Source of the DNA: Cellvibrio sp. KY-YJ-3
Lineage (GTDB): Bacteria > Pseudomonadota > Gammaproteobacteria > Pseudomonadales > Cellvibrionaceae
Direction of reading: 5' to 3'
Length of the DNA: 64,000 nt
Assembly (NCBI RefSeq): GCF_008806955.1
Contig: NZ_CP031727.1
Coordinates: forward strand, 2,246,001 to 2,310,000
The number at the start of each line of letters is the position of its first letter. Position 1 is the first letter of the stretch. Both the position numbers and the translations under genes were made by a program. Positions 1-64,000 of this stretch are shown piece by piece. Below the pieces are notes generated by a model. That model was given only the letters and a program-made list of their open reading frames with translations. It was not told where the DNA came from and searched no databases.

Positions 1-462
1 GCTACTTTTGCCCCTGTGATTAATGGTGGCCTGGGGGCGAGTGGGGTGATGGTGGGAACCACTAACTATGAACGGTTCTTGTATGCCGCACAAAGTGCGA
101 TGGATGCGGGTGATCCAGTCAATTATATGGAAACTCTGGCCCAGCTGGGTGTACCGGTATTGGTGCAGCAAATTAATAATGATCTGGTGATTCCCAACAA
201 TGCAGCCGGTGCGCCGCTTGCGGGAACCCAGGCCATGGCATCGCTACTCAATACCACGCAGCTGGGGCTAGGCTCAACTCAACTGGGGCGCGGTTATGTT
301 AAACACACGGCTGGTGGCCATGCATCATTACTGCGTCCGGAGGGAGGTGCACCACAGGTTACCGCTGAGCTGCAAACCCAGGTTGTCACGTTTGTGTTGA
401 ATAATGGTGGTGTGGCGGTCGGCGGAGGTGCGCCCGGTAATATCGAGTTGCCTGCAAACTAA
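1..462 (+). CDS. Secreted lipase-like protein, 3' end only
   Basis: The reading frame is open from base 1 and ends at the TAA at 460-462, so only the last 153 residues are present. The visible part looks like the end of an alpha/beta-hydrolase: a strand with an acidic residue after it (LVQQINNDLVIP) and then a GGHASLL motif that would carry the catalytic histidine. The tail is Gly/Val/Ala-rich. This resembles the C-terminus of Pla-1/cef-type extracellular lipases of gammaproteobacteria. The nucleophile Ser and the signal peptide would lie to the left of the window, so the call rests on the His region and general composition. A different alpha/beta-hydrolase is possible. A terminator follows directly. 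Confidence 0.5.
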   Translation, partial: ATFAPVINGGLGASGVMVGTTNYERFLYAAQSAMDAGDPVNYMETLAQLGVPVLVQQINNDLVIPNNAAGAPLAGTQAMASLLNTTQLGLGSTQLGRGYVKHTAGGHASLLRPEGGAPQVTAELQTQVVTFVLNNGGVAVGGGAPGNIELPAN

Positions 463-481
463 GAAACATTCCAGTGAAAAA

Positions 482-508
482 AGCCCGCTGCCACGCGGGC
501 TTTTTTTA
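482..508 (+). terminator. Intrinsic terminator after the lipase-like gene
   Basis: Arms AGCCCGC and GCGGGCT with a short loop, followed by a run of T. It lies 20 bases after the lipase stop and separates that gene from the sigma54 activator. Confidence 0.85.
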
Positions 509-566
509 CAGCGTCATAACCCTCTGTCATTCAACAATCTCTCAACACTGTTGGAAGGAATCAGTC

Positions 567-1592
567 ATGGAATCTATGCAGGATTCTCTGACCCGCTGTT
601 CAGGGGTAGGGGATAACTATTACACCGATGATCAACCTTTGGCCCGTATTTGTGGTCACTCATCTGCCATAGTGGAGGTGCGCCAGCAGATCAGGCTTTG
701 TGCGGCGGCGGATACCTCGGTGCTGGTCTATGGTGAAACTGGCACAGGCAAGGAATTGGTGGCGCGCGCGCTGCACGCGTTAAGCCGCAGGGCGCAACGC
801 CCCTTTGTTGCCATTAATTGCGGCGCCTACCCCAATGAATTGATTTTGAATGAACTCTTCGGCCACGAGCGCGGCGCATTTACCGGTGCCCAAGCGCGGC
901 AAGAGGGGCTGATTAGTCAGGCGCAGGGCGGTACTTTGTTTCTGGATGAGATCGACAGCCTGTCACCTGGGGCGCAGGTATTGCTGCTCAGGTTTATCCA
1001 AGAGCGCTGTTTTCGCCCGCTCGGCTCCGGTCGTGAATGCCATGCCGATGTGCGCATCATTGCCGCCACTCACTGCGATTTGCAGGAGCGTATAAGCGAG
1101 GGTCGTTTTCGCGACGATTTGTTTTACCGCCTTGATGTATTGCGCATCCAGCTGCCGCCGCTGCGCGAGCGCTGTGAGGACATTCTGCCGCTTGCCCATA
1201 GCTACTGGCGTAAGGTAGCTGAACAGCATCAGCTTTACGCTAACCCGCTCACCCCCGCATTTGAGCACTGGCTGCAGGCTTATCACTGGCCGGGCAATGT
1301 GCGTGAGCTGGAAAATGTAATTACCCGCTGGGTGTTTGGACAAAAGCCTGCCTCCATGACCAGCGCCAGCGATCTGGGTGTTGATTATTTGCAACCCTAT
1401 TATGGGTCGGCTGCCGGTACCTTGGCGCTGACCTTCAGTCAGGCGAAAGAGCTGGTAATCAGCCAATTTGAAAAACACTACATAGCATCCATCCTCGCCA
1501 TTACCAAAGGCAATATCACCCAGGCTGCCCTCAAGGCGGGCAAAGAGCGCCGCGCTTTTGGCCGCCTCGCGCGCAAACACAATCTGGTTTAA
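567..1592 (+). CDS. Sigma54-dependent transcriptional activator without receiver domain
   Basis: A 341-residue bacterial enhancer-binding protein. After a short N-terminal stretch of about 25 residues comes the AAA+ domain: Walker A GETGTGKE at 56-63, the sigma54-contacting loop GAFTGA at 103-108, Walker B TLFLDEI at 123-129, and an arginine-finger region (GRFRDDLFYRL). A short Fis-type helix-turn-helix lies at about 295-341. No receiver, GAF or PAS sensor is present, so activity is probably set by synthesis or by a partner protein, as in PspF-like activators (inference). I chose ATG 567 because GGAAGGA precedes it; the longer frame from 474 would start inside the upstream terminator. It stands directly before the sigma54 promoter and inverted repeats at 1711-1908 and is the obvious candidate to control the downstream operon. 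Confidence 0.93.
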   Translation: MESMQDSLTRCSGVGDNYYTDDQPLARICGHSSAIVEVRQQIRLCAAADTSVLVYGETGTGKELVARALHALSRRAQRPFVAINCGAYPNELILNELFGHERGAFTGAQARQEGLISQAQGGTLFLDEIDSLSPGAQVLLLRFIQERCFRPLGSGRECHADVRIIAATHCDLQERISEGRFRDDLFYRLDVLRIQLPPLRERCEDILPLAHSYWRKVAEQHQLYANPLTPAFEHWLQAYHWPGNVRELENVITRWVFGQKPASMTSASDLGVDYLQPYYGSAAGTLALTFSQAKELVISQFEKHYIASILAITKGNITQAALKAGKERRAFGRLARKHNLV

Positions 1593-1614
1593 TTCCTCTC
1601 TGCGTTTTGTTCTG

Positions 1615-1649
1615 CACGCGCGCTTGTTACTGGCGCGCGCTGTTTTTTT
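1615..1649 (+). terminator. Intrinsic terminator after the sigma54 activator
   Basis: GCGCGC arms at 1618-1623 and 1635-1640 followed by TGTTTTTTTA. It isolates the activator transcript from the operon that starts near 1919. Confidence 0.75.
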
Positions 1650-1710
1650 ATGTGTGCAAAAAACCACGCCCCCTTCTGATTGTTCGGGTGGGTCAGAGCT
1701 GTCCCGAGTG

Positions 1711-1725
1711 GGGTATAGCTTACCC
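1711..1725 (+). promoter_or_regulatory. Inverted repeat, candidate activator site 1
   Basis: GGGTA-TAGCT-TACCC. It has the same half-site type (GGRTAW) as the two repeats 55-90 bases downstream. Its position about 170-190 bases before the sigma54 promoter fits an upstream activating sequence. This is inferred from sequence only. Confidence 0.45.
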
Positions 1726-1776
1726 GCCAGATTTGGAAAATTTACGCGTCAATTGGCGCCGTAATTTTTGTTATGG

Positions 1777-1798
1777 CGGATAAATAAAAAATTATCCG
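1777..1798 (+). promoter_or_regulatory. Inverted repeat, candidate activator site 2
   Basis: CGGATAA at 1777-1783 pairs with TTATCCG at 1792-1798: perfect seven-base arms and an eight-base AT spacer. It abuts the next repeat, so the two probably form a paired site for a hexameric activator. Confidence 0.55.
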
Positions 1799-1814
1799 GG
1801 TAAAAAATTACCCG
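1797..1814 (+). promoter_or_regulatory. Inverted repeat, candidate activator site 3
   Basis: CGGGTAA at 1797-1803 pairs with TTACCCG at 1808-1814 around AAAA. Its centre is about 90 bases upstream of the -24/-12 element, a usual distance for enhancer-binding protein sites. There is no T-run after it, so it is not a terminator. Confidence 0.55.
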
Positions 1815-1892
1815 CTGTCACCTCGGTATTTTTTTTATGGATTGCGCTGCAACACGCGCCAGCCGTGATCTTGAGTCGCCTATTGAAAACGC

Positions 1893-1908
1893 TGGTATGG
1901 GCATTGCA
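1893..1908 (+). promoter_or_regulatory. Sigma54 (-24/-12) promoter
   Basis: TGGTATGGGCATTGCA matches the RpoN consensus TGGCACG-N4-TTGCW at TGG, A, G and all of TTGCA. GG (1894-1895) and GC (1906-1907) are separated by exactly ten bases, as sigma54 requires. The predicted start of transcription is about 1919, leaving a leader of roughly 63 bases before the protease ATG at 1982. The gene immediately upstream encodes a GAFTGA activator, which strengthens the call. Confidence 0.8.
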
Positions 1909-1981
1909 ATGTCGTTTTCCATGACGCGCAAAGCGGGTGTCGATTGCTGTTGCACAACTAAAAAAATATTCAGGGAATGCT

Positions 1982-3298
1982 ATGAAAGATCATGTCCGTA
2001 TCAAATTGCGCGCGGCCTTGCCGATAGAGCAATTGCCTCACTGGCAAATGTTGCTGGCCGATCGCCGTTTGGAACGCGAGACCTTCCACCCTGATATCGA
2101 TCGCCTGTTTCGTGAATTTAATCTTCCCTTTCTTGCCACCCGCGAATACGCCGCCGCTCAGGGCGAATGGTCGGCCGATGAAATTGCTGCAGGTTTGAAT
2201 CGCATTTATCGCCTGGTATTAACCCGCTCCGGGCGTGTGCCTCAAGCGTTAATCCAGCGCTTGCGTTTGTTGCCTGCGGTGGAACAGGCCAGCGCTACCG
2301 ATGTCGGCGAGATGGAATTGAATCCACCCACGGCGGCGCTGAGTGTTAATACCGATAAAACCTCGCGCGAATTAATTTATTTGGATGAAGCACACCGCTA
2401 CTCGCGCGGCCACGGGCAAATAAAAATTGCGGTGTTGGATACCGGTGTGGACTTGCAACACCCCGAGCTGGTGGAGCGCCTGCAACCCGGGTTTGATTTT
2501 GTGAATATTCTCGATGGTGCTGCCGAATTTATTGGCGACTTTCTTGAAGCCGATGAAGTGGCCACCGACGAAGTGGGGCACGGCACTCATGTGGCCGGAA
2601 TTATCGCGGGCAAGGGGCGCGCTATGCCGGTGGGGGTTGCGCCTGAATGCCAAATTATTCCCGTGCGGGTGCTTGCGGCGATGGAAAAGAACGGCAAAAA
2701 AATGGGCGCTGGTCTGCTGGAGAATATTAATGCCGGAGTGAAATTCGCGGTGGATCAGGGCGCCGATGTGATCAATATGTCGCTCGGGGTAAAACACAGT
2801 GGTGGCGGTTTGCCCCACCAGGAAGTCATTGATTATGCCCGGCGCAAGGGCGTCACTATTGTTGCTGCTTCGGGCAATGATGGTCAGCAGGAAATGTATT
2901 ACCCCGGTGCCTTTGACTCGGTAATTGCCGTGGGCGCCATGGATGCACAGCGCGAGGTGGCCGACTTTTCCACTTACGGCGAGCAGGTATCGCTAATTGC
3001 CCCCGGGGTGGATGTGTACAGCAGTTATTTGGATAAGGGCTACGCCTTTTCCACTGGCACCTCACACGCTGCCCCCTTTGTGGCGGGTGCGGTGGCGCTA
3101 TTGAAATCCTACGCGCGCGGGCGCGGCAAAAGACTTAGTGACAATCAAGTTAAACATCTGCTCAAACACACCAGCGACAAGCTGGATCGCTCGTTCAAAC
3201 ATCGCAAAGCGGGTTATGGCTGTTTAAATCTCGCCGATGCAATGCGTTATCTCGATTTTAAGCTCAGTGAAGGGAGACTGCGTCATGACTACCGCTAA
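1982..3298 (+). CDS. Subtilisin-like serine protease (S8 family), no signal peptide
   Basis: A 438-residue S8 peptidase with a complete catalytic set: Asp153 in VLDTGVDL, His203 in GHGTHVAG, oxyanion Asn299 in AASGNDG and nucleophile Ser361 in GTSHAAPF. Residues 1 to about 125 form a helical N-terminal extension that could act as a prodomain or docking part; it is not a secretion signal, so the enzyme is probably cytoplasmic. ATG 1982 is preceded by CAGGGAA; an in-frame GTG at 1937 has no ribosome site. It is the first gene after the sigma54 promoter, and its last 14 bases overlap the next gene, so the two are probably translationally coupled. Likely role: processing or activating other products of this operon, or cleaving an outside target. 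The substrate is unknown. Confidence 0.93.
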   Translation: MKDHVRIKLRAALPIEQLPHWQMLLADRRLERETFHPDIDRLFREFNLPFLATREYAAAQGEWSADEIAAGLNRIYRLVLTRSGRVPQALIQRLRLLPAVEQASATDVGEMELNPPTAALSVNTDKTSRELIYLDEAHRYSRGHGQIKIAVLDTGVDLQHPELVERLQPGFDFVNILDGAAEFIGDFLEADEVATDEVGHGTHVAGIIAGKGRAMPVGVAPECQIIPVRVLAAMEKNGKKMGAGLLENINAGVKFAVDQGADVINMSLGVKHSGGGLPHQEVIDYARRKGVTIVAASGNDGQQEMYYPGAFDSVIAVGAMDAQREVADFSTYGEQVSLIAPGVDVYSSYLDKGYAFSTGTSHAAPFVAGAVALLKSYARGRGKRLSDNQVKHLLKHTSDKLDRSFKHRKAGYGCLNLADAMRYLDFKLSEGRLRHDYR

Positions 3299-3896
3299 TG
3301 AAAAGAAAGAAACCGAAGTTGTAATTGAAAAAGAGGCTGTGGCCGAACCGCGTAAAACTGCCAAAACGGTGGCTATTAAAAATTTGGATTTTGGCGATTT
3401 AAAACCGGTGTGGAACAAGATGCTTGACAGCAATCGCCCGGATGCCGAAACCGGTTTGTTAAAAGTGACAGCGCGGGTGGGTTCGCTGGATCCATTAGCG
3501 CAACAAGCGCTGGCAAAAATGCGCAAAAAATTTCCCTACACCAGCAGCAATGTGCGCAAGATTATTGCAAATCGCGGTATTACCACAGAGTTGGATCGCG
3601 TGTTGAAACGCCTGAATGGTTTGCGTATTAGCGAGAATAAACGCCTGGTATTAGCGGCAGTTTACCCCGCGTTGCTGGCCAGATTATTGGAAGGCGATGA
3701 CATGAGTGTGGAGGAGATCAAGGACGATAAAGGTTTTGTGAATGCGATTTTATTTGAGCTGGAACGCAAAGATGGGCCGCTGGATATTTTCTCCCAGGAG
3801 TTAGTGAAATTGGTGGGCGCAAAACACCGCATCAATATCACTGAAGACAATGTGCTGCGCGATTTAATTGCGCATCAGGTGCGTGTCAGTTTGTAA
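3285..3896 (+). CDS. Unrecognised 203-residue helical protein of the protease operon
   Basis: I do not recognise a family. Residues 1-30 are charged (many Lys and Glu) and probably flexible; the rest looks helical, with a basic patch (KMRKKFPYTSSNVRKI) and an Arg/Leu-rich segment near the middle. There is no signal peptide or membrane helix. ATG 3285 was chosen over the upstream frame starts because GAAGGGAGA lies before it and it overlaps the protease gene by 14 bases. Such tight coupling to a protease suggests a partner or adaptor, but this is inference from position only. Confidence 0.75.
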   Translation: MTTANEKKETEVVIEKEAVAEPRKTAKTVAIKNLDFGDLKPVWNKMLDSNRPDAETGLLKVTARVGSLDPLAQQALAKMRKKFPYTSSNVRKIIANRGITTELDRVLKRLNGLRISENKRLVLAAVYPALLARLLEGDDMSVEEIKDDKGFVNAILFELERKDGPLDIFSQELVKLVGAKHRINITEDNVLRDLIAHQVRVSL

Positions 3897-3956
3897 CTGG
3901 CGGCAGTTAATTTTCACATTCTCGCCAACCATGCCGTTGCGAAAGGAAGTCAAATC

Positions 3957-5165
3957 ATGCCTAACAACGTAAAAATTAATTTGGCGCCGGGTGCGCTTGA
4001 ACCGGTCATATTAAAGCTGATCAGTCAGGTCAATGAAAAGGGCCAGCTACCGGCGCTATTGGAAATTTATATCGACCAGAGCGAGATTGAAAAATCCCGT
4101 TTCACTGACGCGGTAAAGATGGCGATGATCGATTATTTACTCGATCGCGGCATTCAAATTGATGATATTGAAAAGCTCAAGGACGGTGGTTACGACGAGC
4201 ATTTTGCCTTGGCGTACAACCATGCAATTGAAATCGCTAGCGGTGAAGATGACCCGCTCGATGCTGCCTGGCGGAAAGGTGGTGCACAAAATACTAGCCA
4301 GTGGGATTTTTCAGTTGACGATTTTGAAGGCATTGAAGAGCAGGGCATAGTTAAAGACAACATCCTTGCGGCCGGGGCACTGGATTACATTTACGAATTG
4401 GGCGAGCGGTTGGGAATATTTAAATTGGTGGATGCGCTGGTGCTCAATTGGGCCGCAGGCTCCATTGATGTGGTGGATGGCCCGGTAGCCGCGCGCTTGT
4501 ATCGCTATTGGAAACGCCGCGATGATCGCGCTTCGGAAGAAGAGCGCGGCATGGTATATCGCCGAGTGTTGAATAAAAGCGAAACCGAAGTGCTGGCGCG
4601 CATGGTGGTGAATGAACACTTTCCCAATTTGTGGCACAACCTGATGGCGGAAGTGGCCGAGTACATAGATAAAACCGAGCGGGTGGATGATGGTTTTAGC
4701 GAGACCTCACCGGTATCGCGCTCGCGTTTGTATCAGGCAACCCGTGAACTGCAATACAACCTTACAGAATTTTGTACCGGCATGGCCCATGTGCAAACCC
4801 GTGAATTTTATGCGCAGCTGCAAGAGTGCATGGAGATTTTAAAAGACCCGGATATCACCGCCTATTTTGGTGGTAACCGCCGCAAAAGTTTGTGGACGGT
4901 GATCGAGCGTTTATCCAAAGAGGAATTTGGCGCGGCGCCGAATATTGGCGCCCATCGTTCACTGGCGGTGGATGGCAACAAAATTTTCCAATGGGTCGCC
5001 AATTTTAATGAGGCCTCGGTGCGCCATGAAGATTTTCTGGCATTTGTGCAAGCGGCCGAAGCTTATATTTTGAATTTCACCAGCGTGGGTGACGAGGCGG
5101 GAATGGACGCCAGCGGCGACGAGGAAGAGTTGGAATTTGCCGATGATGACAGCGACGATTTTTAA
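3957..5165 (+). CDS. Unrecognised 402-residue protein with acidic tail
   Basis: No family recognised. The protein is predominantly helical and soluble. The last 20 or so residues are strongly acidic (EEELEFADDDSDDF), as in many proteins that bind a chaperone or a basic partner. A conserved-looking Trp/Tyr-rich middle (LYRYWKRRDDRASEEERG) suggests a folded core. GAAAGGAAG precedes ATG 3957. It is the third gene of the operon, 60 bases after the previous stop, with no terminator between. I infer a structural or scaffolding component, mainly because it is one of several non-enzymatic proteins sandwiched between the two proteases. Confidence 0.75.
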   Translation: MPNNVKINLAPGALEPVILKLISQVNEKGQLPALLEIYIDQSEIEKSRFTDAVKMAMIDYLLDRGIQIDDIEKLKDGGYDEHFALAYNHAIEIASGEDDPLDAAWRKGGAQNTSQWDFSVDDFEGIEEQGIVKDNILAAGALDYIYELGERLGIFKLVDALVLNWAAGSIDVVDGPVAARLYRYWKRRDDRASEEERGMVYRRVLNKSETEVLARMVVNEHFPNLWHNLMAEVAEYIDKTERVDDGFSETSPVSRSRLYQATRELQYNLTEFCTGMAHVQTREFYAQLQECMEILKDPDITAYFGGNRRKSLWTVIERLSKEEFGAAPNIGAHRSLAVDGNKIFQWVANFNEASVRHEDFLAFVQAAEAYILNFTSVGDEAGMDASGDEEELEFADDDSDDF

Positions 5166-5227
5166 TCGTCGCCACACACAAAATTGCTAACCCAAAATGC
5201 CTGTAACCGAGAAAGGAGTTCAGTCGC

Positions 5228-6316
5228 ATGAGTGAACAAGCCATCAAAGATCTTGCCCGCGAATACACCCGTCGCACACTCGCCCAATCGGCGACATTTC
5301 ATCAATTGGGGGTGGAGGATCAAAAGTCCCTCTACCTGGATGTGTATCGCCAAAATTACCAAAACCTCGCGCACAACACGGCTGATTATGTGCAGGCCAA
5401 AAACTTGCCAGTGGCAATGGCCGACTCCAAAGCGGGCGACATGATCAATGATAAACGCCACACCAACCAGCGCATTGACCAGGCGGGGGATCTGGCGGGC
5501 GGTTTTATCGATGAGGTGGATTTCCCCGGCTTTGTAAAAGACCTGCTCAAAGGGGTGTTCGACGCCAACCTGGAAGTGACTCTAGCGCAAATGGAGTCCT
5601 ATCAAAAGTTACTGAAAGCGGCCACCCAATCCATTTCCAAATTTATTAATTCCATTGATGACGCCGCCTCCTTTGGCTACCTCGCGGAAAATAATAGCGA
5701 TGAATTCGGGCTGGCATTTAGCGATGAAGAAAATGAAGACGGTTCGCGCAAATTGCAATTGACCGATGCCAGTGGTCAGCCCATGGATTTGGGCGACAAC
5801 CAGGTTAAAGCAAAAATTATGGATGCCAAAATCCAAATGGCCAAAGAGCAGCGCGCCATGTTGCGCGAAACTATTTTGATGGGCATCACCCGCTTGGTGG
5901 TGGAAAAAGGCAACGTTAAGGCATCGGTGTTATTCGACATTAAAGCCTCGGAACAGGTGCAAAAATCCGACAAGGCGGCAATCCAGGATCTGAAATCATC
6001 GAGCAATAGTGTCAGCGCCAGTGGCGGTTTGATCGGCTCCATTTTTGGCGGTCCCAAAGGTGGTCACACTTCCAGTCGGCGCACCAGCAAAATTTCGGTG
6101 TCGAGCGCCAAGAGTGTCGCCAGTACCGAATTGGCAGCGAAGGTCACGGGCTCGGTGGATATCACCTTCAAGTCGGATTATTTCAAACTGGACAACTTTG
6201 CAACCCTCTACCAAAACGGCGCCGATGGCGGTGCCCAGTTGGGACCAGGTCAGCAGGTAGTGCAACCTGCGCCCGCTGCAGCACCTGCCGCCGCGCCCGC
6301 CCTTGCCGGTAGGTAA
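5228..6316 (+). CDS. Unrecognised 362-residue protein, helical front and beta-rich rear
   Basis: No family recognised. Residues 1 to about 230 are helical, with an acidic stretch near 165 (SDEENEDGSRK). A beta-type strand pattern at about 235-250 and 310-335 (VKASVLFDIKASE, VTGSVDITFKSDYFKL) flanks a Ser/Gly-rich hinge that contains GGLIGSIFGG. The last 20 residues are an Ala/Pro tail. Strand pairs joined by a small glycine-rich hydrophobic segment occur in membrane-interacting proteins, but I cannot show that here. AAAGGAG precedes ATG 5228. It lies 62 bases after the previous gene and five before the next. Confidence 0.75.
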   Translation: MSEQAIKDLAREYTRRTLAQSATFHQLGVEDQKSLYLDVYRQNYQNLAHNTADYVQAKNLPVAMADSKAGDMINDKRHTNQRIDQAGDLAGGFIDEVDFPGFVKDLLKGVFDANLEVTLAQMESYQKLLKAATQSISKFINSIDDAASFGYLAENNSDEFGLAFSDEENEDGSRKLQLTDASGQPMDLGDNQVKAKIMDAKIQMAKEQRAMLRETILMGITRLVVEKGNVKASVLFDIKASEQVQKSDKAAIQDLKSSSNSVSASGGLIGSIFGGPKGGHTSSRRTSKISVSSAKSVASTELAAKVTGSVDITFKSDYFKLDNFATLYQNGADGGAQLGPGQQVVQPAPAAAPAAAPALAGR

Positions 6317-6321
6317 GGCTT

Positions 6322-8382
6322 ATGGCGCTGGCATTGGTTCTGGCTATAACACCCGAGCCAGAGGGGCTGCGCGTGAGTTTCGATATAGGTAAAAACCGCT
6401 ATTGGCGCTGGCAGTTAGGTGCCGAACCGGTTACCACCGGCAGTGGCTTGGCCAGTGTCGGTAGTGCGGGCGATAGCGGGGTGTTACGCGCGTCGCTGCA
6501 GGGGCCACTGCCACCGCAGAACTTTGGGCGCGGGGAATTCCTGCTGCCGTCGGCGCAACTCGGGCGCGAGCGACGTTTTATGCAGCTGCTGAGTTATCGC
6601 ACCGAAGAGGGCATGGGGCCGGCGTTGTCGGCGGTGGTAGAGCTGCCGCTCAGCCGATCGTCTGGGCAAATCGATCGCTCAGATGAACCGGGTGAGGATC
6701 TACCGTCGCCGATTTTGCCGTTGTCTTCACCCGTACAGCGATTGCCTCTTGCCGCTATGAGCCAGCTTGTTAAAAAGGATTCAACCATGACTGCTTCAGC
6801 CTTTTCTGCTTCTGCATTTTCGCCGGCCCTGAGCCAGGTAGATTCAGTACCTTTTAGCCTGCGCGAGCGTCCCTTGAGCGGCGCACTGTTTTCCGGCGCG
6901 GACATAGTGCGTGTGCTTATGCCCATGCTGCCCTCCCTGGCTCCGGCGATTAACAGCTTGATTAGCGGTGTGGCCCCAGTGGTAGGGCAGGTCACCAGCC
7001 AGTTGCTTACACCGGACAATATTCGCCAGTTGATGCAATTAATTACTGCCGCCACCGGCGGGGCTGCCACCACGGGGGCCGCGCCTGCGGTTGCTGCAAG
7101 TGGTGCGCGAACGGCGAGTTTATCTTATGCCCGTGCCAGTTCCCGCTACAGTGAAGCCAAGGTGGCACCAGCTTTGCTGGCGGCACTGCCAGCCCTTATG
7201 CCACTGCTGCAACAGGTGCTCTCGCCGCAAACCGTGCAGAGTATTGTCGAGGCGCCCCAGCGTATGACCGGGCAGATTATTAACGGCATTACCGATTTTG
7301 CCCGGCTCGGGCTGCAGGCCGACCAGCAGTTGAATGACCACCTGCGGGCACTGAACCCGGGGGTTGACGACCCCGCTTTGCATCAGCTGCTGGCGGGTAT
7401 GAGCCTGGGGCTGAGTAGCGCGCGCCAGCGCAATTACAAACGGGTGGCCAGCGTGCGCTTGAGTTTGGCCAGTGCACCCACCCAAGTACTGGTGGGGCGC
7501 ACCCAGGTGCTCTATCAACAGGGCCGCGATTGGCTCTTCCCCACCCAGCTGGAAACACCGGAAACCCTGAATGAGGCGGAACTGCTAGTGCAGGTCAAAC
7601 AGGCGGATAACCTGCGGGTGGTGCATGAAACTTCGGAGCGGATTGCCAGCGCTGGCAGCGGCCCACTGGAGCTAACCCCGCAGATCAGCGCCGCCGAGGG
7701 CGCCAAATTGCAGGCGGGCAAGGAACACATAGTGGTTGTCAGCCTGCTGTGGCGCAATCGCAAAGGCCAGCTGCGCGGCACCTCGGTGCAGCAGAGCATC
7801 GTGGTGATGGGCACCTGCCAGTTTGATCGCATTGAAGAGTCCAGCGAACTTATCCCACTGGCTGACCGCGAGTTATTCCGCGACTACTGGCACGAAGTCT
7901 GGAACCATGATTTTACCGGCGACAGCCGCCGCGTAGATCTGCACAGCCGCTATTACCTCAAGCTCAGCCCCGAGCGTCAGCGCAATGCCCGCACCGATAC
8001 CCAGCTCAAACGCCGCCAGGAGGGGCCACGCCAAACAATTAACCTGCGCGCTGGTTATGAGTTCAGTGTATTTGCCTTGAACCACCTGCTGGTGCGCTTG
8101 GCGCCGGACCAGCCGCCGCTCAATGACGAGTATCTGACCGCTATCGCTAGCAGCGAATTTGGCGAGCGCTTTAATCAGGCTGCGCAACATCAAGCCCAGC
8201 TGCGTGGTCGGCCGGGTGAGCGGGCATCGCTCTGGGTATTTCCGGTGATGAAACTGCAAACCCTGATTCTGGTGCGCGCCGGAGCAGTTGACGAAAACGG
8301 TGCAGTGGAGACTTTGAATGAGGAGTCAGTGATATTTCCTATTCCCGCCATGCTGCATTTTGTCGGAGTGAAGCAGTCATGA
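6322..8382 (+). CDS. Unrecognised 686-residue multidomain protein of the protease operon
   Basis: No family recognised. Residues 1-110 look like a beta-sandwich (FDIGKNRYWRWQLG; RRFMQLLSYRTEEG). A Ser/Pro linker follows to about 190. Two long hydrophobic helical stretches lie at about 190-260 (MPMLPSLAPAINSLISG) and 280-345 (LLAALPALMPLLQQVL); they are rich in Leu, Ala and Pro and look more like amphipathic or membrane-associating helices than classical transmembrane spans. The remaining 340 residues are mixed alpha/beta. No signal peptide. Its stop overlaps the next start as ATGA. The largest unrecognised part of the operon, it could be the scaffold or the membrane-contacting subunit (inference). 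Confidence 0.75.
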   Translation: MALALVLAITPEPEGLRVSFDIGKNRYWRWQLGAEPVTTGSGLASVGSAGDSGVLRASLQGPLPPQNFGRGEFLLPSAQLGRERRFMQLLSYRTEEGMGPALSAVVELPLSRSSGQIDRSDEPGEDLPSPILPLSSPVQRLPLAAMSQLVKKDSTMTASAFSASAFSPALSQVDSVPFSLRERPLSGALFSGADIVRVLMPMLPSLAPAINSLISGVAPVVGQVTSQLLTPDNIRQLMQLITAATGGAATTGAAPAVAASGARTASLSYARASSRYSEAKVAPALLAALPALMPLLQQVLSPQTVQSIVEAPQRMTGQIINGITDFARLGLQADQQLNDHLRALNPGVDDPALHQLLAGMSLGLSSARQRNYKRVASVRLSLASAPTQVLVGRTQVLYQQGRDWLFPTQLETPETLNEAELLVQVKQADNLRVVHETSERIASAGSGPLELTPQISAAEGAKLQAGKEHIVVVSLLWRNRKGQLRGTSVQQSIVVMGTCQFDRIEESSELIPLADRELFRDYWHEVWNHDFTGDSRRVDLHSRYYLKLSPERQRNARTDTQLKRRQEGPRQTINLRAGYEFSVFALNHLLVRLAPDQPPLNDEYLTAIASSEFGERFNQAAQHQAQLRGRPGERASLWVFPVMKLQTLILVRAGAVDENGAVETLNEESVIFPIPAMLHFVGVKQS

Positions 8383-8585
8383 ACCCAACAGCAGAGATAC
8401 TCGCCCGCGCTTTGAGCGACGTGGACATAAGCGCCCAATTTGAGGGTTTGGAAATAGTGTTTAGCGACAAGCAGGCACTCTTTCCGGTGGCGTTGGAAAA
8501 CGCTGAACCCGCGCGGCGCGCAGGGGCATTGCGACTGGTGCAGCCCGAAGCTTGCCGCTGCCATCCCGCAGGGAAAGCCCGATGA
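8379..8585 (+). CDS. Small 68-residue protein of the protease operon
   Basis: A short ORF held on both sides by ATGA stop-start overlaps (8379-8382 and 8582-8585), which is the best evidence that it is translated. The sequence has a helical first third (AEILARALSDVDISAQ) and a Cys-containing, Arg/Ala-rich end. No family recognised. It may be a small linker subunit or serve only to couple translation of the flanking genes. Confidence 0.6.
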   Translation: MNPTAEILARALSDVDISAQFEGLEIVFSDKQALFPVALENAEPARRAGALRLVQPEACRCHPAGKAR

Positions 8586-8950
8586 GCGCGCCAGATCCTT
8601 CAGTTGCCACCCTCGCTCCACTTGGCGGGGATGAGATTCATCCGGAGGATTACTTCCCCGGTCTGGCCGGTATGTTGGAGGATTTTTTGTCGCCTCAAAT
8701 TGAGCTGGCGCCCGACCCCTTCCAGCCGGATAGCTACTTGGGGCTGGTAGTGGAGCGGTTACACATTGAGCTGCCGATTGAACTGCAGCTGCTGCGTGCC
8801 AGCAGTGGTGAAGCGTTTATTGGCGCCACGCCGCCGAGTCAGTGGATCGAGACCTCGGTGGAGCCGGTGCTGCACCGTTTGGCACTTACCCTTGAGTTAG
8901 ATCCGGAGCCGGGCGATGACCATTCGCGAGACCAAACCCTGGAATCTTGA
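8582..8950 (+). CDS. Unrecognised 122-residue protein, beta-rich centre
   Basis: No family recognised. Acidic throughout. Residues 50-110 alternate hydrophobic and polar residues (VVERLHIELPIELQLL) in a way that suggests a small beta sheet, somewhat like the strand region at the start of the next protein. ATG 8582 overlaps the preceding stop; an upstream frame start at 8552 would overlap further and lacks a ribosome site. Its end overlaps the next gene by 35 bases, so these three small genes look like a co-translated unit. Confidence 0.7.
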   Translation: MSAPDPSVATLAPLGGDEIHPEDYFPGLAGMLEDFLSPQIELAPDPFQPDSYLGLVVERLHIELPIELQLLRASSGEAFIGATPPSQWIETSVEPVLHRLALTLELDPEPGDDHSRDQTLES

Positions 8951-9677
8951 GCAGTTTCTGGATTCGCTCATCCTGGAGCTGGATAAAGCGCAAGACACCC
9001 TCGCGCTCAAGGGGCTGACGCGCAAATTGACTTATACAGTCAAGGATGTGGCGTTGGACCTGAATGTTTTTCCGGTGATGGCCGATGGCAAGGTGCAATT
9101 TCAAATGGTGAAACCGGGTGAAGCCGGTGGTTCGCGCATCTCCTTCCAACTGGGCTCTATCACCGACCGGCAAATTCGCGAAAACGCCAATGAACCGCCC
9201 AACAAGGATGACCTGGAGCTGGACTTGTTGGAGGGCATGGATGAAGAGGTGAAAGCCAGTTTGCGCAAGGTGGGGGTGAGTTCAACCCGCGACCTGGAGC
9301 AGATGGACAAACGCAATGTGAATCTGGAAAAGGTGATCAAGGAAAAAACCGGTGGCGAAAAGAACCTGAATTATCAGGATCTGGCCAACATGATTAACAA
9401 AGTCCGGCGCAAAAAACTCTCACCCCAGCTGGCGCAAATGAGTGCCAGGGAGGAGGGCGATAGTGTGGAACTGACCCTGCGCGGGCGCAATTTTGTGGTG
9501 CAGCAAAGCGCCGATTTTCCGCGGGCGCTGGTCAACAACCAGCTGGCGGAAATAGTGCATGCCGATGCGGCAGAGCTGCGTTTGAAAGTGCCGCGTGCAC
9601 AGTTGCAGGCGGGTAATAACGCCCTGGCAATCGCACTCGACCCCTATGCGCTGGTGCAGCTGAATTTACAGTCCTGA
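8916..9677 (+). CDS. Trypco2-like / HhH-like / IPT-like protein
   Basis: A 253-residue protein with three apparent parts. Residues 10-85 (LEQFLDSLILELDKAQ, then TVKDVALDLNVFPV and KVQFQMVK) follow the pattern of the trypsin-co-occurring domain trypco2: one long helix, a V-x-x-V-x-L-x-L strand and a K-V-x-F strand. Residues about 105-165 (EEVKASLRKVGVSSTRDLEQ) resemble helix-hairpin-helix units that bind DNA or mediate assembly. Residues about 170-253 (LTLRGRNF ... LKVPRAQL ... GNNALAIAL) have the shape of an IPT/TIG Ig-like fold. Trypco domains are known from proposed NTPase/protease conflict systems (established knowledge); membership here is pattern recognition and should be tested by profile search. 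Confidence 0.65.
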   Translation: MTIRETKPWNLEQFLDSLILELDKAQDTLALKGLTRKLTYTVKDVALDLNVFPVMADGKVQFQMVKPGEAGGSRISFQLGSITDRQIRENANEPPNKDDLELDLLEGMDEEVKASLRKVGVSSTRDLEQMDKRNVNLEKVIKEKTGGEKNLNYQDLANMINKVRRKKLSPQLAQMSAREEGDSVELTLRGRNFVVQQSADFPRALVNNQLAEIVHADAAELRLKVPRAQLQAGNNALAIALDPYALVQLNLQS

Positions 9678-9710
9678 GGTTTGAGAAGGATCAACAGACA
9701 GGTGGCCTAG

Positions 9711-11039
9711 ATGACAAGAGCAGGAATACCAAAAGCAGGGATACCAAAACCAGGAACAACCCGCCCGGGAGCTACAGGATCAGGTTTGCGTTCGCTGGAG
9801 CAATCTCTGCAAACCGGTCGCAGCGGTACAGGTAAAACCAGGGGGAATGGTTTGGCGGTGGGATTATCGAGCGAAATTGCATTGGTGCGCGGCCAGCAGT
9901 ATCACCGGCCAAGCAGCCAATTGCGGGCGCTAGAGGAGCGGGTACTGGGTGCCACGCCCGCGCGCACCGCACCTGAGCCTTTAGCCCCTCCGGTTATTGA
10001 GCAGCATCGCCTTGCCCAGGAGCAAGTTAATCCGCTGTGGCTGACACCGGCACCGGTCGCACCGGCGCAGGGTTTTATGTTTTCGGCCTTTGCCGCCCAG
10101 GAATGGGTAGATGGCAGCTACAGCCCGGAATTATCGGCCCCCGATACTGGCCGCTTTCAGGTCGAGGCCTTTACCCATGCAGATCAATGGTCACCAGAGG
10201 CGCAAATTTCAGCGGCCTACAGCGCTGCGCCTGCGGGCGTCAGTTTGGCACCGGCGCCTGCCATTGCTCGCCCATCGAGTCCCCCCCAGTTTGGTCATCC
10301 CCAGCCCAGTCTTCCTCCAGTGCATGGGCGAGAGTCGTCCAGTCCATCGATTGTCCTGCCCGATGAGGAGAATTGGTTGGCCGAGGCGGAGCGGCCAACC
10401 ACTATCACCGCCGCCAGCCAGCAGTCGCTCAACCCCGGTTTGGCGCTGGCGAAAGACGATTTTGAGAAAGAGCTGGCCGCTATTCTGGGGCAAAACCAAG
10501 CGCCCGCTGACGCCAATCAGCCGGTTGCACCGGGCAGTACCCCAACGAGTACCCCGGCGGGTGTGGGTGGCAGTGCAGCGGCAGTGCCCACCCCGGCCAC
10601 TGCTCATCCCAACCACAATATCTTTGACCAGATGGGGTTGGGCATGAGTTACGCCAACAGTTTTGACCTGGGCAATGTCTCCATCGCCAAACGCCTGGAT
10701 CAACTGGAGCGGGAGCTGGCTGTGGCCAGCCCGACACCTGTTCCAGCGCAGCCAATCACCCCGCCGGAAACCACCCATTCACCCGGCATCAGGGAGCTGG
10801 AGTCGCCGTTTGTGGACCCGATGAGTCTGGATGAATTTGATCTGGTGGCGGAGCTGGCTGAAATTGGCGCGGAAGCGCCAGCAAAGCCCGCGACAGATCA
10901 ACAGGGCAACAATTCCGGTACTAACAATTCCGATATTAGCAATTCCGGCACTGTCACTTCGGTTGGTGACCTTACTGACAGTTCAACCCTTCCCAATCCC
11001 ATCAATCGCATGGAACTAGCAGGTGACAAGCATGAGTAA
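9711..11039 (+). CDS. Long disordered Pro/Ala/Ser-rich protein with one conserved-looking island
   Basis: A 442-residue low-complexity protein. It opens with short repeats (AGIPK, AGIPK, PGTTR, PGATG) and is rich in Pro, Ala, Thr and Gln almost throughout, ending in Asn/Ser-rich repeats (NNSGTNNSDISNSG). Ordered islands are few: one around 20-75, and one at about 305-337 (FDQMGLGMSYANSFDLG followed by KRLDQLERELA), which may be a short helical recognition motif. No signal peptide or membrane helix. AGGTGG precedes ATG 9711 by five bases. It overlaps the next gene by eight bases, so it is probably coupled to the double papain-fold protein and may be its substrate, tether or inhibitor (inference). 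Confidence 0.75.
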   Translation: MTRAGIPKAGIPKPGTTRPGATGSGLRSLEQSLQTGRSGTGKTRGNGLAVGLSSEIALVRGQQYHRPSSQLRALEERVLGATPARTAPEPLAPPVIEQHRLAQEQVNPLWLTPAPVAPAQGFMFSAFAAQEWVDGSYSPELSAPDTGRFQVEAFTHADQWSPEAQISAAYSAAPAGVSLAPAPAIARPSSPPQFGHPQPSLPPVHGRESSSPSIVLPDEENWLAEAERPTTITAASQQSLNPGLALAKDDFEKELAAILGQNQAPADANQPVAPGSTPTSTPAGVGGSAAAVPTPATAHPNHNIFDQMGLGMSYANSFDLGNVSIAKRLDQLERELAVASPTPVPAQPITPPETTHSPGIRELESPFVDPMSLDEFDLVAELAEIGAEAPAKPATDQQGNNSGTNNSDISNSGTVTSVGDLTDSSTLPNPINRMELAGDKHE

Positions 11040-13188
11040 TCGATTTTCAGAGCTGGAAAATACCCTGGTTCGGCGCCCTGCACGGCAGTCGACAACGGCA
11101 CCTAAAAAGGCTGCCAAAACCGCTCACCCGCGCCGTGCGCCACTAACGCCGCCAGGTGCTGCACCTGTGGCGCAGGGCTTGAGCGCCAAAGTCTCATCCT
11201 GGTCGCGTAGCAGCGCCCAGTCCTACAGCCCACGTGCCTTTGAGGCGGTTAACTATTCGGTGCCGGGCAATTTCTGGGTGCTGGCCCAGCCTTCGGGCAT
11301 GGCGTGTTGGGCAACGGTGTTCACCATGCTCAAAAGCTGGCGGGTGCAGCAGCAAAAAAATATTGAGCAGGCGCTAGCCACGGTCGGCCAGCGCTGGGTG
11401 GACATTTACAAGGCGGACACCGGTTTGCTGGGCGATGACAAACCCGAATTTCTGGCCGCTGCCGGTCTGCACCCGCAACCACCGCAGAGTTACAGCGTGC
11501 AGGGCTGGGAAAACCTGCTGCGCAATTACGGCCCTATTTGGGTTACAACCGATGAAGACCCAGGGCAACGTGCGGCAATTCATGCGCGCATCATCACCGG
11601 TATTCACGGCGACGGCACCCCGGAAAACACTAAATTCAAGATAGTCGATCCGGCGGGCGGGCGCCGCTACGAGGAATCCATTGCGGTATTTGTTCCCAAG
11701 TACGAAGAAGAAGTACGCCGCACCGGGTATATGCGGGTGCAAGTAGTGCATTGGCGCGCTGACGCGGTGAGTGAACAGCGCTCCCTGGCGCATAGCTATC
11801 GCAGCCGTGCATCGGCCAGTGATGCTCCCGTGGCCAGAAGTTTGGCTCTAGGCCGGGCGCTCAGTACGGCCCCCGATTTTACCGCCAAGCTGCAGGAGCT
11901 GCGTACCCAAGGGGTTCCCGAAGCCGAACTGCAAGCCTTCCTCGGCCAGCTTAATTTAACCCGTGCCCAAGCCTACCCCGGTGCCATGAGCGGTGGACGC
12001 ACCGAGGTTCACCTGCCCGGCGGTTATAGCCTGTCGGGTTGGAAAGGTGAGCTACTGGTGGCCGCGATCATGGCGGGGCTTGCCTCAGTGCCCGTCGCGG
12101 GTACCGCGTTGGCAGCGCTTATCCCGCTGCTGCGCGCTGCTGCCAACCGCTACAACGTCACTATAGGTTTAGGGCCAGCAGTGACTGGTGGTGTGGCTGT
12201 GGGTGCAGGCTTTGGCTACGGCATCATGTTTGCGCCCGGTAATCAGGTGGGCTTTTACGGCACCCTGTCCGGTGTGGTTGGTGCGATTGTCTCCATTAGC
12301 GCCACTATGCAGGTGACCATTATTCACGGCGGCCCCAGCCTGTTTAGCGGTGCTGCAGTCGCCGTGGGAATGACTGCCGGGGTGGATGCACCGGTTGGCC
12401 CTACCGGTGGTGTGCACGCTTTGATGAGTGGCGGCCGTTTTATTGGGGTGACGTTCGAGCTGGGTGTTTCTGCTGGCCTATCGCCCATTGAGGCCTACGC
12501 CCAATTTCAGTACACCGCGACCAGTATGGCGCTGGCGCGGCAGGCCTATGCCTTTGCCGAGGAAATCCCGCTCTCGCCTGCCAATGGGGGCCAGTCTATT
12601 GATGCCAGTGCCTTGCGGATTGGCGATATTTTGTTGTCGCGGGCCAGTGGCGTGGTCTCGCGTGCTATCCGCACAGTAAGCGATGCACCGGTCAGCCATG
12701 CCTCGGTTTATATTGGCGGTGGGCAGGTGGTAGAAGCGCTGGCGAATGGTGTGGTGCTCAACCAGTTGGAAGATTCTGTTGGTTCCAACGAAGTTGTGGT
12801 GGCCTTCCGCTACCCCAACCTCACCAGCGAGCAAGAACTGCGCATTCGCGATTTTGTCGGCCAGCATTTGGGCACTGGCTATAACTACTGGGGCATAGTC
12901 CGTCAGGCGCCATTCAGTGTTGATCGCCGTATTTGTGAGCGGCTGCCTGATGGTATGCGCCAGCGTTGCACCAGCGGTATGGCGCGCATCTTTCTCGGGC
13001 GCGGGGATACAGATCGCTTCTTCTGTTCACAGTTAGTGGTCGCGGCTTACCAACATGCCGGTGTGCCCCTGACTTCTGCCGACCCGCGTTGGGTGAGCCC
13101 CGGCGACTTGGCTCGTATGAGGGAGGATGCAGTACCCGCCTTTACCATCACCCATCCACTGCAGTATGTGGGGCATTTAAAAGCCTGA
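11032..13188 (+). CDS. Protein with two papain-like domains: C39/C70-like N-terminus and permuted NlpC/P60 C-terminus
   Basis: A 718-residue protein. After a basic Pro-rich leader of about 75 residues comes a papain-like domain: Cys92 in QPSGMACWATVF, His184 in AAIHARIITGI, then KIVDPAGG as the likely Asp/Asn site. This resembles C39 or AvrRpt2 (C70)-type folds. Residues about 320-500 are Gly/Ala/Val-rich and hydrophobic (LVAAIMAGLASVPVAGTALA and following), possibly membrane-inserting. The C-terminal part has His556 in VSHASVYIG and Cys665 in FFCSQLVVAAYQ, with His before Cys, as in the permuted YiiX/NlpC-P60 family. No signal peptide. ATG 11032 follows AGCAGGTGA and overlaps the previous stop. 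It is the last gene of the operon. Candidate effector or second processing enzyme. Confidence 0.8.
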   Translation: MSNRFSELENTLVRRPARQSTTAPKKAAKTAHPRRAPLTPPGAAPVAQGLSAKVSSWSRSSAQSYSPRAFEAVNYSVPGNFWVLAQPSGMACWATVFTMLKSWRVQQQKNIEQALATVGQRWVDIYKADTGLLGDDKPEFLAAAGLHPQPPQSYSVQGWENLLRNYGPIWVTTDEDPGQRAAIHARIITGIHGDGTPENTKFKIVDPAGGRRYEESIAVFVPKYEEEVRRTGYMRVQVVHWRADAVSEQRSLAHSYRSRASASDAPVARSLALGRALSTAPDFTAKLQELRTQGVPEAELQAFLGQLNLTRAQAYPGAMSGGRTEVHLPGGYSLSGWKGELLVAAIMAGLASVPVAGTALAALIPLLRAAANRYNVTIGLGPAVTGGVAVGAGFGYGIMFAPGNQVGFYGTLSGVVGAIVSISATMQVTIIHGGPSLFSGAAVAVGMTAGVDAPVGPTGGVHALMSGGRFIGVTFELGVSAGLSPIEAYAQFQYTATSMALARQAYAFAEEIPLSPANGGQSIDASALRIGDILLSRASGVVSRAIRTVSDAPVSHASVYIGGGQVVEALANGVVLNQLEDSVGSNEVVVAFRYPNLTSEQELRIRDFVGQHLGTGYNYWGIVRQAPFSVDRRICERLPDGMRQRCTSGMARIFLGRGDTDRFFCSQLVVAAYQHAGVPLTSADPRWVSPGDLARMREDAVPAFTITHPLQYVGHLKA

Positions 13189-13219
13189 TACTGGTGCGAC
13201 TTTTGGTTAAATCACAACA

Positions 13220-13247
13220 AGCCCGATGTCTGCCGTCGGGCTTTTTT
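13220..13247 (+). terminator. Terminator at the end of the protease operon
   Basis: GCCCGA and TCGGGC arms at 13221-13226 and 13236-13241, followed by TTTTTTG. It is the first clear terminator after 1649, which supports one transcript for the ten genes between. Confidence 0.85.
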
Positions 13248-13334
13248 GTTTTAACGGGAGAAAATCTTGTACTCGGCAGGCTTTTTGGCAATGATGCCGC
13301 CATGTTTTCCATCATTCCCGCCTGAGAAGTATTC

Positions 13335-14255
13335 ATGACCCCACGCAATTACCTCTATCTGTTAAAAAAGTACGACGAATACCAAGCGCAAATTGAGCGG
13401 CTGTTGGAGTCGATTGTGACTTCACTGGCTCCAGCCAAAATGGATACCTCCCATGATCATCTCAACACCGTGGTAAAACGGCTGCATGAGTCTTATCCCT
13501 TTGTTGAATTGCTTTATTGTATTAACGATAAGGGCGCGCAAATTACCGAATCCGCCGCGTCACCCACCGTGCCGGACCCCAAACGACGTGAGCCCGGTTT
13601 GGGGTCGGATCGCAGCAATCGTGTGTATTACACCCGCGCCAGTGAAAATGTTGCAGCGGCAACGGTTACCCAACCCTATCTTTCCAGCGCCACTCATCAG
13701 CTCGCCATCTCGGCGGTACAACGGTTTATCGATAACAATGGCAATACCTGTTATTTGGTGATCAATTTTAATTTGGAAAAACTCATCACCTTTTTGAATG
13801 GCGATAGTTTGCGCCGCATAGTGCACCCTTTCTTTCAAGTGGTTTACGGCATTATCGGTGTGATGTTGGTAATCGTTTCCTCTCTACTGCTCTATTCAGC
13901 GGGCACATCGTTATTTGATATGGTTTATGAACACACCAATACCGCCACCCAGGCATTCCAATCGGTAATTCTGGTGACCTTGGGCTTGGCGATTTTTGAT
14001 TTGGGTAAAACGATTCTGGAAGAGGAAGTACTGCTGCACAAAGACATTCATCACACCGGATCAACACGCCGTACCATCAGTCGGTTTATGTCGGCGATTG
14101 TCATTGCGGTCTCCATTGAATCGCTGTTGTTGATGTTTAAATCCCTGCTGGGTGATGCCACACATCTCAATTCCGCGGTATTTATGTTGATCGCCGCGGT
14201 AGCGCTGCTGGTGGGTTTAGGTGCTTACCTCCGGCTCACTAAAGACCAGGAATAA
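13335..14255 (+). CDS. Membrane protein with PDC/CACHE-like sensor region
   Basis: A 306-residue protein. The first 160 residues resemble a PDC-type sensor fold (YPFVELLYCINDKGAQITES ... RVYYTRASEN ... AISAVQRFIDNNGN). Four hydrophobic segments follow at about 166-190, 207-228, 250-270 and 277-300. There is no histidine kinase, GGDEF or methyl-accepting domain after them, so output is unclear. The sensor part precedes the first membrane helix without a signal peptide, so its side of the membrane is uncertain. The next gene, radA, starts nine bases after the stop, so the two are probably cotranscribed. ATG 13335 is preceded by GAGAAG. Confidence 0.7.
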   Translation: MTPRNYLYLLKKYDEYQAQIERLLESIVTSLAPAKMDTSHDHLNTVVKRLHESYPFVELLYCINDKGAQITESAASPTVPDPKRREPGLGSDRSNRVYYTRASENVAAATVTQPYLSSATHQLAISAVQRFIDNNGNTCYLVINFNLEKLITFLNGDSLRRIVHPFFQVVYGIIGVMLVIVSSLLLYSAGTSLFDMVYEHTNTATQAFQSVILVTLGLAIFDLGKTILEEEVLLHKDIHHTGSTRRTISRFMSAIVIAVSIESLLLMFKSLLGDATHLNSAVFMLIAAVALLVGLGAYLRLTKDQE

Positions 14256-14264
14256 GGAACGCTC

Positions 14265-15635
14265 GTGAGTACAAAAACCAAAAGCGCGTTTGTCTGCAAC
14301 GAATGTGGTGCGGATTATAAAAAGTGGCAAGGGCAGTGCACGGAGTGCGGTGCCTGGAATAGTTTGAGTGAAGTGCGCTTGGGGCCAACACCCACCAATC
14401 GCGCAGCGAAATTTGAAGGTTACGCCGGTGGTGCCACGGGGAATAAAATCCAAACCCTTGCTGAAATATCGCTCAATGATGTGCCGCGTTTTAGCAGTGG
14501 TGCAGGTGAGTTTGACCGGGTGCTCGGCGGTGGTTTTGTACCGGGTTCGGTAGTGTTAATTGGCGGTAACCCGGGCGCGGGTAAATCCACCTTGCTGTTG
14601 CAAACCCTGTGCAATTTAGCGCGCACTATGCCTGCGCTGTACATCACCGGTGAGGAGTCACTGCAGCAAGTGGCCATGCGCGCCCAGCGTTTAGGGTTGC
14701 CGACCGATCAATTACAAATGCTGAGCGAAACCAGCGTGGAAGCCATTTGTGCGATTGCGCAAAAAGTTGCGCCCAAGGTGATGGTGATCGACTCAATTCA
14801 AGTGATGCACATGGAGGATATTGCCTCCGCCCCCGGTTCGGTATCGCAAGTGCGCGAGAGTGCGGCTTACCTCACGCGGTTTGCGAAACAGACCGGCACA
14901 GTATTAATTTTAGTGGGCCACGTCACCAAAGATGGTTCACTCGCCGGCCCCAAAGTGCTGGAGCATATGATCGATTGTTCGATTTTGTTAGAGGGCGATA
15001 ACGACTCGCGCTTCCGCACGTTACGCGGCAATAAAAACCGTTTTGGTGCGGTAAACGAATTGGGTGTGTTTGCCATGACCGAGCAGGGCATGCGCGAAGT
15101 GAGCAACCCCTCGGCCATTTTTTTGCAGCGCGCAGAGGATGCATCATCCGGTTCCGTGGTGATGGTGATGTGGGAGGGGACGCGCCCGCTGTTAATAGAA
15201 ATCCAAGCACTGGTGGATGACAGTCACCTCGGCAACCCGCGCCGTGTTGCGGTAGGTATGGATCAAAATCGCCTCGCCATGCTGTTGGCCGTGTTGCATC
15301 GTCACGGCGGCATTATGGTGGGCGATCAGGATGTATTTGTGAACGTGGTAGGTGGCGTGAAGGTAATGGAGACCAGTGCAGATTTGGCACTGTTGCTCGC
15401 GGTAGTCTCCAGCTTTCGCGACCGGGTATTGCCGCAGGATTTAATTGTGTTTGGCGAAGTGGGTTTATCGGGAGAGATTCGCCCGGTACCCAGTGGTCAC
15501 GAGCGTTTGCGCGAGGCGGCCAAACACGGTTTCAAACGCGCCATAGTCCCGTTTGCAAACGCCCCGCGCGATAAACAGTTGGGGATAGAGGTGGTGGCGG
15601 TAAAAAATTTGCAGGAAGCTTTAGCGGCGCTTTAA
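14265..15635 (+). CDS. radA: DNA repair protein RadA
   Basis: A 456-residue RadA/Sms ATPase, usual length. It has the N-terminal zinc ribbon Cys11-Cys14-Cys25-Cys28, Walker A GGNPGAGKST at 100-109, the RadA-specific KNRFG motif (GNKNRFGAVNELG) and a C-terminal Lon-like fold (VFGEVGLSGEIRPV). RadA is a branch-migration helicase-like factor in recombinational repair. The start is GTG 14265, preceded by AAGGAA and placed so that the zinc ribbon begins ten residues in. Confidence 0.97.
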   Translation: MSTKTKSAFVCNECGADYKKWQGQCTECGAWNSLSEVRLGPTPTNRAAKFEGYAGGATGNKIQTLAEISLNDVPRFSSGAGEFDRVLGGGFVPGSVVLIGGNPGAGKSTLLLQTLCNLARTMPALYITGEESLQQVAMRAQRLGLPTDQLQMLSETSVEAICAIAQKVAPKVMVIDSIQVMHMEDIASAPGSVSQVRESAAYLTRFAKQTGTVLILVGHVTKDGSLAGPKVLEHMIDCSILLEGDNDSRFRTLRGNKNRFGAVNELGVFAMTEQGMREVSNPSAIFLQRAEDASSGSVVMVMWEGTRPLLIEIQALVDDSHLGNPRRVAVGMDQNRLAMLLAVLHRHGGIMVGDQDVFVNVVGGVKVMETSADLALLLAVVSSFRDRVLPQDLIVFGEVGLSGEIRPVPSGHERLREAAKHGFKRAIVPFANAPRDKQLGIEVVAVKNLQEALAAL

Positions 15636-15654
15636 GGCTACAGCGCGCGCCTTA

Positions 15655-16032
15655 TTACTCGTGGCCGTTTTCAATTAAGGTGATGAGTTCGTATAACAAT
15701 GTCTTATCGGCCGGCGTATCCGGCTGAAATTCAAAGCCGAGAATATGTTCGCGCACATGTACTATGCGGCCATGCAAATCCAATCGCTTTTTATTTGACG
15801 TAACCAGATTCAAATTTTCCAAATCAATATGTACACGCAGTGCATCGCCTTTTTGCAAAAGGTGTTCATCCAGCAGCGCAAGGCGTGCTCCGCTTTCGGA
15901 TAAGTCCAACACATGGGCTTCCCAGGTTTTGGTGGAGTACTGCAAGTCAGCATAGGCACGCAAAGGAAAGCGCGGGAATCGGCGTTTGTCCTCGTCAGTT
16001 AAATCGCTGGTTTCCAGGTCATTAGGCATCAT
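15655..16032 (-). CDS. PilZ-domain protein
   Basis: A single-domain, 125-residue protein with both c-di-GMP-binding signatures: RRFPR (RxxxR) near residue 17 and DLSESG (DxSxxG) near 43. Such small PilZ proteins are c-di-GMP receptors for motility, adhesion or exopolysaccharide control; no target is visible. It is convergent with radA. Either of two adjacent ATGs could be the start; AAGGA lies about ten bases upstream. Confidence 0.9.
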   Translation of the reverse strand: MMPNDLETSDLTDEDKRRFPRFPLRAYADLQYSTKTWEAHVLDLSESGARLALLDEHLLQKGDALRVHIDLENLNLVTSNKKRLDLHGRIVHVREHILGFEFQPDTPADKTLLYELITLIENGHE

Positions 16033-16072
16033 GGTTATGATTTCCTTCAGTCATAGTTAACGGGGCGCAGAA

Positions 16073-16477
16073 TTAATAATCGCTGATTAATTCAGACAGC
16101 TCGCGCTCGGCAGCTGTTGCGTCACCCAAATTCAGTTCGATCAGACGGCGCAAGTGGCTTACGCTGTCGATGTCAATCGAACTGCAGACCAACCCTGTCT
16201 GCTGGTGATGTTGATGCGCTACAGTGACCGACATAGCAATGGTTGTATTGTCGGACAGCAATATTTTTACCAGCGCCGGTTCACTGATGGATACTTCCTT
16301 GGGGAGTGGTTGCTGCAGCAATAATCCTTTGAGTGAAATATCCAGCAAGGTGGCGCGCCAGTGGAAATCGCCTTGCGCTAATTCGACATGGGCATCAAAT
16401 AGAATACGACTGAATTTTCGGCGTTCACTGGCAGAGGTGGGTGTTGATTGTATGTTAGAGCTTGGTTGATCGTTCAT
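16073..16477 (-). CDS. PilZ-domain protein
   Basis: A 134-residue protein with RKFSR (RxxxR) and DISLKG (DxSxxG), so c-di-GMP binding residues are intact. The C-terminus continues with SSIDIDSVSHLRRLIELN, a common PilZ-linked ending. It lies directly upstream of, and in the same direction as, the other PilZ gene with about 40 bases between. The two sequences are diverged, so they may be an old duplication or two receptors for related targets. Confidence 0.88.
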   Translation of the reverse strand: MNDQPSSNIQSTPTSASERRKFSRILFDAHVELAQGDFHWRATLLDISLKGLLLQQPLPKEVSISEPALVKILLSDNTTIAMSVTVAHQHHQQTGLVCSSIDIDSVSHLRRLIELNLGDATAAERELSELISDY

Positions 16478-16649
16478 AAATAATTAATCGGCAGGGCATG
16501 GATATGCACTAGAGTCTAGCTCCCACTCGCCAAATCGCCATTTTTTTGTCGCTGCTAATTGTTAATTTCTGTACTCAATTGCTTCGCTTGCCAAGCGCCA
16601 CCTATAATTTCGCAGCAATAACCAACAAATAGATAACGGATTGATTTTT

Positions 16650-17558
16650 ATGACTGAATTTCGCATTGGTATCGACTTGGGTGGGACTAAAACAGAAGTG
16701 ATCCTGCTCAATGGCGATAGTCAGGAGCTGTTTCGTACACGCATCCCCACAGTGCGCGATGATTACCCCGCGACCCTGCGCGATATAGCCGGTTTAGTGG
16801 CGCAAGCTGAAGCAGCCGCAGGTCAGAACCATTTGCCGGTGGGCATTGGTATTCCCGGCACTGTTTCGCGTAAAACCGGTTTTGTCAAAAATGCCAACTC
16901 CACTTGGCTCAATGGTAAGCCGTTCCAAAAAGACCTGTCTGCTTTTTTACAGCGCGATGTCAAAGTCACTAACGATGCGAATTGCCTTGCCGTATCCGAG
17001 GCGACTGACGGCGCCGGGCGTGGTTACGATCTGGTATTTGCCGGTATTCTCGGCACGGGTTGTGGTGCCGGTCTCGCCTTTAAGGGGGCTCCGATTGTCG
17101 GCCCCAACGGCGTTGCTGGTGAGTGGGGGCACAACCCCTTGCCCTGGACTAGCGAGGCCGAATTAAATGCACGCCCCTGTTATTGCGGTAAGGCGGGTTG
17201 TATGGAGACGTTTTTATCCGGCACCGGTTTATGTCGCTCTTATCATGTTGCGGGTGGAGAAAAAATCAAAGGCCATGAAATTGTCGAGCGCGCGGCGCAA
17301 GGTGAAACCATGGCGCAGCAGGTATTGGCAAATTATTACGATCAACTTGCACGCGGCTTGGCAACCATTATCAATACGCTTGATCCGGATGTGATTGTGC
17401 TCGGTGGCGGGGCATCCAATATCGCAGCAATTTATACCGAAGTACCCAAGCGATTGCCGAAATACGTATTTGGCGGTGAATGCGATACACCTTTAGTAGC
17501 TGCAATCCACGGTGATTCTAGCGGTGTGCGCGGTGCTGCTTGGTTGAATCCACTTTAA
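16650..17558 (+). CDS. mak: Fructokinase, ROK family
   Basis: A 302-residue ROK sugar kinase, close in sequence to E. coli Mak: N-terminal phosphate loop [20 protein letters not shown], the catalytic region [21 protein letters not shown], and the ROK zinc motif in [12 protein letters not shown]. It phosphorylates fructose (and some other hexoses) with ATP. ATG 16650 is preceded by AACGGA. A TTG at 16641 is possible but less usual. A terminator after it lies inside the next reading frame. Confidence 0.92.
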
Positions 17559-17559
17559 G

Positions 17560-18483
17560 ATGAAACTATTTGCAGTGTTTCAACTGATTAATTTTCCTCT
17601 TGCCGTTTTTAAAAGCGCGCTGTGCGAAAAAGTTGCGTCTAAAAAGCCCATCCAGTTTGCGATGGGTTTTTTGTTGTCGATTTTATCCAATGTTGTTTAT
17701 TCACAAGTAACGTTTACAACACAAACAGCACCGCAGCGAATAGCTTCACTCAATATTTGCATCGATCAATTACTCTGGGAGCTGGTGCCCCGTGAACGAT
17801 TGGTATCGATCAGTTATCTCACGGCCGACCCCATCTGGTCGCCCATTGCCGAACAAGTCAAAGGCATGCCAGTGAACCACGGTTTGGCTGAAGAAATTGT
17901 GCCGCTCAAACCCGATGTCATCTTTGCGGGCGAGTTTGATGCGCCCACCGCGATAGAGTTATTAAAAAAGCTGAATCTGCGCGTTGAACGTTTGCCTTTA
18001 CCGCGCACGCTGGGGGATATCAATACTCAAATTTTGCAATTGGCTGAATTGGTTGGCACGAACGAAAAAGCGCAACAGATGGTGAACAACATCGACCGGC
18101 AGGTTGCCGCTTTACAAACGGTCAATAACGGAAAAACACCACTCACGGCTTTTTGGTATTCGGCTAATGGTGTTGTGATTGGCGATGGCACTTTGGAGCA
18201 CGAATTAATGCAACTCGCCGGTTTGCGTAACCTGGCCGCAGAGCGCGGCATGTTTGGTTTTAATCAGCTTGATCTGGAATTGCTGCTCAGTGCCAAACCG
18301 CAAATTTTAATTGTGGAGCGGGGCAGTGACGATGCTTATTCACTTGCGCGTGAATATCTTTCACACCCTGCATTGCAGCATGCTGATTTTAACGTGGTTA
18401 CCTTGCCGGCAGGGTTATCGGGCTGTGCGGCCACTGTGATCAGTGATGTGGCCGCCCAATTAAAAAATTCTCTGGCGAAATAA
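17560..18483 (+). CDS. Periplasmic binding protein of a siderophore/heme/cobalamin ABC importer
   Basis: A helical-backbone (type II) solute-binding protein of about 270 mature residues: RIASLNICIDQLLWEL, LKPDVIFAGEFD, LELLLSAKPQILIVE. It is followed by matching permease and ATPase genes, forming a BtuFCD/FhuBCD-type system; the substrate cannot be fixed. The start is uncertain. ATG 17560 gives a leader of about 48 residues ending in a hydrophobic stretch and AYS-like site (VVYSQ). ATG 17662 gives a very short signal peptide without positive charge and lies inside a terminator hairpin. I keep 17560, but it has no clear ribosome site. Confidence 0.8.
   Translation: MKLFAVFQLINFPLAVFKSALCEKVASKKPIQFAMGFLLSILSNVVYSQVTFTTQTAPQRIASLNICIDQLLWELVPRERLVSISYLTADPIWSPIAEQVKGMPVNHGLAEEIVPLKPDVIFAGEFDAPTAIELLKKLNLRVERLPLPRTLGDINTQILQLAELVGTNEKAQQMVNNIDRQVAALQTVNNGKTPLTAFWYSANGVVIGDGTLEHELMQLAGLRNLAAERGMFGFNQLDLELLLSAKPQILIVERGSDDAYSLAREYLSHPALQHADFNVVTLPAGLSGCAATVISDVAAQLKNSLAK
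17641..17672 (+). terminator. Terminator-like hairpin inside the 5' end of the binding-protein gene
   Basis: AAAAAGCCCATC - eight-base loop - GATGGGTTTTTT. It is a well-formed intrinsic terminator with A/T flanks pairing, 83 bases after the mak stop but within the frame at 17560. It may end mak transcripts and attenuate the importer operon. Confidence 0.7.
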
Positions 18484-18505
18484 ATTACTTAACAGGTATT
18501 CACCT

Positions 18506-19507
18506 TTGCAGACCAAAATCTCATTTACAACCTTAACCTGCTTGCTGGTACTGGCTATTGCAATTGCATCGGTAATGGCGCTCAACACGGGCCTTGCCGA
18601 TATTGAAGTCATCAAAGGCTTGCAGGATTTTTTAAACGGCGAACAAACCCTCGCGGCAAATGTGGTTGGGCAAATTCGCTTGCCGCGGTTGATTCTCGCG
18701 TTGGTGATTGGTGCAACCTTGGGAATGTCAGGCGCTGCGATGCAGGGTTTGTTGCGCAACCCGCTGGCTGACCCTGGGGTATTGGGGGTGAGCAGTGGAG
18801 CTGCTTTTGGTGCTATTTGTACTTTGTATTTTGGTGTGGCGGCCAGTGCCTGGTATTGGTTGCCGGGTGCGGCGATTGTCGGTGCGTTATTTACCTTGTT
18901 TATGGTGTATGTGCTCGCCGGTTTGCACAGCAGTATGCTTGCGTTAATCCTGGCGGGTACGGCCATGAGTTCGATTATGGTGGCTTTAATTGCCGTGACT
19001 TTAAATTTTGCGCCCAGTTTGTACGCCATGCAGGAAATTGTATTTTGGCTATTGGGTTCGCTTGCGAATCGCCATTTTGATCACGTAAGTATCGCCCTAC
19101 CACTCGCGCTGATTGGTTGGGTGATGATGCTCAGCCGCAGCCGTTTTTTAGACGCGCTCAGTTTGGGTGAAGACAGCGCACGTTCGCTCGGTTTTAATAA
19201 TCATCGCGAGCGCGGAATTTTATTGTTGGGGATTTCTATCGCAGTTGGTGCCTGTGTGGCAGTGAGTGGCGCGATTGGTTTTATTGGTTTGGTCATTCCG
19301 CACTTGTTGCGACCGTTTGTGGGTTATCGCCCTGGCCGCTTAATGCTGGCCAGTGCTCTTGGGGGGGCTTTGTTATTAGTGCTGGCCGATATTCTGGTGC
19401 GTCAGTTTGACAGTGCGCGCGAATTAAAAATTGGTGTGGTGACCTCCTTAATCGGCGCACCATTTTTTCTGTTACTTATTTTAAAAACCCGTTCACGGTG
19501 GGCCTGA
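18506..19507 (+). CDS. FecCD-family ABC importer permease
   Basis: A 333-residue integral membrane protein with about ten hydrophobic spans and the family signatures RLPRLILALVIGATLGMSGA and GFIGLVIPHLLRPF (the coupling-helix region). It pairs with the binding protein upstream and the ATPase one base downstream. The start is TTG 18506 with AGG upstream, the only reasonable start before the first span. Confidence 0.93.
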   Translation: MQTKISFTTLTCLLVLAIAIASVMALNTGLADIEVIKGLQDFLNGEQTLAANVVGQIRLPRLILALVIGATLGMSGAAMQGLLRNPLADPGVLGVSSGAAFGAICTLYFGVAASAWYWLPGAAIVGALFTLFMVYVLAGLHSSMLALILAGTAMSSIMVALIAVTLNFAPSLYAMQEIVFWLLGSLANRHFDHVSIALPLALIGWVMMLSRSRFLDALSLGEDSARSLGFNNHRERGILLLGISIAVGACVAVSGAIGFIGLVIPHLLRPFVGYRPGRLMLASALGGALLLVLADILVRQFDSARELKIGVVTSLIGAPFFLLLILKTRSRWA

Positions 19508-19508
19508 T

Positions 19509-20330
19509 ATGAATCCGCTACCCGGCACACAACCTAACGCACAACTTAGTACAGAACAGGTCTGCCTCAAACGCGATGGCAATTCAATTTTGGTGGATGC
19601 CAGTGTGCAGCTTCATGCGGGCGAATTTGTGGGTTTAATCGGCCCCAACGGCGCCGGTAAAAGTTCACTGCTACGCGTAATGGCCGGATTGCAACAACCG
19701 GATACCGGCACAGTGAATTTGGCCATCGCCGGCGAAACATCACTGCAACCGCTTGCGAAAATTCCAGCCCGTGAGCGCGCACAAATTCTTGCCTATTTGC
19801 CTCAACAGGAAACACCGGCCTGGCCGCTGCAGGTAGAGCATTTGGTCGGGCTCGGGCGCGCGCCCTGGCACAAACCCATGAGTGGAAAATCAACGCGTGA
19901 TAAAAGTGCCATTGAACATGCGTTACAGATAACGGAATTGACGGATTTTCGTCAGCGTATCGTCACCACATTGTCTGGCGGTGAATTGCAGCGCACACTG
20001 CTTGCGCGTGTATTTGCCGGTGAGCCCAAAATTATTTTGGCCGATGAACCTATCGCGGCGCTCGATCCTTATCACCAGTTGCATATGATGGAATTACTGG
20101 CCGAACATTCACAGCAGGGCGGTACGGTGTTTGCCGCACTCCATGACTTAAGTTTAGCGGCACGTTTTTGTTCGCGCCTGGTGCTCATGCACCATGGGAA
20201 AATGGTTGCGGACGGTGAACCGATACAAGTGCTTACCACAGAAAATTTGCAACAGGTTTATGGCATTAGCGCCTATGTGGATTGCCGTGAAGATGGCGTA
20301 GTTATAGTCCCGCGTAAGCGGGTGTTTTAA
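19509..20330 (+). CDS. ATPase of the siderophore/cobalamin-type ABC importer
   Basis: A 273-residue ABC ATPase with Walker A GPNGAGKSS, signature LSGGELQR, Walker B IILADEPIAALD and H-loop LHDLSLAARF. It is closest in layout to BtuD/FhuC/HmuV. A single base separates it from the permease stop, so the three genes form one operon. Confidence 0.93.
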   Translation: MNPLPGTQPNAQLSTEQVCLKRDGNSILVDASVQLHAGEFVGLIGPNGAGKSSLLRVMAGLQQPDTGTVNLAIAGETSLQPLAKIPARERAQILAYLPQQETPAWPLQVEHLVGLGRAPWHKPMSGKSTRDKSAIEHALQITELTDFRQRIVTTLSGGELQRTLLARVFAGEPKIILADEPIAALDPYHQLHMMELLAEHSQQGGTVFAALHDLSLAARFCSRLVLMHHGKMVADGEPIQVLTTENLQQVYGISAYVDCREDGVVIVPRKRVF

Positions 20331-20393
20331 ATATAGCTTCGCGCAGGCGAGTTTTTTAATTCCTATTTGGAAGTCGTGGGTTGAAAGGGCTTG

Positions 20394-20481
20394 CGAAATT
20401 ATTGTTGCGACAATCGGAGACATGGATGTCGACGGTTAGCCTACAGGGACGTATTTACGGCGTGTCGCAACAATAATTTCG
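20394..20481. repeat. Long perfect inverted repeat with structured loop
   Basis: Nineteen-base arms at 20394-20412 and 20463-20481 match perfectly around a 50-base loop. The loop holds GACATGGATGTC (a small hairpin) and TACAGGGACGTA. Such units are typical of dispersed intergenic palindromes in gammaproteobacteria. There is no T-run, so a simple terminator is unlikely. I saw no second copy in this window. Confidence 0.85.
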
Positions 20482-20507
20482 GAAGACCTGAAACAGGCCC
20501 CTTGCTT

Positions 20508-20981
20508 ATGGAACGCAAAAAAATGAAAGCAGGATTTTTAAAATTTATTGTCAACAGCTGGCCGCCATTATTTTTTGCTGGCATTAAAGTCACCTACCTC
20601 GCGGCTGATTACCGCGAAGCTCACGTCACGTTAAAATTGCGCTGGTACAACCGCAATTATGTGGGCGTGCAATATGGCGGTAGCTTAATGTCCATGACTG
20701 ATCCCTGGTATATGTTGCTGTTGATGCACAATCTGGGCAGCGATTATTTTGTGTGGGACAAACACGCGGAAATAGATTACGTTGCCCCGGGTAAAACCCA
20801 TGTGCACGCCTATTTTAAAATCAGCGACGAAACTCTGGCGGAGATTCGTGAAAAAACGGCCAATGGTGAAAAATATATTCCTGAGTTCAGTGTGGATATT
20901 CTCGACGATCACGACAAACTCGTCGCCCGTGTTAAACGCCGCGTCTACATAAAGTTAAAACCGCGTGCGCGCGCGAATTAA
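20508..20981 (+). CDS. DUF4442-like hotdog-fold protein
   Basis: A 157-residue protein with the pattern of DUF4442/PaaI-like thioesterase relatives: REAHVTLKLRWYNRNYVGVQYGGSLMSMTDPWY, where a buried central helix begins, then strands (EIDYVAPGKTHVHAYFKI). Enzymatic activity is not established for the family. ATG 20508 was chosen; frames opening at 20391 would start inside the inverted repeat. An alternative is ATG 20523. It stands alone, with the repeat before it. Confidence 0.8.
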   Translation: MERKKMKAGFLKFIVNSWPPLFFAGIKVTYLAADYREAHVTLKLRWYNRNYVGVQYGGSLMSMTDPWYMLLLMHNLGSDYFVWDKHAEIDYVAPGKTHVHAYFKISDETLAEIREKTANGEKYIPEFSVDILDDHDKLVARVKRRVYIKLKPRARAN

Positions 20982-21041
20982 AACCCTGTTCACACGCCCA
21001 GCAAACGATCCAGTTCATTTCCCTTTTATGTGGTAATTCTT

Positions 21042-22127
21042 ATGCTCAATGTCGCACTTTGTTCTTATGGTATGTCAGGCAAGGTTTTCCACGCGCCGCT
21101 TATCGCCGCCGAACCAGGCTTGAACCTGCACACGATTTTGCAGCGCAGTGAACCTACCGCACTGGCAGATTACCCACAGGTTCATATCGCCAAAACCTTT
21201 GAAGAAATAATCGCCAATCCCGTTATTGATTTAGTAGTAGTGAATACTCCCAATGAATTGCACTACCCAATGACCAAAGCCGCGCTGCTTGCCGGTAAAC
21301 ATGTAGTGGTGGAAAAACCCTTTACCCTGAGTTTGGATGAAGGCAATGAATTAATTGCATTGGCACAGCAACAGCAAAAAATTCTCTCGGTGTTTCAAAA
21401 TAAACGTTTGGAAAGCGATCACCTGGATGCGCAGAAAATTATCGCGTCGGGTGCGCTGGGCCGCATTGTGGAAGTGGAATGGCATTACGATCGCTACCGC
21501 ACCAACATCACCCACAAAAAATGGAAAGAAGACAAACTGCCAGGCTCCGGTACCTGGTTCGATTTAGGTATACACATGGTAGATTCCATGCTTTGCTTGT
21601 TTGGCAAGCCGGGCGCCGTGTATGCGGACATGCGCAGCTTGCGCCGCGCGGAAGGTTCTACCGATTATTTTAATGTTTGTTTTCACTACGACGACATGCG
21701 CGTACTGCTGCGCTCCAATACTTTTGTTAGCGAAAAAGGCGCAACCGTTTCCATTCATGGCGATAAAGGTTCATTCCTGAAGTTCGGGCAGGATGTGCAA
21801 GAAGGTCAGCTCATGCAGGGTGTTATTCCCGGAAAGTCTGGTTGGGCACAACCCGGTGACGATAACTACAGTGTGCAACATACCCATCACCACGGCGAAA
21901 CAAAACGCCAGGTTGTAGCGGGTGAGCGTGGCTGTTATGAAAAATATTATAGAAATATTGTGGAGGCGATTTTAGATAAGGCGCCGCTGCTGTTTTTACC
22001 GGAGCAATCATTGCTCGGTGTGGAGCTGTTGTTGGCGGGGGAGGAGAGCGCGCGCAACGGGGTGCTTATTTATTTGACCAGCGACTCTCAGCAGAGAAAA
22101 AGTTATGACCCAAGATATCTCCCGTAA
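21042..22127 (+). CDS. Gfo/Idh/MocA-family oxidoreductase
   Basis: A 361-residue NAD(P)-dependent dehydrogenase. It has an N-terminal Rossmann fold (CSYGMSGKVFHAPL), the family EKP motif (VVEKPFTLSL), and a C-terminal domain with GSGTWFDLGIHMVD that carries the probable catalytic Asp/His. The sequence resembles the YdgJ/IolW-like group, which acts on sugars or inositols; the substrate is not predictable. The ribosome site for ATG 21042 is weak. Its end overlaps the next gene by 23 bases. Confidence 0.9.
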   Translation: MLNVALCSYGMSGKVFHAPLIAAEPGLNLHTILQRSEPTALADYPQVHIAKTFEEIIANPVIDLVVVNTPNELHYPMTKAALLAGKHVVVEKPFTLSLDEGNELIALAQQQQKILSVFQNKRLESDHLDAQKIIASGALGRIVEVEWHYDRYRTNITHKKWKEDKLPGSGTWFDLGIHMVDSMLCLFGKPGAVYADMRSLRRAEGSTDYFNVCFHYDDMRVLLRSNTFVSEKGATVSIHGDKGSFLKFGQDVQEGQLMQGVIPGKSGWAQPGDDNYSVQHTHHHGETKRQVVAGERGCYEKYYRNIVEAILDKAPLLFLPEQSLLGVELLLAGEESARNGVLIYLTSDSQQRKSYDPRYLP

Positions 22128-23400
22128 CGCCAATCGGTTTGTTATTTTCAGTGTCTTTTTTTCGGCGCGTGCCTATTACCCGGTATTGGCGATTTTATTT
22201 ATCGACCTGGGTTTAACACTCGATCAATTTGTGATGCTCAATTTAATTTGGGCGCTGACGATTTTTTTATTTGAAGTTCCCTCTGGCGCATTGGCAGATA
22301 CGATTGGGCGGCGCAGGTTATTAATTGCCGCTTCAGTGTTAATGATCGTGGAGATGCTTTGTTTGTTATTCGCGCCGCGCGATGCAGGGCTGCTGCTATT
22401 GGTGTTTTGCATTATCAATCGCATTTGCTCCGGGTTGTCGGAAGCTTGCGCGAGCGGGGCAGATGAGGCGCTGGCTTACGATTCGTTACCGGCAGAAAAT
22501 CGTGCTCATGCCTGGGATCACTTATTGGCTAAAGTAATGCGCTGGCGTTCGCTGGGTTTTGTGGTCGCAATGATTGTGGGTGGTTTGCTCTACGATGCCC
22601 AAGCAGTAAATTTACTGCTACCAGCGGCATGGCATATAGATTCAACCATCGCGCACCGCCTGCCGGTTATTTTGGTGTTGTTACAGGCGCTGGTGTGTTT
22701 GGTTATTACCCTGCGCATGGTGGAACCTCACCACTCTGCGGCGGGCTCACCGCTCACTCATGCGTTTAAACTCACGGTAGATACCGCGCGTTGGGTTTTT
22801 ACTAATCCCAAAACTCTGGTGGTGATTTTAGTGGGCGTAGCGCTTGATTCCATTGTGCGCAATTTTGCGACCATCAACAGCAGCTACTATCGTCTGATTG
22901 AATTGCCCGAGTGGACTTACGGTTTTTTTGGTGCGGCCTTGGGGGTATTGGGGTGGTTTGTGCCGGGCATTGCCAAGCGGTTAAATGCGCGTTTTTCCCT
23001 GCTCACCAATTTGGGGCTTATTGCACTGCTGACGCTAATTGGTTTGCTGGCATTGGTGCCTGCATGGCGTATTTATGGGGTGGTTCCGGCGCTGTTGCTG
23101 ATGACCACAATGGGCTTGCTTGGGTTTACTGTCAGCCGTGTATTGCATCAGGAGGCTGACTCTGCGCGCCGTGCAACAGTACTGTCGGTAAAAGGGCTGA
23201 TTTTTAACCTGGGGTATGGTTTGTTTAGCCTGGGTTTTTCATTGCTGCTTGCCAGTTTCCCTGCTACACCTGAGGGAATGGCACTGCGCAATGCGCTGTT
23301 ATGGCAGGCGCCACTCTTTGCGCTGCTCATTGGAGCCCTGTTGATTTGGGCCTTTTATCGCCTACGCGCCAAGCCAGGTTTACGGGGTGATGATCGTTAA
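22105..23400 (+). CDS. MFS transporter
   Basis: A 431-residue membrane protein with about 12 hydrophobic segments and the MFS loop motif after the second span (GALADTIGRRRLL). The substrate is unknown. The overlap with the oxidoreductase suggests joint expression, perhaps uptake or export of the same compound (inference). Confidence 0.88.
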   Translation: MTQDISRNANRFVIFSVFFSARAYYPVLAILFIDLGLTLDQFVMLNLIWALTIFLFEVPSGALADTIGRRRLLIAASVLMIVEMLCLLFAPRDAGLLLLVFCIINRICSGLSEACASGADEALAYDSLPAENRAHAWDHLLAKVMRWRSLGFVVAMIVGGLLYDAQAVNLLLPAAWHIDSTIAHRLPVILVLLQALVCLVITLRMVEPHHSAAGSPLTHAFKLTVDTARWVFTNPKTLVVILVGVALDSIVRNFATINSSYYRLIELPEWTYGFFGAALGVLGWFVPGIAKRLNARFSLLTNLGLIALLTLIGLLALVPAWRIYGVVPALLLMTTMGLLGFTVSRVLHQEADSARRATVLSVKGLIFNLGYGLFSLGFSLLLASFPATPEGMALRNALLWQAPLFALLIGALLIWAFYRLRAKPGLRGDDR

Positions 23401-23544
23401 TCCCCGAAGCTTTTGGCGTAAAAATCATTAAGGTGTCGGATAAATTTACAGTTTTGATGATTTGCGTGCCAAGTTAAAACTGAAATTCTTTAAGAATCAT
23501 TGTGTTGTGTTTGATATTTATTTTGGCATATTTCATGCTTTGGT

Positions 23545-23569
23545 TGTGACAAGTGTGGATCGTGTCACA
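23545..23569. promoter_or_regulatory. Inverted repeat before the PEP-CTERM-like gene
   Basis: TGTGACA - 11 bases - TGTCACA, perfect seven-base arms, 30 bases before the start codon. The spacing is too wide for a classical Crp site (TGTGA-N6-TCACA). It may be an operator for another regulator, or an mRNA hairpin. Confidence 0.45.
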
Positions 23570-23598
23570 TTTTAAAATCAAATTTTAAGGAGACCGCC

Positions 23599-24189
23599 GT
23601 GTTGCAGTCATTGATCAAGTCTGGAGTTGTTGTTGCAGTAGCAAGTTTGTGGAGCCTGGTAGCTTCAGCGGGAAGCATTACCTGCGGTAATCAATATCGT
23701 ACCGCTACCCTGACCTCGGCCGAATTGTGCGAAGTGGGTTCCGGCAATACCAAAGAATCTGATATTGAGAGTTATTTTGGCGGTGACTGGGATCACTTGG
23801 GTGGTGTTGCCGGTGCAAACGGTACTGGCGGCAGCTTGAACTCTGGTTTTTTAACGGTGACCCTGCTGTCAGGTACTTGGGGCAGTGGTGGCCCAATCTC
23901 TGGTACTTGGGCTATCGATGAAGATTTCTGGACTGTGTACGGCAAAGCGGCGCTGTCTATTCATGTCGGTAATGGTAAATACGATCCAGACCATTTTGCC
24001 TGGTCAATCAGTGAAGGTAATACCTCCGGTACCTGGTCTTATGAAAAGCTCAGTGGTAATGGCGGTGGTTTGTCGAATATGCATTTGTGGGGTTCAGGCG
24101 AGCCTGCGATACAAGTATCAGAAGCAAACATCGGCGTATTGTTGATGTTGGGTTTGCTGTCTATGTTTGTTGCACGTCGTCGCGTGTAA
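23599..24189 (+). CDS. Secreted protein with PEP-CTERM-like sorting tail
   Basis: A 196-residue protein with a signal peptide (hydrophobic segment ending ASA about residue 24), two cysteines in the first 45 mature residues (ITCGNQ, AELCEVG), Gly/Ser/Trp-rich repeats-like middle (SGTWGSGGPISGTW), and a C-terminal VSEANIGVLLMLGLLSMF plus RRRV. This end follows the PEP-CTERM layout (short motif, membrane span, arginines) with VSEA in place of VPEP. Exosortase would process such a tail; no exosortase gene is in the window. GTG 23599 is preceded by AAGGAG at a good distance. Confidence 0.82.
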   Translation: MLQSLIKSGVVVAVASLWSLVASAGSITCGNQYRTATLTSAELCEVGSGNTKESDIESYFGGDWDHLGGVAGANGTGGSLNSGFLTVTLLSGTWGSGGPISGTWAIDEDFWTVYGKAALSIHVGNGKYDPDHFAWSISEGNTSGTWSYEKLSGNGGGLSNMHLWGSGEPAIQVSEANIGVLLMLGLLSMFVARRRV

Positions 24190-24202
24190 TCAAACCGGAA
24201 GT

Positions 24203-24236
24203 AAAAAAAACCGCAGTTGACACTGCGGTTTTTTTT
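24203..24236. terminator. Bidirectional terminator between PEP-CTERM-like and DUF1461 genes
   Basis: CCGCAG and CTGCGG arms flanked by a run of A on the left and T on the right, so it can serve both convergent genes. Confidence 0.85.
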
Positions 24237-24259
24237 GCGCTGAATTTAGTGATTCCAGA

Positions 24260-24982
24260 TTAGCGGCGGGATTGCAGCAGTTTGTTCAACCCGTAAACAC
24301 TTGCACTCCACAGTGTAATCAGCAGGGCTACCAACAGCAGGGCGATAAAAGCAAAAATATCCGGTGCTTTCATCAAGGTAGTCATCAGCGATTCTTCATA
24401 ATAAAAAAACCACTGGTGGCCTTCGGGGAAAACTTGCACATGCAGCCAATAGAACACTGCAGTGGGGCCGATCAGCACTATTGCCAGTGCAATTACCAAG
24501 GTGGCCGCTAAAAAACCTAACAGGATATATTTGCTGGCAGGTGGCACCAGTCTCTGCCAATAGGTCAGTGCGATTAACCCCAGCCACATAAACAGACAGC
24601 TCACGCCGGTTGCATAAAACACATCAATTAAATTGGCGACATCTTGCAGGTGCACAATTTCTGCCTCGTGCATCAGTGGCGTTGTTTGCCCGCTCGGCAA
24701 TGGGTAGCGAATATCTCCCAAGCCTTTACCGCTGTTTTGCACTGCATCAGTAATTTCACCAAACAGGCGCCAGTGGTCTGCGGGCGTGGTGGATTCAAAC
24801 TGCTGTTTGTAGCGATTCTGCGGAGCATATTCGGCAATATGCTGATCCAGATTTAATAGCGTGTAGCCCGCTGGATACGCAAAATGAAACTGTGCCAGCA
24901 AATGCCAACTGACCAGCGCCAGCGCGATTAATTGGCAGGTAAAAAATAGCGGCCACAATAAAAAGTGTTGTAGGTGTTTCAT
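24260..24982 (-). CDS. DUF1461-family integral membrane protein
   Basis: A 240-residue protein with hydrophobic segments near residues 8-30, 120-140, 150-172 and 205-230 and a large loop between the first two. That loop contains MHEAEIVHLQDVANLID, the conserved motif of the TIGR01906/DUF1461 family. Function is unknown in general. It is convergent with the preceding gene, and a short repeat array lies before its start. Confidence 0.82.
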   Translation of the reverse strand: MKHLQHFLLWPLFFTCQLIALALVSWHLLAQFHFAYPAGYTLLNLDQHIAEYAPQNRYKQQFESTTPADHWRLFGEITDAVQNSGKGLGDIRYPLPSGQTTPLMHEAEIVHLQDVANLIDVFYATGVSCLFMWLGLIALTYWQRLVPPASKYILLGFLAATLVIALAIVLIGPTAVFYWLHVQVFPEGHQWFFYYEESLMTTLMKAPDIFAFIALLLVALLITLWSASVYGLNKLLQSRR

Positions 24983-24998
24983 TTACTTACGCATCCGG

Positions 24999-25065
24999 TT
25001 TTTGTAAAACACAGGGGCTATTTTTTGTAAAACACAAAGACTATTTTTGTAAAACACAGGTGCTA
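24999..25065. repeat. Three tandem copies of a 22-23 base repeat
   Basis: The unit TTTTTGTAAAACACARRRRCTA occurs at 24999-25020, 25021-25043 and 25044-25065, immediately after the dapE stop and before the DUF1461 start. The copies differ mainly in the four bases before CTA. No spacers, so this is not CRISPR. Confidence 0.85.
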
Positions 25066-26217
25066 TCAGGTCAACAATTTTTCCAGCGTGCGCTCATAAA
25101 TCCCCGTGAGTTTATTTAAATCATCGGCGCTAATACATTCGTTTACTTTGTGGATAGTGGCGTTGATTGGCCCCAGCTCCACTACTTGCGCGCCGGTAGG
25201 GGCGATAAAACGGCCATCGGAGGTGCCGCCGGAGGTTGAGAGTTCTGCATTCAAACCGGTTTCGATTTTGATCGCATCCACCACCGCATTGACCAAATCA
25301 CCGCGCGGTGTCAGGAACGGCTGGCCGCTCAGTATCCATTGCAGGTCATAGGTAAGCTGGTGTTTGTTTAAAATCATCTCCGTGCGCTCGCGCAGTATTT
25401 GGTCAGTGAGTTCGGTAGAAAAACGGAAATTGAATACCACCTCCACTTCACCGGGAATCACGTTAGTCGCACCGGTGCCGCCATTAATATTGGAAACTTG
25501 GAAGCTGGTGGCGGGGAAAAATTCGTTGCCGTTATCCCAATGTGCGCCAGCCAACTCCGCCAATGCCGGCGCCAGTTTATGAATCGGGTTGTCGGCCAGG
25601 TGCGGGTAGGCCACATGCCCTTGAATGCCTTTCACTTTTAAAATTGCACCGAGCGAACCGCGACGGCCATTTTTAATCACATCACCAACGTGTGCAGTAC
25701 TTGAGGGCTCGCCCACAATGCACCAGGTGATTTTGGTATTGTGCGCTTCCAGCCACTCCACAACTTTTACCGTGCCGTTGATGGACGGGCCTTCTTCGTC
25801 GCTGGTAATTAAAAAGGCGATACGGCCTTTATGATCGGGATATTTGGCGATGAAATTTTCGCAGGCCACCACCATACAGGCGAGTGAACCTTTCATATCG
25901 GCCGCGCCGCGCCCGTGCAGCATGCCGTCGATAATTTGTGGTTCAAAAGGCGGATTATTCCAGTTGGCTTCGGGGCCGGTAGGCACTACATCGGTATGGC
26001 CTGCAAACGTCAAAATCGGGCCGCTCGCGCCGTCGCTGCCCTCGCGAATACTCCAAAAATTATCCACCTCACCAAAACGCAAACGCTCGGTTTTAAAGCC
26101 AATCGCTTCAAGGCGTTGAATCATCATTTCCTGGCAGCCATCGTCCTCTGGTGTTACCGAGCGGCAGCGAATTAAATCAGTAGCAAGTTGCAATGTGGGT
26201 GTTAAGGCAGAAGTCAT
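25066..26217 (-). CDS. dapE: Succinyl-diaminopimelate desuccinylase
   Basis: A 383-residue M20 metallopeptidase that removes succinate from N-succinyl-LL-diaminopimelate in lysine and peptidoglycan precursor synthesis. It shows the metal-binding landmarks [21 protein letters not shown] and [11 protein letters not shown], and the substrate-region [11 protein letters not shown]. It stands apart from dapC and dapD, which lie about 8 kb upstream on the same strand. Confidence 0.97.
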
Positions 26218-26325
26218 GGCGATATCCAGAAAGAAGAGGCCGCAAAATAAGATGCGATGAAAGATGGCGCCGATTCTACAGGTTTGCGACGGGGGGCTCT
26301 AGCAAGGCAGGTTTAATGGCGGGCA

Positions 26326-26350
26326 GAAAAAAGCCCTCTGGAGGAGGGCT
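26326..26350 (-). terminator. Terminator of the hsp20 gene
   Basis: Read on the minus strand, AGCCCTC and GAGGGCT arms are followed by a T-run. It lies nine bases after the Hsp20 stop. Confidence 0.8.
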
Positions 26351-26358
26351 GTGCGGGT

Positions 26359-26931
26359 TTAGCTGGTTTTGTTGTTGATGTTGATCCGTTTGCTTTCACT
26401 CGGTGGCAGCGCCTTGCGTGGAATAGTAATCTCCAGTAAACCGTGATTCATGGACGCGCTTATCTCGTCCTGGTTGCAATCCTCTGGCAGGGTGAGTACA
26501 CGCTGAAAACTGCCAAAAGAACGCTCCATCCGGTAGTAGTGTTTATCGCTGGATTCTTTTTCCTCTTTTTTCTCACCGCGAATAGTGAGCACACCTTTAT
26601 TGATTTCCAGATTGATGTCCTTCTCGGTCAAGCCGGGTGCCTCCAGGCTGATCTGGTAACTCTTGTCATCGCTTGCAACATTTAATTTGGCCTGAAAACC
26701 GGTGATGTTAAATAACCCATCTTTTGGCCAGCGGTTGTTGAGCGATGGCATATTAAAATCGCGAAAGGTTGCATCAAATAACCGGTCAATTTCCCGCTGC
26801 AACCGCAGCATGGGGTGACTGCCGGTGGTGTTGTCTTTTTCTTCATTACTGGCACTGGTTGTAGCGGGCGCTTGTTGCCCTGCATCTTCATGTTTAAACC
26901 AGTTCCAGGGGTTGAGTTGCAATCTGTTCAT
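26359..26931 (-). CDS. Small heat-shock protein (Hsp20 family)
   Basis: A 190-residue alpha-crystallin chaperone. The N-terminal 70 residues are variable and polar; the alpha-crystallin domain runs from about 75 to 170 (YQISLEAPGLTEKDINLEI ... GVLTIRGEKKEE ... FQRVLTLPEDCNQDEI ... HGLLEITIPRK), with the IPR-type ending. It holds unfolded proteins for refolding. ATG 26931 is preceded by a perfect AGGAGG at six to seven bases; the longer frame reaching 27018 is not needed. A CTGACA-N4-TGTCAG palindrome and an Anr/Fnr-like box lie upstream. Confidence 0.93.
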   Translation of the reverse strand: MNRLQLNPWNWFKHEDAGQQAPATTSASNEEKDNTTGSHPMLRLQREIDRLFDATFRDFNMPSLNNRWPKDGLFNITGFQAKLNVASDDKSYQISLEAPGLTEKDINLEINKGVLTIRGEKKEEKESSDKHYYRMERSFGSFQRVLTLPEDCNQDEISASMNHGLLEITIPRKALPPSESKRININNKTS

Positions 26932-26972
26932 AAGCACCTCCTGTTGTGGTGAATCATCGGTAGTTAAGTGCG

Positions 26973-26988
26973 CTGACATAACTGTCAG
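26973..26988. promoter_or_regulatory. CTGACA-TAAC-TGTCAG palindrome upstream of hsp20
   Basis: Six-base perfect arms about 42-57 bases before the start codon. It could be an operator or an mRNA hairpin near the 5' end. Confidence 0.4.
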
Positions 26989-27020
26989 TAACAGCCTAGC
27001 GCCAATGACCCGCTGCACAT

Positions 27021-27034
27021 TTGTGTTGGATCAA
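27021..27034. promoter_or_regulatory. Partial Anr/Fnr-like box upstream of hsp20
   Basis: TTGTGTTGGATCAA matches eight of the ten defined bases of TTGAT-N4-ATCAA. It lies about 90 bases before the Hsp20 start. Hsp20 genes under low-oxygen control are known in related bacteria, but the match is only partial. Confidence 0.3.
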
Positions 27035-27291
27035 ATAGCGCGGTTAATTATTAACTAAGGCTGGAATTGCCTGACTTCAAGCCATGTTGCTAGATGCTTT
27101 TTCTATAAAAATAAATGCCAACATAAATTTGTTTTATTAATCTGCACCTATCCTTTTTCATGGGTTCTTCATGGTCATTAAATTTTTTTATCTGGTGCCT
27201 TGAACTTTATTTATGGTGTCCTTATCTAAGGCCGCAGCTTCGTTAGCTACGATTGTTTTGTGGGAATAATCCCGTTACTGAGGAAAAAACA
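27035..27291. other. AT-rich gap between hsp20 and the ABC-2/GldG operon
   Basis: The gap between the divergent hsp20 and ABC genes runs from 26932 to 27451. Beyond the sites listed separately I see only AT-rich sequence and a small GGGA-ATAA-TCCC repeat near 27262. No structured RNA is evident. Confidence 0.5.
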
Positions 27292-27390
27292 ATGTATAAC
27301 GCGAACCTTATTCATAACGCGGTTATCCAATTCTCGCTCTTGTTTTTTGCGCGCTTCTGGCGCCCCCCGCCCATATTCCTTGCGGTTTAA
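27292..27390 (+). CDS. Possible 32-residue ORF
   Basis: ATG 27292 is preceded by GAGGA with seven bases between, and the frame runs 32 codons to TAA. The peptide begins MYNANLIHNAVIQF, is hydrophobic in the middle, and then has RFWRPPPIFLAV. It ends 61 bases before the ABC ATPase start and in the same direction, so it could be a leader peptide or small membrane protein. Chance is a real alternative. Confidence 0.35.
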   Translation: MYNANLIHNAVIQFSLLFFARFWRPPPIFLAV

Positions 27391-27451
27391 CGCACTGTAT
27401 TTCTAACTGAATTCTTGTTGTTATCTATCGTCCATTAATCTGGAGGCTTTT

Positions 27452-28420
27452 ATGCTGGCAGTGTCAAAACTCAAGCGAGCCTACGGCGATTTTGTGGCGG
27501 CCGATGAGGTCAGTTTTACTATCGCCAAAGGTGAAATCGTAGGTTTGCTTGGCCACAATGGGGCAGGCAAAACTACCGTCATGAAAATGTTAAGCGGTTA
27601 TTTGGAACCCAGTGCAGGAACCATCCAGTTTCAGGGGCTGGCGCTGGCGGATAATCTCAAAACCTTGCAGCGTAAAATTGGTTATTTGCCAGAAAATTTA
27701 CCGATTTACCCTGAAATGTCGGTGGCCGCTTATTTGGATTACGCGGCCGAGCTTAAAGGTTTGCAGGGCGCGGAAAAACAGCGCGACATAAAGCGTGTGA
27801 TTGACGCGACTGACATAAAAAATAAATTGCTGGCGCCCATTGCCAGTTTGTCGCGCGGTTACAAACAGCGCGTGGGGGTAGCACAAGCATTGCTCGGTCG
27901 TCCCGCACTGTTAATTCTGGATGAACCCACCAACGGCCTGGACCCACAGCAAACCCTGCAAATGCGTGAGTTAATTCGCACTATTGCGCAGGAGGCGACA
28001 GTTATTTTATCCACCCACATTATGCAAGAAGTGGATGCCTTGTGTGACCGCGTATTGATGATGCGCGCGGGGCGCTTGGTATTGGATGAAAAATTGTCGG
28101 AGTTGCGCCGCGCCCGCTCCTTGTTACTCACCACCAATCAATCCGGTGCTGAACTGGAGCCAGTGCTGCGCTGTGTAACTGGCGTAAAAACAATTGAAAC
28201 TCTTGGTAAAAATGCACATGGCGAGCAGCTGCGTATTCACTTGGGCGATGCCGCTGACGTGCAAGCCACTACGGCTGCGCTGGCGCGTTTAGTATTGGAA
28301 AACAACGCCGAGTTATACCAGCTGCAACCCGAAACCCGCGACCTGGAAAGCCTGTTCCGCGATATCAACAATGCCACGCTGAGCGCGAAAGAAACGCAGG
28401 AGGTTGATCGTGCTGCCTAA
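27452..28420 (+). CDS. ABC transporter ATPase (GldA-like)
   Basis: A 322-residue ABC-2 type ATPase: Walker A GHNGAGKTT, signature LSRGYKQR, Walker B LLILDEPTNGLD, H-loop LSTHIM. About 90 residues follow the ATPase core, as in exporters of the GldA/CcmA group. TGGAGG precedes ATG 27452. It overlaps the next gene by 11 bases. Confidence 0.92.
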   Translation: MLAVSKLKRAYGDFVAADEVSFTIAKGEIVGLLGHNGAGKTTVMKMLSGYLEPSAGTIQFQGLALADNLKTLQRKIGYLPENLPIYPEMSVAAYLDYAAELKGLQGAEKQRDIKRVIDATDIKNKLLAPIASLSRGYKQRVGVAQALLGRPALLILDEPTNGLDPQQTLQMRELIRTIAQEATVILSTHIMQEVDALCDRVLMMRAGRLVLDEKLSELRRARSLLLTTNQSGAELEPVLRCVTGVKTIETLGKNAHGEQLRIHLGDAADVQATTAALARLVLENNAELYQLQPETRDLESLFRDINNATLSAKETQEVDRAA

Positions 28421-31328
28421 CACTACGATTACAAAAATTGCCAAAAAAGAAATCGGTTTATTTTTTTCCTCGCCGATCGCCTATTTATTTTTAGCCGCTT
28501 TTGCGGCTGTCAGTTTATTTGCGTTTTTTTGGGGAGAAGCTTTTTTTGCCCGCAATATTGCCGATGTACGCCCGCTGTTCGAATGGATGCCGCTGCTGCT
28601 GATTTTTTTGTGCAGCACTATCACCATGCGTTTATGGAGTGAGGAACGCCGCAGCGGCACGCTTGAGCATGTACTTACCCAACCCGTGCCGCTGTGGCAT
28701 TTTGTGGTGGGTAAATTTTTGGGCTGCGTGGTGTTGTTGGTGATTGCACTGGCGATCACTTTGCCGCTTCCCATTACTGTTGCAGTGCTGGGTGATTTGG
28801 ATTGGGGGCCGGTAGCAGCGGGTTATGTGGCAACCTTATTGTTGGGTGCTGCTTACTTGAGTATGGGGTTGTTTGTATCTGCGCGCAGCGATAATCAAAT
28901 AGTCAGTTTGATTAGTGCCGTGGCACTCTGCGGTTTTTTTTATTTGTTGGGCAGCAGTGCAATTACCAATTTGATGGGCAATAGCGCCGCCGAATATTTA
29001 CGTTTGCTGGCTACCGGTGCGCGTTTTGATTCTATCGCCCGTGGGGTGATTGATCTGCGCGATTTGTATTTTTATATCAGCCTGGTGTTGGTGTTTCTCG
29101 CCTTAAATACCTACGCTTTGGAGCGCGAACGCTGGGCAGCCACCGGCAACAAAACCCATCATGGTCGCTGGCGTTCTGTTACCGCGCTGTTGTTGATTAA
29201 TGCCTTGGCAGCCAATCTCTGGCTCGGCCAAATTAATAGCCTGCGTATTGACACCACTCGCGGCAATCAATATTCCATTTCTACTGCAACCGAACACTAT
29301 TTGCAGCAACTGCAAGAACCCTTGTTACTGCGCGGATATTTCAGCGGCAAAACCCATCCGCTGTTATCACCGCTGGTGCCGCAGCTGCGCGACTTGATGA
29401 AAGAATATGAAGTGGAAGGCAAGGGTTTAGTGCGCGTGGAATTTGTGGATCCGGTAACTGACCCGGAGTTGGAGCAAGAGGCAAATCAGAAATATGCCAT
29501 TCAACCCGTGCCCTTCCAAATTTCGGATCGCTACCAAGCTTCGCTGGTGAATTCCTATTTCAACGTGTTGGTTCAGTATGGCGATGAATATCAAGTGCTG
29601 GGCTTTCGCGATTTAATTGAAGTAAAAAGTGCCGGCGAAACCGATTTGGATGTGCAACTGCGCAACCCCGAACACGATTTAACCCGCGCGATTAAAAAAG
29701 TGCTGCATTCTTATCAAGCGGGCGGCAATTTGTTTGACACAGTAAAAGGCGAGCTGCGTTTTACTGCCTATGTGTCAGCGGATAATCGCCTGCCTGAGGC
29801 GCTTAAAAACTTTAAGGATCTGGTTAGTGCTGAGGTGAATAAACAACGCGAAAAATCGGGCGAGCGTTTGCAGTTGGAGTTTCTCGACCCGGATGCTAAT
29901 GGCGGTGAATTGGGGCAGCGCATCGCTCAGGATTATGGTTTTAATCCTCTGGCGACCAGTTTGCTCAGCAATGAACGTTTTTATTTTTACATGACCTTGG
30001 CGCAGGGTGAGCAGTTGGTGCAGATCCCGCTGGATGATATGAGTGCGGCAAGTTTTGAGCGCAACTTTAACGCCGCCCTGAAACGATTCGCTTCAGGTTT
30101 CACCAAAACGGTAGCGCTGGTGACTCCAGCGGCGGATATGGGCGGCTACTATGGTGCTCCGGCGGGGCCGCAATTTAATCAGCTGCAGGAATTTCTCGGT
30201 GCAGAATTAAATGTGCAACGCGAGGATTTGTCCGACGGCAGTGTGAGCGGTGAGGCGGATGTATTATTGCTCGCTGCCCCCAAAGAATTGGGCGAAAAAG
30301 AATTGTTCGCGGTGGATCAATTCCTTATGCAAGGTGGCACGGTAATTATGGCCAGCTCGCCCTACAGCGCCTCGGTCAGCCAGCGCAGTTTGAGTTTGCA
30401 AAAACACAACAGTGGTGTGCAGCAATGGCTCGCCCATCACGGTATTCGCATGGAAGAAAAGTTGGTGATGGATAAACAAAACTTGCCTTTCCCAATTCCT
30501 GTGAGCCGCAATCTGGGTGGTTTCAGTGTGCAGGAAATGCGCATGGTGGATTACCCTTATTTTGTGGATGTGCGTGGGCAAGGTTTGAATGCGGAGAACC
30601 CTATCACCAGCGGTTTGCCACAGGCGAGTCTTGCATGGGCTTCACCTATCGCGCTGGATGCTGACAAAAATCAGCAGCGCCGAATTACCGAATTGCTACG
30701 CAGTTCGGACAGCGCATGGCTGAGTGGCGATATGAATATAGTGCCGCAAGTCAACAGCGATGGTTTGTCACGCTTTATTCCTGTGGGCGAACAAAAATCC
30801 CATTTGTTGGGTGTGATTAGTCAGGGCCGTTTTGATTCTTTTTTTGCCGGAAAAAATTCGCCCTTGCTGGTCAATACAAACGCAAACACAAACGCCGATA
30901 CAACCGCGGCAGGAGCTTCCGAGGCTGAGGCAGATAATGGCGATGCGGCTTTATCTACTACACAAACAGTGAGCAGTGTTATTCAACACTCTCCGGAATC
31001 TGCACGCATTATTTTATTCAGCTCCAACGATTTCCTGAGCGATGCCGTCATCAATATGACCGGTATGGCCACCGGTGGGCAGTATCTTAATTCGGTGCAA
31101 TTGCTTGCCAACACGGTGGATTGGGCGCTAGAGGATGAAGGGCTGGTAAGTATTCGCGCGCGCGGCAATTTCAACCGCACTCTGCCCGCTATGGAACAAA
31201 CAAGCCAAGTTTTTTGGGAGTATTTAAATTACGCATTAGCGCTGGGTGCGCTGTTGTTGGTGGGGCTGGTGCAGCGTCAGTTTAAACGTCGTCGCGAACA
31301 ACAGTACCAGCAGTGGCTGGCGAACTAA
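28410..31328 (+). CDS. ABC-2 permease fused to GldG-like auxiliary protein
   Basis: A 972-residue fusion. Residues 1 to about 240 are an ABC-2 permease with six hydrophobic spans (GldF-like). From about 260 on is a GldG-like (ABC_transp_aux) extracytoplasmic protein: TTRGNQYSISTATEHYLQQL and GYYGAPAGPQFNQLQ, ending in a membrane span near 935-955 and a basic tail. In Flavobacteriia GldF and GldG are separate; here they are one gene. A Thr/Asn/Ala-rich low-complexity insert lies near 828-845 (NTNANTNADTT). GTG 28410 follows CAGGAGG at six bases; the TTG at 28404 is too near. Confidence 0.88.
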   Translation: MLPNTTITKIAKKEIGLFFSSPIAYLFLAAFAAVSLFAFFWGEAFFARNIADVRPLFEWMPLLLIFLCSTITMRLWSEERRSGTLEHVLTQPVPLWHFVVGKFLGCVVLLVIALAITLPLPITVAVLGDLDWGPVAAGYVATLLLGAAYLSMGLFVSARSDNQIVSLISAVALCGFFYLLGSSAITNLMGNSAAEYLRLLATGARFDSIARGVIDLRDLYFYISLVLVFLALNTYALERERWAATGNKTHHGRWRSVTALLLINALAANLWLGQINSLRIDTTRGNQYSISTATEHYLQQLQEPLLLRGYFSGKTHPLLSPLVPQLRDLMKEYEVEGKGLVRVEFVDPVTDPELEQEANQKYAIQPVPFQISDRYQASLVNSYFNVLVQYGDEYQVLGFRDLIEVKSAGETDLDVQLRNPEHDLTRAIKKVLHSYQAGGNLFDTVKGELRFTAYVSADNRLPEALKNFKDLVSAEVNKQREKSGERLQLEFLDPDANGGELGQRIAQDYGFNPLATSLLSNERFYFYMTLAQGEQLVQIPLDDMSAASFERNFNAALKRFASGFTKTVALVTPAADMGGYYGAPAGPQFNQLQEFLGAELNVQREDLSDGSVSGEADVLLLAAPKELGEKELFAVDQFLMQGGTVIMASSPYSASVSQRSLSLQKHNSGVQQWLAHHGIRMEEKLVMDKQNLPFPIPVSRNLGGFSVQEMRMVDYPYFVDVRGQGLNAENPITSGLPQASLAWASPIALDADKNQQRRITELLRSSDSAWLSGDMNIVPQVNSDGLSRFIPVGEQKSHLLGVISQGRFDSFFAGKNSPLLVNTNANTNADTTAAGASEAEADNGDAALSTTQTVSSVIQHSPESARIILFSSNDFLSDAVINMTGMATGGQYLNSVQLLANTVDWALEDEGLVSIRARGNFNRTLPAMEQTSQVFWEYLNYALALGALLLVGLVQRQFKRRREQQYQQWLAN

Positions 31329-31361
31329 TCACACTCACTATTGACCAGAAAGAGGTGAATA

Positions 31362-32393
31362 ATGAACCAAGCAGTAACCATTAATGTTGCCCGGAGTAAT
31401 AGGGTAGAAACCATGCGGGATATGGGGCGCTGGCAACAACGCCTGTGGCTCTTGTTGGTGATTCAAGTGTTATTGGTGGTGGGAGTTTATGCCTATCAAC
31501 AGAACTCCCGTGCAACACCAACGGCGGTACCCTTGTTGCCAGTGTCCACAAACGTGATTGATCGCATTGAAATCGCTGATGCGACAACTAGTGTGCACCT
31601 GAATAAACAAGCGAATCGCTGGCAACTCACGCAGTCGTCCTTACCGGTAGATAATGAAAAAATCACCGCATTGTTGGAGAAGCTAAACGGATTGCGGTTG
31701 ACTTGGCCGGTTGCCAATACCGCATCCAGCCACGAGCGGTTTGAAGTAGGCGAACAAAAATTCCAGCGCAAATTGCGCCTTTATGAAGGTGATAAATTGC
31801 AGGCGGAATTTTATTTAGGCAGTTCACCTGGTTTCAAAAAAGTGCATTTGCGCCGTGCGGGTGATAATCAGGTCTACAGCGTTGCACTCAGCACTATGGA
31901 TGCAGCCACCAGTGGTGATGATTGGTTGAATAAACAACTGCTCACCACTACTAATCCAGTCAACATCAAAGGGCGTGATTACGAGTTGCAAAAACAAGGT
32001 GAAAACTGGCAATTAGTTGGTGAAACCGGCGTGTCATTAAACACCGAAAAAGTCACGGCCTTGGTGAAGGCGTTGGCTAGTTTGCAGGTGCAGTCTGTGG
32101 TGCAAGAAGCACCGAAGGGCGAGCCCATTACTCTCGCGGTAAAAAGTGCAGAAGGCAATTGGCAGTATGACTTTATCAAGACTGACGCTGGGCATGTTGT
32201 CAAACGCAGTGATCGCGAGCAGTACTTTTCACTGAGTCAGTATGAGTATGAACGTATCGCTCAGGTCGCGCGTGAAAGTTTATTGGCGCCGGCGACTGCC
32301 ACGGAGACAAGTCCGACAACACCAAACTCTGCAGCGACTAATCCGGTAGAGGCTGTTGTGCAAGAAGCGACTAAAGGTTTGTTAGGGAATTGA
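31362..32393 (+). CDS. DUF4340-family protein
   Basis: A 343-residue protein with one N-terminal membrane anchor at about 27-45 (LWLLLVIQVLLVVGVYAY) and a large periplasmic part with two repeated strand-helix units (IDRIEIADATTSVHLNKQ; INIKGRDYELQKQGENW type). DUF4340 proteins regularly follow GldG-like genes, and this one does so after 33 bases. Probably a third subunit of the exporter. The C-terminal 35 residues are a Thr/Pro/Ala linker. Confidence 0.83.
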   Translation: MNQAVTINVARSNRVETMRDMGRWQQRLWLLLVIQVLLVVGVYAYQQNSRATPTAVPLLPVSTNVIDRIEIADATTSVHLNKQANRWQLTQSSLPVDNEKITALLEKLNGLRLTWPVANTASSHERFEVGEQKFQRKLRLYEGDKLQAEFYLGSSPGFKKVHLRRAGDNQVYSVALSTMDAATSGDDWLNKQLLTTTNPVNIKGRDYELQKQGENWQLVGETGVSLNTEKVTALVKALASLQVQSVVQEAPKGEPITLAVKSAEGNWQYDFIKTDAGHVVKRSDREQYFSLSQYEYERIAQVARESLLAPATATETSPTTPNSAATNPVEAVVQEATKGLLGN

Positions 32394-32407
32394 CCTAACT
32401 AAAAACA

Positions 32408-32433
32408 AACAGCCCGGCATATGCCGGGCTGTT
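32408..32433. terminator. Bidirectional terminator, 26-base perfect palindrome
   Basis: AACAGCCCGGCAT and ATGCCGGGCTGTT are fully complementary, giving a strong stem between two convergent operons; T-rich sequence follows on the right and A-rich on the left. Confidence 0.8.
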
Positions 32434-32487
32434 GTTATTTGTATCTATGTTTCTAGCTATCGCTATTTTGCTTTCGTTCAACGGTGC

Positions 32488-33189
32488 TTAACCCGCTAAA
32501 CCAACATAAACCTCATGCACATCGTCGTCGTTATCAATCGCGGCGAGGAATGCTTCAACTTCTGCCAATGCTTCATCGCTCAAGCTGACGGGGTTTTTAG
32601 GTTTGTAACCCAGCTTGGCAGATACCACCGTAAAACCCTGGTCGGGCAGGGCTTTTTGCACTAAATCCAAATCGGTTAAATCGGTGTAAAAAGTGACTGT
32701 GCCGTCATCGTCCAATTCAAAATCCTGTGCGCCTGCTTCAATCGCCGCCATTTCTGCGTCGGCATCGGCGTTGGCAGCTGTGGCTTCGATAATGCCCAGA
32801 TGATCAAAATCCCAGGACACTGAACCGGAAGTACCCAACTGGCCTTTGCGGAATAAACCGCGAATATTGGAGATGGTGCGATTGACGTTGTCGGTAAGGC
32901 ATTCAACGATCACGGGCACCTGATGCGGTGCGTAACCTTCATAGGTGACTTTTTCGTAACTGGCGGCGCCGTCGAGCTGGCCCGAGCCTTTTTTAATCGC
33001 GCGCTCCAATGTCTCGCGCGTCATTGAGGCTTTTTTGGCTTGGACGATAGCGAGGCGTAGGCGCGGGTTCATATCCGGGTCTGCACCCGAGCGTGCTGCG
33101 ATCATAATTTCTTTGGTGAGTTTGGTAAAAATTTTACCTTTTGCGCTCGCAGCTTCTTCTTTATGTTTTGCTTTCCATTGTGCGCCCAT
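32488..33189 (-). CDS. YebC/PmpR-family protein
   Basis: A 233-residue protein with the family pattern: [19 protein letters not shown] at the start (basic lobe), [34 protein letters not shown] and an acidic end. Family members act as transcription regulators or, as recently shown, in relieving ribosome stalling. The start differs from the usual MAGHSKW, so it belongs to the YeeN-like branch. It is the last of the minus-strand block, 134 bases after dapD. Confidence 0.92.
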
Positions 33190-33322
33190 GATTATCGCCT
33201 CGTTGTTTGCACAAACCCATTGTGCCTGGTTTATCGGTAGGGGCAGCTGCTTGCTGCGCCCGTTGTATGTAAATTATTTTGTATTCATCAAGGCACAATA
33301 AATTGCGCCCGAACCAATCAAA

Positions 33323-34354
33323 TTAATTCGCGTGCAATGCAGTATTTAATTGCAACGCACTTTTATTGGTAACCACTTCCACGCGGCCCGTGATGGAATT
33401 GCGGCGGAATACCAAATCATTCACACCGGCAAGTTCACGCGCTTTGATAGTTTTTACTTCGTTGCCCGCATCGTCCAATACCACCACTTTAGTTCCAGCG
33501 GTAATATAAAGGCCCGATTCTACTTTGCAGCGGTCGCCCAGTGGAATACCAATACCGGCGTTAGCACCTATCAGCGATTCTTTACCAACCGAAATGACAA
33601 TATTGCCTCCACCTGAGAGAGTGCCCATGGTGGAGCTACCGCCGCCCAAATCTGAACCGGCACCGACAAAGACACCGGCAGAAATACGGCCTTCAATCAT
33701 CGCCGGGCCTTCAGTGCCCGCATTAAAGTTAACAAAACCTTCGTGCATGATGGTGGTGCCTTCGCCCAAGTATGCGCCTAAACGTACCCGCGCCGTGTGT
33801 GCAACGCGTACGCCTTTAGGCACCACGTAGTTGGTCATTTTGGGGAATTTATCCACGCAGGATACTTCCAGTTCTTCGCCATTCAAACGCGCTTGTAATT
33901 GACGCGCAGGTAATTCATTAACATCGATAGCACCTTGGTTGGTCCAGGCAACATTGGGCAGTACGCCAAAAATTCCGGCGAGCACTGTGTTGTGTGGTTT
34001 CACCAAACGGTGCGACAACAAATGCAATTTCAAATAGCCTTCAGGAACCGATGTGGGGTTGGTATCGGTTGCGAGCAGTGTGGCGACCAATGGACGTTTG
34101 CTTGTCGCCAGTGATTTTGCCAGCTCGGCTTGCGCGCTGTCGCCAGCAATGGTGAGTGCTTGGGCGATTTCATTGGCTTGATTGGTGGACAGTGCAATCG
34201 CTTGATTGCCATCGGTATAACCCACAATGGTGGCAATCGCGCGCGCAACTGCTTCTGACGGTGCGAGTACTGGCTGTGCATAAAACACTTCCAGCCATTC
34301 ACCTTTTACGTTCTGTGTGCCTATACCTAAACCGAGTGCGTAGAGTTGAGTCAT
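33323..34354 (-). CDS. dapD: 2,3,4,5-Tetrahydropyridine-2,6-dicarboxylate N-succinyltransferase
   Basis: A 343-residue left-handed beta-helix acyltransferase of the longer DapD type. It shows FNAGTEGPAMIEGRISAGVF and the repeats GAGSDLGGGSSTMGTL and GANAGIGIPLGD. It transfers succinate from succinyl-CoA in the diaminopimelate pathway. ATG 34354 is preceded by CAGGA; the frame could open 24 bases upstream but without a ribosome site. Confidence 0.96.
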   Translation of the reverse strand: MTQLYALGLGIGTQNVKGEWLEVFYAQPVLAPSEAVARAIATIVGYTDGNQAIALSTNQANEIAQALTIAGDSAQAELAKSLATSKRPLVATLLATDTNPTSVPEGYLKLHLLSHRLVKPHNTVLAGIFGVLPNVAWTNQGAIDVNELPARQLQARLNGEELEVSCVDKFPKMTNYVVPKGVRVAHTARVRLGAYLGEGTTIMHEGFVNFNAGTEGPAMIEGRISAGVFVGAGSDLGGGSSTMGTLSGGGNIVISVGKESLIGANAGIGIPLGDRCKVESGLYITAGTKVVVLDDAGNEVKTIKARELAGVNDLVFRRNSITGRVEVVTNKSALQLNTALHAN

Positions 34355-34382
34355 GTTTTTTTCCTGACAATAGTGCAAATAA

Positions 34383-34727
34383 TTAATTAAAAATGGCGCT
34401 GTATTCGGTGTCTTTAAAACCGACGTGTTTTTGTTTGCCGGTATCGAGCAATGGGCGTTTTATCAATGTCGGGTTGGCACTGATCACCTTTGCTGCAGTG
34501 GCTTCACTAAAATTATTTTTGATTGCATCGTCTAATTCTTTCCACGTAGTACTGCGTCTATTCACCAGTGCATCCAAACCGATTTCAGCAATCCAGGTTT
34601 CTATTTGTGCGCTGGTTAAACCATCGGCACGGAAGTCGTGAAAGCGGTAATCTACTTTATGTTGTTCAAGCCAGCTACGGGCTTTTTTGACGGTGTCGCA
34701 GTTTTTAATGCCGTATAAGGTGGTCAT
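34383..34727 (-). CDS. ArsC/Spx-family thioredoxin-fold reductase (YffB-like)
   Basis: A 114-residue protein with a single redox Cys in GIKNCDTVKKA and the thioredoxin-like core ending KRPLLDTGKQKHVGF. It lacks the true arsenate-reductase pairing. Such genes often lie next to dapD/dapE in gammaproteobacteria without proven function. ATG 34727 has only a weak ribosome site (GAAAGAA). Confidence 0.88.
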   Translation of the reverse strand: MTTLYGIKNCDTVKKARSWLEQHKVDYRFHDFRADGLTSAQIETWIAEIGLDALVNRRSTTWKELDDAIKNNFSEATAAKVISANPTLIKRPLLDTGKQKHVGFKDTEYSAIFN

Positions 34728-34750
34728 ATTCTTTCGTCGTGTGAAGATGG

Positions 34751-35425
34751 TTATGGTTTCAAAACAATTTTTGGTTTCTTGCGTTGCGGATAACAGGTTC
34801 TGCAAATATCGCATACTGTGCCATCACAACCGCGTGCGGAGCAAAACTCGCGCCCGTAATAAATGATTTGTAAATGCAATGCGTTCCAGCTGTTTTGGGG
34901 AAAAAGACGTTTTAAATCTTTTTCGGTTTGCACCACATTTTTACCGTTGGTTAAACCCCAACGCTGCGCGAGGCGGTGAATGTGGGTATCTACCGCAAAT
35001 GCGGGTACACCAAATGCCTGGCTCATCACTACGCTCGCCGTTTTATGGCCTACACCTGGCAAGCGCTCCAGTGCCGCCCAATCCTGTGGCACCTGACCAT
35101 TATGTTCTTCCACCAGCATTTTGGATAACACCGAAATCGCTTTGGATTTTTGCGGTGATAATCCGCAGGGGCGAATAATTTCCTGAATTTTTTCAACGGG
35201 AACTTTGGCCATATCGAAAGGATTGTCTGCCAACTCAAACAAGGCGGGCGTAACAGTATTAACCCGTTCGTCTGTGCACTGGGCAGACAAAAGAACTGCG
35301 ATGAGCAATGTATAAGCATCTTTGTGATGCAAAGGTATTGGCGGGTTAGGATAAAGGCTTTGTAATCGCTGCAAAATAAATTCAACCCGCGCGCTTTTGC
35401 TTAAGTTTTTTAACACTTCACTCAT
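34751..35425 (-). CDS. nth: Endonuclease III
   Basis: A 224-residue DNA glycosylase/AP lyase for oxidised pyrimidines. The helix-hairpin-helix LPGVGHKTASVVM with catalytic Lys and the Asp in VDTHIHRL are intact. The C-terminal cysteines (FCSARGCDGTVCDICRTC) are spaced C-X4-C-X4-C-X2-C-X2-C rather than the classical C-X6-C-X2-C-X5-C, so the iron-sulfur site looks variant. Its start overlaps the end of dapC by four bases. Confidence 0.93.
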   Translation of the reverse strand: MSEVLKNLSKSARVEFILQRLQSLYPNPPIPLHHKDAYTLLIAVLLSAQCTDERVNTVTPALFELADNPFDMAKVPVEKIQEIIRPCGLSPQKSKAISVLSKMLVEEHNGQVPQDWAALERLPGVGHKTASVVMSQAFGVPAFAVDTHIHRLAQRWGLTNGKNVVQTEKDLKRLFPQNSWNALHLQIIYYGREFCSARGCDGTVCDICRTCYPQRKKPKIVLKP

Positions 35426-36621
35426 AGCGATTTTACAAAAGCTTTGATTCGTTCGGCCGCTTCAATGCATTCCGCTAAAGGCGCAACCAATGCGAGGCGC
35501 ACATAATATTCGCCGGGGTTCATGCCATCGGCTTCGCGCGCTAAATAACTGCCGGGCAAGGTAGTTACCTTTTGTTGGGCAAACAATTGTTGTGCAAACA
35601 ATTCACCTTTAATGGGCGTTTTTGGCCAGAGGTAAAAACTCGCATCCGGTTTTTGTACTTCCAGGCAACCATCAAGCACTTTTAATACCGCATCAAATTT
35701 TGCACGGTAGGCATCCCTGTTGGCGATTACGTGTTGCTCATCCTGCCATGCGGCCACACTGGCAAGTTGTGTTGGCACTGGCATAGCGCAACCGTGGTAG
35801 GTGCGATAGAGCAAAAACTTTTCCAGAATTTTGGCATCGCCACCCACAAAACCAGAGCGCAACCCCGGCAGGTTAGAGCGTTTGGATAGACTGTGAAAAA
35901 CTACGCAGCGGGCAAAATCATCGCGGCCGAGCTCTGCACAGGCTTGCAGTAATCCAACGGGGGGATTTTGTTCATCAAAATACAATTCTGAGTAACATTC
36001 GTCGGAGGCGATAACAAAATCGTATTGGTCGGCAAGTGCAATCAATTCTTTGAATTGCGCTGAGCTCATTACCGCGCCGGTTGGGTTGCCCGGTGAACAA
36101 ATAAATAATAATTGGCAGCGCTCCCATATTGATGCGGGGACGGCGGCAAAATCCGGAATAAAATTATTGTTTGGCGTGCAGTTTAAAAAATAAGGTTCTG
36201 CACCGGAGAGAATCGCTGCACCTTCGTAAATTTGATAGAAAGGGTTGGGCGATACTATTAACGGATTGGTTTTGCTGCGATCAATAATCGCTTGTGCAAA
36301 GGCAAATAACGCTTCCCGTGTACCGTTTACCGGCAGCACATGATTCTCTGCAGTAAAACTACCAGCGTTGAGTTGAAAACGTTTGGTCGCCCAATTGGCG
36401 ATTGCTGTGCGTAATTCTGGCAAGCCTTTGGTGGTTGGATAATTCGATAATTTAGGTAAATTATTAACGAGAGTATCCAATACAAACGCCGGCGGCTCGT
36501 GTTTGGGTTCACCGATGGATAGCATAATATCGGTTAGTTCGCGTGGTGCAGATACGGCCGCTTTAAGTGCTGCTAATTTTTCAAAAGGGTATGGATGAAG
36601 CTGGTTTAAATCCGGGTTCAT
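35422..36621 (-). CDS. dapC: Succinyldiaminopimelate transaminase
   Basis: A 399-residue fold-type I PLP aminotransferase with SPGNPTGAVMS, SDECYSELYFD and the lysine motif SLSKRSNLPGLRSGF. Placement between glnD and dapD supports DapC (N-succinyl-2-amino-6-oxopimelate to N-succinyl-diaminopimelate) over a generic aspartate aminotransferase. Confidence 0.93.
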   Translation of the reverse strand: MNPDLNQLHPYPFEKLAALKAAVSAPRELTDIMLSIGEPKHEPPAFVLDTLVNNLPKLSNYPTTKGLPELRTAIANWATKRFQLNAGSFTAENHVLPVNGTREALFAFAQAIIDRSKTNPLIVSPNPFYQIYEGAAILSGAEPYFLNCTPNNNFIPDFAAVPASIWERCQLLFICSPGNPTGAVMSSAQFKELIALADQYDFVIASDECYSELYFDEQNPPVGLLQACAELGRDDFARCVVFHSLSKRSNLPGLRSGFVGGDAKILEKFLLYRTYHGCAMPVPTQLASVAAWQDEQHVIANRDAYRAKFDAVLKVLDGCLEVQKPDASFYLWPKTPIKGELFAQQLFAQQKVTTLPGSYLAREADGMNPGEYYVRLALVAPLAECIEAAERIKAFVKSL

Positions 36622-36638
36622 AGTTAGATCAACAATAA

Positions 36639-39425
36639 TTAGTGTTTATCAACGCGCTTATCGAGTTGCTCGCGAATTTCTTGCTGCAGTTTTTCGCACA
36701 GTGCAACATCGCCCAAGGGTTTTCCATCGTTATCAGCAATGAAAAAAATGTCCTCTACTCGCTCACCCAGGGTGGCGATTTTGGCATTGAGCAGTTGAAT
36801 GTCGTAATCCATAAAGATTCGCCCTATGCACGCAAGCAAGCCCGGTCTGTCGGGGCTTATAACTTCCAATACGCTGCAATTGCGAATGGTATCGGTACTG
36901 AGTGAAGTGCGGGTGGGTGATGCAAAGTATTTCAGGCGGCGCGGTGTGCGGCGGCCAATAACATCGCGGTAGTTATCCACCAAACTCAATTCTTCCATCA
37001 ACCCCTGCTGGATTTTTTTAAGTAGGGTTTGATTGTTACCGAGTGGTTCGCCGTTTTCATTGAGCACAAAAAAGGTATCTATGGTGTAGCCGGATTTTGA
37101 GCTGTAAATCTTGGCGTCTTGAATGCTGAGGTTTAATAAGCTCAGCGCCGTTGCAGCTGCGACAAATACATTTTTCTGGTTTTTGCTGTACACAAAAATT
37201 TGTGTGGCACCAGCCAACTCTTTGCTGGTGGTTTTTTTAATCAAAATTAAAGGCTTGTCATCGGTGCGTGCCGCAATCGCCTCGGTATGCCAGGCAATAT
37301 CGGTAAAGTTTTCGCGTAGAAAATAGTCCTCATCCATATCGCCCCACAGGGCAATGACTTGTTCTTTGCTTAAGCCCTTGCGCGCCAGTTTACGAATCGC
37401 GGCCTGCTGGGTTTCCTCAATCAAATCGTGTTTATCGACAGTGTTTTCCAAACCGCGACGCAAGGCGCGGCGGGTATCCAGATACAAATTGCGCATTAAA
37501 CTCGCGCGCCAGGTATTCCACAATTCTTTGTTGGTGCCGTTAATGTCAGCCACCGTGAGGCAATAAAGGTAATCAAGGTGTAACTGATCGCCCACGGTAA
37601 GGGCAAAATTATGAATAATATCCGGGTCTGAAATGTCCTGCTTTTGTGACACTTGCGACATCAGCAAATGTTTTTCCACCAGCCAGCAGATCAAGCGGGT
37701 TTCGCGCGGTGAAATACCGTGGCGGGTACAGAACTCTTCCGCATCCACCGCACCCAGTGTGGAGTGATCGCCACCGCGGCCTTTGCCAATATCGTGATAC
37801 AATCCTGCAATATACAGCAGCTCCAATTTTGGCAGGCGCGTCATAATCGTTGCGGCAACCGGAAAATCTTCTTTCGCGGATGGCAATAAAAAGTTACACA
37901 TGTTTTGCACTACTTTTAGCGTGTGTGCATCCACTGTGTAGATATGAAATAAATCGTGCTGCATTTGACCGGTTACTTGACCAAACTCCGGTAAATACAA
38001 ACCGAGAATGCCGTAACGCGACATCCGCTTTAGTTGTTCAACCAAACCTGCAGGGTGTTGCAATAGTTTGATAAATAATTGGGTGTTTTTGGGGTTGCTG
38101 CGGAATTGGTCATCGATAAGATAGCGACTCTCGCGAATCCAGCGAATAGTAGAGGCGCGCACCCCCTGAATCTGTGGGTTTTGTGCCATAAGCACAAATA
38201 TTTCTAATAAGGCAGACGGGTTTTCTTCAAATACGTAGGTGTGCGTTGCCTCGATAAAATTATCGCGCAATTGAAAGCGTTCATTGATAGAAACAACATT
38301 TTTGGTTTTGCCTTTTTGTAGAATCGCTTCCGACAAAAATTGCAGCACTACGTCATTTAATTCGCGCAGGGCAAGTACAGTGCGATAGTACTTGTGCATG
38401 AACTGTTCTACTGCCAGCCCTTCGTGGTTGTCGGTGTAGCCAAACAGTTTGGCAATTTCCCGTTGGTAATCAAATAGCAGTCGCTCTTCCGGGCGTTTCG
38501 CTACCATATGCAATGCATAACGCACGCGCCATAAATATTCTTCGCCGGAATTGATAAGTGAAAATTCTTCGTCGGTAAAAAAACCTTTACCTTCCAGTTG
38601 TTTGATGGTGCGTACACCAAAGTAACGTTTGGTCACCCAATTAATAGTTTGGATGTCGCGCAGCCCACCGGGCGCATTTTTGATATTGGGTTCCAGGTTG
38701 TATTCGGTGTCGTTATATTTCTTGTGGCGATCCAGTTGTTCTTGATATTTTGCACTGAAAAAATCTTCAATCGGCCAGATTTTATCGGGCGCGGCTTCTT
38801 TCATTAATTCGTGACGCAGTGATGCATCTCCCACCAGCGTACGCGACTCCATGATGTTGGTGGCGACGGTAATGTCGGTGCGAGCTATATCAATCGTTTG
38901 TTTGACAGTGCGCACGCTGCTGCCAATTTCCAAGCCTATATCCCACAGCAGTGTGAGAAATTTTTCGATATTTCCTTTGCAGCTTTCAAATACATCCGGG
39001 TGATGCAAAATCAATAGATCGATATCGGAGCCTGGGTGCAGTTCACCACGGCCATAACCGCCAACTGCTTCCAGGCTGATACGCGCGGGCCAGCGGAATT
39101 GGTGCCAGGCGTAGTGCAATACGCAATCAATAAACAGTGCGCGTTCATACACTAAACTGCGAATATCTTCGCCCTCAATAAAACGGCGGTTGGCTTGGGT
39201 GCTTGCTGCATTAATTGCGTCCTTGAAGACGCCAATGATAGGTTTTTCTGTTAACGCACGGCGAAAGCGGCTCTGGTCAAAAAAGAATAGCGGCCGCTCG
39301 AAGTAGGGGACTTCCTCCATGGATACCGGGGTATCCATCGGGATGGATTCTGCACTATCGCTGCCAGAGGTATCCGTTTGGGGAGATTTGTTAAAAACGC
39401 GCGCGATAAAATCAGAAATGCTCAT
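36639..39425 (-). CDS. glnD: PII uridylyltransferase/uridylyl-removing enzyme
   Basis: A 928-residue nitrogen sensor: nucleotidyltransferase motif GGYGRGELHPGSDIDLLIL near residue 115, HD hydrolase motif GLYHDIGKGRGGDHS near 520, and two C-terminal ACT domains (LSLLNLSIQDAKIY; LEVISPDRPGLLACIGRIF) that bind glutamine. It modifies PII according to glutamine level. Three bases after map, so cotranscribed with it. The PII gene itself is not in the window. Confidence 0.97.
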   Translation of the reverse strand: MSISDFIARVFNKSPQTDTSGSDSAESIPMDTPVSMEEVPYFERPLFFFDQSRFRRALTEKPIIGVFKDAINAASTQANRRFIEGEDIRSLVYERALFIDCVLHYAWHQFRWPARISLEAVGGYGRGELHPGSDIDLLILHHPDVFESCKGNIEKFLTLLWDIGLEIGSSVRTVKQTIDIARTDITVATNIMESRTLVGDASLRHELMKEAAPDKIWPIEDFFSAKYQEQLDRHKKYNDTEYNLEPNIKNAPGGLRDIQTINWVTKRYFGVRTIKQLEGKGFFTDEEFSLINSGEEYLWRVRYALHMVAKRPEERLLFDYQREIAKLFGYTDNHEGLAVEQFMHKYYRTVLALRELNDVVLQFLSEAILQKGKTKNVVSINERFQLRDNFIEATHTYVFEENPSALLEIFVLMAQNPQIQGVRASTIRWIRESRYLIDDQFRSNPKNTQLFIKLLQHPAGLVEQLKRMSRYGILGLYLPEFGQVTGQMQHDLFHIYTVDAHTLKVVQNMCNFLLPSAKEDFPVAATIMTRLPKLELLYIAGLYHDIGKGRGGDHSTLGAVDAEEFCTRHGISPRETRLICWLVEKHLLMSQVSQKQDISDPDIIHNFALTVGDQLHLDYLYCLTVADINGTNKELWNTWRASLMRNLYLDTRRALRRGLENTVDKHDLIEETQQAAIRKLARKGLSKEQVIALWGDMDEDYFLRENFTDIAWHTEAIAARTDDKPLILIKKTTSKELAGATQIFVYSKNQKNVFVAAATALSLLNLSIQDAKIYSSKSGYTIDTFFVLNENGEPLGNNQTLLKKIQQGLMEELSLVDNYRDVIGRRTPRRLKYFASPTRTSLSTDTIRNCSVLEVISPDRPGLLACIGRIFMDYDIQLLNAKIATLGERVEDIFFIADNDGKPLGDVALCEKLQQEIREQLDKRVDKH

Positions 39426-39428
39426 AAA

Positions 39429-40199
39429 TTAAAATACTTCGCCGGTACGTGCGGTAAAAACCTCGACACCATTGCTGGTGACTACCATGGTGTGTTCCCA
39501 CTGCGCCGAGAGTCGGCCGTCTTTTGTTTCCACTGTCCAGCCATCGCTTTTTAATTTGGTGTGGGGTTTGCCCGCGTTAATCATGGGTTCGATGGTGAAG
39601 CACATGCCTTCTTTTAATTCCATACCGGTATCAGGGCGACCATAGTGCAGGATTTGCGGATCTTCATGAAAAACCTTGCCTATGCCATGGCCACAGTATT
39701 CGCGTACTACCGAGTAATAATTCGCTTCAGCATGCTGTTGGATAACGTGCCCAATATCACCCAAACGGCAGCCAGGCTTAACCAGTTTAATGGCTTTGTA
39801 CATGCATTCCTGGGTGACTTGTACCAACCGCTCCGCGTGGGGGGCAGGAGTGCCCACAAAATACATGGCACTGGTATCGCCGTGATAGCCCTCGTGGATC
39901 ACTGTCACATCGATATTGATGATATCGCCTGACTTGAGCACTTTTTTCTCGGAGGGAATGCCGTGGCAAATCACCTGATTGACAGAGGTGCAAATGGATT
40001 TGGGAAAGCCGCGGTAGCCAAGGCAAGCGGGAATAGCTTTTTGTACATTCACTATGTGGTCGTGACAGATCTTGTCCAGCTCGGCGGTAGTTACGCCGGG
40101 TTGTACGTACTGGCCAATCATTTCCAATACTTCGGCGGCCATGCGACCAGCAATGCGCATTTTGGCGATTTCTTCGGGGGTTTTGATAGTAACTGACAT
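39429..40199 (-). CDS. map: Methionine aminopeptidase, type I
   Basis: A 256-residue enzyme that removes N-terminal Met. The metal ligands are visible in INIDVTVIHEGYHGDTSAM (two Asp), CGHGIGKVFHEDP (His), CFTIEPM (Glu) and AQWEHTMVV (Glu). It leads the minus-strand block, divergent from rpsB as is common, but uxuA lies between them here. Confidence 0.97.
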   Translation of the reverse strand: MSVTIKTPEEIAKMRIAGRMAAEVLEMIGQYVQPGVTTAELDKICHDHIVNVQKAIPACLGYRGFPKSICTSVNQVICHGIPSEKKVLKSGDIINIDVTVIHEGYHGDTSAMYFVGTPAPHAERLVQVTQECMYKAIKLVKPGCRLGDIGHVIQQHAEANYYSVVREYCGHGIGKVFHEDPQILHYGRPDTGMELKEGMCFTIEPMINAGKPHTKLKSDGWTVETKDGRLSAQWEHTMVVTSNGVEVFTARTGEVF

Positions 40200-40261
40200 G
40201 AATTCAGGGTATCCCGGCGGGTGAATAAAAGTTGCGGCATTCTAAACGATTCTGAACCGCT

Positions 40262-40275
40262 TTGACCAAGATCAA
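40262..40275. promoter_or_regulatory. Anr/Fnr-like box upstream of map
   Basis: TTGACCAAGATCAA matches nine of ten defined bases of TTGAT-N4-ATCAA. It lies 63-76 bases before the map start, where a promoter for map-glnD would be expected. Not a usual regulator for map, so the match may be accidental. Confidence 0.35.
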
Positions 40276-40339
40276 TCCTTTATTGGCTCTATAGCTGCTG
40301 CTTCTATTATGCGCGTACCGGGTATAGCACCTGAAAAGT

Positions 40340-40364
40340 AAAGTTGGGCGGTGTAAAACCGCCC
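40340..40364 (-). terminator. Terminator of uxuA
   Basis: On the minus strand, GGGCGGT and ACCGCCC arms (40346-40364) are followed by AACTTTACTTTT, 13 bases after the uxuA stop. The T-run is imperfect. Confidence 0.55.
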
Positions 40365-40376
40365 TGCGGAGGTGGG

Positions 40377-41582
40377 CTATTTGGTGAGGTGATGGAGGCT
40401 GCGAGCGCGAACCTGGGTCAGTGCGTGAATGACACCGCGCAACTCTGCCAAGCCTTTCATTCGCCCGGCGTAAGAGTAACCGGGATTGATGCCAGGCTTG
40501 CCAATTTCATCGCCCATTAGATGGCCGTGGTCTGGGCGCATGGCGATTGCAGGGAGTTTGCTACCTTGCTGTTGGCGACGGCTTTCCTCTTCTAAGAGCG
40601 CATCTATCAGGCCGACCATATCGTTATCGCCATCCAAATGATCAGACTCATAGAAGGAGCCATCGTCTTCACGTTTAATGTTGCGCAAGTGTACAAAGTA
40701 GATGCGCTCGCCAAACTCCTGCGCCATGGAGACCAGATCATTATCGCAGCGTGCACCATAAGAGCCGGCGCAGAGTGTTAATCCATTCGATGGGCTGGGC
40801 ACGGCCTTGAGCAAGGCGCGAGCGTCATCGGCGGTAGAGACAACCCGGGGTAATCCGAACAGCGAAAATGGTGGGTCATCCGGGTGGATGCACATGCGCA
40901 CGCCCGCTTCTTCAGCGACGGGGATAATCTCGCGCAGGAAGGCAAACAGGTTGGCGCGCATACCTTCATCGCCCATCTTGATGAAGAGATCGATAGCGGC
41001 GCGAATCCCATCTCGATCATAAGAGCCTTCACCACCCGGCAAGCCGGCAATGATATTTTTTTCCAGCAGTGCTTGCTCTTCGCTGCTCATGGCATCAAGG
41101 CGAGCTTTGGCTTTGGTGAGTACCTCGGGCTGATAGTCCTGTTCGGCACCGGGGCGCTGCAAGATATAAACATCATAGGCCGCAAAATCGCTCATCTCAA
41201 AACGCAGTGCGCGGGCGTTGTTGGGCAGGGTGTAGTTGAGGTTGGTGCGGGTCCAATCAACGACCGGCATAAAGTTGTAGCAAACATCGTAAACACCGGC
41301 TGCACCCACATTGCGAATGGACTGCTTGTAGTTGTCGATGTATTGCTGGTAGTTACCAGTGCGGGTCTTGATATCGTTGTGGAGGGGGATGCTTTCGATA
41401 ACAGCCCATTCAAGCCCTTGATCCTCAATGACTTTTTTGCGTTCTAAAACTTCCTCAAGGGGCCATACGGCACCTGTGGGTATGTGGTGTAAGGAGGTGA
41501 CAATGCCCGTTGCGCCTGCTTGTGCAATGCTTTGCAGGCTTACGGTATCTTTGGGGCCGAACCAGCGCCAAGTCTCTTTCAT
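40377..41582 (-). CDS. uxuA: Mannonate dehydratase
   Basis: A 401-residue enzyme that converts D-mannonate to 2-keto-3-deoxygluconate in glucuronate breakdown. It has the family motifs CIHPDDPPFSLFG, CAGSYGARCDND, FVHLRNIKRE and RPDHGHLMGDE (metal and catalytic residues). It stands alone here, without uxuB or uxaC, between map and rpsB, which in many relatives are neighbours. An operator-like palindrome precedes it. Confidence 0.95.
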   Translation of the reverse strand: MKETWRWFGPKDTVSLQSIAQAGATGIVTSLHHIPTGAVWPLEEVLERKKVIEDQGLEWAVIESIPLHNDIKTRTGNYQQYIDNYKQSIRNVGAAGVYDVCYNFMPVVDWTRTNLNYTLPNNARALRFEMSDFAAYDVYILQRPGAEQDYQPEVLTKAKARLDAMSSEEQALLEKNIIAGLPGGEGSYDRDGIRAAIDLFIKMGDEGMRANLFAFLREIIPVAEEAGVRMCIHPDDPPFSLFGLPRVVSTADDARALLKAVPSPSNGLTLCAGSYGARCDNDLVSMAQEFGERIYFVHLRNIKREDDGSFYESDHLDGDNDMVGLIDALLEEESRRQQQGSKLPAIAMRPDHGHLMGDEIGKPGINPGYSYAGRMKGLAELRGVIHALTQVRARSLHHLTK

Positions 41583-41624
41583 GGTGGTCTCGCTACTAGA
41601 GTGGGTTCATCTAAGATTAATGCG

Positions 41625-41638
41625 ACTAGTATACAAGT
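41625..41638. promoter_or_regulatory. GntR-type operator-like palindrome before uxuA
   Basis: ACTAGTATACAAGT is a palindrome around GTATAC with one mismatched pair. It resembles operators of FadR/UxuR-type GntR repressors, which control hexuronate genes. It lies 43-56 bases before the uxuA start. Confidence 0.55.
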
Positions 41639-41713
41639 TGGATAATGCTTGGCCTAGTGGATTTGCCAGATTTTCTCGACAGGGTGCGCTCTGAAGTTCG
41701 ATTTACTTTCTGG

Positions 41714-41742
41714 TTTATTATGTCTGTTGTTTGTGATATAAA
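41714..41742 (+). promoter_or_regulatory. Probable sigma70 promoter of rpsB
   Basis: TTTATT at 41714-41719, 17 bases, then TATAAA at 41737-41742. A GC-rich GCGCGCC follows directly, the kind of discriminator seen in growth-rate/stringently controlled ribosomal promoters. The start of transcription would be near 41750. Confidence 0.5.
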
Positions 41743-41835
41743 GCGCGCCTCTTTTTGCTGGGAATAGTCTCAAGCACAAAGAAAATCCGTTTTTAAATGT
41801 AATTTACCAACGTCACATATATACCGACACGCAAA

Positions 41836-41905
41836 ACCTGGGTGCCCAATGTTCGTTTTATAGCGTTCATGATGGTTGGTTAGCGGGGTATATAGAGGCC
41901 TAACC
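41836..41905 (+). ncRNA. Possible S2-type leader of rpsB mRNA
   Basis: The predicted leader is about 170 bases. A stem GGTTAG (41878-41883) with CTAACC (41900-41905) sits just before the ribosome site, and CTGGGT near 41838 can pair with ACCCAG overlapping its right arm, giving two exclusive or pseudoknot-like pairings. rpsB leaders of gammaproteobacteria are autoregulated by S2 (established); that this is such a leader is inference. Confidence 0.4.
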
Positions 41906-41921
41906 CAGTAGGAATACTAAA

Positions 41922-42659
41922 ATGCCACAAGTAAGCATGCGCGATATGTTATCTGCAGGTGTCCACTTCGGTCACCAAACCCGTTACTGGAACCCAAAGA
42001 TGGGCAAATACATCTTCGGTGCGCGTAACAAGATTCACATTATTAACCTTGAGCACACTGTGCCTGCGTTCAACGAAGCTTTGGCTTTGATTCAACAAAT
42101 GGCCTCTCAAAAGAAAAAGATTCTGTTTGTTGGTACCAAGCGCGCGGCGCAAAAGACCATCAAAGAAGAAGCAATCCGTGCTGGCCAGCCGTTTGTTAGT
42201 CATCGCTGGTTGGGTGGTATGCTCACAAACTACAAAACCATCCGCGCATCTATCCGTCGCTTGCAAGAGCTGACTACCCAGAGCGAAGACGGTACTTTTG
42301 CCAAATTGACCAAAAAAGAAGCTCTGATGCGCACCCGTGACATGGAGAAACTTGAGCGTTCAATTGGCGGTATTAAAAACATCGCTGGTTTGCCTGATGC
42401 CATGTTTGTAATTGATGTGGATCACGAGCGTATTGCAATTCAGGAAGCTAACAAGTTGGGTATTCCTGTTATTGGCATCGTGGATACCAACAGCAACCCT
42501 GAAGGTGTTGACTACGTAATTCCAGGTAACGACGACGCCATTCGCGCGATCAAGTTGTATGTATCTGCAATTGCTGACGCTTGTTTGGATGGTGCTAAAT
42601 CTGCTTCTGCAGTGCCAAACAAAGATGAATACGTAGCTGCCGAAGGTGCTGCTGAGTAA
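41922..42659 (+). CDS. rpsB: 30S ribosomal protein S2
   Basis: A 245-residue protein, usual length, with the S2 signatures [20 protein letters not shown] and [19 protein letters not shown]. It starts the long plus-strand run. Confidence 0.99.
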
Positions 42660-42726
42660 TCTCGCGAAGTAATCAAACGACCATAAAACTCTGTTAGCTT
42701 GCATTCAGGCGCAGAGTTGTCGGAAG

Positions 42727-42748
42727 AGGGGGCTTTGCCCCCTTTTTT
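42727..42748 (+). terminator. Terminator/attenuator between rpsB and tsf
   Basis: GGGGG-CTTTG-CCCCC followed by TTTTTT. It probably reduces, rather than blocks, transcription into tsf, since S2 is needed in different amounts from EF-Ts. Confidence 0.75.
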
Positions 42749-42784
42749 CAAATTTGAATTCGAACATTTATTGAGGACACATCC

Positions 42785-43654
42785 ATGACAGCTGTTACTC
42801 CTGCTTTGGTAAAAGAACTGCGCGACCGCACTGGTTTGGGCATGATGGAATGTAAAAAAGCGTTGGGCGAAGCCAATGGTGATATTGAATTGGCCATTGA
42901 AAACCTGCGTAAGGTTTCCGGTTTGAAGGCGGCCAAAAAAGAAGGTCGCACGGCGGCAGATGGCGTTGTTGCTGTGAAAGTGGCTCCGGATAACAGCTAC
43001 GGTGTTGTTATCGAAGTTAACTCTGAGACTGACTTTGTGGCGCGTGATGCTGGCTTCCTGGCTTTTGTGAATAGCGTATTGGACAAGGCATTTACCACCA
43101 AGCAAACCGACGTAGCGGTTGTTATGGCGGGTGAGTTGGAATCTGCGCGTGAAGCTTTGGTGCAAAAAATCGGCGAAAAAATCAGCGTTCGTCGCATTAG
43201 TTTGGTTGAAGGTGGTGTTGTTGGTGGTTACCTGCACTTGAACAACCGTATTGCGGTGTTGGTTCAGTTGGAAGGTGGCAATGAAGAGACCGCTAAAGAC
43301 GTTGCTATGCACGTGGCTGCTGTTAACCCGCAAGTGGTTAGCTCTGACCAAATGCCAGCTGACGTGGTGGAGAAAGAAAAAGAAATCATCCGCGCTCAGC
43401 CAGATATGGCTGGCAAGCCAGCTGAAATCGTTGAGAAAATGATTGTTGGTCGTATCAGCAAGTTCCTGAAAGAAGCGAGCTTGGTTGATCAGGCTTTTGT
43501 TAAGAATCCTGAGCAAACTATTGCTCAGTTCGCTAAGGCAGCTGGTGCAACTGTTAAGAGCTTTGTGCGTCTGGAAGTGGGCGAGGGTATCGAAGTTGCT
43601 GTTGTAGACTTTGCTGCTGAAGTTGCTGCTCAAGTAGCTGCTAGCAAGGCGTAA
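42785..43654 (+). CDS. tsf: Elongation factor Ts
   Basis: A 289-residue exchange factor for EF-Tu: N-terminal UBA-like helix bundle ([19 protein letters not shown]) and the EF-Tu-contacting motif [13 protein letters not shown]. Preceded by GAGGACACATCC. Confidence 0.99.
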
Positions 43655-43690
43655 TTCATCGCCTGATAAGGTGCTGGGTGACACGAAAAA

Positions 43691-43722
43691 GAGGCCGGGT
43701 GGCAACACCCGGCCTCTTTTTT
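43691..43722 (+). terminator. Terminator after tsf
   Basis: GAGGCCGGGT and ACCCGGCCTC arms with a GGCAAC loop, followed by TTTTTTT. It separates rpsB-tsf from pyrH-frr. Confidence 0.9.
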
Positions 43723-43801
43723 TCTGTTACACTGCACCGATTTTTCGGCCCTCCGACAGGTGTGGGCATTCGCGGCTAACTCATTGTTTTGGAGAGCATT
43801 T

Positions 43802-44536
43802 ATGTCCAGCCCCAGAGATAAAAAGTACAAGCGTATTTTATTGAAGCTCAGCGGTGAAGAGCTGATGGGTACAGAAGGGTTTGGTATCGATCCTAAAGTG
43901 CTCGACAAGATGGCCCTGGAAATTGGCCAGCTGGTCGGCATAGGTGTACAGGTAGGCTTGGTGATTGGTGGTGGCAATCTGTTTCGCGGCGCTGCCTTAA
44001 GTGCTGCCGGTCTCGATCGAGTAACGGGCGATCACATGGGTATGCTGGCTACAGTGATGAATGCATTAGCCATGCGCGATGCGCTTGAGCGTTCAAATAT
44101 ATCTTCCCGCGTTATGTCAGCGATTCCAATGAGTGGAGTGGTTGAACACTATGACCGCCGTCGCGCAGTTCGTTTCTTGAATTCGGGCGAGGTCGTTATT
44201 TTCTCTGCCGGTACTGGCAATCCCTTTTTTACTACTGATTCTGCTGCCTGTTTGCGCGGTATTGAAGTTGATGCGGATATAGTGCTCAAGGCAACCAAAG
44301 TTGATGGCGTCTACTCTGCAGATCCTAAAAAAGATCCGACCGCGACCAAGTATGACCGTCTCTCTTATGACGAGGTGCTCGACAAAAAATTGGGTGTAAT
44401 GGATTTGACGGCGATTTGTTTGTGCCGCGAGCACGACATGCCGGTGCGCGTATTCCGTATGAATAAAGCAGGTGCGTTGTTGAATATTGTGGTTGGCAGC
44501 AACGAAGGTACTTTGATTGAAGAGGATAAATCATGA
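43802..44536 (+). CDS. pyrH: UMP kinase
   Basis: A 244-residue bacterial amino-acid-kinase-fold UMP kinase: [37 protein letters not shown]. Makes UDP from UMP. ATG 43802 (GGAGAG upstream) was chosen; an earlier frame start at 43760 lacks a ribosome site. Overlaps frr by four bases. Confidence 0.98.
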
Positions 44537-45090
44537 TTAATGATATTAAAAAAGACGCCGAAGCGCGTATGAAAAAAGCGGTTGAAGCATTGTCGAACAA
44601 CTTCAACAAGATTCGCACTGGCCGTGCACACCCAAGCTTGTTGGATGGCATTACTGTGGATTATTACGGTACTCCTACCCCTTTGAGCCAAGTAGCAAAT
44701 ATCAATATTGACGATGCGCGCACCTTGTCGGTGAGTCCGTGGGAGCGCAATTTAGTCCCTGCCATTGAAAAAGCGATTATGAAATCGGATTTAGGTTTGA
44801 ATCCATCGACAAACAATGGCCTGATTCGTATTCCTTTGCCGATGTTGACTGAAGAAACACGCAAAAACTTTATCAAGCAGGCGCGTGCCGAGGCCGAGAA
44901 TGGCCGCGTTGCTGTGCGCAATGTGCGCCGCGATGTATTGGGTGATGTGAAAGCTTTGCTGAAAGACAAGGCGATTGGTGAGGATGATGATCGTCGCGCA
45001 CAGGATGAAATTCAGAAAATTACCGACAAATACATCGCTGAAGTTGATAAAGCGCTGGCAGCCAAAGAAGTTGATTTGATGGCTGTGTAA
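44533..45090 (+). CDS. frr: Ribosome recycling factor
   Basis: A 185-residue three-helix plus beta-domain protein with [15 protein letters not shown] and [15 protein letters not shown]. Splits post-termination ribosomes with EF-G. Coupled to pyrH by ATGA. Confidence 0.98.
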
Positions 45091-45226
45091 TCTGCATCAT
45101 CCGGCAAGTCACTTTCGCAAGGGAGTGGCTTTGCCTCCCGCACTACTACTAGATAATTTCATTAAAAAAACTAAAAACGGGTTGTCGGTGAGAATCCGAT
45201 GCTGGCCTGTCGCTGGGAGAGTACGC

Positions 45227-45961
45227 GTGACTGATAATAGTCTTCGCCACGTGGCGATTATTATGGATGGCAATAACCGCTGGGCAAAACAGCGCGGTAT
45301 GGCGGGAGTTTCTGGCCATAAAGTGGGAGTTGAGCGTATTCGCGATGTTATGGCCGCCTGTCAGGATCAGGGCGTTGAAGTGCTCACCGTATTTGCATTT
45401 AGCAGTGAAAATTGGCGCCGCCCACCGCTGGAAGTAGAGGCGCTTATGTCGCTCTTCCATCTCTATTTAAAAAATGAAGCCAAAGCACTTAAGAAAAAAG
45501 GGGTTGCCTTGCGTGTCATTGGCAATCGGGAGCGCTTTAGTCCTGCCATTCAAAAAGCTATCGCTGCCGCTGAGGAGCTTACTGCTGGTGGTAAAACAAC
45601 ACTGGTTATCGCCGCTGACTATGGTGGTCGTTGGGATATCGCCCAGGCAGCGCAAAAACTGGCGCAACAGGCAGTTAATGGACAGTTGGATGTGGCATCT
45701 ATCGATGAGTCGGCATTAGGTGCCCAAACCTGTCTTGCCGAGTTGCCACCCTTGGATTTATTGATTCGCACAGGAGGGGAGGTGCGTATTAGCAATTTCC
45801 TTCTGTGGCAATGTGCCTATGCAGAACTTTATTTCAGCGACAAGCTTTGGCCTGATTTTGACGGCGATGAGTTAAAGAAAGCGATTGCGAATTTCTACGA
45901 ACGCCAGCGTCGTTTTGGTATGACCGGCGATCAGATTGAGGCGGGTGCACTTAATGCTTAA
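45227..45961 (+). CDS. uppS: Undecaprenyl diphosphate synthase
   Basis: A 244-residue cis-prenyltransferase with the active-site HVAIIMDGNNRWAKQRG, SSENWRRP and RTGGEVRISNFLLWQ. Makes the C55 carrier lipid for peptidoglycan. GTG 45227 with GGGAGA upstream gives the usual N-terminus; the frame opens earlier at 45125 but that part is not family-like. Confidence 0.97.
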   Translation: MTDNSLRHVAIIMDGNNRWAKQRGMAGVSGHKVGVERIRDVMAACQDQGVEVLTVFAFSSENWRRPPLEVEALMSLFHLYLKNEAKALKKKGVALRVIGNRERFSPAIQKAIAAAEELTAGGKTTLVIAADYGGRWDIAQAAQKLAQQAVNGQLDVASIDESALGAQTCLAELPPLDLLIRTGGEVRISNFLLWQCAYAELYFSDKLWPDFDGDELKKAIANFYERQRRFGMTGDQIEAGALNA

Positions 45962-46808
45962 GCAGCGGGTAATCACAGCGTTAGTTTTGGCGATAATTTT
46001 TATAGTCGCCTTGTTTGGTTTGCCTGCTGGTTATTTTTCCTTTTTTGTTGGCGCTATTGTATTGATTGGTGCTTGGGAATGGGCCTGTCTCGCTGGGTTC
46101 CCCGCGCGCTGGCAGCGCGCGTTGTACGCACTCTTTATTTTAGTCGTTCTGTCGCTAGCTTCTTTTTATCTGGGGTTTGAGGGCGAGGCTAGTCCCAACC
46201 TGGATGCAGATGCCATCCGTGAATTACTGATTGCTGGTTGTATTTGGTGGGCAATCGCACTTTTGCTGGTGCAGGGTTATCCCTCCAGTGCTTTGTTATG
46301 GGGGCACAAAATTTTACGCCTGTTGATGGGGTTATTGGTACTTATTCCCACTTGGGTGGCTTTGGTATATGTACGCCAACAAGAGGCTGGTGCCTGGCTG
46401 GTCTTGTTGTTAATGCTCATTGTCGCCATGGCTGATAGTGGCGGTTACTTTGCTGGAAAGCGTTTTGGTAAGCATAAGTTGGCATCTGCCGTTAGCCCCG
46501 GCAAAACCTGGGAAGGTTTTGCCGGGGGATTGATCGCTAATTGTGTTTTGGCTCTGATGCTGAGTTTAACTCTGGAGCTAAGCCTGTTGTTGATGTTGGT
46601 GCTTGTGGTTCCTACCAGTCTGGTTTCTGTGTTGGGCGATCTTTTGGAGAGCATGTTAAAGCGCCAAGCCGGCATCAAAGATAGCGGCACCATTTTGCCT
46701 GGTCACGGCGGCATTCTTGATCGCGTAGATGGTGTCACGGCAGCTGCTCCGGTATTTGCTCTGGCACTGCTTGCAAGCGGCGCCTTTTCTGCGACGGCGG
46801 GGCTCTAG
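45954..46808 (+). CDS. cdsA: Phosphatidate cytidylyltransferase
   Basis: A 284-residue membrane enzyme with about eight spans and the CDP-diglyceride synthetase signature near the C-terminus: SPGKTWEGFAGG then GDLLESMLKRQAGIKDSG and PGHGGILDRVD. Makes CDP-diacylglycerol. Overlaps uppS by eight bases. Confidence 0.97.
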   Translation: MLKQRVITALVLAIIFIVALFGLPAGYFSFFVGAIVLIGAWEWACLAGFPARWQRALYALFILVVLSLASFYLGFEGEASPNLDADAIRELLIAGCIWWAIALLLVQGYPSSALLWGHKILRLLMGLLVLIPTWVALVYVRQQEAGAWLVLLLMLIVAMADSGGYFAGKRFGKHKLASAVSPGKTWEGFAGGLIANCVLALMLSLTLELSLLLMLVLVVPTSLVSVLGDLLESMLKRQAGIKDSGTILPGHGGILDRVDGVTAAAPVFALALLASGAFSATAGL

Positions 46809-46811
46809 CTT

Positions 46812-48011
46812 ATGCAGTTGGCGGTTCAACAGATTACTGTTTTGGGCGCGACCGGCTCTATTGGTGTTAGCACCTTGGATGTTATTGCGCGTCACCCGGA
46901 GCGCTATAAAGTTTTTGCATTAACGGCAGATCGACGTTGGCAGTTACTCGCTACCCAATGTTTGCAGCATCAGCCGCGTTATGCCGTATTAAATGATGTA
47001 GATGCTGCCGCTGAGCTGGCACGTGAACTACGTCATCAAGGCTGCAAGACAGAAGTCTTACAGGGATTGGCAGCGTTGGAGGCGGTTGCTGCCCATGAAC
47101 AGGTTGATGCAGTTATGGCGGCTATTGTTGGTGCGGCAGGTTTGTTACCAACATTGGCGGCGGTGAAAGCAGGCAAAAAAGTGTTGCTGGCTAATAAAGA
47201 AGCATTGGTAATGGCTGGTGGTTTGTTTACCCAAGCCGTTAGTAAAAGTGGGGCGGTATTGTTGCCCATTGATAGTGAGCATAATGCGATCTTTCAGTGC
47301 TTGCCAAATCATCGCAGCGATTATCTTGCTGGCGGTCTGGCTTCCAGTGGTGTTCGTAAAATTCTGCTCACCGCCTCTGGTGGCCCCTTCCGTAATACGC
47401 CGCTTGGCGATCTACCAAAAGTAACTCCAGAACAAGCCTGCGCTCATCCAAATTGGAGCATGGGGCAAAAAATTTCGGTGGATTCAGCCAGTATGATGAA
47501 TAAAGGGCTTGAGCTGATTGAGGCCTGTTGGCTTTTCAATGCTCGCCCTCATCAGGTGCAAGTGGTTATCCATCCACAGAGTGTGATTCACTCGATGGTT
47601 GAGTATATTGATGGTTCCATGCTCGCCCAATTGGGCAATCCGGATATGCGTACCCCTATAGCTCATGCCTTGGCCTGGCCGGAGCGTATAGAGTCCGGCG
47701 TTGCAAGTCTCGATATTATCGCAACGGCGCGCCTTGATTTTAGTGCGCCTGACCTTCAGCGTTTTCCTTGTTTGCGTTTGGCGCAGGATGCTGCCGATGT
47801 TTCGGGTACAGCACCTGCACTGTTAAATGCTGCGAATGAAATTGCTGTGGCGGCATTTCTTGCCCGCCAAATTCGCTTTGATCAAATCGCTCAGGTTATA
47901 GATCATGTGCTTGCGCGCCTGGCAGTGGTTGAACCAACCAGCTTGGAACAGGTTCAAAATGCAGATGCCGAGGCTCGCGCTTTGGCTAATCAATTGATCA
48001 AGAGCTGGTAA
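46812..48011 (+). CDS. dxr: 1-Deoxy-D-xylulose 5-phosphate reductoisomerase
   Basis: A 399-residue MEP-pathway enzyme with NADPH site [26 protein letters not shown] and the substrate/metal region [15 protein letters not shown]. Three bases after cdsA. It supplies isoprenoid precursors that UppS, encoded two genes upstream, uses. Confidence 0.98.
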
Positions 48012-48033
48012 TGATTAATCCGGGGCAGTGCTT

Positions 48034-49386
48034 ATGTCGTTGATTCAGACAATAATTTCATTCGTTGTCGCCTTGTTGATTCTGGTTTCTATCCATGAGT
48101 TTGGGCACTTTTATGTGGCTCGTCGTTGCGGTGTGAAAGTTCTGCGTTTTTCCATTGGTTTTGGAAAAGTGCTTTGGTCATGGCGCGATAAGCAGGGCAC
48201 AGAGTATGTGTTGGCCGCATTGCCTCTGGGTGGATACGTAAAAATGCTCGATGAGCGCGAAGCGCCAGTATCGGTGGAAGAGCGTTCCATGGCGTTTAAT
48301 AATAAAAGTGTCTGGCAGCGCATCGCTATTGTTGCGGCAGGCCCTGGGGCTAACTTTCTGTTGGCCATACTCTTGTTTTGGGTGCTTTTGCTGCAAGGTC
48401 AGCGCGATTTAATTCCCCAAATTGGGGCTGTAGAGCGCGGTTCAATCGCCGAGCAGGCAGGGCTTGAAGCAGGCCAGGAGATTATTGCTATCGATAATAT
48501 TTCCACACCCACGTGGCAGGCTCTCAACAAGGCGCTGCTCAATCGCTTGGGGGAAACTGGATCTATTCGTTTCAAGGTGGCTTACCCTGACTCGCACTTT
48601 ACTTATGAGTCCGAAGGGCGGTTGGTTGATTGGCTGAGGGATTCAGCGGATCCCGATCCGGTTGCAGGTTTGGGAATTACGCTGTATCTGCCCAAAATCA
48701 CTCCAATTGTTGGCGAAGTAGTGGCTGGGGGGGTAGCTGAGGCTGCGGGTTTTCTGCCGGGTGATAAGCTGATTTCTGCCGATGATATTGTTATTGATGA
48801 TTGGCAGTTATGGGTGGATTACGTCCGGCGTCATCCTGGTAAGACAATTTCTGTCGTGATTGAGCGCGATGCCAGAGAGCTAGCGCTTCAGCTTACTCCT
48901 GAATCAATCAATGAGTCAGGTGCAGTTGTTGGGCGGGTCGGGCTGGGGGCTCAGGCGGGCTCAATTCCTGAGTCGATGATTCGCTCTTATGAGTATTCCG
49001 TGTTCGGTGCATTTGTTGCCGGAGTGAATAAAACCTGGGAAACCTCAGGCTTTGTACTTTTATCAGTCAAAAAATTGATTCTTGGCGAAATTTCCACGAA
49101 AAACTTGAGTGGACCGATAACCATTGCTAAGGTGGCGGGCTCTTCAGCCGAGAGCGGTTTGAGGAGTTTTATTGGTTTTGTCGCTCTGCTGAGTGTATTC
49201 CTCGCGGTATTTAACCTTTTACCTATCCCAGTATTGGATGGCGGCCACTTATTTTATTACTTTATTGAAGTAATTAAGGGAAAACCGGTGTCCGACAGAG
49301 TGCAGATGCTGGGGTATCAGGTTGGACTCTTCTTGGTCATCAGTCTAAGCGTGCTAGCGCTGTATAACGACATCATGCGGCTTTAA
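48034..49386 (+). CDS. rseP: Site-2 intramembrane protease RseP
   Basis: A 450-residue zinc protease of the sigmaE stress cascade: HEFGH at residues 21-25 in the first span, two PDZ-type domains around 125-290 (one marked by GLEAGQEI, the other by GFLPGDKL), and the third metal ligand region LPIPVLDGGHLFYY in the C-terminal third. ATG 48034 chosen; GTG 48028 is also possible. Confidence 0.97.
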   Translation: MSLIQTIISFVVALLILVSIHEFGHFYVARRCGVKVLRFSIGFGKVLWSWRDKQGTEYVLAALPLGGYVKMLDEREAPVSVEERSMAFNNKSVWQRIAIVAAGPGANFLLAILLFWVLLLQGQRDLIPQIGAVERGSIAEQAGLEAGQEIIAIDNISTPTWQALNKALLNRLGETGSIRFKVAYPDSHFTYESEGRLVDWLRDSADPDPVAGLGITLYLPKITPIVGEVVAGGVAEAAGFLPGDKLISADDIVIDDWQLWVDYVRRHPGKTISVVIERDARELALQLTPESINESGAVVGRVGLGAQAGSIPESMIRSYEYSVFGAFVAGVNKTWETSGFVLLSVKKLILGEISTKNLSGPITIAKVAGSSAESGLRSFIGFVALLSVFLAVFNLLPIPVLDGGHLFYYFIEVIKGKPVSDRVQMLGYQVGLFLVISLSVLALYNDIMRL

Positions 49387-49440
49387 TCTGGCAGTGTGCC
49401 GGGCCGTAACCAACATTCATTTACGATTAGAACAGATTCT

Positions 49441-52089
49441 ATGATGCGAGTTTCAATGCGAGTTTTTGGCTGTTTTCTGGCACTCTTTTTGTCATGCACT
49501 GTTTATGCACAGACCTTCCGTGTAAGTGATATCCGTGTGGAGGGGTTGCAGCGTGTGTCTGCAGGCTCTGTCTTCAGTGTACTGCCGATTCGTGTGGGTG
49601 ATGTACTGACTCAAGCCGATATTCAAAGTGCAACTCGTGAGTTATTCAAGGTTGGCTACTTCTCGGATGTAGAGATCAAGCGCGATGGCGATGTGCTGGT
49701 GTTGGTGATTAAAGAGCGTCCCGCAATCAATAAAATTGAGCTTAAAGGTAACAAGGCCATCAAAACTGAAAATTTGATGGATAGCCTTAAGGATAACAAC
49801 CTCTCCGAAGGACAAATTTTTCAACGCGCTACGCTCGAAGGGATTACACAAGCATTGCAGCGCGAGTATGTGAACCAAGGTCGCTATGGCGCTAGCGTGA
49901 ACATTGAAATTGAAGATATGCCGCGTAATCAGGTTAAGGTGCTGGTAAATATCGACGAAGGCAGCCCCTCGCGTATCAAACAAATCAATATCGTGGGTAA
50001 TCATAGTTACAGTGAAGAAGATCTGATTGATCTGTTTGAATTAAAAACCACTGGTATGTGGTCGTGGATATCGGGTAACGATAAATACAATAAAGAAAAA
50101 TTAAAGGGCGATTTGGAGCGATTGGAGTCTTGGTATTTGGATCGCGGATATCTCAACTTTAAAATTGATTCATCACAAATTTCGTTGAGCACCGACAAAG
50201 CCAAAATTTTTATTACTGTAAATATAACCGAAGGCGATATTTACAGAGTGAGCGGTATTGATCTCGCCGGTGATCCTGCTATTGATGAAAACATTATTCG
50301 CAGCATGATTCTGGTCAAGAAAGATCAGATATTCTCTCAAATTCTAATGACGACTTCGGAAGAGTATGTAACCAAACGTTTGGGTAATGAGGGCTACACC
50401 TTTGCCAAAGTTGAAGGTATGCCGGAGCGAAATGATGCGGATAAAACGGTAAAAATCACGTTTTTTATAGAGCCCGGTAAGCGCGCCTACGTTAATCGTA
50501 TTAACTTCCGTGGCAACACAAAAACTGTTGATGAAGTATTGCGCCGTGAAATGCGGCAGATGGAAGGCGGCTCCGCAAACTCCGCGCAAATCGAGCACTC
50601 AAAAGTGCGTCTGGAGCGGTTGGGCTTCTTTAAAGAGGTAAAGGTAGAGAATAAAGAAGTTCCAGGAACGTCCGACCAGATTGATGTTGAATACACTGTT
50701 GAAGAACAGCCGTCCGGTAGTATGGGACTGCAGGTAGGTTATGCTCAATATTCAGGTTTATTGTTCTCCGCCAGTATTCAGCAAAACAACTGGTTCGGTA
50801 CGGGTAAACAAGTTGGCTTCAGTTTTAGCCATAACCGCTATCAAACTGCGTACAACTTTAATTACAACGACCCTTATTTTACACCTGATGGCGTAAGTCG
50901 TGGTTTGAGTTTGTATTACACAAAAAGTGATTACGGTTCATACAACATTACTCCCTACAGCACTAACGTTTATGGCGGTAAGATCAATTTCGGTTACCCC
51001 ATTTCTGATATCGAGCGCATCGGTTTCGACATAGGTTTGCGTAGCCTGGAAGTGGAGCCTACCAGCTATTCATCGCAAGAAATTATTCGTAGTCCTATTT
51101 GGAATCCTAACTTGGGTTATATAACGCAAGATGAAAACTACGAACTTATGGTGCGTGAGCAATTGGGTTTGGATTACCCAACGGGTAGTTTTGAAATTAA
51201 GTCAGTTGATGAAAGTATGTTGGGTACACCCGGCTTTCTGGATGTTTATGGCGATACATTTAACGATGCTCAAGTTAGTATGTATTGGCTGAGGTCTACG
51301 CTTAACCGAGGTATTCTTGCTAACCGTGGTGCCTCGCAGCAACTGGGCGTGGAAGTCTCTTTACCGGGCGGTGATTTGCAATATTACAAAGTTAATTACA
51401 CCGGCCAGATATTCCAACCCCTGACTAGATCCCTTACCTTACGTTTGCATACCCGTATTGGTTATGCCGCTGCTTATGGTGATCTGGATGAATTGCCGTT
51501 CTTTGAACATTATTACGCTGGTGGGTTTGGTTCGGTACGTGGTTTCGAGCGCAATACACTTGGTCCCCGTAGTACTTTTATCCGCGAGGCTATAGTCGCG
51601 AATACTGTATGGGATGATTTAAACGGTGACGGTATAGCTCAAGCTAATGAGCAAGGTGCTCCTGCATATGTTCTTTGCAGCGACCCCGATGCGGGCAACT
51701 ACGTTGCTAATGTGGCATGTGATGAGGGTATTTTGTTATCAAATGCCAATAATAATAATCTGGTCGGCAGGACTCGTGGAGCTTTCGGTGGCAATGTTTT
51801 AATTCAAGGCGGTGCGGAAATACTTTTCCCGCTTCCATTTATTAAAGATCAACGCTCACTGCAAACTACGTTCTTTGTTGATGCAGGAAATGTGTTTGAT
51901 ACTCATTGTGGTGCGACACAACTCAACTGCTATGATGTGGATCTTGACCACATTAATGCCTCCGTAGGTCTTGGTTTAACTTGGATTTCAGGATTTGGCC
52001 CAATGACATTCAGTATTGCGGAGCCATTTAAGGAAAATGATTATGATCGTACAGAAGTGTTCCAGTTTTCATTGGGACAAACGTTTTAA
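49441..52089 (+). CDS. bamA: Outer-membrane protein assembly factor BamA
   Basis: An 882-residue precursor: signal peptide to about residue 23 (ending VYA-Q), five POTRA domains to about 420, then a 16-strand barrel. The lid-loop motif SVRGFERNTLGPRS is present. It is longer than E. coli BamA (810) owing partly to an insertion after this motif that includes DLNGDGIAQANE at 726-737 and a Cys pair (VLCSD ... VACDEG). ATG 49441 chosen as the start of the signal peptide. Confidence 0.97.
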   Translation: MMRVSMRVFGCFLALFLSCTVYAQTFRVSDIRVEGLQRVSAGSVFSVLPIRVGDVLTQADIQSATRELFKVGYFSDVEIKRDGDVLVLVIKERPAINKIELKGNKAIKTENLMDSLKDNNLSEGQIFQRATLEGITQALQREYVNQGRYGASVNIEIEDMPRNQVKVLVNIDEGSPSRIKQINIVGNHSYSEEDLIDLFELKTTGMWSWISGNDKYNKEKLKGDLERLESWYLDRGYLNFKIDSSQISLSTDKAKIFITVNITEGDIYRVSGIDLAGDPAIDENIIRSMILVKKDQIFSQILMTTSEEYVTKRLGNEGYTFAKVEGMPERNDADKTVKITFFIEPGKRAYVNRINFRGNTKTVDEVLRREMRQMEGGSANSAQIEHSKVRLERLGFFKEVKVENKEVPGTSDQIDVEYTVEEQPSGSMGLQVGYAQYSGLLFSASIQQNNWFGTGKQVGFSFSHNRYQTAYNFNYNDPYFTPDGVSRGLSLYYTKSDYGSYNITPYSTNVYGGKINFGYPISDIERIGFDIGLRSLEVEPTSYSSQEIIRSPIWNPNLGYITQDENYELMVREQLGLDYPTGSFEIKSVDESMLGTPGFLDVYGDTFNDAQVSMYWLRSTLNRGILANRGASQQLGVEVSLPGGDLQYYKVNYTGQIFQPLTRSLTLRLHTRIGYAAAYGDLDELPFFEHYYAGGFGSVRGFERNTLGPRSTFIREAIVANTVWDDLNGDGIAQANEQGAPAYVLCSDPDAGNYVANVACDEGILLSNANNNNLVGRTRGAFGGNVLIQGGAEILFPLPFIKDQRSLQTTFFVDAGNVFDTHCGATQLNCYDVDLDHINASVGLGLTWISGFGPMTFSIAEPFKENDYDRTEVFQFSLGQTF

Positions 52090-52127
52090 TAATAATTGTT
52101 TGGGCTAATAATCTAGAGGAATAAATT

Positions 52128-52640
52128 GTGACTGTTACACAGAAAATGTTTGCTGTTATTGCTTTGTCTTTGGTTTCATCCGTTTCATTTGCACAAGGCA
52201 AAGTAGTTGTTTTGGATCCAACGGGCGCAGTAATGGGAACCACTGCTGCAAAAGCTAAGTTTGATAAACTGCAAAAAAGTGCTGATTTTGCTGCAGCAAA
52301 AGCAAAGCTTGATGGCCTTGCGGCCGATATCAAAGCATTACAAACCGAGTATCAAAAAGACGGCATGACATGGAGTGCTGAAAAACGCGCTGAAAGTGAA
52401 AAGAAATTGCAAAGCTTGGGTCAGGATTATCAATTTCAGGGTAAGAAGCTTCAGGGTGAGCAGCAGGCTTTAATGCAGCAAATCATGCAAGAACTGGGTC
52501 CGAAAATGGAAGCCGTAGTAAAACAACTTGTTGAGTCTGAAAACATCAGCATGATTGTTGATGCAAAGTCAGTAATGATGGCCAAACCAGAAAATGATTT
52601 GACTCCAAAAGTCACTGAACTCTTGAACAAAGCCAAGTAA
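52128..52640 (+). CDS. skp: Periplasmic chaperone Skp (OmpH)
   Basis: A 170-residue precursor with a signal peptide ending about residue 24 (VSFAQ) and long Lys/Ala/Gln-rich coiled helices that form the tentacles. It carries unfolded outer-membrane proteins to BamA. GTG 52128 with TAGAGGA seven bases upstream. Confidence 0.95.
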   Translation: MTVTQKMFAVIALSLVSSVSFAQGKVVVLDPTGAVMGTTAAKAKFDKLQKSADFAAAKAKLDGLAADIKALQTEYQKDGMTWSAEKRAESEKKLQSLGQDYQFQGKKLQGEQQALMQQIMQELGPKMEAVVKQLVESENISMIVDAKSVMMAKPENDLTPKVTELLNKAK

Positions 52641-52653
52641 GTATCACGAGCAT

Positions 52654-53670
52654 ATGTTGAAACGCTCTTATCAATTGCTTGAACTTGCACAGCGCTTGGG
52701 CGCTGTTTTGGTTGGTGATCCAAAGCATGAGATAAGAGCCTTGGCTACATTACAAAATGCCGAGGCACATAGCCTTAGTTTTCTTGCCAATCCAGCTTAC
52801 AAGAAATATTTGAGCTCGACTAAAGCCGGCGCGGTGTTAATTCACCCTGATTTGCAAGACGAGTTCGCGGGTAATAAGTTAGTTACTGCTAACCCCTACA
52901 TTGATTATGCTCGCGCGTCGTCACTATTTTCACCTTTGCGTGCTCCTGCTGTGGGAGTGCATCCATCAGCTGTGATTGGCCGGGATTGTGTTATTGCCGC
53001 CGATGTTTCAATCGGTGCTAATGCTGTCATTGGTGATGCTGTTACCTTGTCCCAAGGGGCTGTTATCGGTCCTGGGTGCTATGTAGGTGATGACACATCT
53101 ATCGGTAAGAATACCCGCCTGGCGGCTAACGTTAGCATTTATCACGGAGTTGTGATTGGTGACGACTGTATTTTGCACAGCGGTTGTGTGATCGGTGCTG
53201 ATGGTTTCGGTTTCGCACCCCAGTCAGGCGGATGGCTTAAAATTCACCAGCTGGGTGGCGTAGTTATTGGCAATAATGTCGAGATTGGTGCTTGTACCTG
53301 TATTGATCGCGGAGCTTTGGATAATACTTGTATTGGCGATGGAGTGATTATCGATAATCAGGTACAAATTGCTCACAATGTCCGTATTGGCAAAAATACT
53401 GCAATTGCAGGTCATTCGGCGATTGCAGGAAGCACTATAATAGGCGCTAATTGCACTATTTCCGGTGCAGTAGCAATTGTCGGGCATATAACTCTGGCCG
53501 ATAAGGTACATATAACGGCCAGAAGTTTAGTGTCCGCTTCGATCAGTGAAGCTGGTTCTTATTCCTCTGGCACTCCGCTTGCGCAAACTAAAGACTGGCG
53601 TAAAAATGCGGCCCGCTTTCGTCAGTTGGATTCATTAGCAACACGCTTAATAAAACTTGAACGCAAATAG
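52654..53670 (+). CDS. lpxD: UDP-3-O-(3-hydroxyacyl)glucosamine N-acyltransferase
   Basis: A 338-residue lipid A enzyme: N-terminal uridine-binding part to about 100, then hexapeptide repeats (IGANAVIGDAVTLSQGAVIG) with the catalytic His region IAHNVRIGKNTAIAGHSAIAG. Confidence 0.97.
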   Translation: MLKRSYQLLELAQRLGAVLVGDPKHEIRALATLQNAEAHSLSFLANPAYKKYLSSTKAGAVLIHPDLQDEFAGNKLVTANPYIDYARASSLFSPLRAPAVGVHPSAVIGRDCVIAADVSIGANAVIGDAVTLSQGAVIGPGCYVGDDTSIGKNTRLAANVSIYHGVVIGDDCILHSGCVIGADGFGFAPQSGGWLKIHQLGGVVIGNNVEIGACTCIDRGALDNTCIGDGVIIDNQVQIAHNVRIGKNTAIAGHSAIAGSTIIGANCTISGAVAIVGHITLADKVHITARSLVSASISEAGSYSSGTPLAQTKDWRKNAARFRQLDSLATRLIKLERK

Positions 53671-53708
53671 CGTACATATAATTTCTATTTATTCCTTGGG
53701 GTCTAACC

Positions 53709-54146
53709 ATGATGGATGTTAACGAAATCCGTGAATATCTTCCTCATCGCTATCCATTTTTGCTTGTGGACCGTGTTGTAGAGTTGATTGAAGGTGAATC
53801 AATTATTGCCTACAAAAACATTACCGTTAACGAAGAAGTCTTTAATGGTCACTTCCCTCAAAATCCAGTTTTTCCTGGTGTGATGATTCTGGAAGCCATG
53901 GCACAAGCATCAGGCATTCTCGGTTTTAAAACCATGAATAAAAAGCCTGAGGATGGATCTATTTATTTGTTTGCTGGCGTTGATGATGTGCGCTTTAAGA
54001 GACAGGTTGTTCCGGGTGATCGTTTGCAACTTGAATCGCGCGTTATTTCCGAAAAGCGTGGTATATGGAAATTTGAATGTAAGGCAAGCGTTGATGGTGT
54101 ACTGGCTGCATCGGCAACTATTTTGTGCGCAGATCGTAAAGTCTAG
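53709..54146 (+). CDS. fabZ: 3-Hydroxyacyl-ACP dehydratase FabZ
   Basis: A 145-residue hotdog-fold dehydratase with [13 protein letters not shown] (catalytic His) and [20 protein letters not shown] (catalytic Glu). Lies between lpxD and lpxA as in most gammaproteobacteria. Confidence 0.98.
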
Positions 54147-54179
54147 AGCGACTACTATTGAATTTAGCGAGAAAGTATT

Positions 54180-54950
54180 TTGATAGATCCCTCAGCAATC
54201 ATTCATCCTAATGCCAAGCTTGCACCTGATGTGCAAGTTGGTCCATGGACAATTATTGGCCCCAACGTAGAAATTGATGAAGGTACTGTAATTGCCTCTC
54301 ACGTTGTTCTAAAAGGGCCAACAAAAATTGGTAAGCATAATCGTATCTACCAATTTTCCTCGATAGGCGAAGATACGCCTGATTTAAAATACAAAGGTGA
54401 ACCTACTCGTTTAGTAGTTGGCGATCACAATGTGATTCGCGAAGGTGTCACTATTCATCGTGGTACCATTCAGGATCGCGGTGAAACTACCATTGGTAGT
54501 CATAATTTGCTAATGGCATACGTTCATGTTGGTCACGACAGTGTGATTGGTAGTCATTGTATTTTGGTGAATAATGCGGCGCTTGCCGGTCACGTGCATA
54601 TTGGTGATTGGGCTATTCTCAGTGGGTTTACCCTGGTTCATCAATTTTGCAAGATTGGTGCACATAGCTTCGCTGGAATGGGAAGTGCAATTGGCAAGGA
54701 TGTTCCAGCGTATGTCATGGTGAACGGAAGCCCCGCAGAAGCAAAAAATATTAATGTCGAGGGGTTGCGTCGTCGCGGTTTTACCAAAGACGATATTGCA
54801 CTACTAACCAAGGCATACAAAACTATTTATCGTCGAGGTTTAACGCTTGATGAAGCTTTGGCTGAGCTTAATCCGTTAGCAGTTTCTTCACCTGCATTAC
54901 AAGTGTTAATCGATTCATTGAATGCTTCAACACGCGGCATAGTTCGCTAG
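54180..54950 (+). CDS. lpxA: UDP-N-acetylglucosamine acyltransferase
   Basis: A 256-residue hexapeptide acyltransferase, first step of lipid A synthesis. IHPNAKLAPDVQVGPWTIIG at the start, HVGHDSVIGSHCILVNNAALAGH in the middle (catalytic His). The start is TTG 54180, with GAGAAAG upstream. Confidence 0.97.
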   Translation: MIDPSAIIHPNAKLAPDVQVGPWTIIGPNVEIDEGTVIASHVVLKGPTKIGKHNRIYQFSSIGEDTPDLKYKGEPTRLVVGDHNVIREGVTIHRGTIQDRGETTIGSHNLLMAYVHVGHDSVIGSHCILVNNAALAGHVHIGDWAILSGFTLVHQFCKIGAHSFAGMGSAIGKDVPAYVMVNGSPAEAKNINVEGLRRRGFTKDDIALLTKAYKTIYRRGLTLDEALAELNPLAVSSPALQVLIDSLNASTRGIVR

Positions 54951-55004
54951 CATTTCCTCTTCGCGATTTCCATCGCATCAAGTTTCTACAAACCGGAGGG
55001 CTGG

Positions 55005-56156
55005 GTGTCTGATCACATACACATAGGTATTGTTGTCGGAGAAGCCTCCGGAGATATTCTTGGCGCGGCTTTGATGCAAGAGTTGCGTAAACATTTCCCC
55101 AGTGCAGAGTTTTCTGGCATTGGCGGCCCACGGATGTTGGCGCTGGGTTTTCACTCCTATTTTCCGCAGGATCGACTGGCGGTGATGGGGCTAATTGAGC
55201 CCTTGAAGCGATTGCCCGAGCTGTTGCGCATACGTAAATTTTTGCGTGAACATTTTATCAAGAATCCGCCGGCCGTATTTATTGGCATAGACTCCCCCGA
55301 CTTTACGATTCCACTCGAAGCATCGTTAAAAGAAAAAGGCATTAAAACAGTTCACTATGTCAGCCCCTCAGTGTGGGCCTGGCGACAAAAGCGGATTTTT
55401 AAAATTGCGCGCTCTGTTGACTTAATGTTGACGCTACTGCCTTTTGAGGCCAAGTTTTATCAAGAGCACAATGTCCCAGTAGAATTTGTCGGCCATCATT
55501 TGGCTGATGAAATCCCATTCGTGATTGATAAGTTTGCTGCGCGTAAATCGCTTGGTTTGCCTGAGCAGGGGCGTATTGTTGCGCTCTTGCCGGGAAGCCG
55601 TGCTAGTGAGGTAGAGCGCATGGGTAGTCTATTTATGGAGTCGGCGGTCAAATGTCTGGAGCAGGATCCAGGCTTATTATTTGTAATTCCTTCTGCAAGC
55701 CCGGATCGCTATCGTCAATTGCATATAGCGCTGAATGATTTTGTTGATTATCCGATTCAATTAATTAATGGGCATTCACATGAAGTGATGGCCGCTGCGG
55801 ATGTTCTGTTGTTGGCATCAGGGACTGTTGCACTGGAAGCGTTGTTGCTGAAAAAACCGATGGTGGTTGCCTATCGGTTGGCGCCACTAACTTTTAAGAT
55901 ATTGTCCTGGTTAGTTAAAACACCGTGGATTTCGTTGCCCAATTTGCTCGCACAAAAACTTTTAGTTCCCGAGTTGCTGCAGGATAAAGCAACTCCCGAA
56001 ACCCTGTCCGCAGCGGTAATGAATTATTTTGACAACCCGGAGCAGGCGATAGCACTTAGCGAAACGTTTGCACAAATGCATATTGAACTCAAACGCGATG
56101 CCAGTGCACGAGCTGCTGAAGCGATTGCCAGATTAATTCGCACACCGATAATTTAA
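55005..56156 (+). CDS. lpxB: Lipid-A-disaccharide synthase
   Basis: A 383-residue glycosyltransferase: [12 protein letters not shown] at the start, [11 protein letters not shown] and [16 protein letters not shown] 55005 is preceded by CGGAGGG. Confidence 0.97.
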
Positions 56157-56167
56157 AAGGTCTAGCT

Positions 56168-56776
56168 GTGATTGAGCCATTTATCAGTATTTATAAAGGA
56201 TATCTTTACGCGGGTTGCGATGAGGTAGGGCGCGGTCCGCTGGCTGGGGATGTCGTTGCCGCTGCTGTTATTCTTGATCCCGCTAAACCGATTGCTGGTT
56301 TGGATGATTCTAAAAAGCTGACGGAAAAAAAACGTGAGTTATTGTTTGGGGAAATTCAAGCAAACGCAAAAAGCTGGTGCATTGCGCGCGCGTCAGTTGC
56401 AGAGATCGACAGCTTGAATATCCTCCAAGCGAGCTTGCTGGCGATGACTCGTGCTGTGCAAGGGTTACACATAGAGCCGGAGCATGTATTAGTCGATGGA
56501 AATAAATTACCTAAATGGAAATATGCGGCAGAAGCTGTTGTTAAGGGTGATAGTCGTGTTGCTGCAATCAGTGCTGCATCGATACTGGCCAAAGTGACAC
56601 GTGATCGTGAAATGATTGTGCTGGATAAACTTTATCCCGGCTACGGTTTTGCTGACCACAAAGGCTATCCCACCAAAGTTCATATGGATGCGCTGGAGCG
56701 TTTGGGGGTTACACCTATTCATCGCGTATCTTATGCTCCGGTCAAAGCCAAGATTGAACAAATAGCGTTATTTTAA
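56168..56776 (+). CDS. rnhB: Ribonuclease HII
   Basis: A 202-residue RNase H-fold enzyme with [14 protein letters not shown] (catalytic Asp-Glu) and [21 protein letters not shown]. Removes ribonucleotides from DNA. GTG 56168. Confidence 0.97.
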
Positions 56777-56808
56777 TTTTCTCTCTTTTACTCGCCTAAG
56801 AAAATATT

Positions 56809-59800
56809 ATGCCTGCAGCAAATTTTGTTCACTTGCGTTTACACACAGAGTTTTCGCTAAGCGATAGTTTGGTGCGCATTAAAGCGTTGGTTAAGCGTGT
56901 GGCAGAACTAAACATGCCTGCCTGTGCTATTACCGATCAAACCAATTTTTACGGTCTAATCAAGTTTTATAAGGCCGCCCAAAGTGCAGGTGTAAAACCG
57001 ATTGCCGGTAGCGATTTTTGGATCGCCAGTACTGACAGTGAAGGGAAACCGACATTAATTACTCTGCTCGCCATGAATGATCAGGGTTATAAAAATATTA
57101 TTGAATTAATTTCACGTGCCTGGCGTCAAGGCCAGCAGCAGGGTGTAGCTTATTTACAGCGCGAATGGCTGAGTGAGTTTAGTGATGGTGTAATTGCATT
57201 ATCCGGTGGCAAGTTAGGTGATGTGGGTATGGCGCTGCTCGGTGGGCGTGCAGCGCAGGCGCAGGAGTTATTACAGGGATGGATGCAAGATTTTCCCGGG
57301 CGTTTTTATTTGGAGTTACAGCGCACAGGTCGTGAGAATGATGAAAATCATTTGCATGCGGCAGTCGCCCTTGCTGCCGAGATGAACTGCCCCGTTGTTG
57401 CGACGAATGATGTTCGTTTTTTAAAGGCCAGCGAATTTGAAGTGCATGAGGCGCGAGTGTGCATCAGTGAAGGCCGCACGCTTGATGATCCTCGGCGTGA
57501 GCGCCGGTATAGCGATCAGCAGTATTTGCGTTCGGCCGAAGAAATGGCTGAGTTATTCAGTGATATTCCTGAGGCAATCGCCAATACAATTGAAATTGCC
57601 AAACGTTGCACCATTACCATCCAAATGGGTAAATACTTTTTACCGGAATACCCAGTGCCGGAAGGCATGACGGAAGCAGAGTTTTTCCGCAAAATTTCCC
57701 ACGAAGGATTGGATCAGCGGTTGGAGCGCATTCTGGATAAGAGCACCGCAGATTATGCTGAGCGGCGTAAAGTCTATGAAGATCGTTTGAATTTTGAATT
57801 GGATATTATTAACCAGATGGGATTCCCTGGTTATTTTCTGATAGTAATGGACTTTATCCAGTGGGCGAAGGATCACGATATCCCGGTCGGACCTGGCCGT
57901 GGTTCGGGTGCGGGATCGCTGGTTGCCTACTCATTAAAAATTACTGATCTCGACCCACTTGAATACGATTTGCTGTTCGAGCGGTTTCTAAACCCTGAGC
58001 GGGTTTCCATGCCGGACTTCGATATCGATTTTTGCATGGACAATCGCGATAAGGTTATTTCTTACGTGGCCGATAATTACGGTCGCGATGCTGTAAGCCA
58101 AATCATTACCTTCGGTACCATGGCTGCAAAAGCGGTAGTGCGCGATGTGGCGCGGGTGCAGGGTAAATCTTACGGCCTTGCCGATAAACTTTCCAAAATG
58201 ATTCCGCCCACACCGGGTATGACTCTCGCACAGGCATTGGAGGAAGAGCCGCAGCTAAAAGAATTTATTGCGGTTGACGGTGATGCCGGTGAAATTTGGG
58301 AGATGGCAGTACAGCTTGAAGGTCTTACGCGCAACGTCGGTAAACATGCCGGTGGTGTAGTTATTGCGCCCACTAAACTCACCGATTTTTCACCGCTTTA
58401 TTGCGATGAAACCGGCGGTGGTTTGGTAACCCAATTCGACAAAGGTGACGTAGAAGAAGCGGGCTTGGTGAAGTTCGACTTCCTCGGGCTGCGCACGCTC
58501 ACCATTATCGATTGGGCGCGCATTATGATCGATAAGCAGCGCATCAAAAAAGGCGAAGCACCACTCGATATCAGCGCTATTCCACTCGATGATCCTAAAA
58601 CCTTTGGTTTATTAAAACGCGCGGAAACCACAGCGGTGTTCCAGTTGGAATCGCGCGGCATGAAAGATCTGATCAAACGTTTGCAGCCAGATAATATTGA
58701 AGATTTGATTGCACTGGTGGCGCTATTCCGTCCCGGCCCCCTGGAGTCGGGCATGGTAGATGACTTTATCAACCGTAAACACGGTCGCGCGCAAGTGGCC
58801 TATCCCGATGCAAAATTCCAGCACCAGAGTTTAAAACCGGTTCTTGAACCAACTTATGGCGTTATTGTTTACCAGGAACAGGTAATGCAAATTGCGCAGG
58901 TACTTGCCGGTTATACACTCGGTGGTGCGGACATGTTGCGCCGTGCAATGGGTAAGAAAAAACCGGAAGAAATGGCCAAGCAGCGCGAAGTATTTGAAAG
59001 TGGTGCAAAAAATCAGGGTGTTGACCCAGAGCTCGCAATTAAAATTTTTGATTTGGTGGAAAAATTTGCGGGTTATGGATTTAACAAATCCCACTCTGCG
59101 GCTTACGCGATTGTGTCTTATCAAACTGCTTGGTTAAAAGCTCATTACCCTGCACATTTTATGGCGGCGACTATGTCGTCGGACATGGATAAAACCGATA
59201 AGGTCGTTACCTTTATCGAAGAATGTCGCACCATGAAATTAAAATTGTTGCCGCCGGATGTAAACTCCGGTGAGTTTCATTTTACGGTGGATGATGCAGG
59301 TCGAATTATTTACGGTTTGGGTGCAATCAAAGGCTTGGGCGAAGGCCCAGTTGAATCCATTATTGCAGCGCGTAATGAAGGTGGTCCGTTTAAAGATTTA
59401 TTCGATTTTTGTGCGCGTGTTGATCCACGCAAAGTAAACAAGCGTGCCTTGGAAGCCATTATTCGTTCCGGTGCTGCGGATAATCTTGGGCCGACAGCCA
59501 ATACTCCCCAACATAATATTGATCATGATCGTGCGGTAATGTTTGCGGCAATGAGCGAAGCGGTAAAAACTGCGGAGCAGGCGATGGCCAATACCAATGC
59601 TGGCATGATGGATTTATTTGGTGCAGTGATGGCGAGTGATGAAAGTAACTCCGATGTTTATGCGGATTTTCGTCGCGTGCGTACCTGGACTATGAAGGAG
59701 CGGTTACACGCAGAAAAAGAAACGCTTGGGTTGTATCTTACTGGTCACCCCATCGATGAATATGAAAGTGAATTAACTCACTTGGTGAGTTCGCGTATTT

Positions 59801-60342
59801 CTAATCTCAAACCGGAAAAGGGCAGTCAAACTATTTCTGGCTTGGTGATTTCCCAGCGTGTGGTGAAAACCAAGCGCGGCGATAATATGGCGATAGTGAC
59901 ACTCGATGATCGTACCGGGCGTATGGATGTCACCTTATTTGCGGAAGTGTTTAATGCCGCGCGTGATGTATTGTTAAAAGATGGTCTTTTAGTGGTGAGT
60001 GGGCAGGTTCGTTACGACGACTTTAGCGGCATGCTAAAAATGAGTGCGGACAATATTCGTTTGTTGTCTGACGTGCGTCAGGAAAAAGTGCGTGAGTTGT
60101 GGCTGGAATTGGAATCGGGTCTTCTGCCGGCAAATTTTAGTCGCGACCTAAACGATATTCTCGACCCTTACCGCCAGTCACCCCAGCAGGATGCGCGGTG
60201 CGCAATTGTTGTCGATTATATTCGCAGCGATGCGCGAGCCCAGTTGCGTTTTGGCAATGAGTGGAACATACGTCCCGAGGATGAATTGCTACAGCATCTA
60301 CGCGATGCTTACGGCAGTGCCAAAGTGAAGTTGGTGTATTAA
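56809..60342 (+). CDS. dnaE: DNA polymerase III alpha subunit
   Basis: A 1177-residue replicative polymerase: N-terminal PHP domain (VHLRLHTEFSLSDSL), polymerase core with catalytic Asp403 and Asp405 in MPDFDIDFCMD, GVIVYQEQVMQ and an OB-fold near 1000-1080 (ISGLVISQRVVKTKRGD). Usual length. Confidence 0.99.
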   Translation: MPAANFVHLRLHTEFSLSDSLVRIKALVKRVAELNMPACAITDQTNFYGLIKFYKAAQSAGVKPIAGSDFWIASTDSEGKPTLITLLAMNDQGYKNIIELISRAWRQGQQQGVAYLQREWLSEFSDGVIALSGGKLGDVGMALLGGRAAQAQELLQGWMQDFPGRFYLELQRTGRENDENHLHAAVALAAEMNCPVVATNDVRFLKASEFEVHEARVCISEGRTLDDPRRERRYSDQQYLRSAEEMAELFSDIPEAIANTIEIAKRCTITIQMGKYFLPEYPVPEGMTEAEFFRKISHEGLDQRLERILDKSTADYAERRKVYEDRLNFELDIINQMGFPGYFLIVMDFIQWAKDHDIPVGPGRGSGAGSLVAYSLKITDLDPLEYDLLFERFLNPERVSMPDFDIDFCMDNRDKVISYVADNYGRDAVSQIITFGTMAAKAVVRDVARVQGKSYGLADKLSKMIPPTPGMTLAQALEEEPQLKEFIAVDGDAGEIWEMAVQLEGLTRNVGKHAGGVVIAPTKLTDFSPLYCDETGGGLVTQFDKGDVEEAGLVKFDFLGLRTLTIIDWARIMIDKQRIKKGEAPLDISAIPLDDPKTFGLLKRAETTAVFQLESRGMKDLIKRLQPDNIEDLIALVALFRPGPLESGMVDDFINRKHGRAQVAYPDAKFQHQSLKPVLEPTYGVIVYQEQVMQIAQVLAGYTLGGADMLRRAMGKKKPEEMAKQREVFESGAKNQGVDPELAIKIFDLVEKFAGYGFNKSHSAAYAIVSYQTAWLKAHYPAHFMAATMSSDMDKTDKVVTFIEECRTMKLKLLPPDVNSGEFHFTVDDAGRIIYGLGAIKGLGEGPVESIIAARNEGGPFKDLFDFCARVDPRKVNKRALEAIIRSGAADNLGPTANTPQHNIDHDRAVMFAAMSEAVKTAEQAMANTNAGMMDLFGAVMASDESNSDVYADFRRVRTWTMKERLHAEKETLGLYLTGHPIDEYESELTHLVSSRISNLKPEKGSQTISGLVISQRVVKTKRGDNMAIVTLDDRTGRMDVTLFAEVFNAARDVLLKDGLLVVSGQVRYDDFSGMLKMSADNIRLLSDVRQEKVRELWLELESGLLPANFSRDLNDILDPYRQSPQQDARCAIVVDYIRSDARAQLRFGNEWNIRPEDELLQHLRDAYGSAKVKLVY

Positions 60343-60473
60343 TCCCTTAGCTTTGCAAGTTCTTAAAACGAGGCTTGCTAAGTTATTTATGTCTTTCAGC
60401 CTGCGATGATCGAACTAGACTAACAACAGAGATAACAAAAAATCTGTGTAACCAGAGTCTGGAGGGAAATACT

Positions 60474-60929
60474 ATGTCATCAATCCTCGTGAAAGATTAC
60501 ATGCAGTCGAATGCCCAAGCTATACCGGCAGATGCCAGTGTGCGCGACGTTGTTGAGCATTTATTGAAGTGGAACGTAACTGGTGCGCCGGTCGTTGACC
60601 AACAGCGGCGGGTTATTGGTTTTGTTTCTGAGCAAGATTGCATTAAGGATATGTTAAATAGTGCTTTCTATGCCGAGGACTCTGACAGCGTGACGCGCAT
60701 TATGCGGCGCGATGTCCTCAGTGTGACACCGGATGCCAGTATTCTGGAGATCGCGGAAACTATGCTGGGTAATAAACCTAAAAACTACCCGGTTGTAGAG
60801 CATGGCAAATTAGTGGGATTAATCAATCGTCGTCAGATTTTGCAGGCATTGACTGATAATAACGGCAGCTATTTTTCTCCCAGACGCGGATCCCCCGAGT
60901 TCGCGGTCAATTCCAGCGATATTCAATAA
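60474..60929 (+). CDS. CBS-domain pair protein
   Basis: A 151-residue protein made of two CBS motifs (residues 5-60: VKDYMQSNAQAIPADASV; 75-130: VTRIMRRDVLSVTPDAS), ending in a short tail. CBS pairs bind adenosine nucleotides and often regulate other proteins. No partner is evident. GGAGGG precedes ATG 60474. Confidence 0.9.
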   Translation: MSSILVKDYMQSNAQAIPADASVRDVVEHLLKWNVTGAPVVDQQRRVIGFVSEQDCIKDMLNSAFYAEDSDSVTRIMRRDVLSVTPDASILEIAETMLGNKPKNYPVVEHGKLVGLINRRQILQALTDNNGSYFSPRRGSPEFAVNSSDIQ

Positions 60930-60935
60930 ACAGCA

Positions 60936-60968
60936 CGGGCGGGCATTGAACCCGCCCGAGTTGTTTTT
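60936..60968 (+). terminator. Terminator after the CBS gene
   Basis: CGGGCGGG and CCCGCCCG arms with a CATTGAA loop, then AGTTGTTTTTA. Confidence 0.8.
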
Positions 60969-61058
60969 ATGACGCAGTGAATCCTTTATTAATTTGGTGA
61001 TGATGCATTTCAAAAGTGCGCAGTAGTCGTGCCGTTGGTGGCGCGAATATCGCTGCAA

Positions 61059-61082
61059 TTTAGTCTGAAAAGATCGACTAAA
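61059..61082. promoter_or_regulatory. Inverted repeat upstream of accA
   Basis: TTTAGTC at 61059-61065 pairs with GACTAAA at 61076-61082 across ten bases. It lies 130-155 bases before the accA start. Possible operator; nothing else was seen in the gap 60969-61214. Confidence 0.4.
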
Positions 61083-61214
61083 GCGCCTATTTCGCGTAAG
61101 GTAGCGCCCCAATTGTGCCTGCTTGGGTTATGGTTAAAAAGCCAACAATCTCAGGTAGTTGCACTCCCTCTACACGTCAAAATGGTAGTTTCCTACCCGG
61201 AACAAGAGCTTGCT

Positions 61215-62162
61215 ATGAATCTGAATTATCTGGATTTTGAACAGCCCATCGCCGAACTCGAAGGCAAAATTGAAGAGTTACAACTGGTTGGCAATAGTTC
61301 TGATGTAAACATCGCCGATGAGATTGCAAAACTGCGCGAGAAGAGCACCAAACTCACCGAGACCATTTATTCCAAGCTAACAGCATGGGATATTGTAAAA
61401 GTTGCGCGCCATCCATTGCGCCCCTATACCTCCGATTATATTTCCCGCGTGTTTACCGAGTTTGATGAGCTGCACGGCGATCGTCATTTTGGCGATGACG
61501 CGGCTATTATTGGCGGTGTGGCCCGTTTGGACGGCAAGCCGGTTATGGTGATAGGCGAAGAAAAGGGCCGCACCGTACATGAAAAAGTGATGCGTAACTT
61601 TGGTATGCCGCGCCCGGAAGGCTACCGCAAAGCCCTGCGTTTGATGGAAATGGCTGAGCGCTTCAAGCTGCCGGTGCTGACCCTGATTGATACTCCCGGC
61701 GCCTACCCGGGTATTGACTCGGAAGAGCGTGGTATTTCTGAATCCATCGCGCAAAACCTCGCCGTCATGTCGCGCCTGCGTACGCCCATTATTTGTACCG
61801 TGATCGGTGAAGGTTCATCCGGTGGCGCCTTGGCAATTGGTGTGGGCGATCAGCTCAACATGCTGCAATACTCCACTTATTTTGTTATCTCCCCTGAAGG
61901 CTGCGCCAATATTATTTGGAAAACTGTCGCCAAGGCACCGGAAGCAGCCCAGGCGATGGGGGTTACCTCTAAAATTTTGCAAGACCTGGGTATTGTGGAT
62001 GAAACTATTCCCGAGCCGTTAGGTGGTGCTCATCGCAATATGGACGAAATGGCCAGAAAGCTGCAGGAGCGTTTGGTTGCGCAGGTGGATCGTTTAAGCA
62101 AAGAGCCAATTGATGCACTGCTGGAGCGCCGCTACCAACGCTTGATGAGTTACGGCAACTAA
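61215..62162 (+). CDS. accA: Acetyl-CoA carboxylase carboxyltransferase subunit alpha
   Basis: A 315-residue subunit close to the E. coli length: [20 protein letters not shown] at the start, [28 protein letters not shown] and [15 protein letters not shown]. Makes malonyl-CoA for fatty acids. ATG 61215 gives the family N-terminus; the open frame further upstream to 61029 is not part of it. Confidence 0.97.
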
Positions 62163-62188
62163 AACGCCGATAAAAAACTCGCTGGAAA

Positions 62189-62223
62189 TAAAAAAACCGC
62201 TGATGAGAGTCCGCGGTTTTTTT
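62189..62223. terminator. Bidirectional terminator between accA and ygiQ
   Basis: AAAAAACCGC and GCGGTTTTTTT arms around TGATGAGAGTCC serve both convergent genes. Confidence 0.85.
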
Positions 62224-62255
62224 ATTGTTAGCCAAACCTTTAAGGCGCTTGAATA

Positions 62256-64000
62256 TTAGCGCGGTTTATTGGGTTTGCCCGGGCGATTGTTGTTGCTGAA
62301 AGTTTTACTGGCAGGTTTTGTTTTAGGTGCTGCTGAGGGCGCCTTGGGTGTGCTGCGTCCATCAACCGGCTTGGTTCTAGGTTTGGGTTGTGCTGCTATT
62401 TGGCTATTAAATTTTTTCGCACTTTCAAATTTATCGCCAAAGGCTTTTGCCGCGGGTTTCACCTGAGCCTTAGTACTGGTACCCGCACGCGGTTTTTGTT
62501 GCTGTGCACGCGCATGGGGGTTATTGCCGCTGCGCGGTTTGTTGCGTGCTTCGGTTTGTTCATCGGGAATCAGGGCTGATGCACTGCTGCCAATCAGGTG
62601 CGGCTTGCGCATGGCGCGCAGGGCTTCGCGAATGATCGGCCAGTTGGCCGGATCGTGGTAGCGCAACAAGGCTTTTTGCAGACGACGCTGTTCCAATCCC
62701 CGCGGGATATTAATTTTGCCACTCTTATAGGTCAGTTTTTTGAGTGGATTGCGCTCGCTCACATACATGGCTGTCGCCAATGACATGGGCGATGGATAAA
62801 AAGTTTGCACCTGATCCACTTCAAAATTATTTTTCTTTAGCCAGAGCGCCAAGTTGAGCATATCTTCATCGCGGGTACCAGGGTGGGCGGCGATAAAGTA
62901 GGGAATCAAAAACTGTTCTTTGCCTGCTTCCTTCGAGAATTTATCAAACATACGTTTGAACTCGTAGTAGCTGCTCATCTTCGGTTTCATCATCTGTGCG
63001 AGCACACCGTCTTCAGTGTGTTCCGGTGCGATTTTTAAATAACCGCCCACGTGATGTGTCACCAATTCTTTTACATATTCCGGGTCGAGCACCGCCAGGT
63101 CATAACGTAAACCAGAAGCGACAGAGACTTTGTTGACGCCGCGAATTTTGCGCGCCTCGCGGTACAAATTGGTGGTGTGTTTATGGCTGGTGGTTAAGTT
63201 TTTACAAATAGTGGGGTACACACAGGACAGGCGACGGCATTTGGAGAGCGTCGGCATATCTTTACAAGTAAGGCGATACATATTTGCGGTGGGGCCACCC
63301 AAGTCAGAAATATGGCCGGTAAAACCCGGCACCTTATCGCGGATATCTTCAATTTCTTTGAGGATAGATTCCTGCGAACGGCTCTGGATAATGCGCCCTT
63401 CATGTTCGGTGATCGAACAAAAGGTACAGCCACCAAAACAACCGCGCATGATATTGACCGAGGTTTTAATCATGTCGTAAGCGGGGATTTTTTGTTTGCC
63501 GTAAACCGGGTGAGGTACGCGCGCATAGGGTAAATCAAATACACCGTCGAGCTCGTCGGTTTCGAGCGGGATCGGTGGCGGATTAATCCAGACTTCGCGG
63601 TTTTCGTGTTTTTGAATCATCGGGCGCGCGTTGTAGGGGTTGGCTTCCTGGTGCAAAACCCGCGAGGCGTGTGCATATAAGGTTGGATCTTTGCGCACTT
63701 TGTCGAAGGAGGGCAGGCGCACGTAGACTTTTTCCGCATCCATCATTTCACTGCGGTTTTGCAGCGGCATGGGAATAATGCGAATCGGTTGTGGTTCATT
63801 CGGATCGAGTGCTTTTTCGCTTTCGATTCCCTGTGCCGGGCAGCCAATCGTTTTCAATTGCTCTGCAGCTTCCGGATTTAACGCGGCAATTTGTTCTGCC
63901 ATTTTGTCCGGATCGAGCTGGCGTAAACCGACTTGTGAATTGTTGATATCAGTTTGTGCAGCATCCACAACGGACTTGCTGTTGTGTTGATACTCATAGG
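62256..64000 (-). CDS. ygiQ: YgiQ-family radical SAM protein, 5' end cut by the window
   Basis: About 581 C-terminal residues are visible. The radical SAM motif [13 protein letters not shown] (CxxxCxxC) is present, followed by [12 protein letters not shown] and the family C-terminus with [13 protein letters not shown]. The last 110 residues are Lys/Pro/Ala-rich and disordered. The frame stays open to the right edge ([15 protein letters not shown]), so the GTG near 63968 is not the true start. Substrate is not established for this family. Confidence 0.95.

Follow-up and report, generated by a model that had tools for sequence, protein, structure and literature searches.

We identified in Cellvibrio sp. 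KY-YJ-3 a 13-kilobase block of eleven genes, A to K (positions 567-13188 of the window, i.e. the 64,000-nucleotide stretch of DNA analyzed here), in which an activator gene (A) is followed by ten co-oriented genes (B-K). The reading that we favor, and hold with middling confidence, is that the block constitutes a horizontally acquired, self-contained toxin-handling system made up of a sigma54-switched operon, a core protein assembly and tagged payloads.

Genomic context and distribution

463..13334 (approximate), no strand assigned: inserted segment, all of it lying between two genes that neighbor each other in same-genus genomes

The eleven-gene segment is a one-piece insertion into the Cellvibrio chromosome. 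In blastn comparisons with six relatives from the genus, the segment was absent from the same chromosomal position in five; the matches to these genomes end at window positions 454-462 and restart at 13335, and the two flanks lie approximately 150-230 bases apart in them. The ten genes B-K are all located on the + strand downstream of A (the start codons of A-K being our own choice). Purifying selection was detected on each of the eight genes for which it was computed (A-F, I and J), with pN of 0.10-0.40 versus pS of 0.63-0.86 in comparisons with Ch67 and HdN1 (Ch67 only for A).

The order S8 protease-D-E-F-I is conserved in all 12 annotated type-I loci, which span Gammaproteobacteria, Cyanobacteria and one Eisenbacteria MAG. 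A second subtype, with several paralogs of E, was found in Burkholderia and in G047. The block is present in only three of the 145 relatives examined, and judging by sequence comparison its patchy distribution is best read as that of a horizontally moved cassette. The first-pass annotation of this DNA had proposed a self-contained operon, which the clean insertion and the conserved gene order bear out; it had also suggested checking for recurrence in other genomes, and the gene set was indeed found together elsewhere, its homologs not being scattered as single genes.

Putative sigma54 control

567..1592, + strand: A, sigma54 activator with an AAA+ core (Pfam Sigma54_activat, E 5.8e-66) and a sub-threshold Fis-type HTH
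1617..1639, + strand: terminator-like hairpin downstream of A (terminator scan)
1893..1908, + strand: candidate -24/-12 sigma54-type promoter TGGTATGGGCATTGCA (GG-N10-GC, 10 of 12 consensus positions)
13219..13243, + strand: strong terminator-like hairpin with a T run at the operon end (terminator scan)

According to Pfam, protein A has no receiver or other sensor domain, and it also gives a sub-threshold match to a MoxR-type AAA family. The promoter candidate starts at 1893, 89 bases upstream of gene B, against a window-wide background of 0.27 sites of such quality per kb and strand. A GG-N10-GC site lies 5' of the first gene in five of the five loci having an activator (the others being L016, L024, L015 and G047), and it is on this basis that the sigma54 control claimed earlier stands; the activator of HdN1 lies at a distance of about 6 kb. 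Activator A would switch on one long operon. Weaker terminator-like matches also occur within the operon, and because the scan of positions 1-15000 returned 33 such matches versus 19.3 expected, any single one carries little proof.

Genes B to I

1982..3298, + strand: B, S8 (subtilisin-type) protease (Pfam Peptidase_S8, 4.2e-54), in every related locus annotated
3285..3896, + strand: C, no family above cut-off, replaced by other genes in cyanobacteria
3957..5165, + strand: D, core protein, no family above cut-off, present in all 12 type-I loci as well as in the two type-II loci
5228..6316, + strand: E, core protein, with four and five paralogs in the two type-II loci
6322..8382, + strand: F, type-I core protein (predicted beta domain at residues 1-111, low-confidence region 112-369, beta-rich region 370-682)
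8379..8585, + strand: G, small protein of 68 aa (ORF and locus comparison; outside the family scans)
8582..8950, + strand: H, small protein of 122 aa, no family, in 11 of 12 type-I loci
8916..9677, + strand: I, core protein (resembling Trypco2 at the N-terminus and TIG at the C-terminus, in each case sub-threshold and in relatives only)

The S8 protease B, for which no signal peptide was seen, is a constant core gene whose role is seemingly distinct from that of the papain-like domains of K. Proteins C-F, H and J matched no known family above cut-off in Pfam, NCBIfam, PHROGs and PADLOC scans, and for most of the companion proteins nothing convincing was found in the family libraries or PDB sequences searched. 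The structure model of E (pLDDT 48.9) was too poor for a structural search. An hhalign comparison of E with DUF2589 (PF11655) gave E 0.66, the DUF2589 side consisting of only two sequences, and a DUF2589 search returned no match in the own genome and likewise none in the control genomes. F has a tape-measure match in PHROGs at a non-significant E of 0.078. A Burkholderia protein of 87 aa can be aligned with H, yet gives no blastp match. The label ‘trypco2-like’ in the first-pass annotation is weakly supported: the Burkholderia relative of I matches Trypco2 (PF19631) at E 0.0098, with 16.6 bits versus a cut-off of 24.2, and protein I of the window has no Pfam match to it. On the Kyte-Doolittle scale, no 19-residue stretch in A-J reaches 1.6 (the maximum, in F, is 1.59).

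Variable effector slot and shared N-terminal motif

9711..11039, + strand: J, low-complexity protein containing two tag-like motifs
9780..9809, + strand: first tag-like motif of J, SGLRSLEQSL (misses the strict pattern at two positions)
9915..9944, + strand: second tag-like motif of J, SQLRALEERV (misses the strict pattern at two positions)
11032..13188, + strand: K, putative effector-slot protein (Pfam, NCBIfam, locus comparison)
11038..11067, + strand: tag motif of K, NRFSELENTL
11254..11706, + strand: Peptidase_C70 (AvrRpt2-type papain-like) domain of K (Pfam, 3.3e-40)
12046..12144, + strand: hydrophobic stretch of K, residues 339-371 (Kyte-Doolittle)
12616..12888, + strand: core of the match of K to the Peptidase_C92 domain, a permuted papain of the YaeF/YiiX type (Pfam, 1.6e-8)

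From the comparison of loci, K appears to be a variable effector slot, in which Peptidase_C70, C92, Ntox11 or EndoU domains are found. A toxin-type or catalytic domain occupies the K position in eight of the ten type-I loci having K (C70 in four, Ntox11 in three, EndoU in one), while K of Geitlerinema and Baaleninema gave sub-threshold matches only. The domain sets found behind the motif are C70 with C92, two C70, Ntox11, or EndoU. K of the window and K of HdN1 are 58% identical over residues 1-287; past residue 287 the HdN1 protein matches only through a second C70 copy, which aligns back to the first domain. The NCBIfam YaeF model matches K at 4e-63, but with 213 bits versus a cut-off of 279. 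K also has a second, marginal hydrophobic segment (residues 412-431) and a minor-tail match in PHROGs at a non-significant 0.041. The earlier suggestion that the proteases are maturation or effector parts can now be refined: the S8 protease belongs to the constant core, and the papain-like domains to the variable effector slot, which in other loci holds Ntox11 or EndoU. No immunity gene was recognized, and in the window the interval from K to the terminator contains no complete gene of at least 80 aa; the cyanobacterial genes downstream of K have no family match. Pfam scans, which covered part of the known export leaders, revealed no known leader or secretion partner.

A short N-terminal motif common to J and K, approximately N-R-L-x-x-L-E (in its longer form N-R-L-x-x-L-E-x-x-L), is new here and was absent from the first-pass annotation. 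It is found in 20 of the 22 J/K-type proteins, a count made on the same proteins in which the motif was defined and with close relatives counted repeatedly; J of the window misses the strict pattern at two positions and J of Eisenbacteria at one. Among 214 ORFs from 13 loci the motif occurs in 16, all of them J/K-type genes, compared with a frequency of 0.7% in shuffles. Subtype II loci lack it. In the own genome, a search for further tagged genes gave 17 matches versus 11 for a reversed-pattern control, i.e. near the control level.

Proposed function and alternatives

Because the motif is restricted to J/K-type genes, we read it as a possible loading or docking tag. The assembly to which it would dock is a soluble one presumably formed by D, E, F, H and I, with E as its repeated subunit (as many as five copies occur in subtype II). 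K would be the payload, its tagged N-terminus being constant and its enzymatic part swapped between lineages; the enzymatic parts observed are a C70 papain-like protease, a C92 papain-like amidase, Ntox11 and an EndoU nuclease, to which the untagged subtype II adds an amidase. The S8 protease may mature the assembly or trim the tag, and the payloads would act on a target cell upon release or contact, or within the host cell once triggered. Counting against this toxin-handling reading, the core proteins have no recognized assembly, secretion or membrane domain. We also entertain, more tentatively, a bolder claim: D, E, F, H and I would make up a toxin-packaging particle or effector-delivery machine of a new class, with no relationship to phage tails or known secretion systems. 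It would be loaded by the tag, matured by the S8 protease, expressed from a sigma54 operon, and transferred horizontally between phyla with payload exchange.

An intracellular defense function (abortive infection), in which the assembly keeps proteases and nucleases inactive and frees them upon phage attack or stress with the S8 protease as trigger, is a rather unlikely competitor. It would suit the sigma54 activation, the patchy, horizontally moved distribution and our scans, in which no signal peptide or export machinery was seen; the weak Trypco2-like domain also fits, as PMC7159879 describes Trypco2 beside trypsin-like peptidases in conflict systems. However, none of the ten proteins compared with PADLOC-DB 2.0.0 (all but G) matched a defense system. 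C-F and H-K gave no match, and the matches obtained were the AAA part of RtcR-type models and two weak PDC-M37B matches for A, and subtilase and IetS fragments for B. Moreover, PG_binding_1 and Amidase_2 domains in some loci (amidase and PG-binding in Burkholderia and Calothrix) suggest an envelope or extracellular target, and Ntox11 is placed alongside the PVC export route by Zhang et al. 2012 (PMC3482391), who also count EndoU as a polymorphic toxin.

The same amidase and PG-binding domains would agree with a non-toxin, host cell-envelope program of regulated peptidoglycan or lipid remodeling by papain-like amidases, as would the commonness of the C92/YaeF part of K in Escherichia (86 of 102 matching plasmid-collection records). 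We consider this improbable, since a slot that also holds EndoU and Ntox11 misfits remodeling, and three carriers among 145 relatives together with a clean insertion misfit a housekeeping role.

That the cassette supplies effectors to a known contractile system (T6SS or eCIS) whose genes lie elsewhere in the respective genome is very improbable: the PVC listing of Ntox11 would accord with it, and VipB (T6SS sheath) was found in three and a phage-sheath match in five of the eight carrier genomes tested (both in Ch67), but neither family spans all eight (the phage-sheath match is absent from Hahella and HdN1, and VipB from the four cyanobacteria tested) and the own genome has neither, by searches that were positive in control genomes.

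The order of the companion genes is conserved across distant lineages, and they accompany exchangeable toxin-type enzymes. If, as the toxin-handling reading holds, the core loads or delivers the enzymes, the cassette would represent a new route of protein weaponry. The tag would then serve as a handle, any tagged gene adjoining the cassette being a predicted payload. The enzyme domains are of known kinds, and it is on the core and the tag that the claim to novelty depends.

Comparison with known systems

The first-pass annotation could not match the operon to T6SS or named phage-defense systems, and this remains the case: no T6SS, phage-tail or PADLOC system is convincingly matched among the genes scanned. 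The cassette resembles the Psp operon in its sigma54 activator without a receiver domain; a Psp identity was rejected, the PspF models on A being below cut-off (244.8 versus 443.55 bits and 202.4 versus 529 bits) and PspA having no match among the proteins scanned. For type VII secretion, the likeness is that the mycosin model TIGR03921 tops the NCBIfam matches of the S8 protease; we rejected this identity for B, with 218 bits under the 278.75-bit cut-off and no other T7SS family matched. A possible Trypco2-like domain adjoining a peptidase recalls the Trypco conflict systems (Kaur et al. 2020), whereas the cassette has no vWA or trypsin match and its Trypco2 score is sub-cut-off.

Like PVC and other eCIS, the cassette is operon-encoded, and the N-terminal loading signals of eCIS cargo toxins, as described in PMC11495950, may have a counterpart in the shared J/K motif, for which a loading function is predicted; PVC-associated Ntox11 is a further likeness. 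Unlike those systems, it has no sheath, tube, baseplate or spike families among the genes scanned (Pfam and PHROGs gave no significant contractile sheath, tube or baseplate match among the operon proteins, G being outside the scan), its only AAA+ protein is a transcription activator, and an S8 protease and a sigma54 activator lie within the unit. From the polymorphic toxin systems (Zhang et al. 2012) the cassette differs in having no recognized export leader in Pfam scans, no recognized immunity gene and a large conserved set of companion proteins without family, but it shares with them a common N-terminus joined to exchangeable toxin domains, EndoU and Ntox11 included.

Gene content, insertion and distribution of the cassette

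In the window (positions 2246001-2310000 of a single-contig genome of 4.49 Mb), a sigma54 activator and ten genes on the same strand span 567-13188. Their junctions overlap or leave short gaps, the sole larger one being a 389-base regulatory gap between genes A and B.

567-1592, + strand: gene A, sigma54 activator
Beyond the regulatory gap to 13188, + strand: genes B to K, including B (S8 protease), J (low-complexity protein) and K (effector-slot protein)
13335-14255: right-hand neighbour gene

Family scans took in A-F and H-K, and those of Pfam, NCBIfam and PHROGs used earlier in-frame starts for C, H and K. Gene B matched a PHROGs protease family (2.5e-69), and K carries Peptidase_C70 and Peptidase_C92 domains, the latter matching a PHROGs moron family (9.7e-25). 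For C, D, E, F, H, I and J there were no Pfam or NCBIfam matches above cut-off and no convincing ones in PHROGs, and PADLOC gave no match for C-F and H-K. Compared with one or two relatives, A-F, I and J have a pN well under their pS, and these are therefore maintained genes.

The right-hand neighbour was found in 20 of 21 genus genomes. In five of six fetched genus genomes, the left flank, which ends near 458, is separated by about 150-230 bases from the right flank, which begins at 13335, and nothing of 463-13334 matched between them; the sixth (G018) matched the right flank only. Neither an integrase nor a clear target duplication was seen in segment 463-13334. Judged from these flank comparisons, the cassette is a single mobile unit.

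In a search of 145 relatives, D was present in three genomes, namely its own, one from another family of the same order (78% identical) and one from the same family (G047, 29%), and absent from all 20 further genomes listed for the genus. When E served as the profile, the own genome was the sole match among 369 genomes of the class (E-value up to 1e-8) and among 398 of the phylum (1e-6), and a cyanobacterial sample of 292 genomes that included its centre genome gave three matches; these rates are lower bounds, since only a few candidates per genome get scored. Among 72,556 plasmid records, E matched four and D five. A weak, unannotated D relative (23% identical, E 9e-10) lies in Paraburkholderia sp. 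PGU19 (NZ_AP023181.1, 672340-673116).

The Tolypothrix cluster sits on a plasmid. In that strain (Tolypothrix sp. PCC 7712, L014:1-22124), the IS701-family transposase WP_096621593.1 flanks the cluster on both sides in opposite orientations, with one copy directly 3' of I, where the J and K genes are missing, and the other about 9 kb before the cluster.

Conserved gene order and subtypes

A collection scan with a D alignment, non-exhaustive because it is based on two peptide patterns, took in 166 candidate stretches, of which nine were relatives (gammaproteobacterium Ch67, Hahella sp. HN01, gamma proteobacterium HdN1, five cyanobacteria and an Eisenbacteria MAG). Together with the window, Tolypothrix and the compared genome G1075, these form a type I set of 12 loci, all of which keep the order S8, D, E, F, I. 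H was recognised in 11 of them, the exception being Eisenbacteria, where D is fused to C-like sequence. Gammaproteobacteria encode C between S8 and D; the cyanobacterial loci have different genes there, in Calothrix one for a PG_binding_1 protein.

A second subtype comprises Burkholderia pyrrocinia plasmid pBPJTT and G047, which have four and five E paralogues, respectively, along with two D proteins, S8, I and their own sigma54 activator, in a gene order differing from type I. The reduced, more diverged locus of cyanobacterial genome G1152 (L040:5727-12962) encodes S8-like, E-related and I-related proteins and an unassigned protein of 740 aa, and is perhaps a third subtype. Elsewhere, G270:C30 (L047/L048) has two DUF2589 proteins and a third of 272 aa in a layout resembling the subtype II E paralogues; a profile comparison with E, based on two DUF2589 sequences, gave no significant similarity (hhalign E 0.66).

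Regulation

In all five activator-bearing loci (window, Ch67, HdN1, Burkholderia and G047), the first gene is preceded by a GG-N10-GC site with a score of 9 or more out of 12 against the sigma54-type consensus; none of four upstream regions tested from activator-less loci (Hahella, Tolypothrix, Geitlerinema and Calothrix) has one. Background frequency was 0.27 per kb per strand, and the searches covered stretches of unequal length. The co-oriented set in the window bears a sigma54-type promoter candidate. In HdN1, the pairing of activator and promoter is uncertain because the activator is located some 6 kb upstream, beyond genes on the opposite strand. Short A/T-rich inverted repeats at 1741-1830 (e.g., around TTATCCGGGTAAAAAATTACCCG) precede the promoter candidate and could be activator sites.

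Variable enzyme slot and putative N-terminal tag

The K proteins of the window and HdN1 are 58% identical across residues 1-287, beyond which the former has a hydrophobic segment and the C92 domain and the latter a second C70 domain. Two C70 stretches are found in each K of Ch67 and Hahella. At this position, three Calothrix-type genomes encode Ntox11 (E 1.9e-28, 9.8e-29 and 3.1e-27) and G1075 encodes EndoU_bacteria (5e-6, above cut-off); Geitlerinema and Baaleninema gave sub-threshold matches only. In Zhang et al. 2012 (PMC3482391), Ntox11 is listed with PVC export and EndoU as one of the polymorphic toxins. The Eisenbacteria contig has a J-like gene at its end and a transposase replaces K in Tolypothrix; of the ten type I loci possessing K, eight have a toxin-type or catalytic domain there. 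In subtype II, a 1254-residue Burkholderia protein combines Amidase_2, C92 and C70, and G047 has a C70 protein. Between the former and the activator lies a DUF3467 protein (L015:10602-11009, 3.1e-10), and a divergently encoded DUF2272 protein beyond the G047 activator (L013:8361-9665, 1.1e-16) is possibly another effector.

J and K proteins share a short NRLxxLE-like motif at or soon after their start, with two copies in many J. The pattern [NRG][RSN][LFI]xxL[ED], sought in the first 110 residues, matched 20 of 22 J/K-type proteins (including one extra gene after K in Calothrix), the mismatches being J of the window (two positions) and of Eisenbacteria (one). The 13 loci scanned have 214 ORFs of 150 residues or more, of which it matched 16, all J/K-type by position, and among shuffled N-termini 160 of 22,000. 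This evidence is strong, yet it is not independent: the pattern was derived from the very proteins it was counted in, and near relatives enter the count repeatedly. The motif is absent from the second Calothrix gene after K (Cal_n2) and from the scanned subtype II ORFs; a DNA pattern of it gave 17 hits in the own genome versus 11 for a backward control.

Proposed working and comparison with known systems

The cassette is a co-oriented gene set inserted as one unit; its core is constant, its enzyme slot varies, and its variable proteins have a motif in common. We propose that the core proteins form an assembly and that the tag would dock payloads; the S8 protease, present in every related locus and with no signal peptide seen, may trim the tag or subunits. 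The predicted structure of E was poor (pLDDT 48.9), and that of F gave generic folds only. The payloads would then act on another cell. A rival reading is intracellular defence, in which they would act on the producing cell. The analysis recognised neither an immunity protein nor any membrane component or part of an export route.

The own genome has no VipB and no phage-sheath match. Among the seven other carrier genomes tested, VipB occurs in three and a sheath match in five, so neither family explains the carrier set. The defining features tested for eCIS, T6SS, mycosin-T7SS and Psp were not found. No description of the cassette was found in the open-licence papers searched, which is weak evidence of absence in print. 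Like polymorphic-toxin systems and, possibly, eCIS cargo, the cassette has exchangeable toxins behind a common N-terminus; what is new are the core families.
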